This document shows, one piece after another, positions 1 to 36,520 of a stretch of DNA of 36,520 bases; positions within the stretch are counted from its first letter, which is position 1, and the number at the start of each line of letters is the position of its first letter. Source of the stretch: Balneolales bacterium (GTDB taxonomy: Bacteria > Bacteroidota > Rhodothermia > Balneolales > Cyclonatronaceae); assembly GCA_020832405.1 (NCBI GenBank), contig JAFIET010000038.1, positions 1 through 36,520 on the forward strand, read 5' to 3'. Below the pieces are notes generated by a model. The model saw only the letters and a list, made by a program, of their open reading frames with translations, made no database searches and was not told the DNA's origin. Made by a program: the position numbers and the translations under genes.

Positions 1-657
1 GATGCCGCTGCCTGAAGAAAAGTTACGGACCTTGCTCTCTTTGATCTGAAAGAGCCCGTTGTTGCGGGTGTAAACCCAGATGGTGCCCTCAGCATCCTCA
101 AACCCGCCCCGCAGTTCTTCATTATCCAAAACAACCTGCCCCCCGATTCTCACAAAAGTTGAGTCGATCAGAATCCGGGATTCATTTACGGTTAAAGTGT
201 GCTCCTGCAAAAAAGGAATCGCCCGGCCTTTCGCGCTGCCAAGCAGGGCAACCTGTTCGCCTATGGCATCCAAACCGGTAAATAAGGGTAGTTCGCTGAG
301 GTTTGTTTGGTCGTGATTGGTAAATGTGAAGCCGTCGAAGGAGCTGAGATTGCCATACGGGCTTGCAACCCAGATCAGGTTTTCTGAGTCAATACCCACA
401 CTCATCAGCCGCGTTGAGGATAGGCCTTCCGAATTGAGCTTGTTGAATGTTATAAACTCATACCCGTCAAAGCGGACCAGCCCGTCGAAAGTCGCCATAT
501 AAAGAAATCCATCTTCTGCCTGCACAACCTGCCAAACGGCATTCAGCGGCAGACCGTCGGCTATGGTAAATTGTTTTACAATATGCTCGGGTGATGCTTG
601 GGTTGAGAACGGGTTTTGCTGAAACAGAAATACAAGAAAAATCAGGCCTGAAACCAT
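1..657 (-). CDS. Beta-propeller sensor/regulator, N-terminal part (partial)
   Basis: An open frame of 219 codons runs on the minus strand from an ATG at 657 to the window edge, so the C-terminal part is missing. The first residues (MVSGLIFLVFLF) form a short hydrophobic export signal. The protein then reads like the start of a two-component-regulator propeller (Reg_prop) domain: FTIADGLPLNAVW, then EDGFLYMATFDGLVRFDGYEF, then blade repeats with LIWVASPYG and TIWVYTRNNGL. In Bacteroidota such domains are periplasmic ligand sensors joined to a membrane helix and either a histidine kinase or a DNA-binding domain. Which output module this one has lies outside the window. It resembles in architecture the regulator at 28579-31269. 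Function beyond sensing cannot be said. Confidence 0.85.
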   Translation of the reverse strand, partial: MVSGLIFLVFLFQQNPFSTQASPEHIVKQFTIADGLPLNAVWQVVQAEDGFLYMATFDGLVRFDGYEFITFNKLNSEGLSSTRLMSVGIDSENLIWVASPYGNLSSFDGFTFTNHDQTNLSELPLFTGLDAIGEQVALLGSAKGRAIPFLQEHTLTVNESRILIDSTFVRIGGQVVLDNEELRGGFEDAEGTIWVYTRNNGLFQIKESKVRNFSSGSGI

Positions 658-906
658 AGGGTCGGCAGTAATTATTTAAAGGAATGCCGTTAAATCCGTG
701 CGCTCTTACAGCTGAATTTTGAACGATTACAATATAAGAGTAAATATGCACTAACGAAGATTGGATTTCTTAAGATCGGCTGTTAGGGAAGCGCTATTTG
801 AGATGTAATGGAACAGCCGGGAGCAATCCGCACAGTGCTTTTAGGAAAAAGTGTTGCGCGTGAGCTTTCATCTTTGCGTATTTCGCAGGGCCTGACGATT
901 GGTGTT

Positions 907-2265
907 TTAGTTTTTGTGCCGTTCGAGCTTGCTGCGAAGGGTGCCGCGCGGCAGGTCCAGCAGTGCGGCTGCCCGGCTGATGTTATGTCCGGTTTGTTCG
1001 AGTGCCCAGCTCAGGATCTCTTTCTCCCGTTCGTTCATGTAAGTTTCGTAGGAGGGGTAGCTTTCTGCTGCCTTTTTGTGCGGCGGCTGATTTAATGCGA
1101 TTCCTCCGGCTGTATCTGTTTCAGGAGCCGTGAGCCGTGCTGCAATGCCGGTATCTCCCGTTGCTATGATGCGCTCAATCAGGTTTTCGAGCTGCCGTAC
1201 GTTTCCGGGCCAGTTGTAATCACAAAGCTGATCGAAAAAGGCTTCAGGCAGCTCACGCAGCAGCAGTTCTGCTCCCCGCTTTTCAAAAAAGTGCTGCGCC
1301 AGTTCCGGTATATCTTCCTTCCTTTCGCGCAGGGGCGGCAGCCGCAGCGGGATGATGTGCAGCCGGTAGTATAAATCTTCCCGGAACTTTTTTTCTTTTA
1401 CCATCTGCTGCAGATCCACCTTAGTTGCCCCAATGATGCGCACATCAAGTGCAATGCTTTCGGTGCCGCCAACGCGGTAAAACTGACGCTCCTGCAGTAT
1501 CCGCAGCAGCTTTACCTGCAGGTGGAGGGGGAAGTCGTCGATATCATCAATAAACAGCGTGCCCCCGTTTGCACGCTCAAAATAGCCGGTGTGCCGGCCG
1601 GCTGCGCCGGAGAAAGCGCCTTCTTCATGGCCAAAGAGCTCGCTTTCCAGCAGGGTTTCGGGTATGGCGGCGCAGTTTACAGCTACAAAAGGGCCGCTGC
1701 TGCGTCGGCTGAAACGGTGCAGGGTTTTGGCGGTAACCTCTTTGCCGGTGCCGCTTTCACCCTGAATTAAAACCGTGTAGTCGTGCACGGCTACGTTCCG
1801 CATGGTTTCGGCCAGCTTTCGCATTACAGGCGAACTGCCGATCATGGGTTTGTTTTCAATTTCATCGAGCCGCTTTTTGAGCTGCTCGTTTTCGGAGCGC
1901 ACCTTTCGGAAACCGTCAATATTCCGAATCAGGATGAGGAATTTTTCGGGGGTCAGCGGCTTGGTCACATAGTCGTAGGCACCCTGTTTGAGTGCCTGAA
2001 CCGCCGTTTCTACGCTCGCGTAGGCGGTAATCACAATTACTTCGCAGTCGGGATTCGCTGATTTGGCAGCTTTCAGTACCTGCATCCCGTCGCGGCGCGG
2101 CAGCCGCAGGTCGGTGATAACCACATCGAAGCCGGCATCCTGCTGCAGCAGCCTTATGCCGGCTTCGCCCTCAGCTGCGGTTTCTGTGCTGTGCCCTTCT
2201 TTGCGCAGCAGGTCAGAGAGGGTTTTTCGGGTGATGTTTTCGTCTTCAACGATCAGAATCTTCAT
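907..2265 (-). CDS. NtrC-family sigma-54-dependent response regulator
   Basis: This 452-residue protein has the full NtrC layout. The receiver domain (about 1-120) has the phospho-acceptor Asp52 (VVITDLRLP) and Lys102. The AAA+ domain (about 142-370) has Walker A GESGTGKE at 169-176, the sigma-54-contacting loop GAFSGA at 216-221 and the arginine-finger region FREDLYYRL. A Fis-type helix-turn-helix lies at about 425-450 (NISRAAALLDLPRGTLRSKL). It should open sigma-54 promoters when phosphorylated by the kinase encoded just upstream, whose gene overlaps this one by 20 bases. The loop is GAFSGA rather than GAFTGA, and Walker B reads LFIDDI where most relatives have LFLDEI. The three palindromes at 4797-4852 are the obvious candidate enhancer sites. 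Family assignment is secure; the target regulon is inferred. Confidence 0.95.
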   Translation of the reverse strand: MKILIVEDENITRKTLSDLLRKEGHSTETAAEGEAGIRLLQQDAGFDVVITDLRLPRRDGMQVLKAAKSANPDCEVIVITAYASVETAVQALKQGAYDYVTKPLTPEKFLILIRNIDGFRKVRSENEQLKKRLDEIENKPMIGSSPVMRKLAETMRNVAVHDYTVLIQGESGTGKEVTAKTLHRFSRRSSGPFVAVNCAAIPETLLESELFGHEEGAFSGAAGRHTGYFERANGGTLFIDDIDDFPLHLQVKLLRILQERQFYRVGGTESIALDVRIIGATKVDLQQMVKEKKFREDLYYRLHIIPLRLPPLRERKEDIPELAQHFFEKRGAELLLRELPEAFFDQLCDYNWPGNVRQLENLIERIIATGDTGIAARLTAPETDTAGGIALNQPPHKKAAESYPSYETYMNEREKEILSWALEQTGHNISRAAALLDLPRGTLRSKLERHKN

Positions 2266-3745
2266 GTCTGTTCAAAGGCAGGGTGATGGTGAATTGGGTA
2301 TAGGCGCCAGGCTTGCTTTCCGCACGTATTTCGCCGCCGTGCGCGCTTACGATGCCGTGCGTTACCGACAGGCCGAGGCCGGTGCCTTTTCCGGTTTCTT
2401 TGGTTGTGAAAAAGGGCTCAAAAATGAGGCTGAGTTCTTCCTCCGTTATGCCGCAACCGTTGTCCCAAACGGAAATCCGGAAATGCGAGTCGCCGGCTGT
2501 GCCCGTCTCAATCCGGATTTTGCCCCCTTCAGAAACCGCATCGAGGCTGTTGAGCATCAGGTTCATGAGCATTTCCTGAATTTGCCCCGGATCGGCCTTG
2601 AGTTTTGGGAGCGGGTCTTGGTGAACAACTTCTGTTTCGATCTGCTTTTCGCGGATCCGGTAATCGAGCAGGTCGAGCACCAGCTGAATGTGCCGCTGAA
2701 GGTTAAGCGGCTCATCTGTTTTTTGCCGCTGCCTTGAGTAACCCAGCAGTTTGGTAACTACGGTTTCAATCTGAGTAAGCCCTTCGCTTATGAGCGTTAG
2801 GTATTCCTGCGTCTGTGCTTCGTTGCTGATGTCCTGCTGTATGCCGTACACGCAGAAGCGCAGCCCGTTCAGCGGGTTGTTTACTTCGTGCGCCACGCCC
2901 GATGCAAGCCGCCCGATGGAGGCGAGCTTCTCTGCATGAAAAACCTGCTTCTGCGCCTGCTCAAGCTGCTGCCGCGAATCCTGCAGGCGCTGTTTGAGCT
3001 TTTCAAAATGCTCGATGAGGTAGCCGATTTCGTCGCTTCGGGGTTTGAGCTGCGTCGGACCGGTACGGTCAAGGTCGATTTTATCAACCTCTGCGACAAA
3101 ATCCCGCAGGGATGCAAGAATCCGGTTGATCAGAAAATAGAGAATGGCCAGGGTGATGATGATGGCCAGCAGGGTAAGGATTAGCAGCAGGAAAAAGGAG
3201 TTGCTGATCTGTGTGCGCACCGCAGAGCTGTCGAAGCCGATGAGTACGCTTCCCCAGCGTTTTTCGCCGATTTGCAGCGGCTGAAAAGCCTCCAGAATCC
3301 AGCTTTCTCCATCCCGGTATATGCGGGTGTGGGTTTGCCGCGCCTGCAGGATACCGGTTACCGCTTCATCTTGTACCCGCATTCCGTATTCGGAAAGATT
3401 GCTGTGGGCAATTACCAGGTTGTTGTTGTTGAGGATGCTGATGTAGCGCACGCCGTCCACATTTTCGAGGAAATTCTGAATATGCGTCTCCAGCAGTTCG
3501 CCCCCGAGATGCTGCCGGTTTTCGGCATTAATGAGAATTTCGGTAACGGGTATGGAAAAAGACCTCACAAACGATTTGGCACTTTCCTGCTGCTGATTCA
3601 GAATGAGGATGCGCCACTGTAGCAGCGCTCCGGTGGAGATCAGCACCATCAGCACGGAAATGACCAGCCCCGTAACGGCAATAATCCGGAATTTAATGCT
3701 GGACCGGAACCAGTTTGGCTTTCCTTTTTTGCGGTTTTTAACCAT
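2246..3745 (-). CDS. Membrane sensor histidine kinase (NtrB/AtoS-like)
   Basis: The 499-residue protein has transmembrane helices at about 19-42 and 183-207 enclosing a roughly 140-residue periplasmic sensor region that looks like a single CACHE-type domain. A HAMP-like linker and coiled coil (about 207-270) follow. The HisKA dimerization helix carries the phospho-accepting His286 (GVAHEVNNPLNGLRF), and a HATPase domain (about 385-491) shows the N box (NLMLNSLDA), DNGCGI and GKGTGLGLS. It should phosphorylate the adjacent NtrC-type regulator. The gene begins 4 bases after the stop of the PhnD-like gene and overlaps the regulator gene by 20 bases, so the three are almost certainly co-transcribed. 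Its signal is unknown; the neighbouring binding protein suggests phosphate or another oxyanion. Confidence 0.94.
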   Translation of the reverse strand: MVKNRKKGKPNWFRSSIKFRIIAVTGLVISVLMVLISTGALLQWRILILNQQQESAKSFVRSFSIPVTEILINAENRQHLGGELLETHIQNFLENVDGVRYISILNNNNLVIAHSNLSEYGMRVQDEAVTGILQARQTHTRIYRDGESWILEAFQPLQIGEKRWGSVLIGFDSSAVRTQISNSFFLLLILTLLAIIITLAILYFLINRILASLRDFVAEVDKIDLDRTGPTQLKPRSDEIGYLIEHFEKLKQRLQDSRQQLEQAQKQVFHAEKLASIGRLASGVAHEVNNPLNGLRFCVYGIQQDISNEAQTQEYLTLISEGLTQIETVVTKLLGYSRQRQKTDEPLNLQRHIQLVLDLLDYRIREKQIETEVVHQDPLPKLKADPGQIQEMLMNLMLNSLDAVSEGGKIRIETGTAGDSHFRISVWDNGCGITEEELSLIFEPFFTTKETGKGTGLGLSVTHGIVSAHGGEIRAESKPGAYTQFTITLPLNRHEDSDR

Positions 3746-3749
3746 GGCT

Positions 3750-4655
3750 TCAGGGGGTAATCAGGTGCAGGTAGTCTTCGGTGGCAGCAGTTGTGAAGCC
3801 GAAGCTGAACTCGGGGTCCCAGCTGTTAAGCAGCCTTTTATGCTCCGGGTTGGCGGGGTTAAGCGGCAGCAGCAGCCGTGTAAAAAGGTCGCTGAGCTCC
3901 TGCTGCCTCTGCCCGGCCGCAACTACCAGGGGTGAACCGGGAACCGGCTCTGATTTGGCAATGATTCGGATGCCGCGGCCTTCAAACTCACGGGCGACCC
4001 GGTCTTTAACGGCTCCGGCATCGTAGTTGCCCCGCATCACCTCATAAATAACAGTGTGGTGATGCTGCAGGAAATCAATATTTGCCAGGGTGTAATCAGA
4101 GAGAACGGGTCCGTTGGCGGAACTGCTCAGCAGCCAGTTTCCGGAAAAGGAATCTTCAGAGGGAAGGGCAAGCCTGCTGTAGTGAAGGTCTTCAAGACTC
4201 AGGTAAAGGGAGCCTTCCCGCACTACTACAACCGAATAGAAAAAGGGCTCACCATTTTCATTGAGCGGCTTAAGGACCGGAATTAAATCAACTGAATTAC
4301 GGGAGTCTGCAAAAATGTAGGAACCTAAAAAGGCTGCCTGAACATCACCGGCAGCAAGCTGATGAACCGTTGAGCGGTAGGAGCGGCTGGTTACCAGTTC
4401 AAAATAGAACTCTGAATGGCCGGTGAGGTAATCCATCAGCGGCTGATACCCGCGGTACAGCACGTTCGAGGGGAAGCGCGAAACAACGCCGATCCGAATG
4501 GTATCAGCCGGAGCTGCTGCGGGTTCCGTAAAAGTTACTGCAACGGAAGGGTACGGGCTGCTGATATCCAGAATTCGGGTGTGCAGCATGCTGCTCAGCC
4601 ATGCGAGCGCCAGCAGTACGGTTGCTGTGTACAGGATTAACCGGAGTTTTGCCAT
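3750..4655 (-). CDS. PhnD-like phosphate/phosphonate-type binding protein, membrane-anchored
   Basis: This is a 301-residue type-II periplasmic binding protein. After an N-terminal hydrophobic helix (about 5-24) the mature part begins TIRIGVVSRFPSNVLYRGYQPLMDYL. This is the usual opening of PhnD-like (PF12974) proteins, followed by VQAAFLGSYIFAD and GNYDAGAVKDRVAREF. There is no lipobox Cys, so the helix is either an uncleaved anchor or a signal peptide. No ABC permease or ATPase is nearby; the gene instead opens an operon with a histidine kinase and an NtrC-type regulator. I therefore infer a sensory role, presenting the bound oxyanion to the kinase. The divergent operon carries phosphate transport genes, which makes phosphate a plausible ligand, but phosphonate, phosphite or another anion is possible. 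Confidence 0.85.
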   Translation of the reverse strand: MAKLRLILYTATVLLALAWLSSMLHTRILDISSPYPSVAVTFTEPAAAPADTIRIGVVSRFPSNVLYRGYQPLMDYLTGHSEFYFELVTSRSYRSTVHQLAAGDVQAAFLGSYIFADSRNSVDLIPVLKPLNENGEPFFYSVVVVREGSLYLSLEDLHYSRLALPSEDSFSGNWLLSSSANGPVLSDYTLANIDFLQHHHTVIYEVMRGNYDAGAVKDRVAREFEGRGIRIIAKSEPVPGSPLVVAAGQRQQELSDLFTRLLLPLNPANPEHKRLLNSWDPEFSFGFTTAATEDYLHLITP

Positions 4656-4718
4656 AAATCAGAATTGCCGTTACGGGTAAGGGAAAAAGTTTATGCATTG
4701 CTGTGGTATAAGCTACCC

Positions 4719-4734
4719 TGCAATATTCATACCT
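4719..4734 (-). promoter_or_regulatory. Candidate sigma-54 promoter for the PhnD-like/kinase/regulator operon
   Basis: Read on the minus strand the site is AGGTATGAATATTGCA. Compared with the sigma-54 consensus TGGCACRNNNNTTGCW it keeps the -24 GG, the -12 TTGC and the exact spacing, but the rest of the -24 box is degenerate. It lies about 65 bases upstream of the start codon at 4655 and on the opposite side of the palindrome array from the plus-strand promoter. The match is partial, so this is a candidate only. Confidence 0.4.
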
Positions 4735-4793
4735 CAATATTTGAAATTTAAGTAAGCGATTTTCCGGCTTGTATTCAAGCATTTGGCCTGGCG

Positions 4794-4854
4794 GGTGGCG
4801 AAATTTAGCCGGTAGTGGCGGAATTTCGCCGGTAAGGTGGCGGGATTTCACCGG
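4794..4854. promoter_or_regulatory. Three phased palindromes, candidate enhancer (UAS) for the NtrC-type regulator
   Basis: Three imperfect copies of one palindrome lie in tandem: GGCGAAATTTAGCC at 4797-4810, GGCGGAATTTCGCC at 4817-4830 and GGCGGGATTTCACC at 4839-4852, most flanked by GTG on the left and GG on the right. The ideal palindrome would be GGCGAAATTTCGCC. Start-to-start spacing is 20 and 22 bases, about two helical turns, so all copies face the same side of the DNA. They sit between divergent operons and about 100-150 bases upstream of a strong sigma-54-like promoter, the normal distance for enhancer-binding proteins. The binding protein is inferred to be the regulator encoded at 907-2265. 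Confidence 0.7.
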
Positions 4855-4868
4855 TTTTGCCGGGTAGG

Positions 4869-4889
4869 AAAAAAAATACGCTAAAAAAA
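4869..4889. other. Two phased A-tracts between enhancer and promoter
   Basis: A run of eight A (4869-4876) and a run of seven A (4883-4889) lie between the palindrome array and the plus-strand sigma-54-like promoter, with starts 14 bases apart. Such tracts bend DNA and could help loop an enhancer-bound activator back to the promoter. That role is inferred from position. Confidence 0.35.
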
Positions 4890-4935
4890 GGCGTTTAAAG
4901 GCTGTTAGGGAGGGGGGAGGTACAAAGCCGCGACT

Positions 4936-4952
4936 TTGGCACGCATGTTGAA
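4936..4952 (+). promoter_or_regulatory. Sigma-54 (-24/-12) promoter of the phosphate-transport operon
   Basis: The sequence TTGGCACGCATGTTGAA matches the sigma-54 consensus TGGCACRNNNNTTGCW at every defined position of the -24 box and at all but one of the -12 box (TTGA instead of TTGC), with exact spacing. It lies 60 bases upstream of the start codon at 5012 and downstream of the three palindromes. A sigma-54 activator gene is part of the divergent operon, which makes the call coherent. Confidence 0.7.
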
Positions 4953-5011
4953 TATTGAATAGCGCTATTAGATTATGATAGTACTTCAACTTCAACAAAC
5001 CTTTTAAAAAA

Positions 5012-5653
5012 ATGAGCAAACAAGAATTAAAAATCGGTGAGCAGTCAAAGCCGAGATTTGAATTCAGGACCTTCGGACAGGATTTTGAGGCTGCCCGCTT
5101 TCGTATGGCGCGGCTTTCTGTACCGGTACCCGAAAAAGTCTGGGAACGGCAATCAGCCGAAATTTACATTCTGTCGCGCACCAACGATATCAACAATACC
5201 AAAATCCGCGACGGTAAAATGGATATCAAAACCTATGTACAAACGGTTGACGGCCTGGAGCAGTGGAATCCGCTGATGAAAGGCGAATTTCCGATGCAGC
5301 GGGAAATGCTGGAGAAAGAAGTAATACCCGCATTTCAGGTTGAAATGACATTGCCGGATCAGCAGGCATTTACCCTTGATGAGTTCATTGCCCTGGTGAA
5401 TGCCCATCCGGAGCTTCAGGCTGTAGATGTGGTGAAGCAGCGTTTCGGCTACATGGTAAACAACACCATTTGTGAGTTCGGGTATGTGCTCATTAACGGA
5501 GCCAAAGTGTGCACCATCAACTCGGAATCAACTGAAGTTGAGGATATCAAAAAGACCCTGGCCGATACCGGTCTGCAAGGTGTAGAGAACATCAACTACC
5601 TGCAGGCCATCAAAAGAGTGATTGGCATGATCCGCAAACCCCTGGCAAACTAA
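5012..5653 (+). CDS. Divergent CYTH-like protein of unknown function
   Basis: The 213-residue product has no signal peptide or membrane segment. I do not recognise it outright, but its order of motifs parallels the CYTH protein encoded next. A charged strand SAEIYILS is followed by NTKIRDGKMDIKT (about 62-74), matching VRIKGEKGFITIK in the neighbour. Then comes VVKQRFGYMVNNTICEFGYVLING (about 140-163), matching the neighbour's KTRYQVPFGGLTFEVDEF. Both stretches are strands that build the CYTH triphosphate tunnel. The N-terminal ExExK motif is not evident, so substrate and activity may differ. It is the first gene of the operon behind the sigma-54-like promoter and ends 11 bases before the next start. 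It could instead be an unrelated beta-rich cytoplasmic protein. Confidence 0.6.
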   Translation: MSKQELKIGEQSKPRFEFRTFGQDFEAARFRMARLSVPVPEKVWERQSAEIYILSRTNDINNTKIRDGKMDIKTYVQTVDGLEQWNPLMKGEFPMQREMLEKEVIPAFQVEMTLPDQQAFTLDEFIALVNAHPELQAVDVVKQRFGYMVNNTICEFGYVLINGAKVCTINSESTEVEDIKKTLADTGLQGVENINYLQAIKRVIGMIRKPLAN

Positions 5654-5664
5654 CCGGAGCACAT

Positions 5665-6132
5665 ATGGCTAAAGAAATTGAACGTAAGTTTTTGGTGAAG
5701 GGTGATTTCAAGAGCGCTGCCGAGAAGCAGATGCGCATCACCCAGGGCTACCTTTCATCTGTACCGGAGCGGACAGTGCGGGTGCGGATTAAAGGGGAGA
5801 AGGGCTTCATCACCATTAAGGGGATCGGAAGCAGCAGCGGAGCAAGCCGCTACGAGTGGGAAAAAGAGATACCCGTGAGCGAAGTAAACGAGCTTCTCGA
5901 AATCTGCGAGCCGGGCGTGATCGACAAAACCCGCTATCAGGTTCCCTTCGGCGGACTCACCTTCGAAGTTGATGAATTTTACGGTGATAACGACGGCCTC
6001 ACGGTAGCAGAAGTGGAGCTCTCTTCTGAAGATCAGGCCTTTGACAAGCCCGAATGGCTTGGCGAGGAAGTTACCGGAGATGTGAAGTACTACAACTCCA
6101 TGCTCATGAAAAATCCATACAAAAACTGGTAG
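5665..6132 (+). CDS. CYTH-domain protein, probable inorganic triphosphatase
   Basis: This 155-residue cytoplasmic protein has the hallmark ExExK-type opening (EIERKFLV, residues 4-11), followed by strands rich in alternating basic and acidic residues: RTVRVRIKGEKGFITIKG, RYEWEKEIP, DKTRYQVP, LTFEVDEF and VAEVELSSE. This is the triphosphate tunnel metalloenzyme fold. Short bacterial single-domain members typically hydrolyse tripolyphosphate or other triphosphates with a divalent metal; some relatives are class IV adenylate cyclases. GGAG stands a few bases before the ATG. Its place in an operon with phosphate transporters favours a role in polyphosphate or triphosphate turnover, which is inference. 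Confidence 0.9.
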   Translation: MAKEIERKFLVKGDFKSAAEKQMRITQGYLSSVPERTVRVRIKGEKGFITIKGIGSSSGASRYEWEKEIPVSEVNELLEICEPGVIDKTRYQVPFGGLTFEVDEFYGDNDGLTVAEVELSSEDQAFDKPEWLGEEVTGDVKYYNSMLMKNPYKNW

Positions 6133-6173
6133 CCGCTTCGGCTGTTCAGTGCTGAACAAAACCGCCAAAGAAA

Positions 6174-7808
6174 ATGACGGAAACAAAGAAATCTGCATTT
6201 ATTGATGCCAACGGAAAGGAATACGACCCGCTCGACATGCGGAATTATTCCATTGAAAAACTGCCGAACCGGCAAAAGAGTAAAATCGAAACCCTTATGG
6301 CCGCTTTTGGTGCCCCGGTTGCGATTCTCGCCTTTATCGGGCTGGCGTTTTTTACCAACCTTCCGTACCTGCAGAATATCGATGCCCTTAGCCTGCAGTC
6401 TGAACAGGCTCTGAGAATGTTCACAGAGCTTGGTCCGGAACAGTTTATCCGCAACAATCATTATATGCTGGCTATTTTTGCGGCCGCCATTATTCTTTGG
6501 CTTACAGCAGCGATCCCGAATTATCTGGTATCGCTCATTCTCATTATATCCCTGGTGCTAACCGGGGTGCTGCCTGAACGGGTTGCCTACGCGCAGCTTG
6601 GGCACCCGGTCATGTGGCTCAACATTATGTCGTTCGTGCTGGCGAGTATGCTCGTAGCAACGGGCGTTGCCAAGCGTTTTGCACTGTGGTTTATCCTGAA
6701 GTTCGGCAAAAACGCAGGCACCATTTTTATCAGCTTCATCGCCATCAATACGCTGCTTTCGGCCTTCATTTCAGCAACAACAGCCAAAGCAGCAATCCTG
6801 CTGCCCATTTTTATGGTTATTGCAGCCGTGTATGGTGCCGACGGCGGCGACAAGAAAACCAATTTCGGCCGCAGCATTGTGCTTCAGAACCTGCTGAATA
6901 TCAACCTCGGGGCAGGCGCATTTGTAACCGGCTCAGGAGCAAACCTGCTTGCGGCGGCACTCATCAGCGGTGCTATTGAAGGCAACGTTTATTTTTCTGA
7001 CTGGATGTTTGCCATGTTCCCCACTATGGTGGGCATGATGTTCATCGGGTATTTTGTGGCGATGCGCATCTTCTTCCCCCTTGAGAAAAAAGAACAGCGG
7101 CCGCAGATTAAAGGAGGGATGCAGCGCCTTGAAGAAGAATACAAGAAGCTCGGCCCCATCAGCTATCAGGAAATCAAAACGATTGTCATTTTTGTGCTTA
7201 TTCTCGCGCTGTGGTCAACCGACCGCATACACGGGGTTAGCGCAACGGCTATTGCCTTTGTGGGGGCCATCATCGCCCTGCTTCCGCGCTACGGCATCGT
7301 AAGCTGGAACGACGTTGACATCCCCTGGCACCTTATGCTGTTCTCTGCGGGGGCGTACACCCTCGGAGCCGGCTTCAACTACACCGACCTGCCGTCGCTC
7401 ACGGTAAACGCCTTTTTCGACAGCCTGGGCATCGGAAACGAAACCGATTTCTGGATGCTCTACCTGCTGCTCACGGGGGTGATGTGTTTCAGTGCGCTCA
7501 TCTTTCAGTCGAAAACCATGCGCACCATGATTTTCATCCCGATTGCGATCGGTGTTGCACAGCGCTTCGATTTCAGCGTGATAAGTCTGGCACTGCCAAC
7601 AGCCTTTATGATTGAATACGTATGGGTGCTTTACTTCAACAGCAAGCCGGCAGCCCTGCTGTACGAAACCGACCGCTACGACCTGAAAGATGCCTTCAAA
7701 TTTGGAATCACGATGATGGTGATCGGCTACCTGTTGAACATCGTACTTGGTGAAACCTGGTTCAGATGGCTGGGCATTACCCCCGACGGCGTTTTCGGAA
7801 TCTTTTAA
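6174..7808 (+). CDS. SLC13/DASS-family anion:sodium symporter
   Basis: The 544-residue protein has a hydrophilic N-terminal tail of about 40 residues and then some 11-13 membrane segments. Family signs are the first re-entrant-type region with SATTAKAAILLPI, the conserved GSGANLLAAALISG loop, and the C-terminal repeat with IPWHLMLFSAGAYTLGAG and MRTMIFIPIAIGVAQRF. Known family substrates include dicarboxylates, sulfate and, in eukaryotic relatives, phosphate. The surrounding genes (CYTH, DUF47, PiT, OprO/P porin) make phosphate or another inorganic anion a reasonable suggestion, but the sequence alone does not settle it. It follows the CYTH gene by 41 bases and precedes the DUF47 gene by 30. 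Confidence 0.85.
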   Translation: MTETKKSAFIDANGKEYDPLDMRNYSIEKLPNRQKSKIETLMAAFGAPVAILAFIGLAFFTNLPYLQNIDALSLQSEQALRMFTELGPEQFIRNNHYMLAIFAAAIILWLTAAIPNYLVSLILIISLVLTGVLPERVAYAQLGHPVMWLNIMSFVLASMLVATGVAKRFALWFILKFGKNAGTIFISFIAINTLLSAFISATTAKAAILLPIFMVIAAVYGADGGDKKTNFGRSIVLQNLLNINLGAGAFVTGSGANLLAAALISGAIEGNVYFSDWMFAMFPTMVGMMFIGYFVAMRIFFPLEKKEQRPQIKGGMQRLEEEYKKLGPISYQEIKTIVIFVLILALWSTDRIHGVSATAIAFVGAIIALLPRYGIVSWNDVDIPWHLMLFSAGAYTLGAGFNYTDLPSLTVNAFFDSLGIGNETDFWMLYLLLTGVMCFSALIFQSKTMRTMIFIPIAIGVAQRFDFSVISLALPTAFMIEYVWVLYFNSKPAALLYETDRYDLKDAFKFGITMMVIGYLLNIVLGETWFRWLGITPDGVFGIF

Positions 7809-7838
7809 ACAAAACATTTATCCTAAACCATTGAGCCC

Positions 7839-8486
7839 ATGATACAGCTGTTTGGAAGTCATAAGCAGATAGAAACCGAAATTGATGAATTTCTTGATCA
7901 GATCATCGGCGGGGGGCTGCTGTTTAAAAAGGGCATAAAGTTTTATCTCGACGGCCGTTTTGAAGAGTTTGAGCAGCGGCTCGCAGAGTTAATTGAGCTC
8001 GAAAAGCGTGCCGATCACCTGCGGCGCGATATCGAAACGAAGCTCTACACCAAAACCCTCATCCCGGAGTTCCGGGGCGATGTTCTCGGGCTGCTTGAAC
8101 ACTCCGATGCCGTACTGAATCAGATTTCGGATACCCTGCTCGAGTTTTCAGTCGAAAAACCTGAAACCCTCGACGACCTGCGCGACCTCAAGCACGAGCT
8201 GGCCAAAAATGCCATAAAAGCCTCCGAATTTATGGTGAAGTCGATACGGTGTTACTTCCGGGATCTAAGCGCGGTTCGCGATAATATCAAGCAGGTGCAC
8301 TTCTCGCGCGAAGAAACCAACCGCCTGAGCGAAAAATACAAGCGTGAAATTTTCAGCCGTAAAGAACTCCGGCTCAGCCATAAAATGCATCTGCGCTACT
8401 TTGCCCGCAGCATTGAAAACATTGCCGATGATGCTGAAGACCTCTGCGACCGCCTGGCTATCGCAGCAATTAAAAGATACATTTAA
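7839..8486 (+). CDS. DUF47 PhoU-like phosphate transport accessory protein
   Basis: The 215-residue product is all-helical and soluble, with the typical DUF47/TIGR00153 features: an early helix containing GGGLLFKKGIKFYLDGRFEEFEQRLAEL, then ELEKRADHLRRDIETKLYTKTLIPEFRGDVLGLLEHSDAVLNQISDTL, and a C-terminal IENIADDAEDLCDRLAIA helix. This family is distantly related to PhoU, and its genes are usually found directly before PiT-type permease genes, as here (12-base gap). It is thought to tune phosphate uptake by the permease. Confidence 0.93.
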   Translation: MIQLFGSHKQIETEIDEFLDQIIGGGLLFKKGIKFYLDGRFEEFEQRLAELIELEKRADHLRRDIETKLYTKTLIPEFRGDVLGLLEHSDAVLNQISDTLLEFSVEKPETLDDLRDLKHELAKNAIKASEFMVKSIRCYFRDLSAVRDNIKQVHFSREETNRLSEKYKREIFSRKELRLSHKMHLRYFARSIENIADDAEDLCDRLAIAAIKRYI

Positions 8487-8498
8487 CGGATTGTACTG

Positions 8499-9662
8499 AT
8501 GGAATGGATTTATTTGCTTAGCGGGCTGTTTCTGGGCTGGTCGCTGGGTGCCAACGACGCCGCCAATATTTTTGGCACCGCCGTGGGTTCCCGGATGGTC
8601 ACCTTCAGAACGGCTGCCCTGGTATCAACTGTATTTGTGATACTGGGCGCCGTTATAAGCGGCGGAGGTACAACCGAAACACTCGGTCAGCTGGGCGCGG
8701 TGAATGCCCTGGCCGGTTCATTCACCGTAGCACTAATGGCGGGATTGAGTGTTGCCATCATGACCAACATGAAGTTGCCGGTTTCCACATCGCAGGCTGT
8801 GGTAGGCGCCATTCTGGGCTGGAATTTCTTCACCGGTTCCCCCACTGATTACGGCAAGCTGCTTGAAATTGTGGGCACCTGGTTTTTTTCGCCCATACTG
8901 GCCGGCGGTTTTGCAATCGGACTGTATCTGCTGGCCAAGCGCTGGCTGGGCAACGCGCGCATCCACATGCTGCAGATGGATGCCTGGACCCGCCTCGGCC
9001 TTATTGTGGTTGGTGCTTTCGGAGCCTACAGCCTCGGGGCCAATAATATTGCAAATGTGATGGGTATGTTTGTTTTTGCGGCGCCCTTCGATTCGTTCTC
9101 CGTGTACGGCTTCTTCGAATTCAGCGGCACGCAGCAGCTTTTCCTGCTGGGTTCGGTATCCATCGGGGTTGGTATTTTCACCTACTCCTATAAAGTGATG
9201 ACAACTGTGGGCAACGACATTTTCCGGCTCACCCCGATTCTTGCGCTAATTGTGGTATTGGCCAAATCGCTCGTGCTGTTCATTTTTGCTTCACAGGGGC
9301 TTGAGCGGATCCTGCTCAGCCTTGGCCTTCCTACGCTGCCGCTCGTGCCGGTTTCAAGCTCACAGGCCATCATCGGAGCCATCATCGGGGTAGCGCTTGT
9401 GAAAAGCCGCTCCAACATCAACTTTGCTGTGGTGGGCAGAATTGCTACCGGTTGGGTCATCACGCCAATAATTGCAGCGGCGATGTGTTACGTTGCCCTG
9501 TTTTTCGTGCAAAACGTATTTGAACAGCAGGTAGTTGACCGCGAGCAGCAGCAACAGCAAACAAGCCTGATTACACCCGCTGCAGAAATTCTTCAATTTA
9601 ATAACCCGGATCAGCTGCTTCAGGCCGGTTCTCTGGCGGATATGCTTCCCGCAGGAGAGTAA
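8499..9662 (+). CDS. pit: PiT-family inorganic phosphate permease
   Basis: This 387-residue membrane protein carries both PiT signature repeats: GWSLGANDAANIFGTAVG near the start and YSLGANNIANVMG in the second half. Each is paired with a PVS(T/S)SQA(V/I) segment (PVSTSQAVVGAILG and PVSSSQAIIGAIIG). The duplicated fold has about 10 membrane segments. It should move inorganic phosphate, probably metal-complexed, into the cytoplasm with H+ or Na+. A glutamine-rich cytoplasmic or periplasmic tail of about 40 residues at the C-terminus is unusual but not disruptive. It directly follows the DUF47 gene. Confidence 0.95.
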   Translation: MEWIYLLSGLFLGWSLGANDAANIFGTAVGSRMVTFRTAALVSTVFVILGAVISGGGTTETLGQLGAVNALAGSFTVALMAGLSVAIMTNMKLPVSTSQAVVGAILGWNFFTGSPTDYGKLLEIVGTWFFSPILAGGFAIGLYLLAKRWLGNARIHMLQMDAWTRLGLIVVGAFGAYSLGANNIANVMGMFVFAAPFDSFSVYGFFEFSGTQQLFLLGSVSIGVGIFTYSYKVMTTVGNDIFRLTPILALIVVLAKSLVLFIFASQGLERILLSLGLPTLPLVPVSSSQAIIGAIIGVALVKSRSNINFAVVGRIATGWVITPIIAAAMCYVALFFVQNVFEQQVVDREQQQQQTSLITPAAEILQFNNPDQLLQAGSLADMLPAGE

Positions 9663-9722
9663 GCCCGCAGCAGGCTGTTGCCGTATCCTTCAAAAAATAA
9701 GACATGTAGGTGTGCAAACATT

Positions 9723-11009
9723 ATGAAAACGAACGTGATACTGATGGTTTTAGGTGCTTGTTTATTCTGTACCGGTTTATTTGCCGGCAGTGTTGAGGCA
9801 CGTCAGATTGATACAACTCAGGTACACTCGGCCATTATGAACCCCGGTGAAGTGCGGGAAGGAATTCTCGTTTACGAAGATCCCTCCGGCGACTGGTATA
9901 TCTGGTCGGATCACCGGCTCTACTGGGATGCTGCGTTTTACATGGGGGATAACCCCAATCAGGAAACCCTGCCCATGACCAACGGAGCTATGCTTCGCCG
10001 GGGTATCATTCAGTTTAAAGCTACCATGTACCGCGATTGGGAAGCTTACATCGATCTGAACGCCTCTCAGGGTGATGCGCTCACCCCGCGAGATATGTGG
10101 GTAGCAAGGCACTTTCGCGGAGACTTCCACAATTTCTACATTCAGGCCGGTAATTTTAAGGAAGCTACCGGTATTGAGCGCCTTACAAGCTCAAGGCTGA
10201 TAACATTTATGGAGCGAGGCGGCGACGGCATTTTTGAAGACGGCCGACGTAAAGGAATCGCCCTTACCTACTTTAACCCCCACATGTGGGTGCAGGCAGG
10301 CAGCTGGGGTCAGGAAATTGATCAGCGGCGCTTCACGCAGGATAATGAAGCCTGGGGCTTCAACGGCCGTGTTGCCTATACACCGATCCGCCAGGACCGC
10401 CGCATTGTGCATATTGGTGCCTGGGCCTCTGTGAGACCACCTGATGCCGACAACAACAGCCGCGTGCGTTTGCGCGGCCGCCCCGAAAGCCGCATCGCAA
10501 GCAACGACTCGCAGCGGTTCCTCAATACCGGGCAGATTTCTGATGTGGACAATTACACAAGATACGGCCTGGAACTCGGCACCGTGCTTGGTTCGCTTCA
10601 GGTTCAGGGCGAATACAAGACCTTTAATGTTAACCGTAAAAACGACCTGCCAAACCCTTCTTTCTGGAGTGGCTATGTAAAAGCTTCCTATTTCCTTACA
10701 GGCGAATCAAGAGGTTATTTTGCCGATGAAGGCGAATTTGGCAACTTCGACCATCCCCGGAATCCATGGGGTGCCGTTCAGCTTGCGCTGCGCTACAGCC
10801 GTACCAACCTCAACGACAAAAGCGCCGATATTTTGGGCGGAGATCAGGAAGTGATTACCCTGGGGCTCAATTATTTTGCGACCCGCTACATCCGGTTTTA
10901 CTTCAATTACGCCTTTGTGCGCTCCGATGAAAATGCAAACGGTGCCGGGAGCCTCGTGCCCTTCAACTATAACTACTTCCAGACCCGCATGATGGTGCGC
11001 CTGCCCTAA
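9723..11009 (+). CDS. OprO/OprP-family (phosphate-selective type) porin
   Basis: I place the start at the ATG at 9723, because it gives a clean signal peptide (MKTNVILMVLGACLFCTGLF...) of a 428-residue protein; an in-frame TTG at 9678 would add a charged leader. Family marks are the barrel opening EGILVYEDPSGDWYIWSDHRLYWDAAFY, the AGNFKEATGIERLTSSRLITFMERG segment seen in OprO/P proteins and regular amphipathic strands to the end. The last residue is Pro rather than the usual aromatic. It should let phosphate or another anion cross the outer membrane to supply the PiT and SLC13 transporters. A terminator hairpin follows at 11021-11062. Confidence 0.88.
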   Translation: MKTNVILMVLGACLFCTGLFAGSVEARQIDTTQVHSAIMNPGEVREGILVYEDPSGDWYIWSDHRLYWDAAFYMGDNPNQETLPMTNGAMLRRGIIQFKATMYRDWEAYIDLNASQGDALTPRDMWVARHFRGDFHNFYIQAGNFKEATGIERLTSSRLITFMERGGDGIFEDGRRKGIALTYFNPHMWVQAGSWGQEIDQRRFTQDNEAWGFNGRVAYTPIRQDRRIVHIGAWASVRPPDADNNSRVRLRGRPESRIASNDSQRFLNTGQISDVDNYTRYGLELGTVLGSLQVQGEYKTFNVNRKNDLPNPSFWSGYVKASYFLTGESRGYFADEGEFGNFDHPRNPWGAVQLALRYSRTNLNDKSADILGGDQEVITLGLNYFATRYIRFYFNYAFVRSDENANGAGSLVPFNYNYFQTRMMVRLP

Positions 11010-11020
11010 AACAGACCTTT

Positions 11021-11062
11021 GCGGCTGCGGCTCGTTTAGGGCCGCTGCCGCCCTCTTTTTTT
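11021..11062 (+). terminator. Intrinsic terminator of the phosphate-transport operon
   Basis: GCGGCTGCGGC (11021-11031) pairs with GCCGCTGCCGC (11041-11051) with a single mismatch, followed by CCTC and a run of seven T. It lies 11 bases after the porin stop and 22 bases before the next start, so the downstream lipoprotein is either expressed by read-through or by a promoter overlapping this site. Confidence 0.75.
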
Positions 11063-11084
11063 CCTCATTCAAATTTTTGCTGTC

Positions 11085-12947
11085 ATGAAATACTTTAAAT
11101 ATCTGAGCCCGCTTTTGGTTTTGCTGATGCTGCTTTCCTGCGTGGATACCAGCATGAATGTTCCGGATCCTAACCCCGACCCCGACCCTGACCCGCTGCC
11201 GGGCTCGGAGGCGTTGGTGTATTTCTGGTTTTTTGGAGGCGATATTCCCAACAACATTGAGCTCGAGCGTGTTGATGCAACTTTTCCCGCCGGAAATGAA
11301 GCTTTTCTAAGCTTTATATCGGCCCTCGACGGCTACCCGGATACCGGGCGCAAAGCTTCCATGGAGCGCAGAAATGCCCCTACTGACCTCAACTACCGGC
11401 CGCAGGGTAACGGCGGGCGCGAATATCAGGAGGGGGAGATGCGCGCCATACAGATCCGCGCTCCCTTTACCGGTCCAAACGGCGAAAACACCATGATTTT
11501 CCACGCACCAAGTTCTGGATTCAGGGATCTGGTCTTTTCTCTGGCCGCTAAAGATGAAGGGTCGGCTGAAGCGCTTGTTTTTGACTACAGTGTTTCAGGT
11601 TCGGGAAACTGGACCAATGAGGGACTCGCACAGCCGGTGCAAAATCTCGAAACTGATGTTTACCGGCTGTTTGTGGTCGATTTTTCTGAGATTGAAGCCG
11701 TTAACGACAATCCGGAATTCAAAATCCGGGTTCGGTTTGACGGGCCCTCACGCGATGAAGATAACGGTACCCGGGTTACATTTAATAACATAGCTCTCGA
11801 CGGGGTTTCGCTGTCTGTTTCAGAAGCAAGCGCGCTTAGCTTCTCAGATGTAAATAACGGGGAAGCAGTATTTGCCGGCGAACCCTTCAGCGTACTTGTG
11901 CAGACCGTTGGCGAAGACGGGCGTCCCGTTGAAGCTGATAGCGACACATCCGTTTTCCTTACCCTTGCAAGCGGAACAGGCAGTCTTTCCGGTACATTGG
12001 AAGGCACAGTAGCCGCCGGCGAAAGTGCCGTGCGCATAAACGGCCTGCTATACGATACGGTGGAAGAGGGCGTAAGCATTGAAGCTGCATCCGGGGGGCT
12101 TGCATCTGCGGTATCAGAGACCTTTGCGGTGCAGTCCCGAACCTTTACCGTAAGTTTATCAGTCAATCCGGTTGGGGCTGGCACGGTTGAAGGGGCTGGT
12201 TCGTATGCGGCGGGTGAGCAGGTAACCATTAAAGCTATACCCAACGCCGGCTTTTCATTCCTGATCTGGACTGAAGGAGATGAAGGGGATGTGTTCAGTA
12301 CCACGGCCGAGCAAACCTTTGAAATGCCTGAAAGGAACCTTACCGTTATCGCAAATTTCATCGGGGAAGCCGAAGCTGAGACCATTACGCGCTGGACCTT
12401 CGACGGAACCCTCGACGCTGCTGAAGGCGCCGGAACAGCACAGCTCATCGGAGGCACTGAAACGCATTCAACAACCGTCGAAAGCGGCTGGCGGATGACG
12501 GCTTTTCCGGAGCAGTTTACGGCATCAGGAACCGCAGGAGTTGAGTTTATGGCCGGTACCGCCGGTTTCTTCGACATACAGGTGAGCATGGGCCATCGTG
12601 CCTCGGGTACCATGAGCCGCTGGGCCGAATTTCAGTACACAACCGACGGCGGGGCAAGCTGGCAGCGCTATGGTGATAATAACGCGGCATTATCACCACA
12701 TGACACCGTAACCGAGTACCTGCTTGATTTCAGCGATGTTGCGGGCGTTTCAGACAATCCTGACTTTGGCGTCAGAATCGTTTCGGTTTTCTCGCCCGTG
12801 GCCTTTAACCCCGAAGAACCTGACGAAAACTTCGCCGCGAACACCGCCTACCATCGCGCAAGAACTGAGGGCACTGGCGGCGGCGCTTACTCCGGCGGCG
12901 GGAACTGGCGTTTTCTGGATGTTACCGTAACAGGCAAAAGCCGATAA
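11085..12947 (+). CDS. Modular surface lipoprotein with two related beta-sandwich domains
   Basis: The 620-residue product has a lipoprotein signal with Cys19 (LLMLLSC) and then a Pro-Asp repeat tether (DPNPDPDPDPLPG). Domain A (about 43-245) and domain B (about 432-618) share a pattern: a polar strand-rich sandwich, a DYSVSGSGNW or QYTTDGGASW strand, a DFSEIEAVNDNPEF or DFSDVAGVSDNPDF turn and a final exposed strand. Between them are an Ig-like stretch (about 250-350) and a divergent InlB B-repeat-like segment (about 353-426: NPVGAGTVEGAGSYAAGEQV then WTEGD). No catalytic motif is visible. It is probably exported to the cell surface; adhesion or binding of a phosphorylated polymer is only a guess from its place between two OprO/P porins. 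Confidence 0.8.
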   Translation: MKYFKYLSPLLVLLMLLSCVDTSMNVPDPNPDPDPDPLPGSEALVYFWFFGGDIPNNIELERVDATFPAGNEAFLSFISALDGYPDTGRKASMERRNAPTDLNYRPQGNGGREYQEGEMRAIQIRAPFTGPNGENTMIFHAPSSGFRDLVFSLAAKDEGSAEALVFDYSVSGSGNWTNEGLAQPVQNLETDVYRLFVVDFSEIEAVNDNPEFKIRVRFDGPSRDEDNGTRVTFNNIALDGVSLSVSEASALSFSDVNNGEAVFAGEPFSVLVQTVGEDGRPVEADSDTSVFLTLASGTGSLSGTLEGTVAAGESAVRINGLLYDTVEEGVSIEAASGGLASAVSETFAVQSRTFTVSLSVNPVGAGTVEGAGSYAAGEQVTIKAIPNAGFSFLIWTEGDEGDVFSTTAEQTFEMPERNLTVIANFIGEAEAETITRWTFDGTLDAAEGAGTAQLIGGTETHSTTVESGWRMTAFPEQFTASGTAGVEFMAGTAGFFDIQVSMGHRASGTMSRWAEFQYTTDGGASWQRYGDNNAALSPHDTVTEYLLDFSDVAGVSDNPDFGVRIVSVFSPVAFNPEEPDENFAANTAYHRARTEGTGGGAYSGGGNWRFLDVTVTGKSR

Positions 12948-12959
12948 ATTAAATACACT

Positions 12960-13063
12960 CCGGAACACACGGTTCCGGCAGAATGACTTGTAAGGAGCAC
13001 TTCATGCGCGTAAACGCTGACGGAGCATCCACTGGGTGTGGCATTACGCTGCTGAATGTGCTC
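12960..13063 (+). promoter_or_regulatory. Structured RNA leader upstream of the second porin
   Basis: Hairpin 1 is CCGGAAC/GTTCCGG (12960-12966 with 12972-12978). A longer interrupted stem follows: GAGCAC (12995-13000) with GTGCTC (13058-13063), TTCA (13001-13004) with TGAA (13053-13056), and GCGTAA (13008-13013) with TTACGC (13044-13049). Inside its loop GCATCC can pair with GGGTGT. It is followed by a terminator hairpin and then the porin start codon at 13179. I do not recognise it as a known riboswitch class. Confidence 0.5.
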
Positions 13064-13083
13064 TTTACCTGATAATTCGTTTC

Positions 13084-13130
13084 GTGCTGTCCAAGAACCG
13101 CAATAATTCGGTTTTGGGCAGCACTTTTTT
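13084..13130 (+). terminator. Intrinsic terminator or attenuator before the second porin gene
   Basis: GTGCTGTCCAAGAACCG (13084-13100) pairs with CGGTTTTGGGCAGCAC (13109-13124), with one bulge and a G-U pair. The loop is 8 bases and six T follow. It could simply end the lipoprotein transcript. Its arms can also pair with the GAGCAC and GTGCTC segments of the upstream stem (5 of 6 bases each), which would fit an attenuation switch for the porin gene 49 bases downstream. Confidence 0.75.
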
Positions 13131-13178
13131 ATTCCCGAAAAGCCTCACCGGCATCCCAAATGCCCAAACACAAAATTT

Positions 13179-14228
13179 ATGTTCAGAAGACTCAATTATA
13201 CCCTCTCCGCACTTCTGTTTCTGTTTGTGCTGCACACAGCTATGGTACAGAACCCGGCGGTTGCCGCTGTAACCGATGAACCCCTTGCTGATGATCTCAG
13301 GGCACGTTTCAAGGGAGAATCTTTCAGCCTGGGCATCCTGCTTCAGACCCAGGCTTACTTTTCGTACCGTGACAGTGATTTCAACGGCGGGCGCAGCTGG
13401 GATTTGGGCTCAACGCGGATAGATTTTCGCGGCACGGTTGACCGCGACTTCACCTACAGGGTTCGCGTGTATTATTTAAGTCAGCAGCAAAGTATAGATG
13501 CACGTGTGGGCTATCGTTTTTCGGAAAACACCGAACTGGTAGCCGGTGCATTTAAGCCCTATTTGAGCCGGGAACTTGACCCGAGCCCCGGACGAACTGA
13601 CTTTGTGAGGCGAGCCCGCTATGTAAGCGCAATGATGAACAGCCTCGAAGTGGGAACAAGCCTGCTTGGTAAAGCCGGCCCTGTCGGCTACCGCCTCGGT
13701 ATATACAACGGAACCGGTGTACAGGGCATGAGAGGCAATACCGATAACCGGTTTCTTTACACCGCGAGGGCTTTCACCACTTTCGAGCTGAACGGCAGCC
13801 CGCTTGTGATAGGCGCAAGCGGAGCTCTGAATCAGTCGCCGGCCGCACGGGTAGGCAACACCGGCCTTACAAGCAAAGCTAACCGCTACCTCTACGGTGC
13901 TTTTGCCGATTACAGGGCTGAACATTTTTTTGTGGCTGCTGAGTGGGCACAAACCTTTTTTGATGCCCCGGAATATGCGAACCGGCAGGAAACCATCACC
14001 GGGTTTCACGCCACAATCGGTTATAAGGCCGGCCGCCGGCACGAGCTGCTGGCCCGCTGGGATTACCTCAGTTTCGATCTTCATAAAAACCCGCGCGACC
14101 GCCTGCTTGCCGGGCTCAACTACTACCCCACAAGCCTCATTACCTTTCGCCTGAACGTAGTTTTTGAGCCGGACTCACAAGCCGGTTCACAAGCCGGTGT
14201 CGCAGCGGTTTTTCAGTACATGTTTTAG
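13179..14228 (+). CDS. OprO/OprP-family porin
   Basis: This 349-residue protein starts with a signal peptide ending near AVAA (about residues 1-30). A barrel follows whose strands match the OprO/P pattern: SFSLGILLQTQAYFSYRDSD, LGSTRIDFRGTVDRDFTYRVRVYY, then RVGYRFSENTELVAGAFKPYLSRE. It ends with the C-terminal phenylalanine expected for outer-membrane insertion (FQYMF). It is shorter and clearly different from the porin at 9723-11009. Its position after the phosphate operon suggests an anion-uptake role, possibly under separate control through the leader at 12960-13130. The start is the only reasonable ATG ahead of the signal sequence. Confidence 0.85.
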   Translation: MFRRLNYTLSALLFLFVLHTAMVQNPAVAAVTDEPLADDLRARFKGESFSLGILLQTQAYFSYRDSDFNGGRSWDLGSTRIDFRGTVDRDFTYRVRVYYLSQQQSIDARVGYRFSENTELVAGAFKPYLSRELDPSPGRTDFVRRARYVSAMMNSLEVGTSLLGKAGPVGYRLGIYNGTGVQGMRGNTDNRFLYTARAFTTFELNGSPLVIGASGALNQSPAARVGNTGLTSKANRYLYGAFADYRAEHFFVAAEWAQTFFDAPEYANRQETITGFHATIGYKAGRRHELLARWDYLSFDLHKNPRDRLLAGLNYYPTSLITFRLNVVFEPDSQAGSQAGVAAVFQYMF

Positions 14229-14277
14229 GCAGGCTAACGGCAAAAAAAGGGGGGCGGGCAGCAGTCCGAATGTTTAA

Positions 14278-14297
14278 GATGACATCATACTGTCATC
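14278..14297. repeat. Perfect 7-bp inverted repeat, possible operator
   Basis: GATGACA (14278-14284) and TGTCATC (14291-14297) form a perfect inverted repeat with a 6-base spacer, the size of a typical dimeric repressor or activator site. It sits 50 bases after the porin stop and far upstream of the glucan genes. The binding protein is unknown. Confidence 0.4.
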
Positions 14298-14525
14298 AAA
14301 TACTTGTTGCGAAAGGGTCTTACAGCAGGGTAGAGAAGGAGCCCCTCAGGGCCTTCAGAAAGCAAGTATAAGCACTGTATGTTTATCAGTATTTGTACCT
14401 GTGTGCCGGGTGGGGCGCAGGTGAGATGAACACTTCATTCCGCTTCACCCTATAAAAAAGCTATACAAAGCGTGTTAATTTTAAAAAACAATGTTGGGGT
14501 TAGAAATTGGGTTTAGTACTCATTT

Positions 14526-14569
14526 GGAAGCGTTTTTCCGTACTGTAAGCGCTTTAAAAGCGCTTTTTT
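14526..14569. promoter_or_regulatory. Clustered LacI/cre-like operator palindromes (or a small terminator)
   Basis: Three overlapping motifs share an AAGCGYTT core: GGAAGCGTTTTTCC (14526-14539), TGTAAGCGCTTTAA (14544-14557) and the perfect palindrome AAAAGCGCTTTT (14556-14567). The second matches the LacI/CcpA-type pattern TGNAANCGNTTNCA with one difference, and the second and third cores are 11 bases apart. No LacI-family gene is in the window. The stretch AAGCGCT-TTAAA-AGCGCTT followed by T could also act as a weak terminator (14547-14569), so operator function is not certain. Confidence 0.45.
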
Positions 14570-14758
14570 AAGGCTTGTATATAGGATGTATATCTTGTTT
14601 CAGGTATGCCTGCGGCTTACTATAGCGCCTGACCCCGGGTGCGGATCGGTTTTGTAACCATGAATTGAAGACTGCCGCCTCTCCCGGCTGCCGGGCCTGG
14701 ATTCGATTGGAACAGATCCTTCTGACAAAATGCGCGGCGGTCATCAAATAAAATCCTG

Positions 14759-17700
14759 ATGTCTAAACCAACGAACATGATTAGATTGAAACAGTTTATG
14801 ATCCTGCTGAGCTTGCTGCTGATCGGTTTTTCCGCCAGTGCAATTGCTCAGGAACGAGTGATCGTACAGGAAGATCCGGACGGCTGGAGGCTTCTTGTTG
14901 ACGGTGAGCCCTTAATGGTAAACGGTATGAACTGGGATTATTTCCCGATTGGTACCAATTACGAATACGATTTTTGGGGACAACCCACAAGATTTATTCA
15001 GAATGCCCTTAACTATGAAATGGGGCTGCTGCAAAATATGGGCGTAAACGCGATTCGTGTTTACACCGGTATTACCCCGGAATGGGTTGAGTACATTTAT
15101 GACAATTTCGGCATTTATACCATGCTCAACCATTCATTTGGCCGCTACGGTGTGATGCTGAACGACGGCTGGATGGCCAATACAGAGTACGCTGACCCCC
15201 GCGTTCAGGAGCTGCTTCTTCGCGAGGTAACGGAAATGGTTGAGGAATTCCACGGTACCCGCGGATTACTTCTGTACCTGCTTGGTAACGAAAACAACTA
15301 CGGGCTTTTCTGGGGCGGCGCTGAAACGGAAGATATCCCGGTTGTTGACCGTGAATCAACCACTCGTGCCCGTGCGATGTACCAGCTGTTTAACGATGCA
15401 GCCCTTGCCATGAAAGAAATTGCCCAGGACCGCCCGATTGCTATGGCAAACGGTGATCTCCTGTTCATGGACCTCGTGGTTCAGTACATGCCTGATATGG
15501 ACATTTTCGGTGCCAATGTGTACCGTGGCGAAACCTTCACGGATCTTTACGACCGTGTAGCTGCCGAGTACGGCAAGCCCGTTCTTCTTACCGAGTTTGG
15601 TTCTGATGCTTTTAACGCGAGAACCAACCAGGAAGATCAGCTGATGCAGGCACACTTCAAGCACCTCAACTGGTTAGACATCTATCAGAATGCTGCCGGC
15701 CTTGGCCGTGCCAACAACTCTATTGGTGGTTTTACCTTCCAGTGGAGCGATGGTTGGTGGAAATTAGGCCAGACAACTGATCTTGATGTACACAATACAG
15801 GCGCTTCGTGGGCTAACGGCGGCTACTGGTGGGATTATCAGGAAGGTGAAAACAACATGAACGAAGAGTGGTTCGGTATTATGGCCAAAGGCCCGACCGA
15901 TGCTGCCGGTCATTTTGAGCTCTTCCCCCGTGCCGCATACTACGTTCTGCAGCGTGCCCACCAGCTTGATGTGTATGCACCGGGTACTACGCTGGAAAGT
16001 GTTACCGAGCATTTCAATCAGATTAACCTGATGAACGCTGTACTCCAGGCCCGTGGTGACCGTGCTGCTTTGCAGGTTGAGCGCATCTCCGGCATCCGTC
16101 TGAGCCGCTTTACAGCCGATTTTACCACCTTCAATACAGGTGGAGATAAAATCACAACCCCTGAAAGTGCTGACCCCAATACCCGTCAGTTCCCCAACGA
16201 AAGGGGTTTCGACCATATGCAATCGTTCTACATCGGCATTGAAGCTGAGCCATCTCCGGATATGCGTGCTGAGGTGCAGTTCAATGTTCTTGCAAACGTA
16301 GCCCAAAACCCGATTGATGAAATTTTCTACGAAAACCGCGGCCGGCCTGCAGAAGTCCTTACTCCGGATGGCATTACCATGCTTGAGGATGTAAACCGTC
16401 TTAAAGTGTACAGCGCAAGCTACAGCTGGAACCACCGCTACTTCGATCTCGATGGTTTCTACCGCACCGGCCGCTATCACTGGGGCTACGAAGGCGACTT
16501 CTTCGGTTTGTACCCTGAAGCCAACTACGGCGATCAGATCGATATCTACAACGGTATTGCACCCTTTGGCTTTGAAATGGCAGGCCGCCGTCAGTTCGAC
16601 GGTCTCAAATTCGCTTTTGGTCCGCAGCTGTGGTGGGGAGCCAACCCGGCTTTCCTTCTGAAATATCGCTACCGTCCGGGCCCGTGGGATATGGCTGCCA
16701 TCTATCATGAAGACATCGCGCGCCAGGGTATGGCAGAAAGCTCATTTGCGATTCCGCAGCCCAAAACACGCCGCGTAACTTTTGCAGCAGGCCGCGATAT
16801 CGGTCCCTTAGGTGTGGAAGCAGGCGTTATTTGGGCAGGTCAGCCCCTGAACGGCCGTGAATTCCAGCTTGTACGCGACGGTAATGTGTATGTGGATGAA
16901 ATCAAGCCGGAAGACAACTGGGGCGGTAAACTTAAGCTTACCTACCAGCGCGGAAACTTTAACTGGTACGCACAGTCAGCCGTGATGGGTCTTGTTGCCC
17001 AGGGTGGTTACGACCAAACCATGACTTTCACCGGCTGGCACCTCAAAGACAGCGGCAGCGGTAACCAGTACAACGTACTTACCGGTTTCGCCTACCAGCT
17101 GGGTAACTTCCAGATTGCACCGAACTTCCTGTGGCAGCAGCCGATTGAAGGCCCTGTAACAGCTGAAGCCGGCGGAGCAGCCCGCCCGAGAAACATCCTT
17201 GATGATCCGTTTGTAGTGCGCGCCAACCGTGAAATGGTTGCCGGTGAGCTTCTGATCACCTTCGACCCCACCCCGGCCACCTACATGTTCGACTGGAACA
17301 ACGATTACCGCGAAGATGCCCCGTTTGCAGCAAGTGTTGGTTTTATCTACCGCCACCTGCCAACCACACAGGATGCAGCTATCGGTATTCTGCCTGACGG
17401 CCGTACAACCTTCGCTTTCCCCGGTGCACCACCGGCAAAAGACCTCTGGGAAGTACACGCACGTATCGTTTCCCGCATGAGCCCTGATCTCGGCATGATT
17501 GCACGCCTCTACGGCGGCGATGCTCAGGCCAACGGCAGCGACCCGCGCACGGTAAGCCGCTACGGTGGTGATCTCCGTGTGATTTACCGCAACATTATGC
17601 TCAACTCATTTGTGCGCGTTAACGATTGGGGCCCTTACGACTACCATCGTGACTTTAACCTTACCTTCCCGCTTCAGCTCATGGCAGATGTTTCGATGTC

Positions 17701-17905
17701 GCTTGGCGAGCAGGACTGGTTCAACATGCCACGCACCCGCCTCGGTGTACGCGGTACCTACCGCACTCTGGATGAGTTCTCGCCGCGCTACGCACCTGCA
17801 TTCATGGAAGATCCGAGCGGGCAGATCGTTCCAAACCCGGTTGCACCAGGTTTTGGAAATGGCAACGAGTGGGAATTCAGAACCTACATTCAGATCAACC
17901 TCTAA
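14759..17905 (+). CDS. Clan GH-A glycoside hydrolase fused to a predicted outer-membrane beta-barrel
   Basis: This 1048-residue protein has a signal peptide ending near Ala30 (SASAIA, then QE). Residues about 33-410 form a TIM-barrel glycosidase like GH2_C/GH5/GH72-type clan GH-A enzymes. The motif GVNAIRVYTGITPEW is followed by the acid/base Glu178 in LLGNENN and the nucleophile Glu279 in LLTEFGSDAF. From about residue 480 to the end the sequence changes to some 20 or more amphipathic strands with aromatic girdles and short turns, such as FAFGPQLWWGA, AFLLKYRYRPG, GGKLKLTYQRGN, NQYNVLTGFAYQLGN and RLGVRGTYRTLDE, ending EWEFRTYIQINL. That is an outer-membrane barrel pattern. The likely role is surface beta-glucan cleavage or transglycosylation coupled to the membrane. 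Exact GH family and pore function are not provable here. Met7 is an alternative start. Confidence 0.85.
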   Translation: MSKPTNMIRLKQFMILLSLLLIGFSASAIAQERVIVQEDPDGWRLLVDGEPLMVNGMNWDYFPIGTNYEYDFWGQPTRFIQNALNYEMGLLQNMGVNAIRVYTGITPEWVEYIYDNFGIYTMLNHSFGRYGVMLNDGWMANTEYADPRVQELLLREVTEMVEEFHGTRGLLLYLLGNENNYGLFWGGAETEDIPVVDRESTTRARAMYQLFNDAALAMKEIAQDRPIAMANGDLLFMDLVVQYMPDMDIFGANVYRGETFTDLYDRVAAEYGKPVLLTEFGSDAFNARTNQEDQLMQAHFKHLNWLDIYQNAAGLGRANNSIGGFTFQWSDGWWKLGQTTDLDVHNTGASWANGGYWWDYQEGENNMNEEWFGIMAKGPTDAAGHFELFPRAAYYVLQRAHQLDVYAPGTTLESVTEHFNQINLMNAVLQARGDRAALQVERISGIRLSRFTADFTTFNTGGDKITTPESADPNTRQFPNERGFDHMQSFYIGIEAEPSPDMRAEVQFNVLANVAQNPIDEIFYENRGRPAEVLTPDGITMLEDVNRLKVYSASYSWNHRYFDLDGFYRTGRYHWGYEGDFFGLYPEANYGDQIDIYNGIAPFGFEMAGRRQFDGLKFAFGPQLWWGANPAFLLKYRYRPGPWDMAAIYHEDIARQGMAESSFAIPQPKTRRVTFAAGRDIGPLGVEAGVIWAGQPLNGREFQLVRDGNVYVDEIKPEDNWGGKLKLTYQRGNFNWYAQSAVMGLVAQGGYDQTMTFTGWHLKDSGSGNQYNVLTGFAYQLGNFQIAPNFLWQQPIEGPVTAEAGGAARPRNILDDPFVVRANREMVAGELLITFDPTPATYMFDWNNDYREDAPFAASVGFIYRHLPTTQDAAIGILPDGRTTFAFPGAPPAKDLWEVHARIVSRMSPDLGMIARLYGGDAQANGSDPRTVSRYGGDLRVIYRNIMLNSFVRVNDWGPYDYHRDFNLTFPLQLMADVSMSLGEQDWFNMPRTRLGVRGTYRTLDEFSPRYAPAFMEDPSGQIVPNPVAPGFGNGNEWEFRTYIQINL

Positions 17906-17927
17906 AGAATCTTAATTGACAATCAGC

Positions 17928-19355
17928 ATGATGAAATTAGTCATAGATAACACAAAATACGCTTTAGCGGCAGCTTTGCTGCTGTTGCTGGGTGTTTCCG
18001 CATGTGAGCGTTCTGTTGACGGTTTACCGGAGCCGGAACTTACCTCTAACCCTGAAGTCTTTATAGACAGCTTCACCCCCGGGCTTGAGTATTACCCGTA
18101 TGAAGGTTCCGTGCAAAACGCGTTCAGCGTTGATACCAATACCTTCTTCGGGAACAGAGGCGCTTCAATGCGCTTCGACATCCCGAATGTAGGCGACCCT
18201 CTTGGTGCATTTGCAGGCGCTATTTTCAGAGATGATTTTGGCGGAAGAAACCTCACTTCCTACAATGCCCTTACCTTCTATGCCAAAGCCACCAAAGCCG
18301 CAACTATTAACGATATTGGTTTTGGCCAGGATTTCCTTGGCAACAGCTACGAAGTTTCAAGAAGGAACCTCAGAATCACTACCAACTGGCGCAAGTACAC
18401 CATTCCGATTCCGGATCCGTCAGCTCTTTCAGCAAGTCAGGGTTTGTTCTGGTACGCTGAAGGCCCCGAAAACGGCGACGGCTACACTTTCTGGATCGAC
18501 AACCTGAAGTATGAAAACCTTGAAAACATGGCCCAGCCGCGTCCGGCTATTTTTAATGGCGAGGAACTGTCACAGATTGGCTTTATCGGTTCTGGTGCAC
18601 AGGTTACAGGTTTAACTTACACCGCCAATCTGCCCGACGGTCAGGATGTGACTGTAACGGCAGCTCCGGCTTACTACCGCTTCGCAAGCAGCAACACCGG
18701 TGTTGCTACCGTTGATGCAAACGGCCGCATTACGGTTGTTGGTGAAGGTGATGCTACCATCTCTGCAACGCTTGCCGGTGTTCCGGCCGCAGGTTCACTG
18801 AAAATCGAGTCTCAGGGAGAATTCATTTTCGCCCCGACTCCGACTCAGGCTCCTGAAAACGTAATCTCCATTTTCAGCGATGTGTATGAGAACGTCCCTG
18901 TTGATTTCTACAACGGATTTTACGAGCCATTCCAGACCACAACCTCTAACGATTTCCAGGTTGACGGCGACAACATTCTCGGATACGAAAACTTCAACTT
19001 TGTTGGAATCGAATTCAGACAGAATGTGCCGACCATTGATGCAACTGGCATGACGCATTTGTCGCTTCACATCTTCCTGCCTAACGATGTTCCTCCGGGA
19101 TCGGCCTTCAGAGCAAGAATTGTGAACAATGTAGGCGGAAATGAATCAAGCGCGTCTGCTACTGTTTTTGCAAACAGCGGTGTGCCGAGGCTGGTATCGG
19201 GCGAGTGGGTGCATGTACTTGTGCCGCTTACCGGTATGGCTGACAGATCTAATCTGGGACAAATCGTCTTCGATTCAGATCAGGGACCTGCGCTTCAGGG
19301 TGCTACCATCTGGGTAGATAACATCTTCCTGTACAATGCCAACGCAGGCAATTAA
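17928..19355 (+). CDS. Surface lipoprotein with carbohydrate-binding-type domains
   Basis: I start at the ATG at 17928 rather than an in-frame TTG at 17916. The 475-residue product has a lipoprotein signal with Cys26 (LLLLLGVSAC). An N-terminal beta-sandwich (about 40-205) contains LTFYAKATKAATINDIGF and ends in FWIDNLKYEN, the usual finish of CIA30/CBM-like domains. A bacterial Ig-like Big_2 stretch (about 210-295: SSNTGVATVDANGRITVVGEGDATISATL) follows. A second sandwich (about 310-470) ends WVDNIFLYN. The paired IDN/VDN endings suggest two related glycan-binding modules. No catalytic residues are apparent. It lies between the barrel-fused glycosidase and the GH16 gene and probably holds glucan at the surface, in the place a SusD/SusE-type protein would occupy elsewhere. 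Confidence 0.82.
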   Translation: MMKLVIDNTKYALAAALLLLLGVSACERSVDGLPEPELTSNPEVFIDSFTPGLEYYPYEGSVQNAFSVDTNTFFGNRGASMRFDIPNVGDPLGAFAGAIFRDDFGGRNLTSYNALTFYAKATKAATINDIGFGQDFLGNSYEVSRRNLRITTNWRKYTIPIPDPSALSASQGLFWYAEGPENGDGYTFWIDNLKYENLENMAQPRPAIFNGEELSQIGFIGSGAQVTGLTYTANLPDGQDVTVTAAPAYYRFASSNTGVATVDANGRITVVGEGDATISATLAGVPAAGSLKIESQGEFIFAPTPTQAPENVISIFSDVYENVPVDFYNGFYEPFQTTTSNDFQVDGDNILGYENFNFVGIEFRQNVPTIDATGMTHLSLHIFLPNDVPPGSAFRARIVNNVGGNESSASATVFANSGVPRLVSGEWVHVLVPLTGMADRSNLGQIVFDSDQGPALQGATIWVDNIFLYNANAGN

Positions 19356-19382
19356 TTTATTCACTGCGCATAAACCAAAATT

Positions 19383-20213
19383 ATGAGATTTGCTCTGATT
19401 TTAATGAGCGCGTTTTGTATTGCTGCCCCCCTCTTTTGGGGGTGCAGCGATCAAAATGATGCTGAAGAAGATCGTTTTCCTACCCTGGTGTGGAGCGATG
19501 AGTTTGACACCGACGGAACCATAAACCCGGATAACTGGATTTTTGATATCGGTACCGGCGCCGAACAGGGTATCCCCGGCTGGGGCAACAACGAGCTGCA
19601 GTACTATACCGACCGCCCCGAAAATGTTAAGGTTGAAGGCGGGATGCTGCATATCACTGCCCGTCGCGAAGCTTTTCAGGGTTCCGCTTTTACCTCCGGG
19701 AAAATTCTGACCCGCGGACTTTTCGAAACGACCTTCGGCCGTTTTGAAGCAAGCATCAAACTTCCTTTCGGGCAGGGCATCTGGCCTGCTTTCTGGCTGC
19801 TGGGTGACGATTCTGACGGAACCGTGATATGGCCGCAAATTGGCGAAATTGACATCATGGAGTATCGTGGTCAGCAACCGACCATTATTCATGGCAGCGT
19901 GCACGGGCCCGGTTATTCAGCCGGAAATGCTGTCACCAAAACCTATCAGCTTAGCGGATCGAGATTTGATACCAAATTCCACGTTTTTGCAATTGAATGG
20001 GGTCCTGATTTTATAGATTTTTTTGTTGATGATGTACTCTATAATACCATCACCCCGGCAGATGTAGGAAATAACGAGTGGGTTTTCAACGATAATAAGT
20101 TTTATATCATCCTTAATGTAGCAGTTGGCGGTACTTTCGTAGGTTCACCCAACAATAACACACCGTTTCCGCAAACAATGCTCGTAGATTATGTGAGAGT
20201 TTACTCCAGGTAA
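19383..20213 (+). CDS. GH16 laminarinase-type endo-beta-1,3-glucanase, lipoprotein
   Basis: The 276-residue protein has a lipoprotein signal with Cys21 (LFWGC) and a single GH16 domain. The catalytic signature GEIDIMEYRG gives nucleophile Glu155, helper Asp157 and acid/base Glu160. Other family marks are LVWSDEFD at the start, WGNNELQYYTDRPENVKVEGGMLHITAR, RFEASIKLPFGQGIWPAFWLLG and the ending FPQTMLVDYVRVYSR. The extra Met in ExDxxE is the beta-bulge form typical of laminarinases (GH16_3 type). It should cut beta-1,3-glucan chains at the cell surface. The gene starts 27 bases after the upstream lipoprotein gene. Confidence 0.95.
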   Translation: MRFALILMSAFCIAAPLFWGCSDQNDAEEDRFPTLVWSDEFDTDGTINPDNWIFDIGTGAEQGIPGWGNNELQYYTDRPENVKVEGGMLHITARREAFQGSAFTSGKILTRGLFETTFGRFEASIKLPFGQGIWPAFWLLGDDSDGTVIWPQIGEIDIMEYRGQQPTIIHGSVHGPGYSAGNAVTKTYQLSGSRFDTKFHVFAIEWGPDFIDFFVDDVLYNTITPADVGNNEWVFNDNKFYIILNVAVGGTFVGSPNNNTPFPQTMLVDYVRVYSR

Positions 20214-20282
20214 TTGCCCTGATTGTAAACCCCTTTTTTTGAATTACGTGTTTAATAAATCCTAAAATAAATTCTTAATACC

Positions 20283-23200
20283 TTGTCAATCTCAACCGAA
20301 CATTTTCAGAACGGGAAGTGGTTTAAAATCTCCGATTACGATGCCATGCGTCCGTTTTTTATGAGCATTGTGAGCGATTCCAATCACTGGATGTTTATTT
20401 CCAGCAACGGAGGTCTTACCGCCGGGCGGAAAAACAGCGATTACGCCCTGTTCCCTTATTACACAGATGACAAAGTCACCGAATCAGCTGATATTACCGG
20501 CAGCAAGACGATTTTCCAGGTACAGCATAACGGAGGCCTTCGGGTTTGGGAACCCTTCTCGGAGCGTCAGGCCGGTTTATGGCAGCTAAGCCGGAATTTG
20601 TACAAGAGCTTTAGCGGTAACAAAATTCTGTTTGAAGAGATCAATCACGACCTTGGGCTCACATTCCGGTATCAGTGGAACTCAAGCAATCTTTACGGAT
20701 TCGTACGTAAGAGCGAGCTGCTAAATACTTCCGGTGAAAAGCGTGTGCTGAACGTACTCGACGGCATTCAGAACATCCTCCCGTACGGCGTTGAGCCTGA
20801 CACACAAACCGCGGCAAGCAACCTTGTTGATGCCTACAAGCGCAGTGAAATCGTACCCGGATCAAACCTCGGTATTTATGCCCTCAGCGCCATTATTGTT
20901 GACAAAGCCGAGCCGAGCGAAGCCCTGAAAGCTAATGTTGCCTTTTCACTTGGGTTCGAAAATCCGGTTTGTCTCGCCTCTTCACTTCAGCTCAATACTT
21001 TCCGGAAAGGGCAGATGATTACCGGTGAAGACGACGTGAAGGGTGAAAAAGGTGCCTATTTTGTCTGTGACCGCCTCACCCTTGAAGCCGGTGCTTCCAA
21101 AAACTGGCTGATCGTTGCAAACGTAAATCAAAATTATGCGCAGCTTGTATCTCTCAGTCACGAAATTCAGAACGACGCGGGACTTGAAGCCAAGCTGGAA
21201 GCCGATATTGAACAGGGTACCGAAAAGCTGCGTGCCCTGGTAGCCGGAGCTGACGGCCTGCGCCTGAGTGCAGATAACCTGAAAGACGCCCGCCATTTTT
21301 CGAATGTATTGTTCAACATCATGCGTGGCGGTACCTTCGATCATAATTATCAGATTGAGCGCGGCGACCTTAGCCGCTATCTCGAAAACGCGAACAAAGC
21401 CGTATTTAATAAACGCGAGCAAAAGCTCGCAGCCCTGCCGCATACCTTCGACAAGCCGCAGCTTGACGCCCTCATTTCAGAGAGCACGGATCCGGATTTC
21501 AGCCGTTTGCTTTGCGAGTACCTCCCCCTGAAATTCAGCCGCAGGCACGGCGACCCAAGCCGCCCGTGGAACTACTTCTCCATCAATACAAACAGCGAGC
21601 TCGACGGTTCCAAAATTCTCGATTACCAGGGTAACTGGCGCGATATTTTCCAGAACTGGGAAGCACTCGTACATGCCTACCCGAATTTCATCGAAGGCAT
21701 GATTTTCAAATTCCTGAACACTTCTACCTTCGACGGATACAACCCTTACCGCGTAACCAAAGACGGATTCGACTGGGAAACCATCGAGCCCGATAACCCC
21801 TGGTCGTATATCGGCTATTGGGGCGATCATCAGATTATTTACCTGCTTAAGTTTCTCGAATTTTACAAAACCCGCCATGACAATGGCTTTGACTCCCTGT
21901 TTGAGAACAGCAGCTTCGTTTACGCACATGTTCCGTACCGGATTAAACCTTACGAACAAATCGCACAGGACCCCAAAAACACCATCGATTTTGATGAGGC
22001 CGCTGATGCTGCCATCCGCAAGGCGGTAGAAGAACAGGGTGCTGACGGGGCACTGCTCAGAAACGAAACCGGTGACATTCACCGGGTCAGCTTTCTTGAA
22101 AAAATACTGGCAACAACCCTTGCCAAGGTATCCAACTTCATTCCCGAAGCCGGTATTTGGATGAACACGCAGCGGCCGGAGTGGAATGATGCCAACAATG
22201 CGCTGGTCGGCAACGGGGTTTCTATGGTAACGCTCTGCTACCTGCGCCGCTTTCTTGCCTTTTTTGAACAGGTATTCGAAAGCAGTAAGCTGGATAAGGC
22301 AGAAGTTTCGGAGGAAATACTGGTCTTTTTCCAAAGCGTAGCACAGGTGCTGGAAGAGCAAAAACCGATGCTTGAGGGCACTGTTGATGATGCAGCCCGC
22401 CTGCGTATTACGGAAGCTCTGGGCAAAGCCGGCAGCATTTACCGCGTAAAGGTATATGAAAGCGGGTTTAGCGGCAAAAAAGGTGAGCTTACCAAGGCTG
22501 AGCTGGCTCAGTTTACCCGCACAGCGCGTCTGTTTATGGAGCATGCCATCAAAGCCAACCGTCGGGCCGATAAGCTCTATAACGCTTATAACATCATGAC
22601 ACTCGATGAAAACGGTATTTCTATAGGCCACTTGGATGAGATGCTCGAGGGGCAGGTTGCTGTACTCAGCTCCGGCTTCCTTAGTGCCGAAGAAAGCGTA
22701 GAGGTGCTTGATGCCATGCGCAAGAGCGCGCTCTACAGAGCCGATCAGAACAGCTACATGCTCTATCCGAACAAGCAGCTGCCACGCTTTCTCGAGAAAA
22801 ACATCATCCCGAATGAGCTGGTTAAAACTTCACCGCTGCTCGAAAAACTGCTCGCCGACGGAAACCTTCAGATTGTAAACCGCGACATTCTCGGCGGGGT
22901 GCATTTTAACGGAAACTTCCGCAATGCAGCTGATGTGAAGGCTGCCCTCAGCGACCTTAGCAAAGGTCCCTACGCAGCACTTGCAGAAACAGACGGACCG
23001 GCTGTTCTGCGCATCTTTGAACAGGTGTTCAATCACAAAGCTTTCACCGGCCGCTCCGGTACCTTCTTTGCGTATGAAGGTTTGGGATCGATTTACTGGC
23101 ACATGGTATCCAAACTTTATCTTGCGGTTTGGGAAGTTTGTGATCGTGCTGCAGCGACTGAGGCAACTGAAGACGCTCAATCAAGGCTTGCAGCTCATTT

Positions 23201-23696
23201 TTACGGCGTAGCCGACGGTATTGGCGTGCATAAGCCGCCAAAGGTGTACGGTGCTTTCCCTACCGACGCCTATTCCCACACGCCCTGGCACCGGGGCGCA
23301 CAACAGCCCGGCATGACGGGGCAGGTGAAGGAAGATATACTCGCAACCATTGGCGAGCTTGGGGTATCCGTAACTGACGGCGCCCTGAATTTCACCCCCC
23401 GATTGCTTAGAAAGGCAGAGTTCACTCAAGGCGCTCATACGTTCACTTTCGTGGATGTAAATCAGCAGCAGGCACAGATTCAGGTGCCGGCAAAAGCCCT
23501 GTGTTTTTCTTACTGCCAGGTACCCGTACTGTACTGTATAGCCGAAACCGATAAGGTTGAGGTAACACTTAGCGCAGGCCGTTCCGAAGTTTCTGACGGA
23601 CTGCGTATCGGCTCAGCGATGAGTAAGCTGGTTTTTGACCGGACCGGTGATGTGAAGCAAATAACGGTGCATCTCCGTGAGGCGCACCTCAAATAA
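20283..23696 (+). CDS. Beta-1,3-glucan/oligoglucan phosphorylase, GH94-related (GH149/GH161-like)
   Basis: This large (about 1137-residue) soluble protein has no signal peptide. The N-terminal SDSNHWMFISSNGGLTAGR...DYALFPYY opening and the long central helical domain fit clan GH-Q phosphorylases. Key segments are NYQIERGDLSRYL, YQGNWRDIFQNWEAL, DGFDWE, WSYIGYWGDHQIIYLLKFLE and RPEWNDANNALVGNGVSMVT. By analogy with GH94, the Asp of the last (Asp636 from this start) is the likely general acid. The length fits GH149 or GH161 rather than the shorter GH94. Such enzymes split beta-1,3-oligoglucans with phosphate to give glucose-1-phosphate. The start is a TTG; the nearest ATG (codon 22) would remove part of the conserved opening. 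The choice between GH149 and GH161 is unresolved. Confidence 0.82.
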   Translation: MSISTEHFQNGKWFKISDYDAMRPFFMSIVSDSNHWMFISSNGGLTAGRKNSDYALFPYYTDDKVTESADITGSKTIFQVQHNGGLRVWEPFSERQAGLWQLSRNLYKSFSGNKILFEEINHDLGLTFRYQWNSSNLYGFVRKSELLNTSGEKRVLNVLDGIQNILPYGVEPDTQTAASNLVDAYKRSEIVPGSNLGIYALSAIIVDKAEPSEALKANVAFSLGFENPVCLASSLQLNTFRKGQMITGEDDVKGEKGAYFVCDRLTLEAGASKNWLIVANVNQNYAQLVSLSHEIQNDAGLEAKLEADIEQGTEKLRALVAGADGLRLSADNLKDARHFSNVLFNIMRGGTFDHNYQIERGDLSRYLENANKAVFNKREQKLAALPHTFDKPQLDALISESTDPDFSRLLCEYLPLKFSRRHGDPSRPWNYFSINTNSELDGSKILDYQGNWRDIFQNWEALVHAYPNFIEGMIFKFLNTSTFDGYNPYRVTKDGFDWETIEPDNPWSYIGYWGDHQIIYLLKFLEFYKTRHDNGFDSLFENSSFVYAHVPYRIKPYEQIAQDPKNTIDFDEAADAAIRKAVEEQGADGALLRNETGDIHRVSFLEKILATTLAKVSNFIPEAGIWMNTQRPEWNDANNALVGNGVSMVTLCYLRRFLAFFEQVFESSKLDKAEVSEEILVFFQSVAQVLEEQKPMLEGTVDDAARLRITEALGKAGSIYRVKVYESGFSGKKGELTKAELAQFTRTARLFMEHAIKANRRADKLYNAYNIMTLDENGISIGHLDEMLEGQVAVLSSGFLSAEESVEVLDAMRKSALYRADQNSYMLYPNKQLPRFLEKNIIPNELVKTSPLLEKLLADGNLQIVNRDILGGVHFNGNFRNAADVKAALSDLSKGPYAALAETDGPAVLRIFEQVFNHKAFTGRSGTFFAYEGLGSIYWHMVSKLYLAVWEVCDRAAATEATEDAQSRLAAHFYGVADGIGVHKPPKVYGAFPTDAYSHTPWHRGAQQPGMTGQVKEDILATIGELGVSVTDGALNFTPRLLRKAEFTQGAHTFTFVDVNQQQAQIQVPAKALCFSYCQVPVLYCIAETDKVEVTLSAGRSEVSDGLRIGSAMSKLVFDRTGDVKQITVHLREAHLK

Positions 23697-23712
23697 CTTA
23701 ACCCGCCCATTC

Positions 23713-25005
23713 ATGAAAAAACTTTTTTTCCCGATACTGTTAACAACATTAGTACTGCTAATGGCATCCTGCTCTTCCCAACCAAAGCATGATTTTTCAG
23801 GCATCACGATAACCGCAGCCGAGATTTTAGGCAACCCTGAGTATCAGGCTATTTCTTATGGCGGCTACCGTGAAATTACGCGCGACATTCAGCCGACTAT
23901 CCCTCAGCTGAAAGAAGATATGCGCATTCTCTCAGCTATGGGCGTCAGAATCCTTCGGACCTACAACGTGCATTACGATGAAGCGGCAAACCTGCTGCAG
24001 GCCATCCGCGAAATGCGGCAGGAAGATCCCGGCTTCGAAATGTATGTGATGCTTGGTGCCTGGATCGACGCCAAAAACTCATGGACGGATGAGCCGGAGC
24101 GCATCCGCGATCAGGATGCACCCCGCAACGCAGTGGAAATAGCACGTGCTGTGGAACTAACGCAACAGTATCCCGAAATCGTCAAAATTATCGCAGTTGG
24201 TAATGAAGCAATGGTACACTGGGCCGCTGAATACTATGTAGAGCCCGTTATCATTCTCAATTGGGTGAATCACCTGCAGGAGCTCAAGGCACAGGGCGAA
24301 TTGCCGGAAACACTCTGGATTACCTCATCAGACGATTTCGCTTCATGGGGAGGCGGCGGTGAAGAATATCACACCGACGACCTTAATGCACTCATCGAAG
24401 CGGTCGATTTTATTTCGATGCACACTTACCCCATGCACAATACGCATTACAACCCGCAGTTCTGGGGCGTACGCGATAATGAGGTGAACCTGAGTGACAG
24501 CGAAAAAATCCATCTTGCAATGGACCGTGCCATGAACCTGGCAAAAAAACACTACAATGATGTTGTTGCCTACATGCACAGCATTGGCGTGGATAAACCG
24601 GTTCATATCGGTGAAACCGGATGGGCTACCATATCAAACGAGCACTACGGCGAAGGCGGTGCCAACGCCATCGATGAGTACAAATCCGCTCGTTTTTACC
24701 ATGATATGCGCAACTGGAGCAATGAAAACAACATCACCGTTTTCTATTTCGAAGCATTTGATGAACAATGGAAAGATGCCGGCAATCCGCTCGGTTCGGA
24801 AAACCATTTCGGACTGATCAACCTTCAGGGGCAGGCCAAATTCATGCTTTGGGATCTTGTGGATGAGGGTATCTTCGAGGGGCTTACCCGCGACGGGCAA
24901 CCCATCACCAAAACCTTCGGCGGCGATATAGATGCCCTGATGGAGACAGTGCTTGTGCCGCCAACCGACCGTGAAATACGTGCCCGGCTTGCGGAGCGCG
25001 AGTAG
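23713..25005 (+). CDS. GH17 beta-1,3-glucanase/glucanosyltransferase, lipoprotein
   Basis: The start at 23713 gives a proper lipoprotein signal with Cys20 (LLMASC) in a 430-residue product; an earlier in-frame GTG would spoil it. The GH17 barrel shows MGVRILRTYNVHYDEAANLLQAI, the acid/base Glu165 in AVGNEAMVHW, DFISMHTYP and the nucleophile Glu301 in HIGETGWAT, then FYFEAFDEQWKD. The family acts on beta-1,3-glucans by hydrolysis or transglycosylation. Membrane anchoring places it at the outer membrane or periplasm, unlike the two GH17 products encoded downstream. It follows the phosphorylase gene by 16 bases. Confidence 0.92.
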   Translation: MKKLFFPILLTTLVLLMASCSSQPKHDFSGITITAAEILGNPEYQAISYGGYREITRDIQPTIPQLKEDMRILSAMGVRILRTYNVHYDEAANLLQAIREMRQEDPGFEMYVMLGAWIDAKNSWTDEPERIRDQDAPRNAVEIARAVELTQQYPEIVKIIAVGNEAMVHWAAEYYVEPVIILNWVNHLQELKAQGELPETLWITSSDDFASWGGGGEEYHTDDLNALIEAVDFISMHTYPMHNTHYNPQFWGVRDNEVNLSDSEKIHLAMDRAMNLAKKHYNDVVAYMHSIGVDKPVHIGETGWATISNEHYGEGGANAIDEYKSARFYHDMRNWSNENNITVFYFEAFDEQWKDAGNPLGSENHFGLINLQGQAKFMLWDLVDEGIFEGLTRDGQPITKTFGGDIDALMETVLVPPTDREIRARLAERE

Positions 25006-25026
25006 AACGCAAACAAAGTGAGTAAT

Positions 25027-25069
25027 TGCCGGGCTCAGAAGCTCTGTTGAGGGGGCGGGCCCGGCATTT
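25027..25069 (+). terminator. Hairpin after the GH17 lipoprotein gene, possible terminator
   Basis: TGCCGGGC (25027-25034) pairs perfectly with GCCCGGCA (25059-25066). Only a short TTT follows, so termination may be partial. It lies 22 bases beyond the stop codon. Confidence 0.5.
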
Positions 25070-25101
25070 CATTCCTGATTCGACATAACATCCTTCATAA
25101 G

Positions 25102-25140
25102 CATCCTGCCGGAGGATAGGGCCGAAGCCCTTGCAGGATG
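25102..25140. repeat. Nested palindrome in the leader of the symporter gene
   Basis: CATCCTGC (25102-25109) pairs with GCAGGATG (25133-25140), and inside the loop GGGC-CGAA-GCCC (25119-25130) forms a second hairpin. On the minus strand the inner loop reads UUCG, the very stable tetraloop. The element ends 29 bases before the symporter start codon, so it could be a leader regulator, an RNA-stability element or a REP-like repeat. Confidence 0.5.
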
Positions 25141-25169
25141 ATGGTATAAAACATCCTAAAATCAGAATA

Positions 25170-26600
25170 ATGTCAGCAATGCAAACACCTGCCAAAGACA
25201 GGGTACCTTTACTGCAAAAAGCAGCATTCGGATCCGGTCATCTGGTTAATAACCTTTTGCCCGGAGCACTGGGCGTATTTTCCTTCTTCCTGCTCACGGC
25301 TTTTGGCATGGACCCATTCCTGGCAGGATTGCTGGGAGGGTTGCCCCGGCTTTTCGACGCCATAACCGACCCCATTATGGGGTACATCTCAGACAATACG
25401 AAATCAAGCTATGGCCGCCGCCGTCCTTACATTTTTATAGGGGCTATTGCCAGCGGTTTGCTGTTTATGCTTTTGTGGCAGCTTGATCCTGACGCTTCAC
25501 AGGCGTACAACTTCTGGTATTTCATGCTGTTTTCGCTGATTTACCTGATCGGGAACACCATGTTTTCAACCCCGCTGATTGGTCTTGGCTATGAAATGAC
25601 TTTCGATTACAACGAGCGTACCCGACTTATGGGGTTCTCCCAAACGGTCGGGCAGATAGCCTGGATGATTGTACCCTGGTTTTGGGTACTTATTGCAAAT
25701 CCCGATTTGTTTGAAACACAGGCGCAGGGTGTACATCAGCTGGCAATTATTGTAGGCCTGAGCTGTATGTTTTTTGGCATAATGCCTGCCATTTTTTGCC
25801 GTGAAGTAGATCAGGCCAACCTGTCGAACAGGGCTGATCTCACCTTCAAAGCAATTTTTAAAAACCTCAAAGAGCTGATTGCCAACATGAAGCTGATTGC
25901 CCAAAACCAGCCTTTTGCGCGGCTTTGCGGTGCAACCTTCCTGGTGTTTAACGGTTTTCAGATGGTAGCCTCTTTCAGTTTCTTTATTATCGTGTTTTAC
26001 ATGTTTAACGGCGACTACGGTATGGCGGGAACATGGCCGGCATGGTTTTCTACGGTAAGTGCTTTTGCGACGGCCTTCCTGATTATCCCGATAGTAACAT
26101 GGCTGGCCAACAGATATGGTAAGCGCAAGGCGTTCATCATTTCAACAGCGCTTTCTATGGTTGGCTATCTGCTTAAATGGTGGGGCTTCAGCCCGGAAAA
26201 CCCCTGGCTCATTTTTATGCCAATTCCGTTTATGGTATTTGGTATCGGCGGCTTGTTCACGCTTATGATGAGTATGACAGCCGACGTTTGTGACCTTGAT
26301 GAGCTTAAAAACGGTATGCCGCGTAAAGAAGGTACCTTCGGTGCGATTTACTGGTGGATGGTGAAACTTGGGCAGGGTATTGCCCTTGTATTGGGAGGGC
26401 TGGTTCTTAAGCTGGTCGGTTTTGATCCTGAACTTTCAGTTCAGACAACCGCAACGCTTACCAATCTGCGCCTTGCGGATATCCTTATTCCGGCCTTTAC
26501 TGCCGGTCTGGCCATCTGGGTGATGTGGGGATACGACCTCACCGAACAAAAGGCCCGGGATATTAAGGATGAGCTTGTAAGAAGAAGAGGTGAGCTGTAA
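25170..26600 (+). CDS. GPH-family (MelB-like) cation:sugar symporter
   Basis: I choose the ATG at 25170; the frame is open back to a TTG at 25131, but that start lies inside the palindrome. The 476-residue protein has about 12 membrane helices and the MelB-type signature DAITDPIMGYISDNTKSSYGRRRPYIFIGA after the second helix. Other family points are TRLMGFSQTVGQIAW and SMTADVCDLDELKNGMPRKEGTFGAIYWWMVKLGQG in the C-terminal half. GPH proteins import glycosides with Na+ or H+. Set between an anchored GH17 and cytoplasmic GH17/phosphorylase enzymes, it most likely carries beta-1,3-gluco-oligosaccharides across the inner membrane. Confidence 0.9.
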   Translation: MSAMQTPAKDRVPLLQKAAFGSGHLVNNLLPGALGVFSFFLLTAFGMDPFLAGLLGGLPRLFDAITDPIMGYISDNTKSSYGRRRPYIFIGAIASGLLFMLLWQLDPDASQAYNFWYFMLFSLIYLIGNTMFSTPLIGLGYEMTFDYNERTRLMGFSQTVGQIAWMIVPWFWVLIANPDLFETQAQGVHQLAIIVGLSCMFFGIMPAIFCREVDQANLSNRADLTFKAIFKNLKELIANMKLIAQNQPFARLCGATFLVFNGFQMVASFSFFIIVFYMFNGDYGMAGTWPAWFSTVSAFATAFLIIPIVTWLANRYGKRKAFIISTALSMVGYLLKWWGFSPENPWLIFMPIPFMVFGIGGLFTLMMSMTADVCDLDELKNGMPRKEGTFGAIYWWMVKLGQGIALVLGGLVLKLVGFDPELSVQTTATLTNLRLADILIPAFTAGLAIWVMWGYDLTEQKARDIKDELVRRRGEL

Positions 26601-26665
26601 ACCTCAAAAGAGAAGTACTTTGTAAGTTCACATTTCAGTTAATTTTATCAGTTAGAAATAAGTAT

Positions 26666-27571
26666 ATGTCATTCAGAGAAGAAAGATTTTTAAGCTATGC
26701 CTCCGTAGGAGCGCAGGATCGTACCGGTTACATGGAAAGCCTTCCGGCTGAAGACCTTAACTGCCTTTTCATGGAAATCATGCAAAACGGCATTCACGGG
26801 CTCTGTTTCAGCCTGTATGAAGACGGTCAGAAACCGGGTGATGTTATTGGTGAGGCCCAAATAAGACGCCGTATGGAAATCATCAAGCCTTACTCAGGCT
26901 GGGTTCGCTCCTTTTCCTGTATCGAAGGCAATGAACTGATCCCGAAAATCGCCAAAGAACTGGGCGTTAAAACCCTTGTCGGTGCCTGGCTCGGGCACGA
27001 TAAAGAGAAAAACCGCGAAGAAATCGACGCGCTTATCGAGCTTGGAAAGCAGGGTTTCGTAGATATCGCAGCCGTCGGCAATGAGGTACTCTACCGTAAG
27101 GACCTCACCGAAGAAGAGCTGCTGGCCTACATCCGCGAAGTGAAAGAAGCCCTGCCTGATATCCCCGTAGGTTATGTAGATGCCTACTACGAATTCGTGC
27201 AGCGCCCTGCTATTGCCGAAATCAGCGATGTCATTTTATGCAACTGCTACCCCTACTGGGAAGGCACCGCTTTCGAGCACAGCTTCGGCCACATGCGCCA
27301 CATGTTTGAGCTTGGCGTGCAGGCAGGCAAAGGCAAACGCGTGATCATCACCGAAACCGGCTGGCCAAGTAAGGGTGAAGGCCTTGGCGGAGCTGTCCCT
27401 TCAAAAGAAAATGCCCTCAAATATTTTATTAATACCCAGCTTTGGGCCAATGATAATAATATTGAGGTGTTCTACTTTTCATCTTTTGATGAATCCTGGA
27501 AAGTGGGCGCCGAAGGTGAAGTTGGCGCCTATTGGGGATTGTGGGACAAAAACGAAAAACTCAAATTCTGA
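26666..27571 (+). CDS. GH17-family glycosidase without signal peptide
   Basis: The 301-residue product begins MSFREERFLSYASVGAQ and has no signal, so it should act in the cytoplasm. The GH17 barrel shows VRSFSCIEGNELIPKIAKELGVKTLVGAWLG, the acid/base Glu140 in AAVGNEVLYR, the nucleophile Glu230 in VIITETGWPSKG and FYFSSFDESWKV near the end. The reaction should be cleavage or transfer on beta-1,3-gluco-oligosaccharides brought in by the upstream symporter. It is followed after only 2 bases by a second GH17 gene of similar size but low resemblance, suggesting complementary specificity rather than recent duplication. Confidence 0.9.
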   Translation: MSFREERFLSYASVGAQDRTGYMESLPAEDLNCLFMEIMQNGIHGLCFSLYEDGQKPGDVIGEAQIRRRMEIIKPYSGWVRSFSCIEGNELIPKIAKELGVKTLVGAWLGHDKEKNREEIDALIELGKQGFVDIAAVGNEVLYRKDLTEEELLAYIREVKEALPDIPVGYVDAYYEFVQRPAIAEISDVILCNCYPYWEGTAFEHSFGHMRHMFELGVQAGKGKRVIITETGWPSKGEGLGGAVPSKENALKYFINTQLWANDNNIEVFYFSSFDESWKVGAEGEVGAYWGLWDKNEKLKF

Positions 27572-27573
27572 GA

Positions 27574-28506
27574 ATGACTACATTTGAGCAACTCGGTATG
27601 GAAGCCGGAAGAGCAGTCTGCTATTCCGGCTTCCGTGAGGGGCAGCAGCCCGGAGGCCCTTATCCCACTTACGAACAGGTAGTCGAAGATCTGCACCTGA
27701 TGCGCCCGCACTGGAAACACCTGCGTATGTACGACTGCGACGAACACGCCATTATGGTTTTGAAAGCTATCCGGCAGGAAAAGCTCGGCTTCACCGTAAT
27801 GCTCGGCGCCTACATCGAGGCCGAAATGAACAACTTTAACTGCCCATGGGGCGGTGGTGTGTACAGCGAGGAACAGCTTGATATAAATGTTGCCCTCAAT
27901 AAGTCCAAAATGGAAAAGCTCATCGCACTGGCCAACGAATACCCCGATATTGTTTCAAGCCTTTCGGTTGGCAACGAGGCCTGCGTAGAATGGACGGATC
28001 ATTATGTGCATGAAAACAGTGTGCTCGCTTATGTAAAGCAGGTGCAGGCCGGCGCAAAACAACCGGTTACCTTCTGTGAAAACTATGTGCCCTGGCACAT
28101 GAAGCTGCAAAAACTGGCCGAAGCCGTTGATTTTATTTCCATACACACCTACCCCGTGTGGGAATACAAGCACATCGACGAAGCACTCGATTATACCCGC
28201 GACAATTACTACTCGGTAGCTGCCAAATATCCCGGCAAACCCGTTGTAATAACCGAGGCCGGCTGGGCAACCAACTCCAACGGCCGCGGCATCAATCCGG
28301 GAAACGTGAACGAGACCTATCAGAAAATTTATTTCGAAAAGCTGATGACCTGGACCGATACGGAAGGCATCCTGACCTTCTTTTTTGAAGCTTTCGATGA
28401 ATCCTGGAAAGGCTCTCCCGAACCGCTTGAACCGGAGAAACACTGGGGACTCTTCAAAATTGACCGTACGCCGAAGCTCGCCCTTCAACATTTAAGCGGC
28501 TATTAA
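27574..28506 (+). CDS. Second signal-less GH17-family glycosidase
   Basis: The start at 27574 lies immediately after the upstream stop and gives a 310-residue protein without a signal peptide; an in-frame TTG inside the previous gene is less likely. GH17 motifs are HWKHLRMYDCDEHAIMVLKAI, acid/base Glu135 in LSVGNEACVEW, DFISIHTYPVWEYKH and nucleophile Glu228 in VVITEAGWAT, then FFFEAFDESWKG. It resembles the anchored GH17 at 23713 more than its immediate neighbour (shared VGNEAxVxW and TxGWAT forms). Predicted work is cytoplasmic processing of imported beta-1,3-glucan fragments, perhaps sizing them for the phosphorylase. Confidence 0.9.
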   Translation: MTTFEQLGMEAGRAVCYSGFREGQQPGGPYPTYEQVVEDLHLMRPHWKHLRMYDCDEHAIMVLKAIRQEKLGFTVMLGAYIEAEMNNFNCPWGGGVYSEEQLDINVALNKSKMEKLIALANEYPDIVSSLSVGNEACVEWTDHYVHENSVLAYVKQVQAGAKQPVTFCENYVPWHMKLQKLAEAVDFISIHTYPVWEYKHIDEALDYTRDNYYSVAAKYPGKPVVITEAGWATNSNGRGINPGNVNETYQKIYFEKLMTWTDTEGILTFFFEAFDESWKGSPEPLEPEKHWGLFKIDRTPKLALQHLSGY

Positions 28507-28578
28507 TCTCCTCTTGAATAACAAAGGTAAACCCGTACATTTCTGCTTCGGAAAACCCGTATTCAATAACTTACAGCT

Positions 28579-31269
28579 TTGAAGCTCTTATCCCTTTTTT
28601 TTCTGCTATTTCTGGCACTTCCCGCTGAGGCGCAGCTGCTTCCCGAAAAGGGGGTGCCCCGAATGGATAGTTTCACACCGGCTGATTATCAAAATGCCGG
28701 GAAAATATGGGATATCGACTCAGCCCCAAACGGCATTGCTTACCTTGCTGCCGACAGGGGCCTGCTCGAATTCGATGGCCGGAAATGGCGCCGGTTCAGA
28801 GGCAGCGACGGCTTCATACGCTCTGTTTTGGTGATGAGCGATTCCCTGCTCTATACTGGTTCCGATCTGGATTTCGGCCGATGGATCAGGGATGATGCCG
28901 GCGGCTGGCACTACACATCCCTGTATCCTTTCCGGGATGAGCTGGCGGGCCTGGCTGAAGAGTTTTGGGGGGTACACGAACAGAACGGCTACCTTTATTT
29001 CGTTTCAGCGAGTAACCTGTATGTGTACCGGAATCAGAATCTCACAAAAATTGCTGCCCCCAGCCGTTTTTCAGGCAGCGTTTTTTTTGAAGATACACTT
29101 TGGATTGCTGATGAAGTTCAGGGTCTGATGCGCGTTTCTGAATTTGCACTTCAGCCTTTTGCGCCTTTTCCGGAGCCGGGCCCGCAGGAGCTCACGGGGC
29201 TCTACCGGCAGGGGGAAGCTCTGATGGTTGTTACCCGTAAATCCGGCTTGCTGCGCTATGAAGACGGTGCAATGCAGGCAGATAACAGCCCCCTTGCCCG
29301 GGAACTGAATGCGGCAGCGGTATTCAGCTTTGAACCTCTCGGACAGGATTTCCACGCTTTCGGCACAGTACAGCGCGGTGTGTTTATTGTAAACGCCACC
29401 GGAAGGCTTGTGCATCACATCAACCGAAACAAAGGGCTGCCAAACAACACCGTGCTTAGCCTTCACTTTAGTCCCTTTGGAAAACTGTGGTCAGGCCTGG
29501 ATTTTGGCCTTACGACCCTTGACCTTCGCAGCAGCCGCACTTTTATTTACGATTACCGCGGCGATTTCGGAACCGGCTACTCGGCCCTGCTTCAGCATGA
29601 TACCTTCTACCTCGGTACCAATCAGGGGCTTTATTACGTACCCTGGCAGCAGCTGGATAACAGCAGTGCTTTTTTTGACTTCCGGCAGGTTCCCGGCTCC
29701 GACGGGCAGGTGTGGTCAATTCATGAAATTGGGGATGAGGTTTTTGTAGCCCACGACCGCGGCTTATTTGTGTACCGCGATCGCCGCCTCCGCCTGATCG
29801 GAGAAGCCCGCGGCACCTGGACCGTTATCCCTTTCGGCTCGTATCTGCTTGCAGGTACTTACAATGGTATTTCGGTTTTTGAAAAGCAGCAGGGGGAATG
29901 GCGCTTATTGCGGCAGATGGAGCTGATTGTGGGGTCCGCGAGTCAGCTCATACCCGAGAGCCCAAACCTGCTTTGGGTGAACATCCCGAATTTCGGCTTT
30001 GTACGCGCCCGTCTCGATGAAAATTTGTTTCCCGTTGAGCGTACCTTTTTTCCTGTTGCTGATTTTGAGGGCGATGATGCTTTTCTGGTTTACGAAAACG
30101 ACAGCCTGAGCGTGATCAGTAGCCTCTACCGCTACCATTTTGATGCTGATTCGGAGGCTTTCGGCCCTAAACAACCTCAATATCATCATCACCTGCCCGA
30201 TGAGGTGCTCCCGGGTATTTTTAGCCCAATCGCTCTGAATGATGGCTGGCATTTTTTTCCGGTATCCAACGGATTCGCACTTCAGGATCTTAACAGAGCA
30301 TACGATCCTGAACAGCTGAACCGGCAGTTGAGGCTGCAGCGGGCTAAACTTTTCAGCAATGATGCCCTGCAGGCCTGGCAGCCCGGCATCATCCTGCCCA
30401 AAAATATGAATAACCTGCGCCTCGATTTTGTGATTCCTAACGAAACAGACTTCTGGTATCAGTACCGGTCAGGACCTGCGGCAGAATGGAGCAGCCCTTC
30501 TCAAAATGCCGGAATTGAACTCATCGGCCTTCGGTCGGGGCAGCATGAATTGCAGGTAAGAGCGCTTTTTGGCGGGGAAGTTATTGCCGAAAAAAACATT
30601 ACGTTCCGGGTTGCTGCTCCCTGGTACTTCAGCTGGTACGCCTTTCTGGTTTATGCCCTGCTGATTTTCGGCGGATGGAGCCTTCTGAAGCGCTGGCACC
30701 GGGAAATTCTGCTGGAACAGAAAAAAGCTCTGGTTCAGCGGCAGCAAAAAGATTTTAAAGATCAGGCTGCAAGGCATCGGCAGCAGGTGATGCTGCTGGA
30801 GCAGGAGCGCCTTCAGGAAGAACTCGACAAACTCGAAAAAGCCCTGAAGAACAAGACTCTCGAGCTGGCTAACCGTGCTAAAAAAAGTCAGGATAAAAAC
30901 CGGATTTTACGCGAAGCCAGAGATAAAATGCAGGCACTTGAAGCAACCTCTCAGGTTTCCAAAATCCGGATTCAGGATGTAAGCAAACTCATCGACTCAT
31001 GTATTGAGCTTGAGGATAACACCTTCGAGATTCAGATGAGCGAGCTGCATCAGGAGTTTTTCAGGAAGATGAAGGAGCTCTACCCTGAGCTTTCGGGTAA
31101 CGACCTGCGCCTGTGTGCTTATGTGAAGCTCGGTTTCAGCGCTAAGGAAATTGCCGAGATGCTGCACATACAGCCCTCGAGCGTGTACATCAGCCGATCC
31201 CGACTCCGCAAAAAGCTCAACCTTGAAACTGATGAAGATTTGTACGGTTTCCTGAACAGTATTGAGTGA
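28579..31269 (+). CDS. Membrane-tethered propeller/Y_Y_Y regulator with LuxR-type HTH
   Basis: The 896-residue protein starts at a TTG (28579) that gives an ideal signal peptide ending near PAEA-Q. Residues about 30-600 are beta-propeller-like repeats (KIWDIDSAPNGIAYLAADRGLLEFDGRKW, GLPNNTVLSLHFSPFGKLWSGLDFGLTTLD). A Y_Y_Y-type sandwich follows (about 600-680: NNLRLDFVIPNETDFWYQYRS). One transmembrane helix lies at about 684-704. A long coiled coil (about 710-790) leads to a LuxR/GerE-type helix-turn-helix (about 838-882: LSGNDLRLCAYVKLGFSAKEIAEML...). No kinase or receiver domain is present, so the sensor acts directly on DNA from the membrane. By position it probably senses glucan fragments in the periplasm and controls the surrounding genes. 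Confidence 0.9.
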   Translation: MKLLSLFFLLFLALPAEAQLLPEKGVPRMDSFTPADYQNAGKIWDIDSAPNGIAYLAADRGLLEFDGRKWRRFRGSDGFIRSVLVMSDSLLYTGSDLDFGRWIRDDAGGWHYTSLYPFRDELAGLAEEFWGVHEQNGYLYFVSASNLYVYRNQNLTKIAAPSRFSGSVFFEDTLWIADEVQGLMRVSEFALQPFAPFPEPGPQELTGLYRQGEALMVVTRKSGLLRYEDGAMQADNSPLARELNAAAVFSFEPLGQDFHAFGTVQRGVFIVNATGRLVHHINRNKGLPNNTVLSLHFSPFGKLWSGLDFGLTTLDLRSSRTFIYDYRGDFGTGYSALLQHDTFYLGTNQGLYYVPWQQLDNSSAFFDFRQVPGSDGQVWSIHEIGDEVFVAHDRGLFVYRDRRLRLIGEARGTWTVIPFGSYLLAGTYNGISVFEKQQGEWRLLRQMELIVGSASQLIPESPNLLWVNIPNFGFVRARLDENLFPVERTFFPVADFEGDDAFLVYENDSLSVISSLYRYHFDADSEAFGPKQPQYHHHLPDEVLPGIFSPIALNDGWHFFPVSNGFALQDLNRAYDPEQLNRQLRLQRAKLFSNDALQAWQPGIILPKNMNNLRLDFVIPNETDFWYQYRSGPAAEWSSPSQNAGIELIGLRSGQHELQVRALFGGEVIAEKNITFRVAAPWYFSWYAFLVYALLIFGGWSLLKRWHREILLEQKKALVQRQQKDFKDQAARHRQQVMLLEQERLQEELDKLEKALKNKTLELANRAKKSQDKNRILREARDKMQALEATSQVSKIRIQDVSKLIDSCIELEDNTFEIQMSELHQEFFRKMKELYPELSGNDLRLCAYVKLGFSAKEIAEMLHIQPSSVYISRSRLRKKLNLETDEDLYGFLNSIE

Positions 31270-31360
31270 CATGGCCGGCTGCCGGCTCCTGTACTGATTT
31301 CGGCACTCCGGGCAGTGCTGCGTCTCTCTTACTTTTTTGGAGTTTTTTTTATTGGGGGAA

Positions 31361-31390
31361 GGCTGGGCCTGAGAAGGATCAGACCCAGCC
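31361..31390 (+). repeat. Hairpin after the regulator gene
   Basis: GGCTGGG (31361-31367) pairs with CCCAGCC (31384-31390), extended by CTGA/TCAG inside after one unpaired base. No T run follows on the plus strand. It may protect the 3' end of the regulator transcript or belong to the leader of the transporter gene. Confidence 0.45.
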
Positions 31391-31411
31391 CCACCTTGCA
31401 CACGGATGTCT

Positions 31412-31435
31412 CAGCCTGAAATAAGGCTGTTTTTT
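31412..31435 (+). terminator. Intrinsic terminator between regulator and transporter genes
   Basis: CAGCC (31412-31416) pairs with GGCTG (31425-31429) across an 8-base loop and is followed directly by six T. It separates the regulator transcript from the transporter/GH3 pair. Confidence 0.65.
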
Positions 31436-31531
31436 CGAAAAACAGAACGATAACCAGAAACAGCAGGAAGGTTGCACTATGGAATCAAGCAGTTTTGAAC
31501 GTTTATCTGTAAATGAGCGGGGGCGGTACTG

Positions 31532-33097
31532 ATGAAAACGCAGAACGCTGTTGTAACCCGCATCGCCATGATTGTAGCGCTTGGCGGGTTTTTGATGGGC
31601 TTCGATGCCTCGGTAATTTCGGGCGTTGTCCGGTTTATTGAGCCGGAGTTCGGACTCTCCAAAATTCAGCTGGGATGGGCGGTCGGCTCGCTTACCCTCA
31701 CCGCGACCCTGGCCATGATGATTGCCGGGCCGCTGAGCGACCGCTTCGGGCGGCGGACCATCCTGAAAGCCGCCGCGATTTTGTACGCGGTTTCGGCTCT
31801 TGGCTCGGCCCTGGCGCCGGATTTCACCACGCTCGTGATTGCCCGCATGATCGGCGGCTTCGGCGTAGGTGCCTCTCTCATTATCGCCCCAATGTACATT
31901 GCGGAAATCGCCCCGCCCAAAATCCGCGGCCGGCTGGTAAGCTTCAATCAGCTCAATATTGTAATCGGTATTTCGGCAGCTTTCTTCACCAACTACCTCA
32001 TTTTACAGTGGTCGCAGTCCGACGCCGCATGGGCACAGGCCCTGATGTTCAGCGAATACACCTGGCGCTGGATGCTCGGCCTCGAAACCCTTCCCGCCGT
32101 GATCTATTTCTTTGGCCTGTACTTCGTGCCGAAGAGTCCGCGCTGGCAGATCATGAAAGGAAGCGTGCCCGAAGCCCGCATCACCCTGAACCGGATCTAC
32201 GGAGAAGACGAAACCGACCGGCAGATTGAGGACGTGCTTCGCAGCCTGAAAGCAGATGAGAAAAAAGAAAAAGTTTCCCTCAAAGAAATTTTCCATCCGT
32301 CGCTGCGGCTGGTGCTTGGTATCGGGGTTGTTCTGGCTGTGCTGCAGCAGATTACCGGAATTAACGCGGTCTTTTTCTATGCGCCCATGATTTTCGAGCA
32401 GTCCGGCATCGGAACGGATGCTTCGTTTATGCAGGCCATCCTGGTCGGCCTTACCAACCTGGTGTTCACCATTGTGGCCATGCTACTGATTGATAAGCTC
32501 GGGCGCAAGCCGCTGCTGGTTATCGGTATGAGCGGCATCACCCTGATGATGATGCTTCTCGCCTGGGGCTTCCATTCGGCGACCTACGAGCTGAGCAGCG
32601 AAGACATTCAGGCGATGGAAATCCCCGCTGAAACCCGTGCCGTTGCCGGCAGTCTGGCAGGGGTGCCCTTCGCAAGCGATGTGGCTTTTAAACGCGCCCT
32701 GGCCGAAACCCTCGGCACTGAAGCAGCCGTGGAGTTCGAATCGGCCTTCATTACCGCGGCCATCGACATCAACCCCACCCTCATTTTGTTCGGCATTCTG
32801 GGCTTTGTGGCTTCATTTGCCATCTCCATCGGACCCGTGATGTGGGTGATGTTTTCGGAGCTGTTCCCACTCCGGGTGCGGGGGCTGGCCATTTCGTTTG
32901 CCGGCTTCATCAACTCGGGCGTCAGCTTCGGCGTGCAGCTGGTTTTCCCCTGGGAGCTCGCCGTGCTGGGCAACAGCATCACCTTCCTCATCTACGGCGT
33001 ATTTGCCGCAATCGGCCTGGTATTTATCTGGCGCATGGTTCCTGAAACCAAAAACAAAACCCTTGAAGAATTAGAACAGCAACTCGTAAAGAAATAG
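31532..33097 (+). CDS. MFS sugar-porter (glucose/xylose-type) transporter
   Basis: This 521-residue, 12-helix protein has the sugar-porter marks: DRFGRRTILK after helix 2, RMIGGFGVGAS with PMYIAEIAPPKIRGRLVSFNQL, VPKSPRW at the start of the central loop, QQITGINAVFFYAPMIF in helix 7 and VPETKNKTLEELE at the end. Members usually move monosaccharides with H+. An extra loop of about 70 residues before the last helices (around 350-425) is longer than usual. The gene ends 2 bases before the GH3 start, so the pair probably hydrolyses glucan fragments in the periplasm and imports the glucose. Confidence 0.93.
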   Translation: MKTQNAVVTRIAMIVALGGFLMGFDASVISGVVRFIEPEFGLSKIQLGWAVGSLTLTATLAMMIAGPLSDRFGRRTILKAAAILYAVSALGSALAPDFTTLVIARMIGGFGVGASLIIAPMYIAEIAPPKIRGRLVSFNQLNIVIGISAAFFTNYLILQWSQSDAAWAQALMFSEYTWRWMLGLETLPAVIYFFGLYFVPKSPRWQIMKGSVPEARITLNRIYGEDETDRQIEDVLRSLKADEKKEKVSLKEIFHPSLRLVLGIGVVLAVLQQITGINAVFFYAPMIFEQSGIGTDASFMQAILVGLTNLVFTIVAMLLIDKLGRKPLLVIGMSGITLMMMLLAWGFHSATYELSSEDIQAMEIPAETRAVAGSLAGVPFASDVAFKRALAETLGTEAAVEFESAFITAAIDINPTLILFGILGFVASFAISIGPVMWVMFSELFPLRVRGLAISFAGFINSGVSFGVQLVFPWELAVLGNSITFLIYGVFAAIGLVFIWRMVPETKNKTLEELEQQLVKK

Positions 33098-33099
33098 CC

Positions 33100-35391
33100 A
33101 TGAAAAAAATACGTGCAAGTATCCTCAGTATCATCATCCTTGCTGTGCTGTCGGGCCTGCTGAGTGCGCCGGCCTTCGCACAGCAGGAGCGTCCGCTGTA
33201 CCTCAACCCCGAGGCCCCGATTCATGAGCGGGTGGAAGACCTCCTCAGCCGAATGACGCTCGAAGAGAAAATCGGGCAGATGAGTCAGCTGGATATTTCG
33301 CAAATTAACACGACCGGCATTCAGGCCGATGTGGTGCTTGATCCGGAGAAGGCCCGCAACCTGATTGTGAACCATCACGTCGGTTCCTTCATCAACGGAG
33401 AGGCCGTGCCGCCGCAGCAATGGTACGAGTACATGGCCGGCCTCACGCGCATAGCGGTGGAAGAAAGCCGGCTCGGCATCCCGATCATTTACGGCATCGA
33501 TCACGTGCACGGTGCGAGCTATATGGCCGAAACGACCATCTTCCCGCAGCCGATTAACCTGGGCGCGACTTTCAATACCGCACACAGCTACAACATGGGC
33601 TGGGTTACCGCCCTGGAAATGGCCGATGTGGGCCATCACTGGAATTTCGCCCCAACCCTCGATGTGGGCGTCAATCAGATCTGGGGCCGGCTGTACGAAA
33701 CCTTCGGCGAAGATCCGCTGTTGGTTTCGCAGATGGGCGTGGCCTATCTCGACGGTTTTCACAACAATGCCGACATTGCGCCCTACCGCCTCGCTTCGAA
33801 TGCGAAACACTTCATCGCCTATTCCGACCCGGTTTCCGGCTGGGACAAAACCCCGGTAAGCCTGGGCATGCAGGAGATTTGTGAAATACACCTGCCGCCG
33901 TTTCAGGCTGCGATTGATGCCGGCCTGATGACCATTATGGGGAACAGCTCCGAGGTGAACGGTGAGCCGGTGCATGCCTCGCACTTTTTCCTCACCGAAA
34001 TGCTGCGCAATCAGCTGGGCTTCGAAGGTGTGGTGCTCACCGACTGGGATGAAGTAGGCAAGCTTGTAGGCTTTCACCGTACCGCCCGCGACTACAAAGA
34101 GGCAACGTACCAGGCAGTTACCGCCGGGATTGATGTAAGCATGACCCCCCTCACCCTGCAGTTCAACGATGCGTTGCTGGAGCTGGTGCAGGAAGGCCGC
34201 ATCAGCGAAGAGCGCATCGATGAGTCCGTGCGCCGTGTGCTGCGCCTCAAGTTTGAAATCGGCCTGTTCGAGAACCCCTTCCCCCGCAGCGACCGTCTGG
34301 ACCGTATCGGCAGCGAGGAAAGCCGCCTGAAATCGCTCGAAGCCGCCCGTGAATCAATCGTGCTGCTCAAAAACGAGGATGAGGTGCTTCCGCTTCGCAA
34401 TCCCGCACGCATCGTGCTGGCCGGTCCGTCGGCCAACAGCAAGCGCAACCTGGCCGGCGGCTGGACCCTCGCCTGGCAGGGCGGCCGCGAGGAGCAATAC
34501 CCCGAGCGCATGCACACCATCTACTCGGCACTGCAGGCCGCTTTCCCGGATGCACAGCTTGAGCTGATGGAAGCCCTGCCCGAAAACCGCGAGCAGCTCA
34601 TGGGGCAGCTTGCCGGGGCTGATGTGATTATCTACGCCGGCGGCGAAGAGCCCTATGCGGAGTTTCTCGGCAACATCACCGATCTGAATCTGCCGCAGGA
34701 GCAGAAAGATGACATCCGCCACCTTGCGGCCTCCGGCATTCCGCTGGTTACCGTGCTGGTGCAGGGGCGTCCGCGCCTGATCACCGACGTGCTCGGCCAC
34801 ATGGATGCGCTCATCCACGCCGGGTTGCCCGGTTTCGAAGGGGCCGAAGCCATCGCCGATGTGCTCAGCGGCCGCGTGAACCCGAGCGGGCGCCTGCCGT
34901 TCACCTATCCGGCTTTCGCCGGCCACATGCTCAACTACAACCACAAGCCGAGCGACATCTTCTTTTTTCACCCGGATTCGCAGCATCCCTTTGAGGAGCC
35001 CAATCCCGGCACGCACCTCTTCACTTTTGGTGAGGGCCTGAGCTACACAAGCTTCAGCTACAGCGATCTGCGCGTGAGTGCGGACGAAGTTTCTGCCGGC
35101 GGCAGCCTCACCGCGAGCGTTACCGTAACCAATACCGGCGATGTTGCCGGCAGCCGGCCGCTGCTGTGGTTCCTGAGCAACACCTACGCAACCATTCCGC
35201 GCCCTGTGCGCGAGCTGAAGCACTTCGAGCGCGTACACCTTGAACCCGGTGCTTCCCAAACCCTCGAATTTGAAATCCGGCCTGAAGAAGTACTCTGGTA
35301 CCCCGACGGAAACTGCGAGCGCGTGTTTGAAGCCGGTACTTTCCTGGTTCGTGTGGGTACTTTGAAAGAATCGTTTGAGTTCAGGCCCTGA
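33100..35391 (+). CDS. Periplasmic GH3 beta-glucosidase
   Basis: The 763-residue protein has a signal peptide cleaved after AFA (about residue 27). The GH3 N-terminal barrel begins VEDLLSRMTLEEKIGQM and includes YGIDHVHG, KHFIAYSDPVSGWDK and the nucleophile Asp315 in GVVLTDWDEV. The alpha/beta sandwich (ESIVLLKNEDEVLPL, ANSKRNLAGGWTLAWQG) and a C-terminal fibronectin-III-like domain (about 650-760, starting YTSFSYSDLRV) complete a full-length BglX/ExoI-like enzyme. It should release glucose from the non-reducing ends of beta-glucan oligosaccharides in the periplasm. A strong terminator follows its stop. Confidence 0.95.
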   Translation: MKKIRASILSIIILAVLSGLLSAPAFAQQERPLYLNPEAPIHERVEDLLSRMTLEEKIGQMSQLDISQINTTGIQADVVLDPEKARNLIVNHHVGSFINGEAVPPQQWYEYMAGLTRIAVEESRLGIPIIYGIDHVHGASYMAETTIFPQPINLGATFNTAHSYNMGWVTALEMADVGHHWNFAPTLDVGVNQIWGRLYETFGEDPLLVSQMGVAYLDGFHNNADIAPYRLASNAKHFIAYSDPVSGWDKTPVSLGMQEICEIHLPPFQAAIDAGLMTIMGNSSEVNGEPVHASHFFLTEMLRNQLGFEGVVLTDWDEVGKLVGFHRTARDYKEATYQAVTAGIDVSMTPLTLQFNDALLELVQEGRISEERIDESVRRVLRLKFEIGLFENPFPRSDRLDRIGSEESRLKSLEAARESIVLLKNEDEVLPLRNPARIVLAGPSANSKRNLAGGWTLAWQGGREEQYPERMHTIYSALQAAFPDAQLELMEALPENREQLMGQLAGADVIIYAGGEEPYAEFLGNITDLNLPQEQKDDIRHLAASGIPLVTVLVQGRPRLITDVLGHMDALIHAGLPGFEGAEAIADVLSGRVNPSGRLPFTYPAFAGHMLNYNHKPSDIFFFHPDSQHPFEEPNPGTHLFTFGEGLSYTSFSYSDLRVSADEVSAGGSLTASVTVTNTGDVAGSRPLLWFLSNTYATIPRPVRELKHFERVHLEPGASQTLEFEIRPEEVLWYPDGNCERVFEAGTFLVRVGTLKESFEFRP

Positions 35392-35409
35392 TTCTTTTTG
35401 CATGTGTGT

Positions 35410-35454
35410 ACGGGCAGTCCGGTTTTCAGAAACCGGCCTGCCCGTATTTGTTTT
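35410..35454 (+). terminator. Strong intrinsic terminator after the GH3 gene
   Basis: ACGGGCAG (35410-35417) pairs with CTGCCCGT (35438-35445), and CCGGTTT (35419-35425) pairs with AAACCGG (35430-35436) inside it. The T-rich TTTGTTTT follows. It marks the end of the glucan locus transcript. Confidence 0.85.
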
Positions 35455-35558
35455 CAGGATGCGGCAGGGGGGAGCCTGTGCAGCAAAAACATCACTTTAT
35501 ATAAGGTCAGGATTCAGTAAGTTCAGGCACACATTTTTAAGCAACTAAACCCGTCAAA

Positions 35559-36419
35559 ATGCTCACATTTTCGTCCCGCTCAGAAAACGAGGCTTCCGGT
35601 GTCCGGCACCGGGGTAAAACGCTTGTTGATTTCTGGAACGGGAACCGGTCCGAGGCGCGGCAGCAGTATGAGAGGCTGGTACTCGAAGCTGTGCTGGAAG
35701 CTACCGGGGCAGCATTCGGAGACTGGGAAATTCAGGAGAGCCTTGAGGATTACCCCGGTGACACAGAGTCGCAGGCACTCAGCGGAAAAGGACACGACCT
35801 GCTGGTGACTATAGCCGGGAACCAAAAGTTCGCCGACGATGACATGATTGTGGTGCCGCATCCGCTCACCAAAAACCTGCTGGGCTACCGCGTACTGATT
35901 ATTCGTGAGGAGGATGCCGAAGCCTTTGCCGCTATTCGCGATGTGGCCGGCCTGCAGCAGAAAGTGCACGGCATCCCTATGACCTGGAGCGATGCCGGCA
36001 TCTTCCGGGAAAACGGTTTTGAGGTAGCTGAAGAAGGCGATTTCAACGACATCTTTGACCGCCTCGCTGATGGCCGCTTCGACTACAGTGCCTTCGGGGC
36101 CAACGAGGTGCTTGGTGTTTTTGCCAATCGTGCGTCATTGCGGGAAGGCCTCATTATGGATGAAAACCTGCTGCTGTTTTATCCCTTTCCGCTGGTGTTT
36201 TATGTGCGGCCGGATAAGCCCGAACTCGCAGGCCGCATCCATACCGGTATGGATGCCATTGTGGCCTCAGGCAGGCTCGATGAGCTGTTTAACGAATACT
36301 ACGGAAACATCGTAGAAGAGCTCAATCTTCCAAACCGGACCCTCATTGTTCTCGACAACCCCCTCATTCCGGAAGAATACCGGCATCTTGCCCCGAATAT
36401 CGAAAACCTGAACCCGTAA
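35559..36419 (+). CDS. Type-II periplasmic-binding-protein fold protein lacking a signal peptide
   Basis: The 286-residue product matches the SBP_bac_3-like group in its later part: HPLTKNLLGYRVLIIREED, a DxxFDRLADGRFDYSAFGANEVL segment, ENLLLFYPFPLVFYVRPDKPELAGRIHTGMDAIVASGRLDELFNEYY. Relatives I know of are exported with a signal peptide ahead of the first strand. Here the ATG falls right before that strand (MLTFSSRSENEA) and an in-frame stop lies 21 bases upstream (35538), so no signal can be added. It is either cytoplasmic or a gene that lost its export signal. No transporter or kinase partner is adjacent. Ligand and role are unknown. Confidence 0.75.
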   Translation: MLTFSSRSENEASGVRHRGKTLVDFWNGNRSEARQQYERLVLEAVLEATGAAFGDWEIQESLEDYPGDTESQALSGKGHDLLVTIAGNQKFADDDMIVVPHPLTKNLLGYRVLIIREEDAEAFAAIRDVAGLQQKVHGIPMTWSDAGIFRENGFEVAEEGDFNDIFDRLADGRFDYSAFGANEVLGVFANRASLREGLIMDENLLLFYPFPLVFYVRPDKPELAGRIHTGMDAIVASGRLDELFNEYYGNIVEELNLPNRTLIVLDNPLIPEEYRHLAPNIENLNP

Positions 36420-36485
36420 ACGAAAAACACTGCGATGTAAGGCAGAAGGCTTACCGCTGCTGCAGATGAGTTTTATTGGAAAATG

Positions 36486-36520
36486 AAAAGGCAGCGTCCG
36501 CAGTGCGGGCGCTGCCTTTT
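36486..36520. terminator. Bidirectional intrinsic terminator at the window end
   Basis: AAAAGGCAGCG (36486-36496) pairs perfectly with CGCTGCCTTTT (36510-36520), with an inner CCGC/GCGG stem and an AGT loop. A-run and T-run flanks allow termination from both directions, so a convergent gene may lie beyond the window. Confidence 0.85.

Follow-up and report, generated by a model that had tools for sequence, protein, structure and literature searches.

We describe a gene of a Balneolales bacterium that encodes in one polypeptide a clan GH-A glycosidase and a strongly predicted outer-membrane beta-barrel of about 24 strands. Entry of glycans through the outer membrane of Bacteroidota is taught almost entirely via the TonB-driven SusCD systems. 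Such a joining of enzyme and barrel seems so far undescribed, and our search of the literature, limited to open-licence papers, turned up no report of a glycosidase fused to a porin. The membrane half was probably overlooked because RefSeq names the protein by its enzyme half alone ("glycoside hydrolase family 2 TIM barrel-domain containing protein"). Taken as a whole, the observations are best explained if the protein is an outer-membrane enzyme-porin, with its barrel in the membrane, its enzyme at the periplasmic mouth and a role in the uptake of glucan fragments, which we hold with slightly better than even confidence. We favor this reading because the fusion is intact in more than 100 diverse genomes, with barrel and enzyme equally conserved (66% and 63% identity to the window, respectively), and because all barrel genes found are fused, the linker is fixed and a lipoprotein is co-inherited. 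In this sense, in many Bacteroidota and their Balneolota relatives, including a gut Bacteroides, the entry of sugar-chain fragments and their cutting may share one spot.

The two halves of the fusion protein

The window, that is, the whole 36,520-nucleotide stretch of DNA analyzed, contains on its plus strand an open reading frame at 14759-17905 whose translation gives 1,048 residues and no internal stops. Its features are the following:

14759..17905, + strand: enzyme-barrel fusion gene, 1048 aa; intact reading frame, full-length orthologues 54-91% identical
14759..14848, + strand: type-I signal peptide, residues 1-30 (Met7 a possible start), read from the sequence by its K/R n-region, hydrophobic core and AIA/Q cleavage site
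14858..16078, + strand: clan GH-A TIM-barrel glycosidase domain, residues ~34-440; Pfam GH2_C, profile matches to 6pal and to GH158 9oro, end of stand-alone homologues at ~430-440
15290..15292, + strand: Glu178, putative catalytic acid/base (GNEN), invariant in 96/96 relatives
15593..15595, + strand: Glu279, putative catalytic nucleophile (TEFG), invariant in 96/96 relatives
16061..16093, + strand: short linker of fixed length, residues ~435-445; constant 425-446 spacing
16094..17902, + strand: predicted transmembrane beta-barrel of ~24 strands, residues 446-1048; AlphaFold2 model, Foldseek, alternation of loops and turns and of hydrophobicity

The signal peptide reads MIRLKQFMILLSLLLIGFSASAIA, with QERV after the cleavage point. 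The N-terminal part has a weak clan GH-A match in Pfam (GH2 TIM barrel, E 2e-4). Searched against the PDB, the enzyme family profile matched BuGH158 (6pal, E 3e-7) and a second GH158 structure (9oro, E 3.7e-4), with GH2 enzymes next; the relation to GH158 is remote, and GH2 profiles match the domain as well. BuGH158 is an endo-beta-1,3-glucanase of GH158 (PMC7157763). The enzyme is thus likely a beta-1,3-glucanase-like member of clan GH-A. In the alignment of fused relatives Asn177 is invariant together with the two glutamates (96/96). The preliminary description had read a signal peptide, a GH-A TIM barrel with this Glu pair and a membrane barrel from a single polypeptide, and this composition stands.

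The same description had named soluble beta-sandwiches or a propeller as the folds that would speak against a C-terminal membrane barrel; structure prediction gave the barrel instead. The AlphaFold2 model of residues 392-1048 (linker and barrel), built with 96 sequences, reached a pLDDT of 81.1 and a pTM of 0.75 and presents about 24 long antiparallel strands, the final one at the extreme C-terminus. Among the best 50 Foldseek matches in the PDB essentially all are outer-membrane barrels (E 1.6e-10 to 1.4e-7), including Campylobacter MOMP, BtuB, Opd porins, AlgE, OmpF and LptD; their low TM-scores (0.2-0.39) make the fold class clear and single out no particular porin family. In the viral library, the best matches of the barrel were porins and one SusC. 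With strand boundaries taken from the AlphaFold2 model, some of them merged by hand, the gaps between strands alternate, being of 7-36 residues after odd strands and mostly 2-6 after even ones (Mann-Whitney p 1.8e-4), and the mean in-strand hydrophobicity alternation is 2.36 versus 1.13 +/- 0.16 in windows drawn at random from the enzyme half, with none of 2000 controls reaching 2.36. The model is therefore of porin type, with an even-stranded antiparallel barrel in which short periplasmic turns would alternate with long outer loops. Some loop regions might fill the lumen of the barrel, and we infer both the conduction of the pore and the activity of the enzyme.

By sequence, the C-terminal part belongs to no Pfam family, and no porin profile, Porin_O_P included, matched any of 23 barrels at E 0.1. 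Neither hmmsearch with the barrel profile nor phmmer with the single protein gave a match in the PDB. The TonB plug (PF07715) and the CarboxypepD-like domain are absent from the fusion protein and from 23 barrel relatives; as a control, a true SusC from the same genome does show both. The autotransporter Pfam domain likewise had no match in these proteins.

The position of the enzyme relative to the membrane was judged from the linker and the loops. Stand-alone enzymes end at ~430-440, the first barrel strand is predicted from residue 446, and the distance between residues 425 and 446 is 21 in 91 of the 96 aligned sequences. Since the end of the enzyme adjoins strand 1 and the spacing is constant, little chain is left to thread a pore. 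Judged by the rule of long outer loops and short periplasmic turns, the modeled barrel has both its ends on the periplasmic side. Because strand 1 begins on that side and the linker seems too short for threading, the most likely place of the enzyme is the periplasmic mouth, not the outer one. The earlier proposal of an active site at the mouth of a pore holds as regards the covalent fusion, while the loop rule and the fixed linker move the site to what is most likely the periplasmic side.

The order of passenger and barrel and the periplasmic start of strand 1 are also seen in type V secretion, so the glycosidase might instead pass through its own barrel and be exposed at the cell surface; helices 393-441, predicted at pLDDT 85-90, could also speak for this. 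We consider such a display distinctly improbable. The helix at 424-435 is already present in stand-alone enzymes and so belongs to the enzyme, which leaves only ~5-12 residues before strand 1. This judgement is tempered by the confident prediction of helices 393-441 in a model that lacks their enzyme, so that we call threading unlikely and no more. The classical autotransporter barrel has 12 strands, against the ~24 predicted here, and the autotransporter domain is missing, as mentioned above.

The beta-1,3-glucan locus and the partner lipoprotein

Downstream of the fusion gene, the window encodes the following:

17928..19355, + strand: lipoprotein whose Big_2 domain is flanked by two beta-rich parts, likely a surface glycan-binding partner; lipobox GVSAC/ERSVD, Big_2, gene adjacency
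19383..20213, + strand: GH16 beta-glucanase, surface-type lipoprotein; Pfam PF00722, WGC/SDQNDAEED with acidic residues after Cys
20283..23696, + strand: GH149 beta-1,3-glucan phosphorylase; NCBIfam NF058639, 1699 bits
23713..25005, + strand: GH17-like lipoprotein; Pfam GH17 below cut-off, lipobox MASC
25131..26600, + strand: MFS_2 sugar transporter, inner membrane; Pfam PF13347, E 1.7e-61
26666..28506, + strand: two GH17 enzymes lacking a signal peptide; Pfam, sequences
28579..31269, + strand: membrane-spanning sensor/regulator with LuxR-type HTH; Pfam GerE, sequence
31532..33097, + strand: MFS sugar transporter; Pfam Sugar_tr
33100..35391, + strand: GH3 beta-glucosidase; Pfam, signal peptide

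The combination of GH149, GH16 and GH17 with a GH3 enzyme and a sugar transporter is that of a beta-1,3-glucan utilization locus, and the GH149 assignment marks it as specific for this glucan. The order fusion, lipoprotein, GH16, and then often GH149, GH17 and MFS, is conserved across the phylum. Export of a polysaccharide by a porin with a periplasmic hydrolase, as in PgaA/PgaB, was considered and rejected: all enzymes of the locus are catabolic, among them a phosphorylase, and its transporters are importers. The product of 28579-31269 (896 aa) has a signal, propeller-like repeats, a membrane helix and the LuxR-type HTH, apparently sensor and regulator in one protein.

The lipoprotein gene is the immediate same-strand 3' neighbour of the fusion in 112 of 115 fusion loci and is present at 0 of 18 stand-alone enzyme loci; the 115 loci are related, and four or five of them are the same contig counted twice. 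In phylogenetically independent pairs, with the lipoprotein state coded from the locus tally, it goes with the barrel in 5/5 (p 0.0625, the minimum for five pairs). Its lipid Cys is followed by acidic residues, as in surface lipoproteins of the phylum, and we infer that it is of the surface-exposed type. Against the PDB its profile matched Big_2-type domains and, weakly, a CBM-like one.

Under the enzyme-porin reading, the signal peptide would direct the protein to the periplasm and the C-terminal barrel, strongly predicted, would insert into the outer membrane, with the GH158-like glycosidase tethered by the short fixed linker at the periplasmic mouth, as the topology suggests. Outside, as operon order and co-inheritance suggest, the surface GH16 lipoprotein would cut beta-1,3-glucan and the partner lipoprotein would hold the glucan at the barrel. 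Oligosaccharides would then cross the barrel, at whose exit the fused enzyme would trim them, and, by family assignments, the rest of the pathway would be supplied by the GH17 and GH3 enzymes, by import through MFS transporters and by the cytoplasmic GH149 phosphorylase.

Upstream of the fusion, two Porin_O_P-type porins (9678-11009 and 13179-14228) are encoded beside PHO4/DUF47 genes. The second immediately precedes the fusion, a position kept in the nearest relative only, and between the two lies the gene of a 620-aa lipoprotein with an InlB B-repeat domain (11085-12947).

Distribution and probable loss of the barrel

Matches were found in 33/60 genomes of relatives, in 42/395 phylum-wide and in 6/218, 11/164 and 5/123 of three further orders. 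In the public genome collection, more than 580 loci carry barrel relatives, of which we looked at the best 80; those listed come from Balneolaceae, Flavobacterium, Chryseobacterium, Cloacibacterium, Saprospiraceae, Chitinophagaceae and Bacteroidales, and the family spans soil, marine, hypersaline and gut lineages. Barrel-bearing reading frames are all of ~1000-1130 aa, save those cut by contig ends, and every barrel relative examined is fused to the enzyme; a barrel-profile search of 297 genomes found neither a barrel-only gene nor a distant barrel gene. Homologues with the same domain order, sought as a check on the preliminary description, are hence conserved across the phylum, and chance or an assembly artefact was rejected given more than 100 independent intact fusions. 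The family would thus comprise more than 580 loci in which a glucan-degrading enzyme is covalently joined to a large plug-less barrel and one specific lipoprotein is kept alongside.

Horizontal spread of the fusion is suggested, since the identity of relatives to the window stays at ~54% or more despite a patchy presence. A Bacteroides finegoldii record has the fusion with the same gene order (WP_022275059.1, annotated just as a GH2 TIM-barrel protein). The B. finegoldii sequence NZ_OY725931.1, labelled "plasmid 29", encodes valyl-tRNA ligase and rpsA and is probably a piece of chromosome. One fusion from a metagenome-assembled genome labelled Verrucomicrobia is nested among those of Bacteroidota, by mis-binning or transfer.

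Stand-alone enzymes (19 rows) nest within the fused ones in the enzyme tree, which shows 7 changes of state between fused and stand-alone, at least 5 of them forced by starred branches, while shuffles give 18. With the tree rooted at its midpoint, loss is more economical than gain; this nesting makes five or more losses of the barrel probable, and the stand-alone state is probably derived. One genome (G047) presents a direct case of barrel loss: a shortened enzyme gene ends in TAA and is followed by a remnant of ~54 barrel residues (L036, ~2022-3649; also L168). In another (G263; L176, 1124-3300), the fusion gene is split into enzyme and barrel parts by in-frame stops. The possibility that the two parts exist as separate secreted proteins, which had been named as evidence against the fusion, is thus borne out for the enzyme, in what looks like a derived state, and not for the barrel, for which no stand-alone form was found.

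The repeated loss indicates that the barrel is dispensable and, together with lipid anchors in several stand-alone enzymes, also fits a mere membrane anchor that would fix the glycosidase to the outer membrane and conduct nothing specific. A lipobox occurs in 7/18 stand-alone enzymes versus 3/110 fused ones (Fisher p 3e-5, uncorrected for kinship; on inspection by eye, each of the three is doubtful), as if a lipid anchor substituted for the lost barrel. We nevertheless regard this explanation as rather unlikely: 600 residues kept at 66% identity and forming ~24 strands are a high price for an anchor, one specific lipoprotein is inherited together with the barrel, and many of the stand-alone enzymes lack any lipid anchor. 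If the barrel conducts, as the enzyme-porin reading proposes, the family would allow outer-membrane diffusion coupled to an enzyme to be put to the test, with natural barrel-loss strains as ready-made controls.

Relation to SusC/SusD and other known systems

A search of the window confirmed that it contains no SusC/SusD pair, the mark of a canonical PUL, as the preliminary description had stated. SusD is absent from 111 of the 115 fusion loci, the four exceptions (G258, G148, G107 and G387) all belonging to one Flavobacteriaceae-like family, f29. At stand-alone loci it occurs in 4/18 (Fisher p 0.012 against the 4/115, uncorrected for kinship), counted within the fetched locus only, some stand-alone contigs being short; the contrast is gone in phylogenetically independent pairs. 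Three congeners of the window's genome carry SusCD at the locus of the stand-alone enzyme, where the fusion's barrel and its lipoprotein are missing. Two of them (G002 and G004) have the order SusC-SusD-GH16-enzyme-GH149 in place of the fusion locus, and in the third (G003) the contig begins at SusD, from which the locus is visible onward. The window's own genome has several SusD genes, one of them, with its SusC, on contig C135 and 79% identical to that of the congeners. This pair (5812-10526 in L214, G000) is orthologous to their glucan-locus pair and lies beside ABC-F and CotH genes, with no recognized glucan enzyme adjoining. The fusion locus therefore does without SusCD locally, while the genome as a whole retains it.

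It had been proposed that the fusion replaces SusCD. For beta-1,3-glucan such a functional replacement would be compatible with the enzyme-porin reading and a stronger claim, possible rather than probable in our judgement. The scarcity of SusD at fusion loci and the SusCD of the congeners agree with it, and GH149 clusters lacking SusCD were noted earlier in Bacteroidetes, in passages that name no outer-membrane component for them (PMC5827456). Against it, the orthologous SusCD is kept elsewhere in the same genome, the four Flavobacteriaceae-like loci have both systems, independent pairs show no association, and most stand-alone loci also have no SusCD nearby (some contigs being short). We advance only tentatively the wider idea that Bacteroidota have a third architecture for taking up glycans through the outer membrane, one independent of TonB, in which a large porin would bear its own hydrolase at the periplasmic exit, cutting would drive and rectify uptake, and a dedicated surface lipoprotein would be paired with the porin as SusD is with SusC. 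Like SusC/SusD, the fusion combines a large outer-membrane barrel with a gene-adjacent lipoprotein; it differs in having neither TonB plug nor CarboxypepD domain, in the family of the lipoprotein and in the fused enzyme. BuGH158 shares with the enzyme half a remote sequence relation, the clan GH-A fold class and a beta-1,3-glucan locus with GH16 and GH3, but it is a stand-alone lipoprotein encoded in a SusCD locus, bears an Ig-like domain and lacks a barrel.

The polysaccharide porins PgaA, BcsC and PelB consist of an N-terminal periplasmic domain and a C-terminal porin (PMC9384988). They resemble the fusion in this arrangement and in having a hydrolase nearby; however, they serve export, their periplasmic domain is of TPR type and their hydrolase, for example PgaB, is a protein of its own. 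By analogy, the closest systems in logic would be Cyc2 and an MFS-GH17 fusion. Cyc2 joins an N-terminal cytochrome to a porin, with the cytochrome predicted to lie at the periplasmic face (PMC8406198), so that here too a functional domain is directly joined to an outer-membrane porin, although Cyc2 has 16 strands, a heme domain and a role in iron oxidation, and no sequence relation to our protein. FbGH17b (FORMB_24740) of the Formosa laminarin loci joins MFS and GH17; its authors, who were aware of no comparable transporter-CAZyme fusion from another bacterium, propose coupled hydrolysis and uptake (PMC6246565). As in our fusion, a transporter is joined to a glucan-cutting enzyme of the same catabolic pathway, but FbGH17b is an inner-membrane protein with MFS helices and a C-terminal GH17, and has no outer-membrane barrel. 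Several loci (L105, L118, L120, L135 and L036) contain, in the operon of the enzyme, MFS2 reading frames of 783-802 aa that resemble MFS-GH17 fusions, as was shown for L036; some loci may thus encode an enzyme fusion for each of the two membranes.

Follow-up and report, generated by a model that had tools for sequence, protein, structure and literature searches.

Much marine carbon is stored as laminarin, whose breakdown is less well understood in its cytosolic part than in its outer part. The contig studied here (JAFIET010000038.1 of the Balneolales bacterium assembly GCA_020832405.1; its 36,520 nucleotides are referred to as the window) carries a GH149 beta-1,3-glucan phosphorylase gene together with three GH17 genes, two of which encode adjacent proteins without signal peptides. 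This raises the question of what the soluble GH17b and GH17c would do beside the phosphorylase. The answer that we favor, and hold to be probable, is that GH17b acts as a transferase and GH17c as a hydrolase, the two preventing long chains from building up next to GH149. Together with these enzyme roles, we find it fairly likely that the genes form the core of a cluster for the utilization of laminarin-type beta-1,3-glucan.

The ORF calls and family matches bore out the gene set and the ORF placement that a preliminary description of the sequence had given for positions 20,283 to 28,506 (Table 1). Signal calls were based on a hydrophobicity heuristic applied to the N-termini and, together with the lipobox of GH17A, they agreed with the earlier view of two neighboring signal-less GH17 proteins and a third, lipoprotein one. 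Only GH17b and GH17c are adjacent, since GH17A is separated from them by the MFS gene (mechanical ORF start at 25131, alternative at 25170). The whole genome contains exactly three GH17 genes, all of them at this locus. In relatives, homologues of the MFS transporter often carry a fused GH17 domain, and homologues of the LuxR-type regulator adjoin the cluster in several loci. No SusC/TonB or SusD models were among the Pfam matches of the 20 window proteins scanned, a set that includes all ORFs longer than 350 aa barring overlapping antisense ones. A susC/susD pair could sit on another contig; as none was seen among the scanned proteins, “CAZyme cluster” is a safer label than PUL.

Table 1. Genes of the cluster in the window and the matches or features that characterize them
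Gene product	Coordinates	Strand	Evidence
GH16 beta-glucanase-like, probable lipoprotein (signal-like N-terminus and Cys)	19383..20213	+	PF00722 85 bits, hydrophobic N-terminus
GH149 beta-1,3-glucan phosphorylase, 1137 aa, without signal peptide	20283..23696	+	NF058639 1698.8 bits
GH17A, lipoprotein, FbGH17A-type endo-laminarinase (predicted)	23713..25005	+	PDB 6FCG E 3.2e-167, lipobox
GPH-type MFS sugar transporter, unfused to GH17 here	25170..26600	+	PF13347 208.7 bits
GH17b, signal-less, MlGH17B-type glucanosyltransferase candidate, 301 aa	26666..27571	+	PF00332 44.2 bits, 4WTP E 8.3e-33
GH17c, signal-less, laminarinase-side GH17	27574..28506	+	PF00332 30.1 bits, 6FCG E 6.5e-31
Regulator, signal-like N-terminus, C-terminal LuxR-type HTH	28579..31269	+	PF00196 23.6 bits
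MFS-type sugar porter, probable substrate glucose or a similar monosaccharide	31532..33097	+	TIGR00879 343 bits
GH3 beta-glucosidase-like, exported (signal-like N-terminus)	33100..35391	+	PF00933/PF01915

The link between GH149 and cytoplasmic GH17 is already published, and the window represents a known arrangement. Clusters joining GH149 to extracellular GH16, cytoplasmic GH17, pfam13347 MFS transporters, and regulators were described in 2018 (Kuhaudomlarp et al., PMC5827456), and the same work found GH17, GH16, GH3, and GH30 in Bacteroidetes GH149 loci. The window resembles the Type II clusters of that paper in having GH16, a cytoplasmic GH17, the pfam13347 MFS transporter, and a regulator by GH149. 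Type II clusters, however, are mainly from Alteromonadales and encode a histidine kinase and a response regulator, whereas in the window there are two soluble GH17s, and the regulator is a single LuxR-type protein. The earlier statement that GH17 enzymes are normally exported overlooked signal-less members in print (PMC5827456, PMC11005184). Our results refine the published picture without overturning it, and they add three points: the soluble GH17s are of two different types; in a draw of 392 genomes GH17b goes with GH149 but the converse fails; and there is a further signal-less GH17 type, GH17c, with the putative transferase type always directly upstream.

The phosphorylase gene starts with TTG, and its product has the length previously noted (about 1137 residues) and no hydrophobic stretch at the N-terminus. 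The NF058639 match is full-length and lies above the cut-off of 1150 bits, and PDB entry 6HQ6 (Pro_7066, a GH149 enzyme) matched with 1524.8 bits over nearly the whole length. The WND, WRD, and YEG...H motifs are present, and the residues matching Pro_7066 W651-N652-D653, R470-D471, E951, and H959 were counted by hand along the 6HQ6 alignment, using the residue numbers of PMC6771811. The two proteins have in common the full-length match and the catalytic motifs; the chain-length kinetics cited below are those of Pro_7066.

For GH17A, the mechanical ORF begins at GTG 23677, and the lipoprotein start is the ATG at 23713 (MKKLFFPILLTTLVLLMASC...). Its score against PF00332 (23.1 bits) is below the gathering cut-off of 28.2. 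The match to 6FCG is at the level expected of an ortholog of FbGH17A, the Formosa endo-laminarinase whose endo activity was assayed along with the beta-1,6-glucosidase activity of FbGH30 (Unfried et al. 2018, PMC6246565).

GH17b and GH17c both scored above the PF00332 cut-off. The N-terminus of GH17b is not signal-like and, by the same heuristic, none of its 116 relatives had a hydrophobic start. The nearest solved structure by sequence is that of a fungal transferase, RmBgt17A of Rhizomucor miehei (PDB 4WTP/4WTR), with 30% identity over 251 aligned residues. A profile built from GH17b relatives gave an E value of 4e-46 for 4WTP versus 7e-13 for 6FCG, and the AlphaFold model (mean pLDDT 90.3) aligned to 4WTP with a Z of 32.0 and an rmsd of 1.9 over 251 residues, versus a Z of 26.8 for 6FCG. 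The catalytic pair is Glu140 and Glu230, both Glu being kept in every aligned row of GH17b, GH17c, and the MFS-GH17 fusions. GH17b also has the acceptor-site residues Tyr143, Trp198, and Glu199. Exchange of the RmBgt17A residues Tyr102, Trp157, or Glu158 for Ala abolishes transfer (Qin 2015, relayed in PMC11005184).

We have examined how far these features are conserved in GH17 rows that merge two draws sharing some genomes (e.g., L102 and L209), with removal of near-copies above 97% identity reducing 329 rows to 312. Seventeen catalytic and substrate-site positions were near-invariant across 122 GH17b rows, Trp198 being kept in 122/122; in the near-copy-free set, Glu199 was found in 116/116 and Tyr in 111 (Leu in 4, His in 1). 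Only a short segment (median 32 residues) separates beta3 from the catalytic Glu. With Tyr, Trp, Glu, and a short loop, GH17b carries all the sequence-level marks of a transferase, and we take it to be very probably a glucanosyltransferase. A search of NCBIfam with one GH17b relative and one exported GH17c-like relative gave no match.

The closest characterized counterpart is MlGH17B of Muricauda lutaonensis, a beta-1,3-glucanosyltransglycosylase without signal peptide (Allahgholi et al. 2024, PMC11005184). Its donors must have a DP of at least 4; it releases laminaribiose (Glc2) and forms beta-1,6 links, yielding branched products up to DP 26 (PMC11005184). Compared by the published residues of MlGH17B (Tyr136, Trp191, and Glu192 at the acceptor site, PMC11005184), GH17b of the Balneolales organism is alike in the Tyr/Trp/Glu set and the subsite residues, in being a signal-less single domain, and in directly following the MFS gene, as in other laminarin clusters. 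The loci differ in that the window has no GH30 between GH17A and the MFS gene and has GH17c next to GH17b. A 2026 paper on MlGH17A (PMC13188888) puts MlGH17B in the cytoplasm and its cluster also includes GH149.

FbGH17B of Formosa, which shares the cluster position of GH17b, could suggest a different assignment, namely, that GH17b is a glucose-releasing hydrolase and that both soluble GH17s simply supply metabolism with glucose and short oligosaccharides. This protein of a related GH17 type, a fusion with an MFS transporter, is 53% identical to MlGH17B (PMC11005184), and its reported activity is that of an exo-glucosidase (Unfried et al. 2018, PMC6246565), which counts against our reading of GH17b; the MFS-GH17 fusions also fall on the GH17b side of the tree described below. 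FbGH17B differs from GH17b, however, in this fusion and in having Met at the Tyr position (PMC11005184). More generally, Tyr occupied that position in only 6 of 40 near-copy-free fusions (Leu 17, His 8, Met 5, Phe 3, Gln 1) compared with the 111/116 of single-domain GH17b, the window protein included, and the single-domain MlGH17B, with its Tyr, is a transferase (PMC11005184). We consider a glucose-releasing GH17b quite unlikely.

GH17c most likely starts at the ATG at 27574, two bases past the GH17b stop, because its relatives start at the same place; a TTG start at 27532, overlapping GH17b, was dropped, the relatives starting at MxTF.... The protein has neither signal peptide nor lipoprotein anchor, and the one hydrophobic start among its 55 relatives was an over-extended ORF. 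Its top structure was 6FCG both by sequence and by a profile from the relatives, and the AlphaFold model (mean pLDDT 88.1) gave a Z of 31.1 and an rmsd of 3.2 over 295 residues for 6FCG, compared with a Z of 26.7 for 4WTP. The Tyr position is Val in 55/55 relatives and His replaces Asn193 in 55/55, with Trp and Glu kept. The beta3-to-catalytic-Glu segment is long (median 55 residues, 47 in GH17A), and a long beta3-alpha3 loop is a mark of bacterial laminarinases (PMC13188888). In near-copy-free GH17A rows (n = 89), scored on Val and His only because the loop shifts their Trp/Glu columns, the Tyr position held Val in 84 and Ile in 4, with one gap.

GH17c thus has the Val and His markers and the long loop of the FbGH17A type, and it lacks the transferase marks, as the Tyr is absent and the loop long. 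It differs from FbGH17A in having no signal peptide, in being about 120 residues shorter, and in retaining the transferase Trp/Glu. Having Val and His yet also Trp and Glu, the acceptor site appears as a mixture, and the retained pair means that GH17c could still perform transfer. Residues and model together suggest that GH17c is probably a hydrolase cutting beta-1,3-glucan chains. The earlier proposal that the soluble GH17s are glucanosyltransferases accordingly stood for GH17b, with its 4WTP likeness and Tyr/Trp/Glu, but not for GH17c, which has Val for Tyr and sides with laminarinases. GH17c represents a widespread signal-less clade, of which no assayed member was found in the literature searched.

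A quick maximum-likelihood tree built from 141 GH17 domains, to which a long-branch warning is attached, also separated the two types. On one side were GH17b and the MFS-fused GH17s, on the other GH17c, GH17A, and a set of mostly exported GH17s (SH-aLRT 100 for both sides), GH17c forming one group with a support of 97. An origin of the soluble pair by tandem duplication was ruled out by these opposite positions, subject to the same warning. The pair consists of one transferase-type and one laminarinase-type enzyme, and GH17c is neither the twin nor a recent duplicate of GH17b.

The distribution of the genes across genomes agreed with the earlier suggestion that the GH17 pair is linked to the phosphorylase. 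Among 392 genomes of the phylum, GH149 was found in 75 and a close GH17b in 37, all of them within the 75 (Fisher p 3e-31, uncorrected for kinship among genomes); two genomes with matches of 32-35% identity, both lacking GH149, were left out of the close-GH17b count. Conversely, 38 of the 75 GH149 genomes had no GH17b. One family (f2) had GH17b in 16/19 genomes with GH149 and in 0/20 among the listed genomes without it, so deep descent alone is insufficient to explain the tie. As no close GH17b occurred without GH149 in this draw, a functional tie between the two is likely.

At the locus level, the 74 stretches around GH149 represent 74 of the 75 GH149 genomes, the window itself being the 75th. 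GH149 lay within the fetched stretch in 64 of 80 named GH17b loci; for the other 16, 12 genomes were searched whole, giving a GH149 match in 10 (9 over the cut-off). GH149 and the main GH17b were on separate contigs in five genomes (G013, G030, G115, G127, and G329). The order GH149-GH17A-GH30-MFS-GH17b was recurrent in named Bacteroidota, and GH17b was directly upstream of GH17c on the same strand in 58/58 cases. All 23 genomes of the draw with a close GH17c also had GH17b. Of the 37 GH17b genomes, 16 had GH17c only, 8 an MFS-GH17 fusion only, 7 both, and 6 neither; mutual exclusivity of GH17c and the fusion was therefore not upheld.

Based on characterized relatives, exported GH16 and GH17A would cut the glucan into oligosaccharides, the GPH transporter would import them, and cytosolic GH149 would phosphorolyze them to glucose 1-phosphate. 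GH17b would act in the cytosol on oligosaccharides from roughly DP 4-5 upward, releasing laminaribiose and placing the rest onto another chain, with the new bond probably being beta-1,6, as in MlGH17B. GH17c would probably hydrolyze beta-1,3-glucan chains in the same compartment. Between them, the two enzymes would convert longer chains, whether imported or re-elongated, to short fragments and to soluble products with kinks. Linear beta-1,3-glucan would in this way be kept from accumulating while GH149 runs reversibly, near equilibrium.

The preliminary description had instead proposed that both soluble GH17s are glucanosyltransferases resizing oligosaccharides to lengths preferred by GH149, as amylomaltase would for maltodextrin phosphorylase. 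The transferase-like sequence, residues, and model of GH17b are compatible with this, as are the Trp and Glu retained in GH17c and the helper pattern in which GH17b is never found without GH149 (37/37) and GH149 often without GH17b. GH17c, however, lacks the Tyr and sides with the laminarinases. The kinetics also argue against resizing: in the synthetic direction, Pro_7066 has a kcat/Km of 3.9 to 6.0 for every acceptor from Glc to G6 (PMC5827456, Table 2) and it breaks G3 down to glucose (PMC6484121). With acceptors near-equal and G3 degraded, Pro_7066 needs no resizing, although GH149 enzymes are credited with a preference for higher DP in the abstract of PMC6771811. Moreover, MlGH17B requires a DP of at least 4 and introduces beta-1,6 kinks (PMC11005184), links that should block the phosphorylase because Euglena GH149, among disaccharides, acted on the beta-1,3 one only (PMC5827456). 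Resizing to a preferred length is a weak explanation in this light, and we judge two resizing transferases to be unlikely. Unlike amylomaltase, which retains one linkage type, MlGH17B forms beta-1,6 links. In the literature searched, within the available text, no proposal of an amylomaltase parallel for GH17 with GH149 was found.

Storage offers another reading. GH149 running in the synthetic direction and a branching GH17b could build a cytosolic beta-1,3/1,6-glucan reserve that GH17c trims; Pro_7066 elongates chains to DP 11 in vitro (PMC5827456), the branched products of MlGH17B reach DP 26 (PMC11005184), and a storage role was suggested by the authors of the 2026 MlGH17A paper (PMC13188888). 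However, the rest of the cluster encodes exported degradative enzymes, and the genome has glycogen synthase (GlgA) and branching enzyme (GlgB) matches over the cut-off. Phosphorylases in cells usually run in the degradative direction, which also counts against storage. We regard a storage function as very unlikely. Also very unlikely in our view, though the most novel of these readings, is a cytosolic counterpart of the glycogen machinery, in which a reversible GH149, beta-1,6 branching by GH17b, and trimming by GH17c would maintain a soluble laminarin-like reserve. A missing glycogen pathway had been considered in support of storage and was dropped in view of the GlgA and GlgB matches.

Further observations weigh against the transferase-plus-hydrolase reading that we prefer. 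The products of MlGH17A, mainly of DP 2-4 (PMC13188888), would be poor donors for an MlGH17B-type enzyme, and the 38/75 GH149 genomes without GH17b count in the same direction. So does the removal of kinks, which needs a beta-1,6-glucosidase: GH30 has that role in Formosa (PMC6246565) but is absent here, and no GH30, GH1, or GH5 matches were found in this genome. The genome has four GH3 proteins, and one of them, on another contig (L272), has no obvious signal; no other candidate for cutting the kinks in the cytosol was seen.

Upstream of the cluster, a 1048-aa protein (14759-17905), for which no PDB relative was found, has a Pfam GH2_C match exactly at the cut-off. A promoter and terminator scan of positions 19200-28700 gave 17 and 18 consensus sites, respectively, versus 9.9 and 11.7 in shuffles.

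In the GH17 tree, the domains fused to MFS sugar transporters grouped with the signal-less, single-domain GH17b, and that of the L111 fusion was nested within the single-domain set. From these sequence relationships, the grouping and nesting suggest that the transporter-fused domain faces the cytosol and that such fusions, of which further examples exist besides the two tabulated, arose more than once.

In the aligned GH17 rows, four single-domain GH17b relatives (L101, L145, L147 and L172) carried Leu in place of the acceptor-site Tyr, and these genes are natural tests of the role of the tyrosine. Outside Bacteroidota, GH17b adjoined the laminarinase-side GH17c in L197, a record titled as an Opitutales MAG, with the GH149 phosphorylase of that genome located elsewhere; transfer and mis-binning are alternative explanations for this pair.

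Coordinates of the features
Feature	Location	Remark
MFS-GH17 fusion	L111:2989-5451	
MFS-GH17 fusion	L124:13094-15496	
PhnD-like binding protein, PHO4 transporter, two Porin_O_P proteins	window 3750-14228	left contig half
1048-aa exported protein	window 14759-17905	only a borderline GH2_C match
Big_2-domain lipoprotein	window 17916-19355	

Both the 1048-aa protein and the Big_2-domain lipoprotein were conserved upstream of GH16/GH149 in several loci. The former, for which no PDB relative was found, could be an enzyme that acts on glucans and whose family is unassigned. The PhnD-like, PHO4 and Porin_O_P genes adjoin the cluster of a phosphate-using phosphorylase, a closeness that is possibly due to chance.
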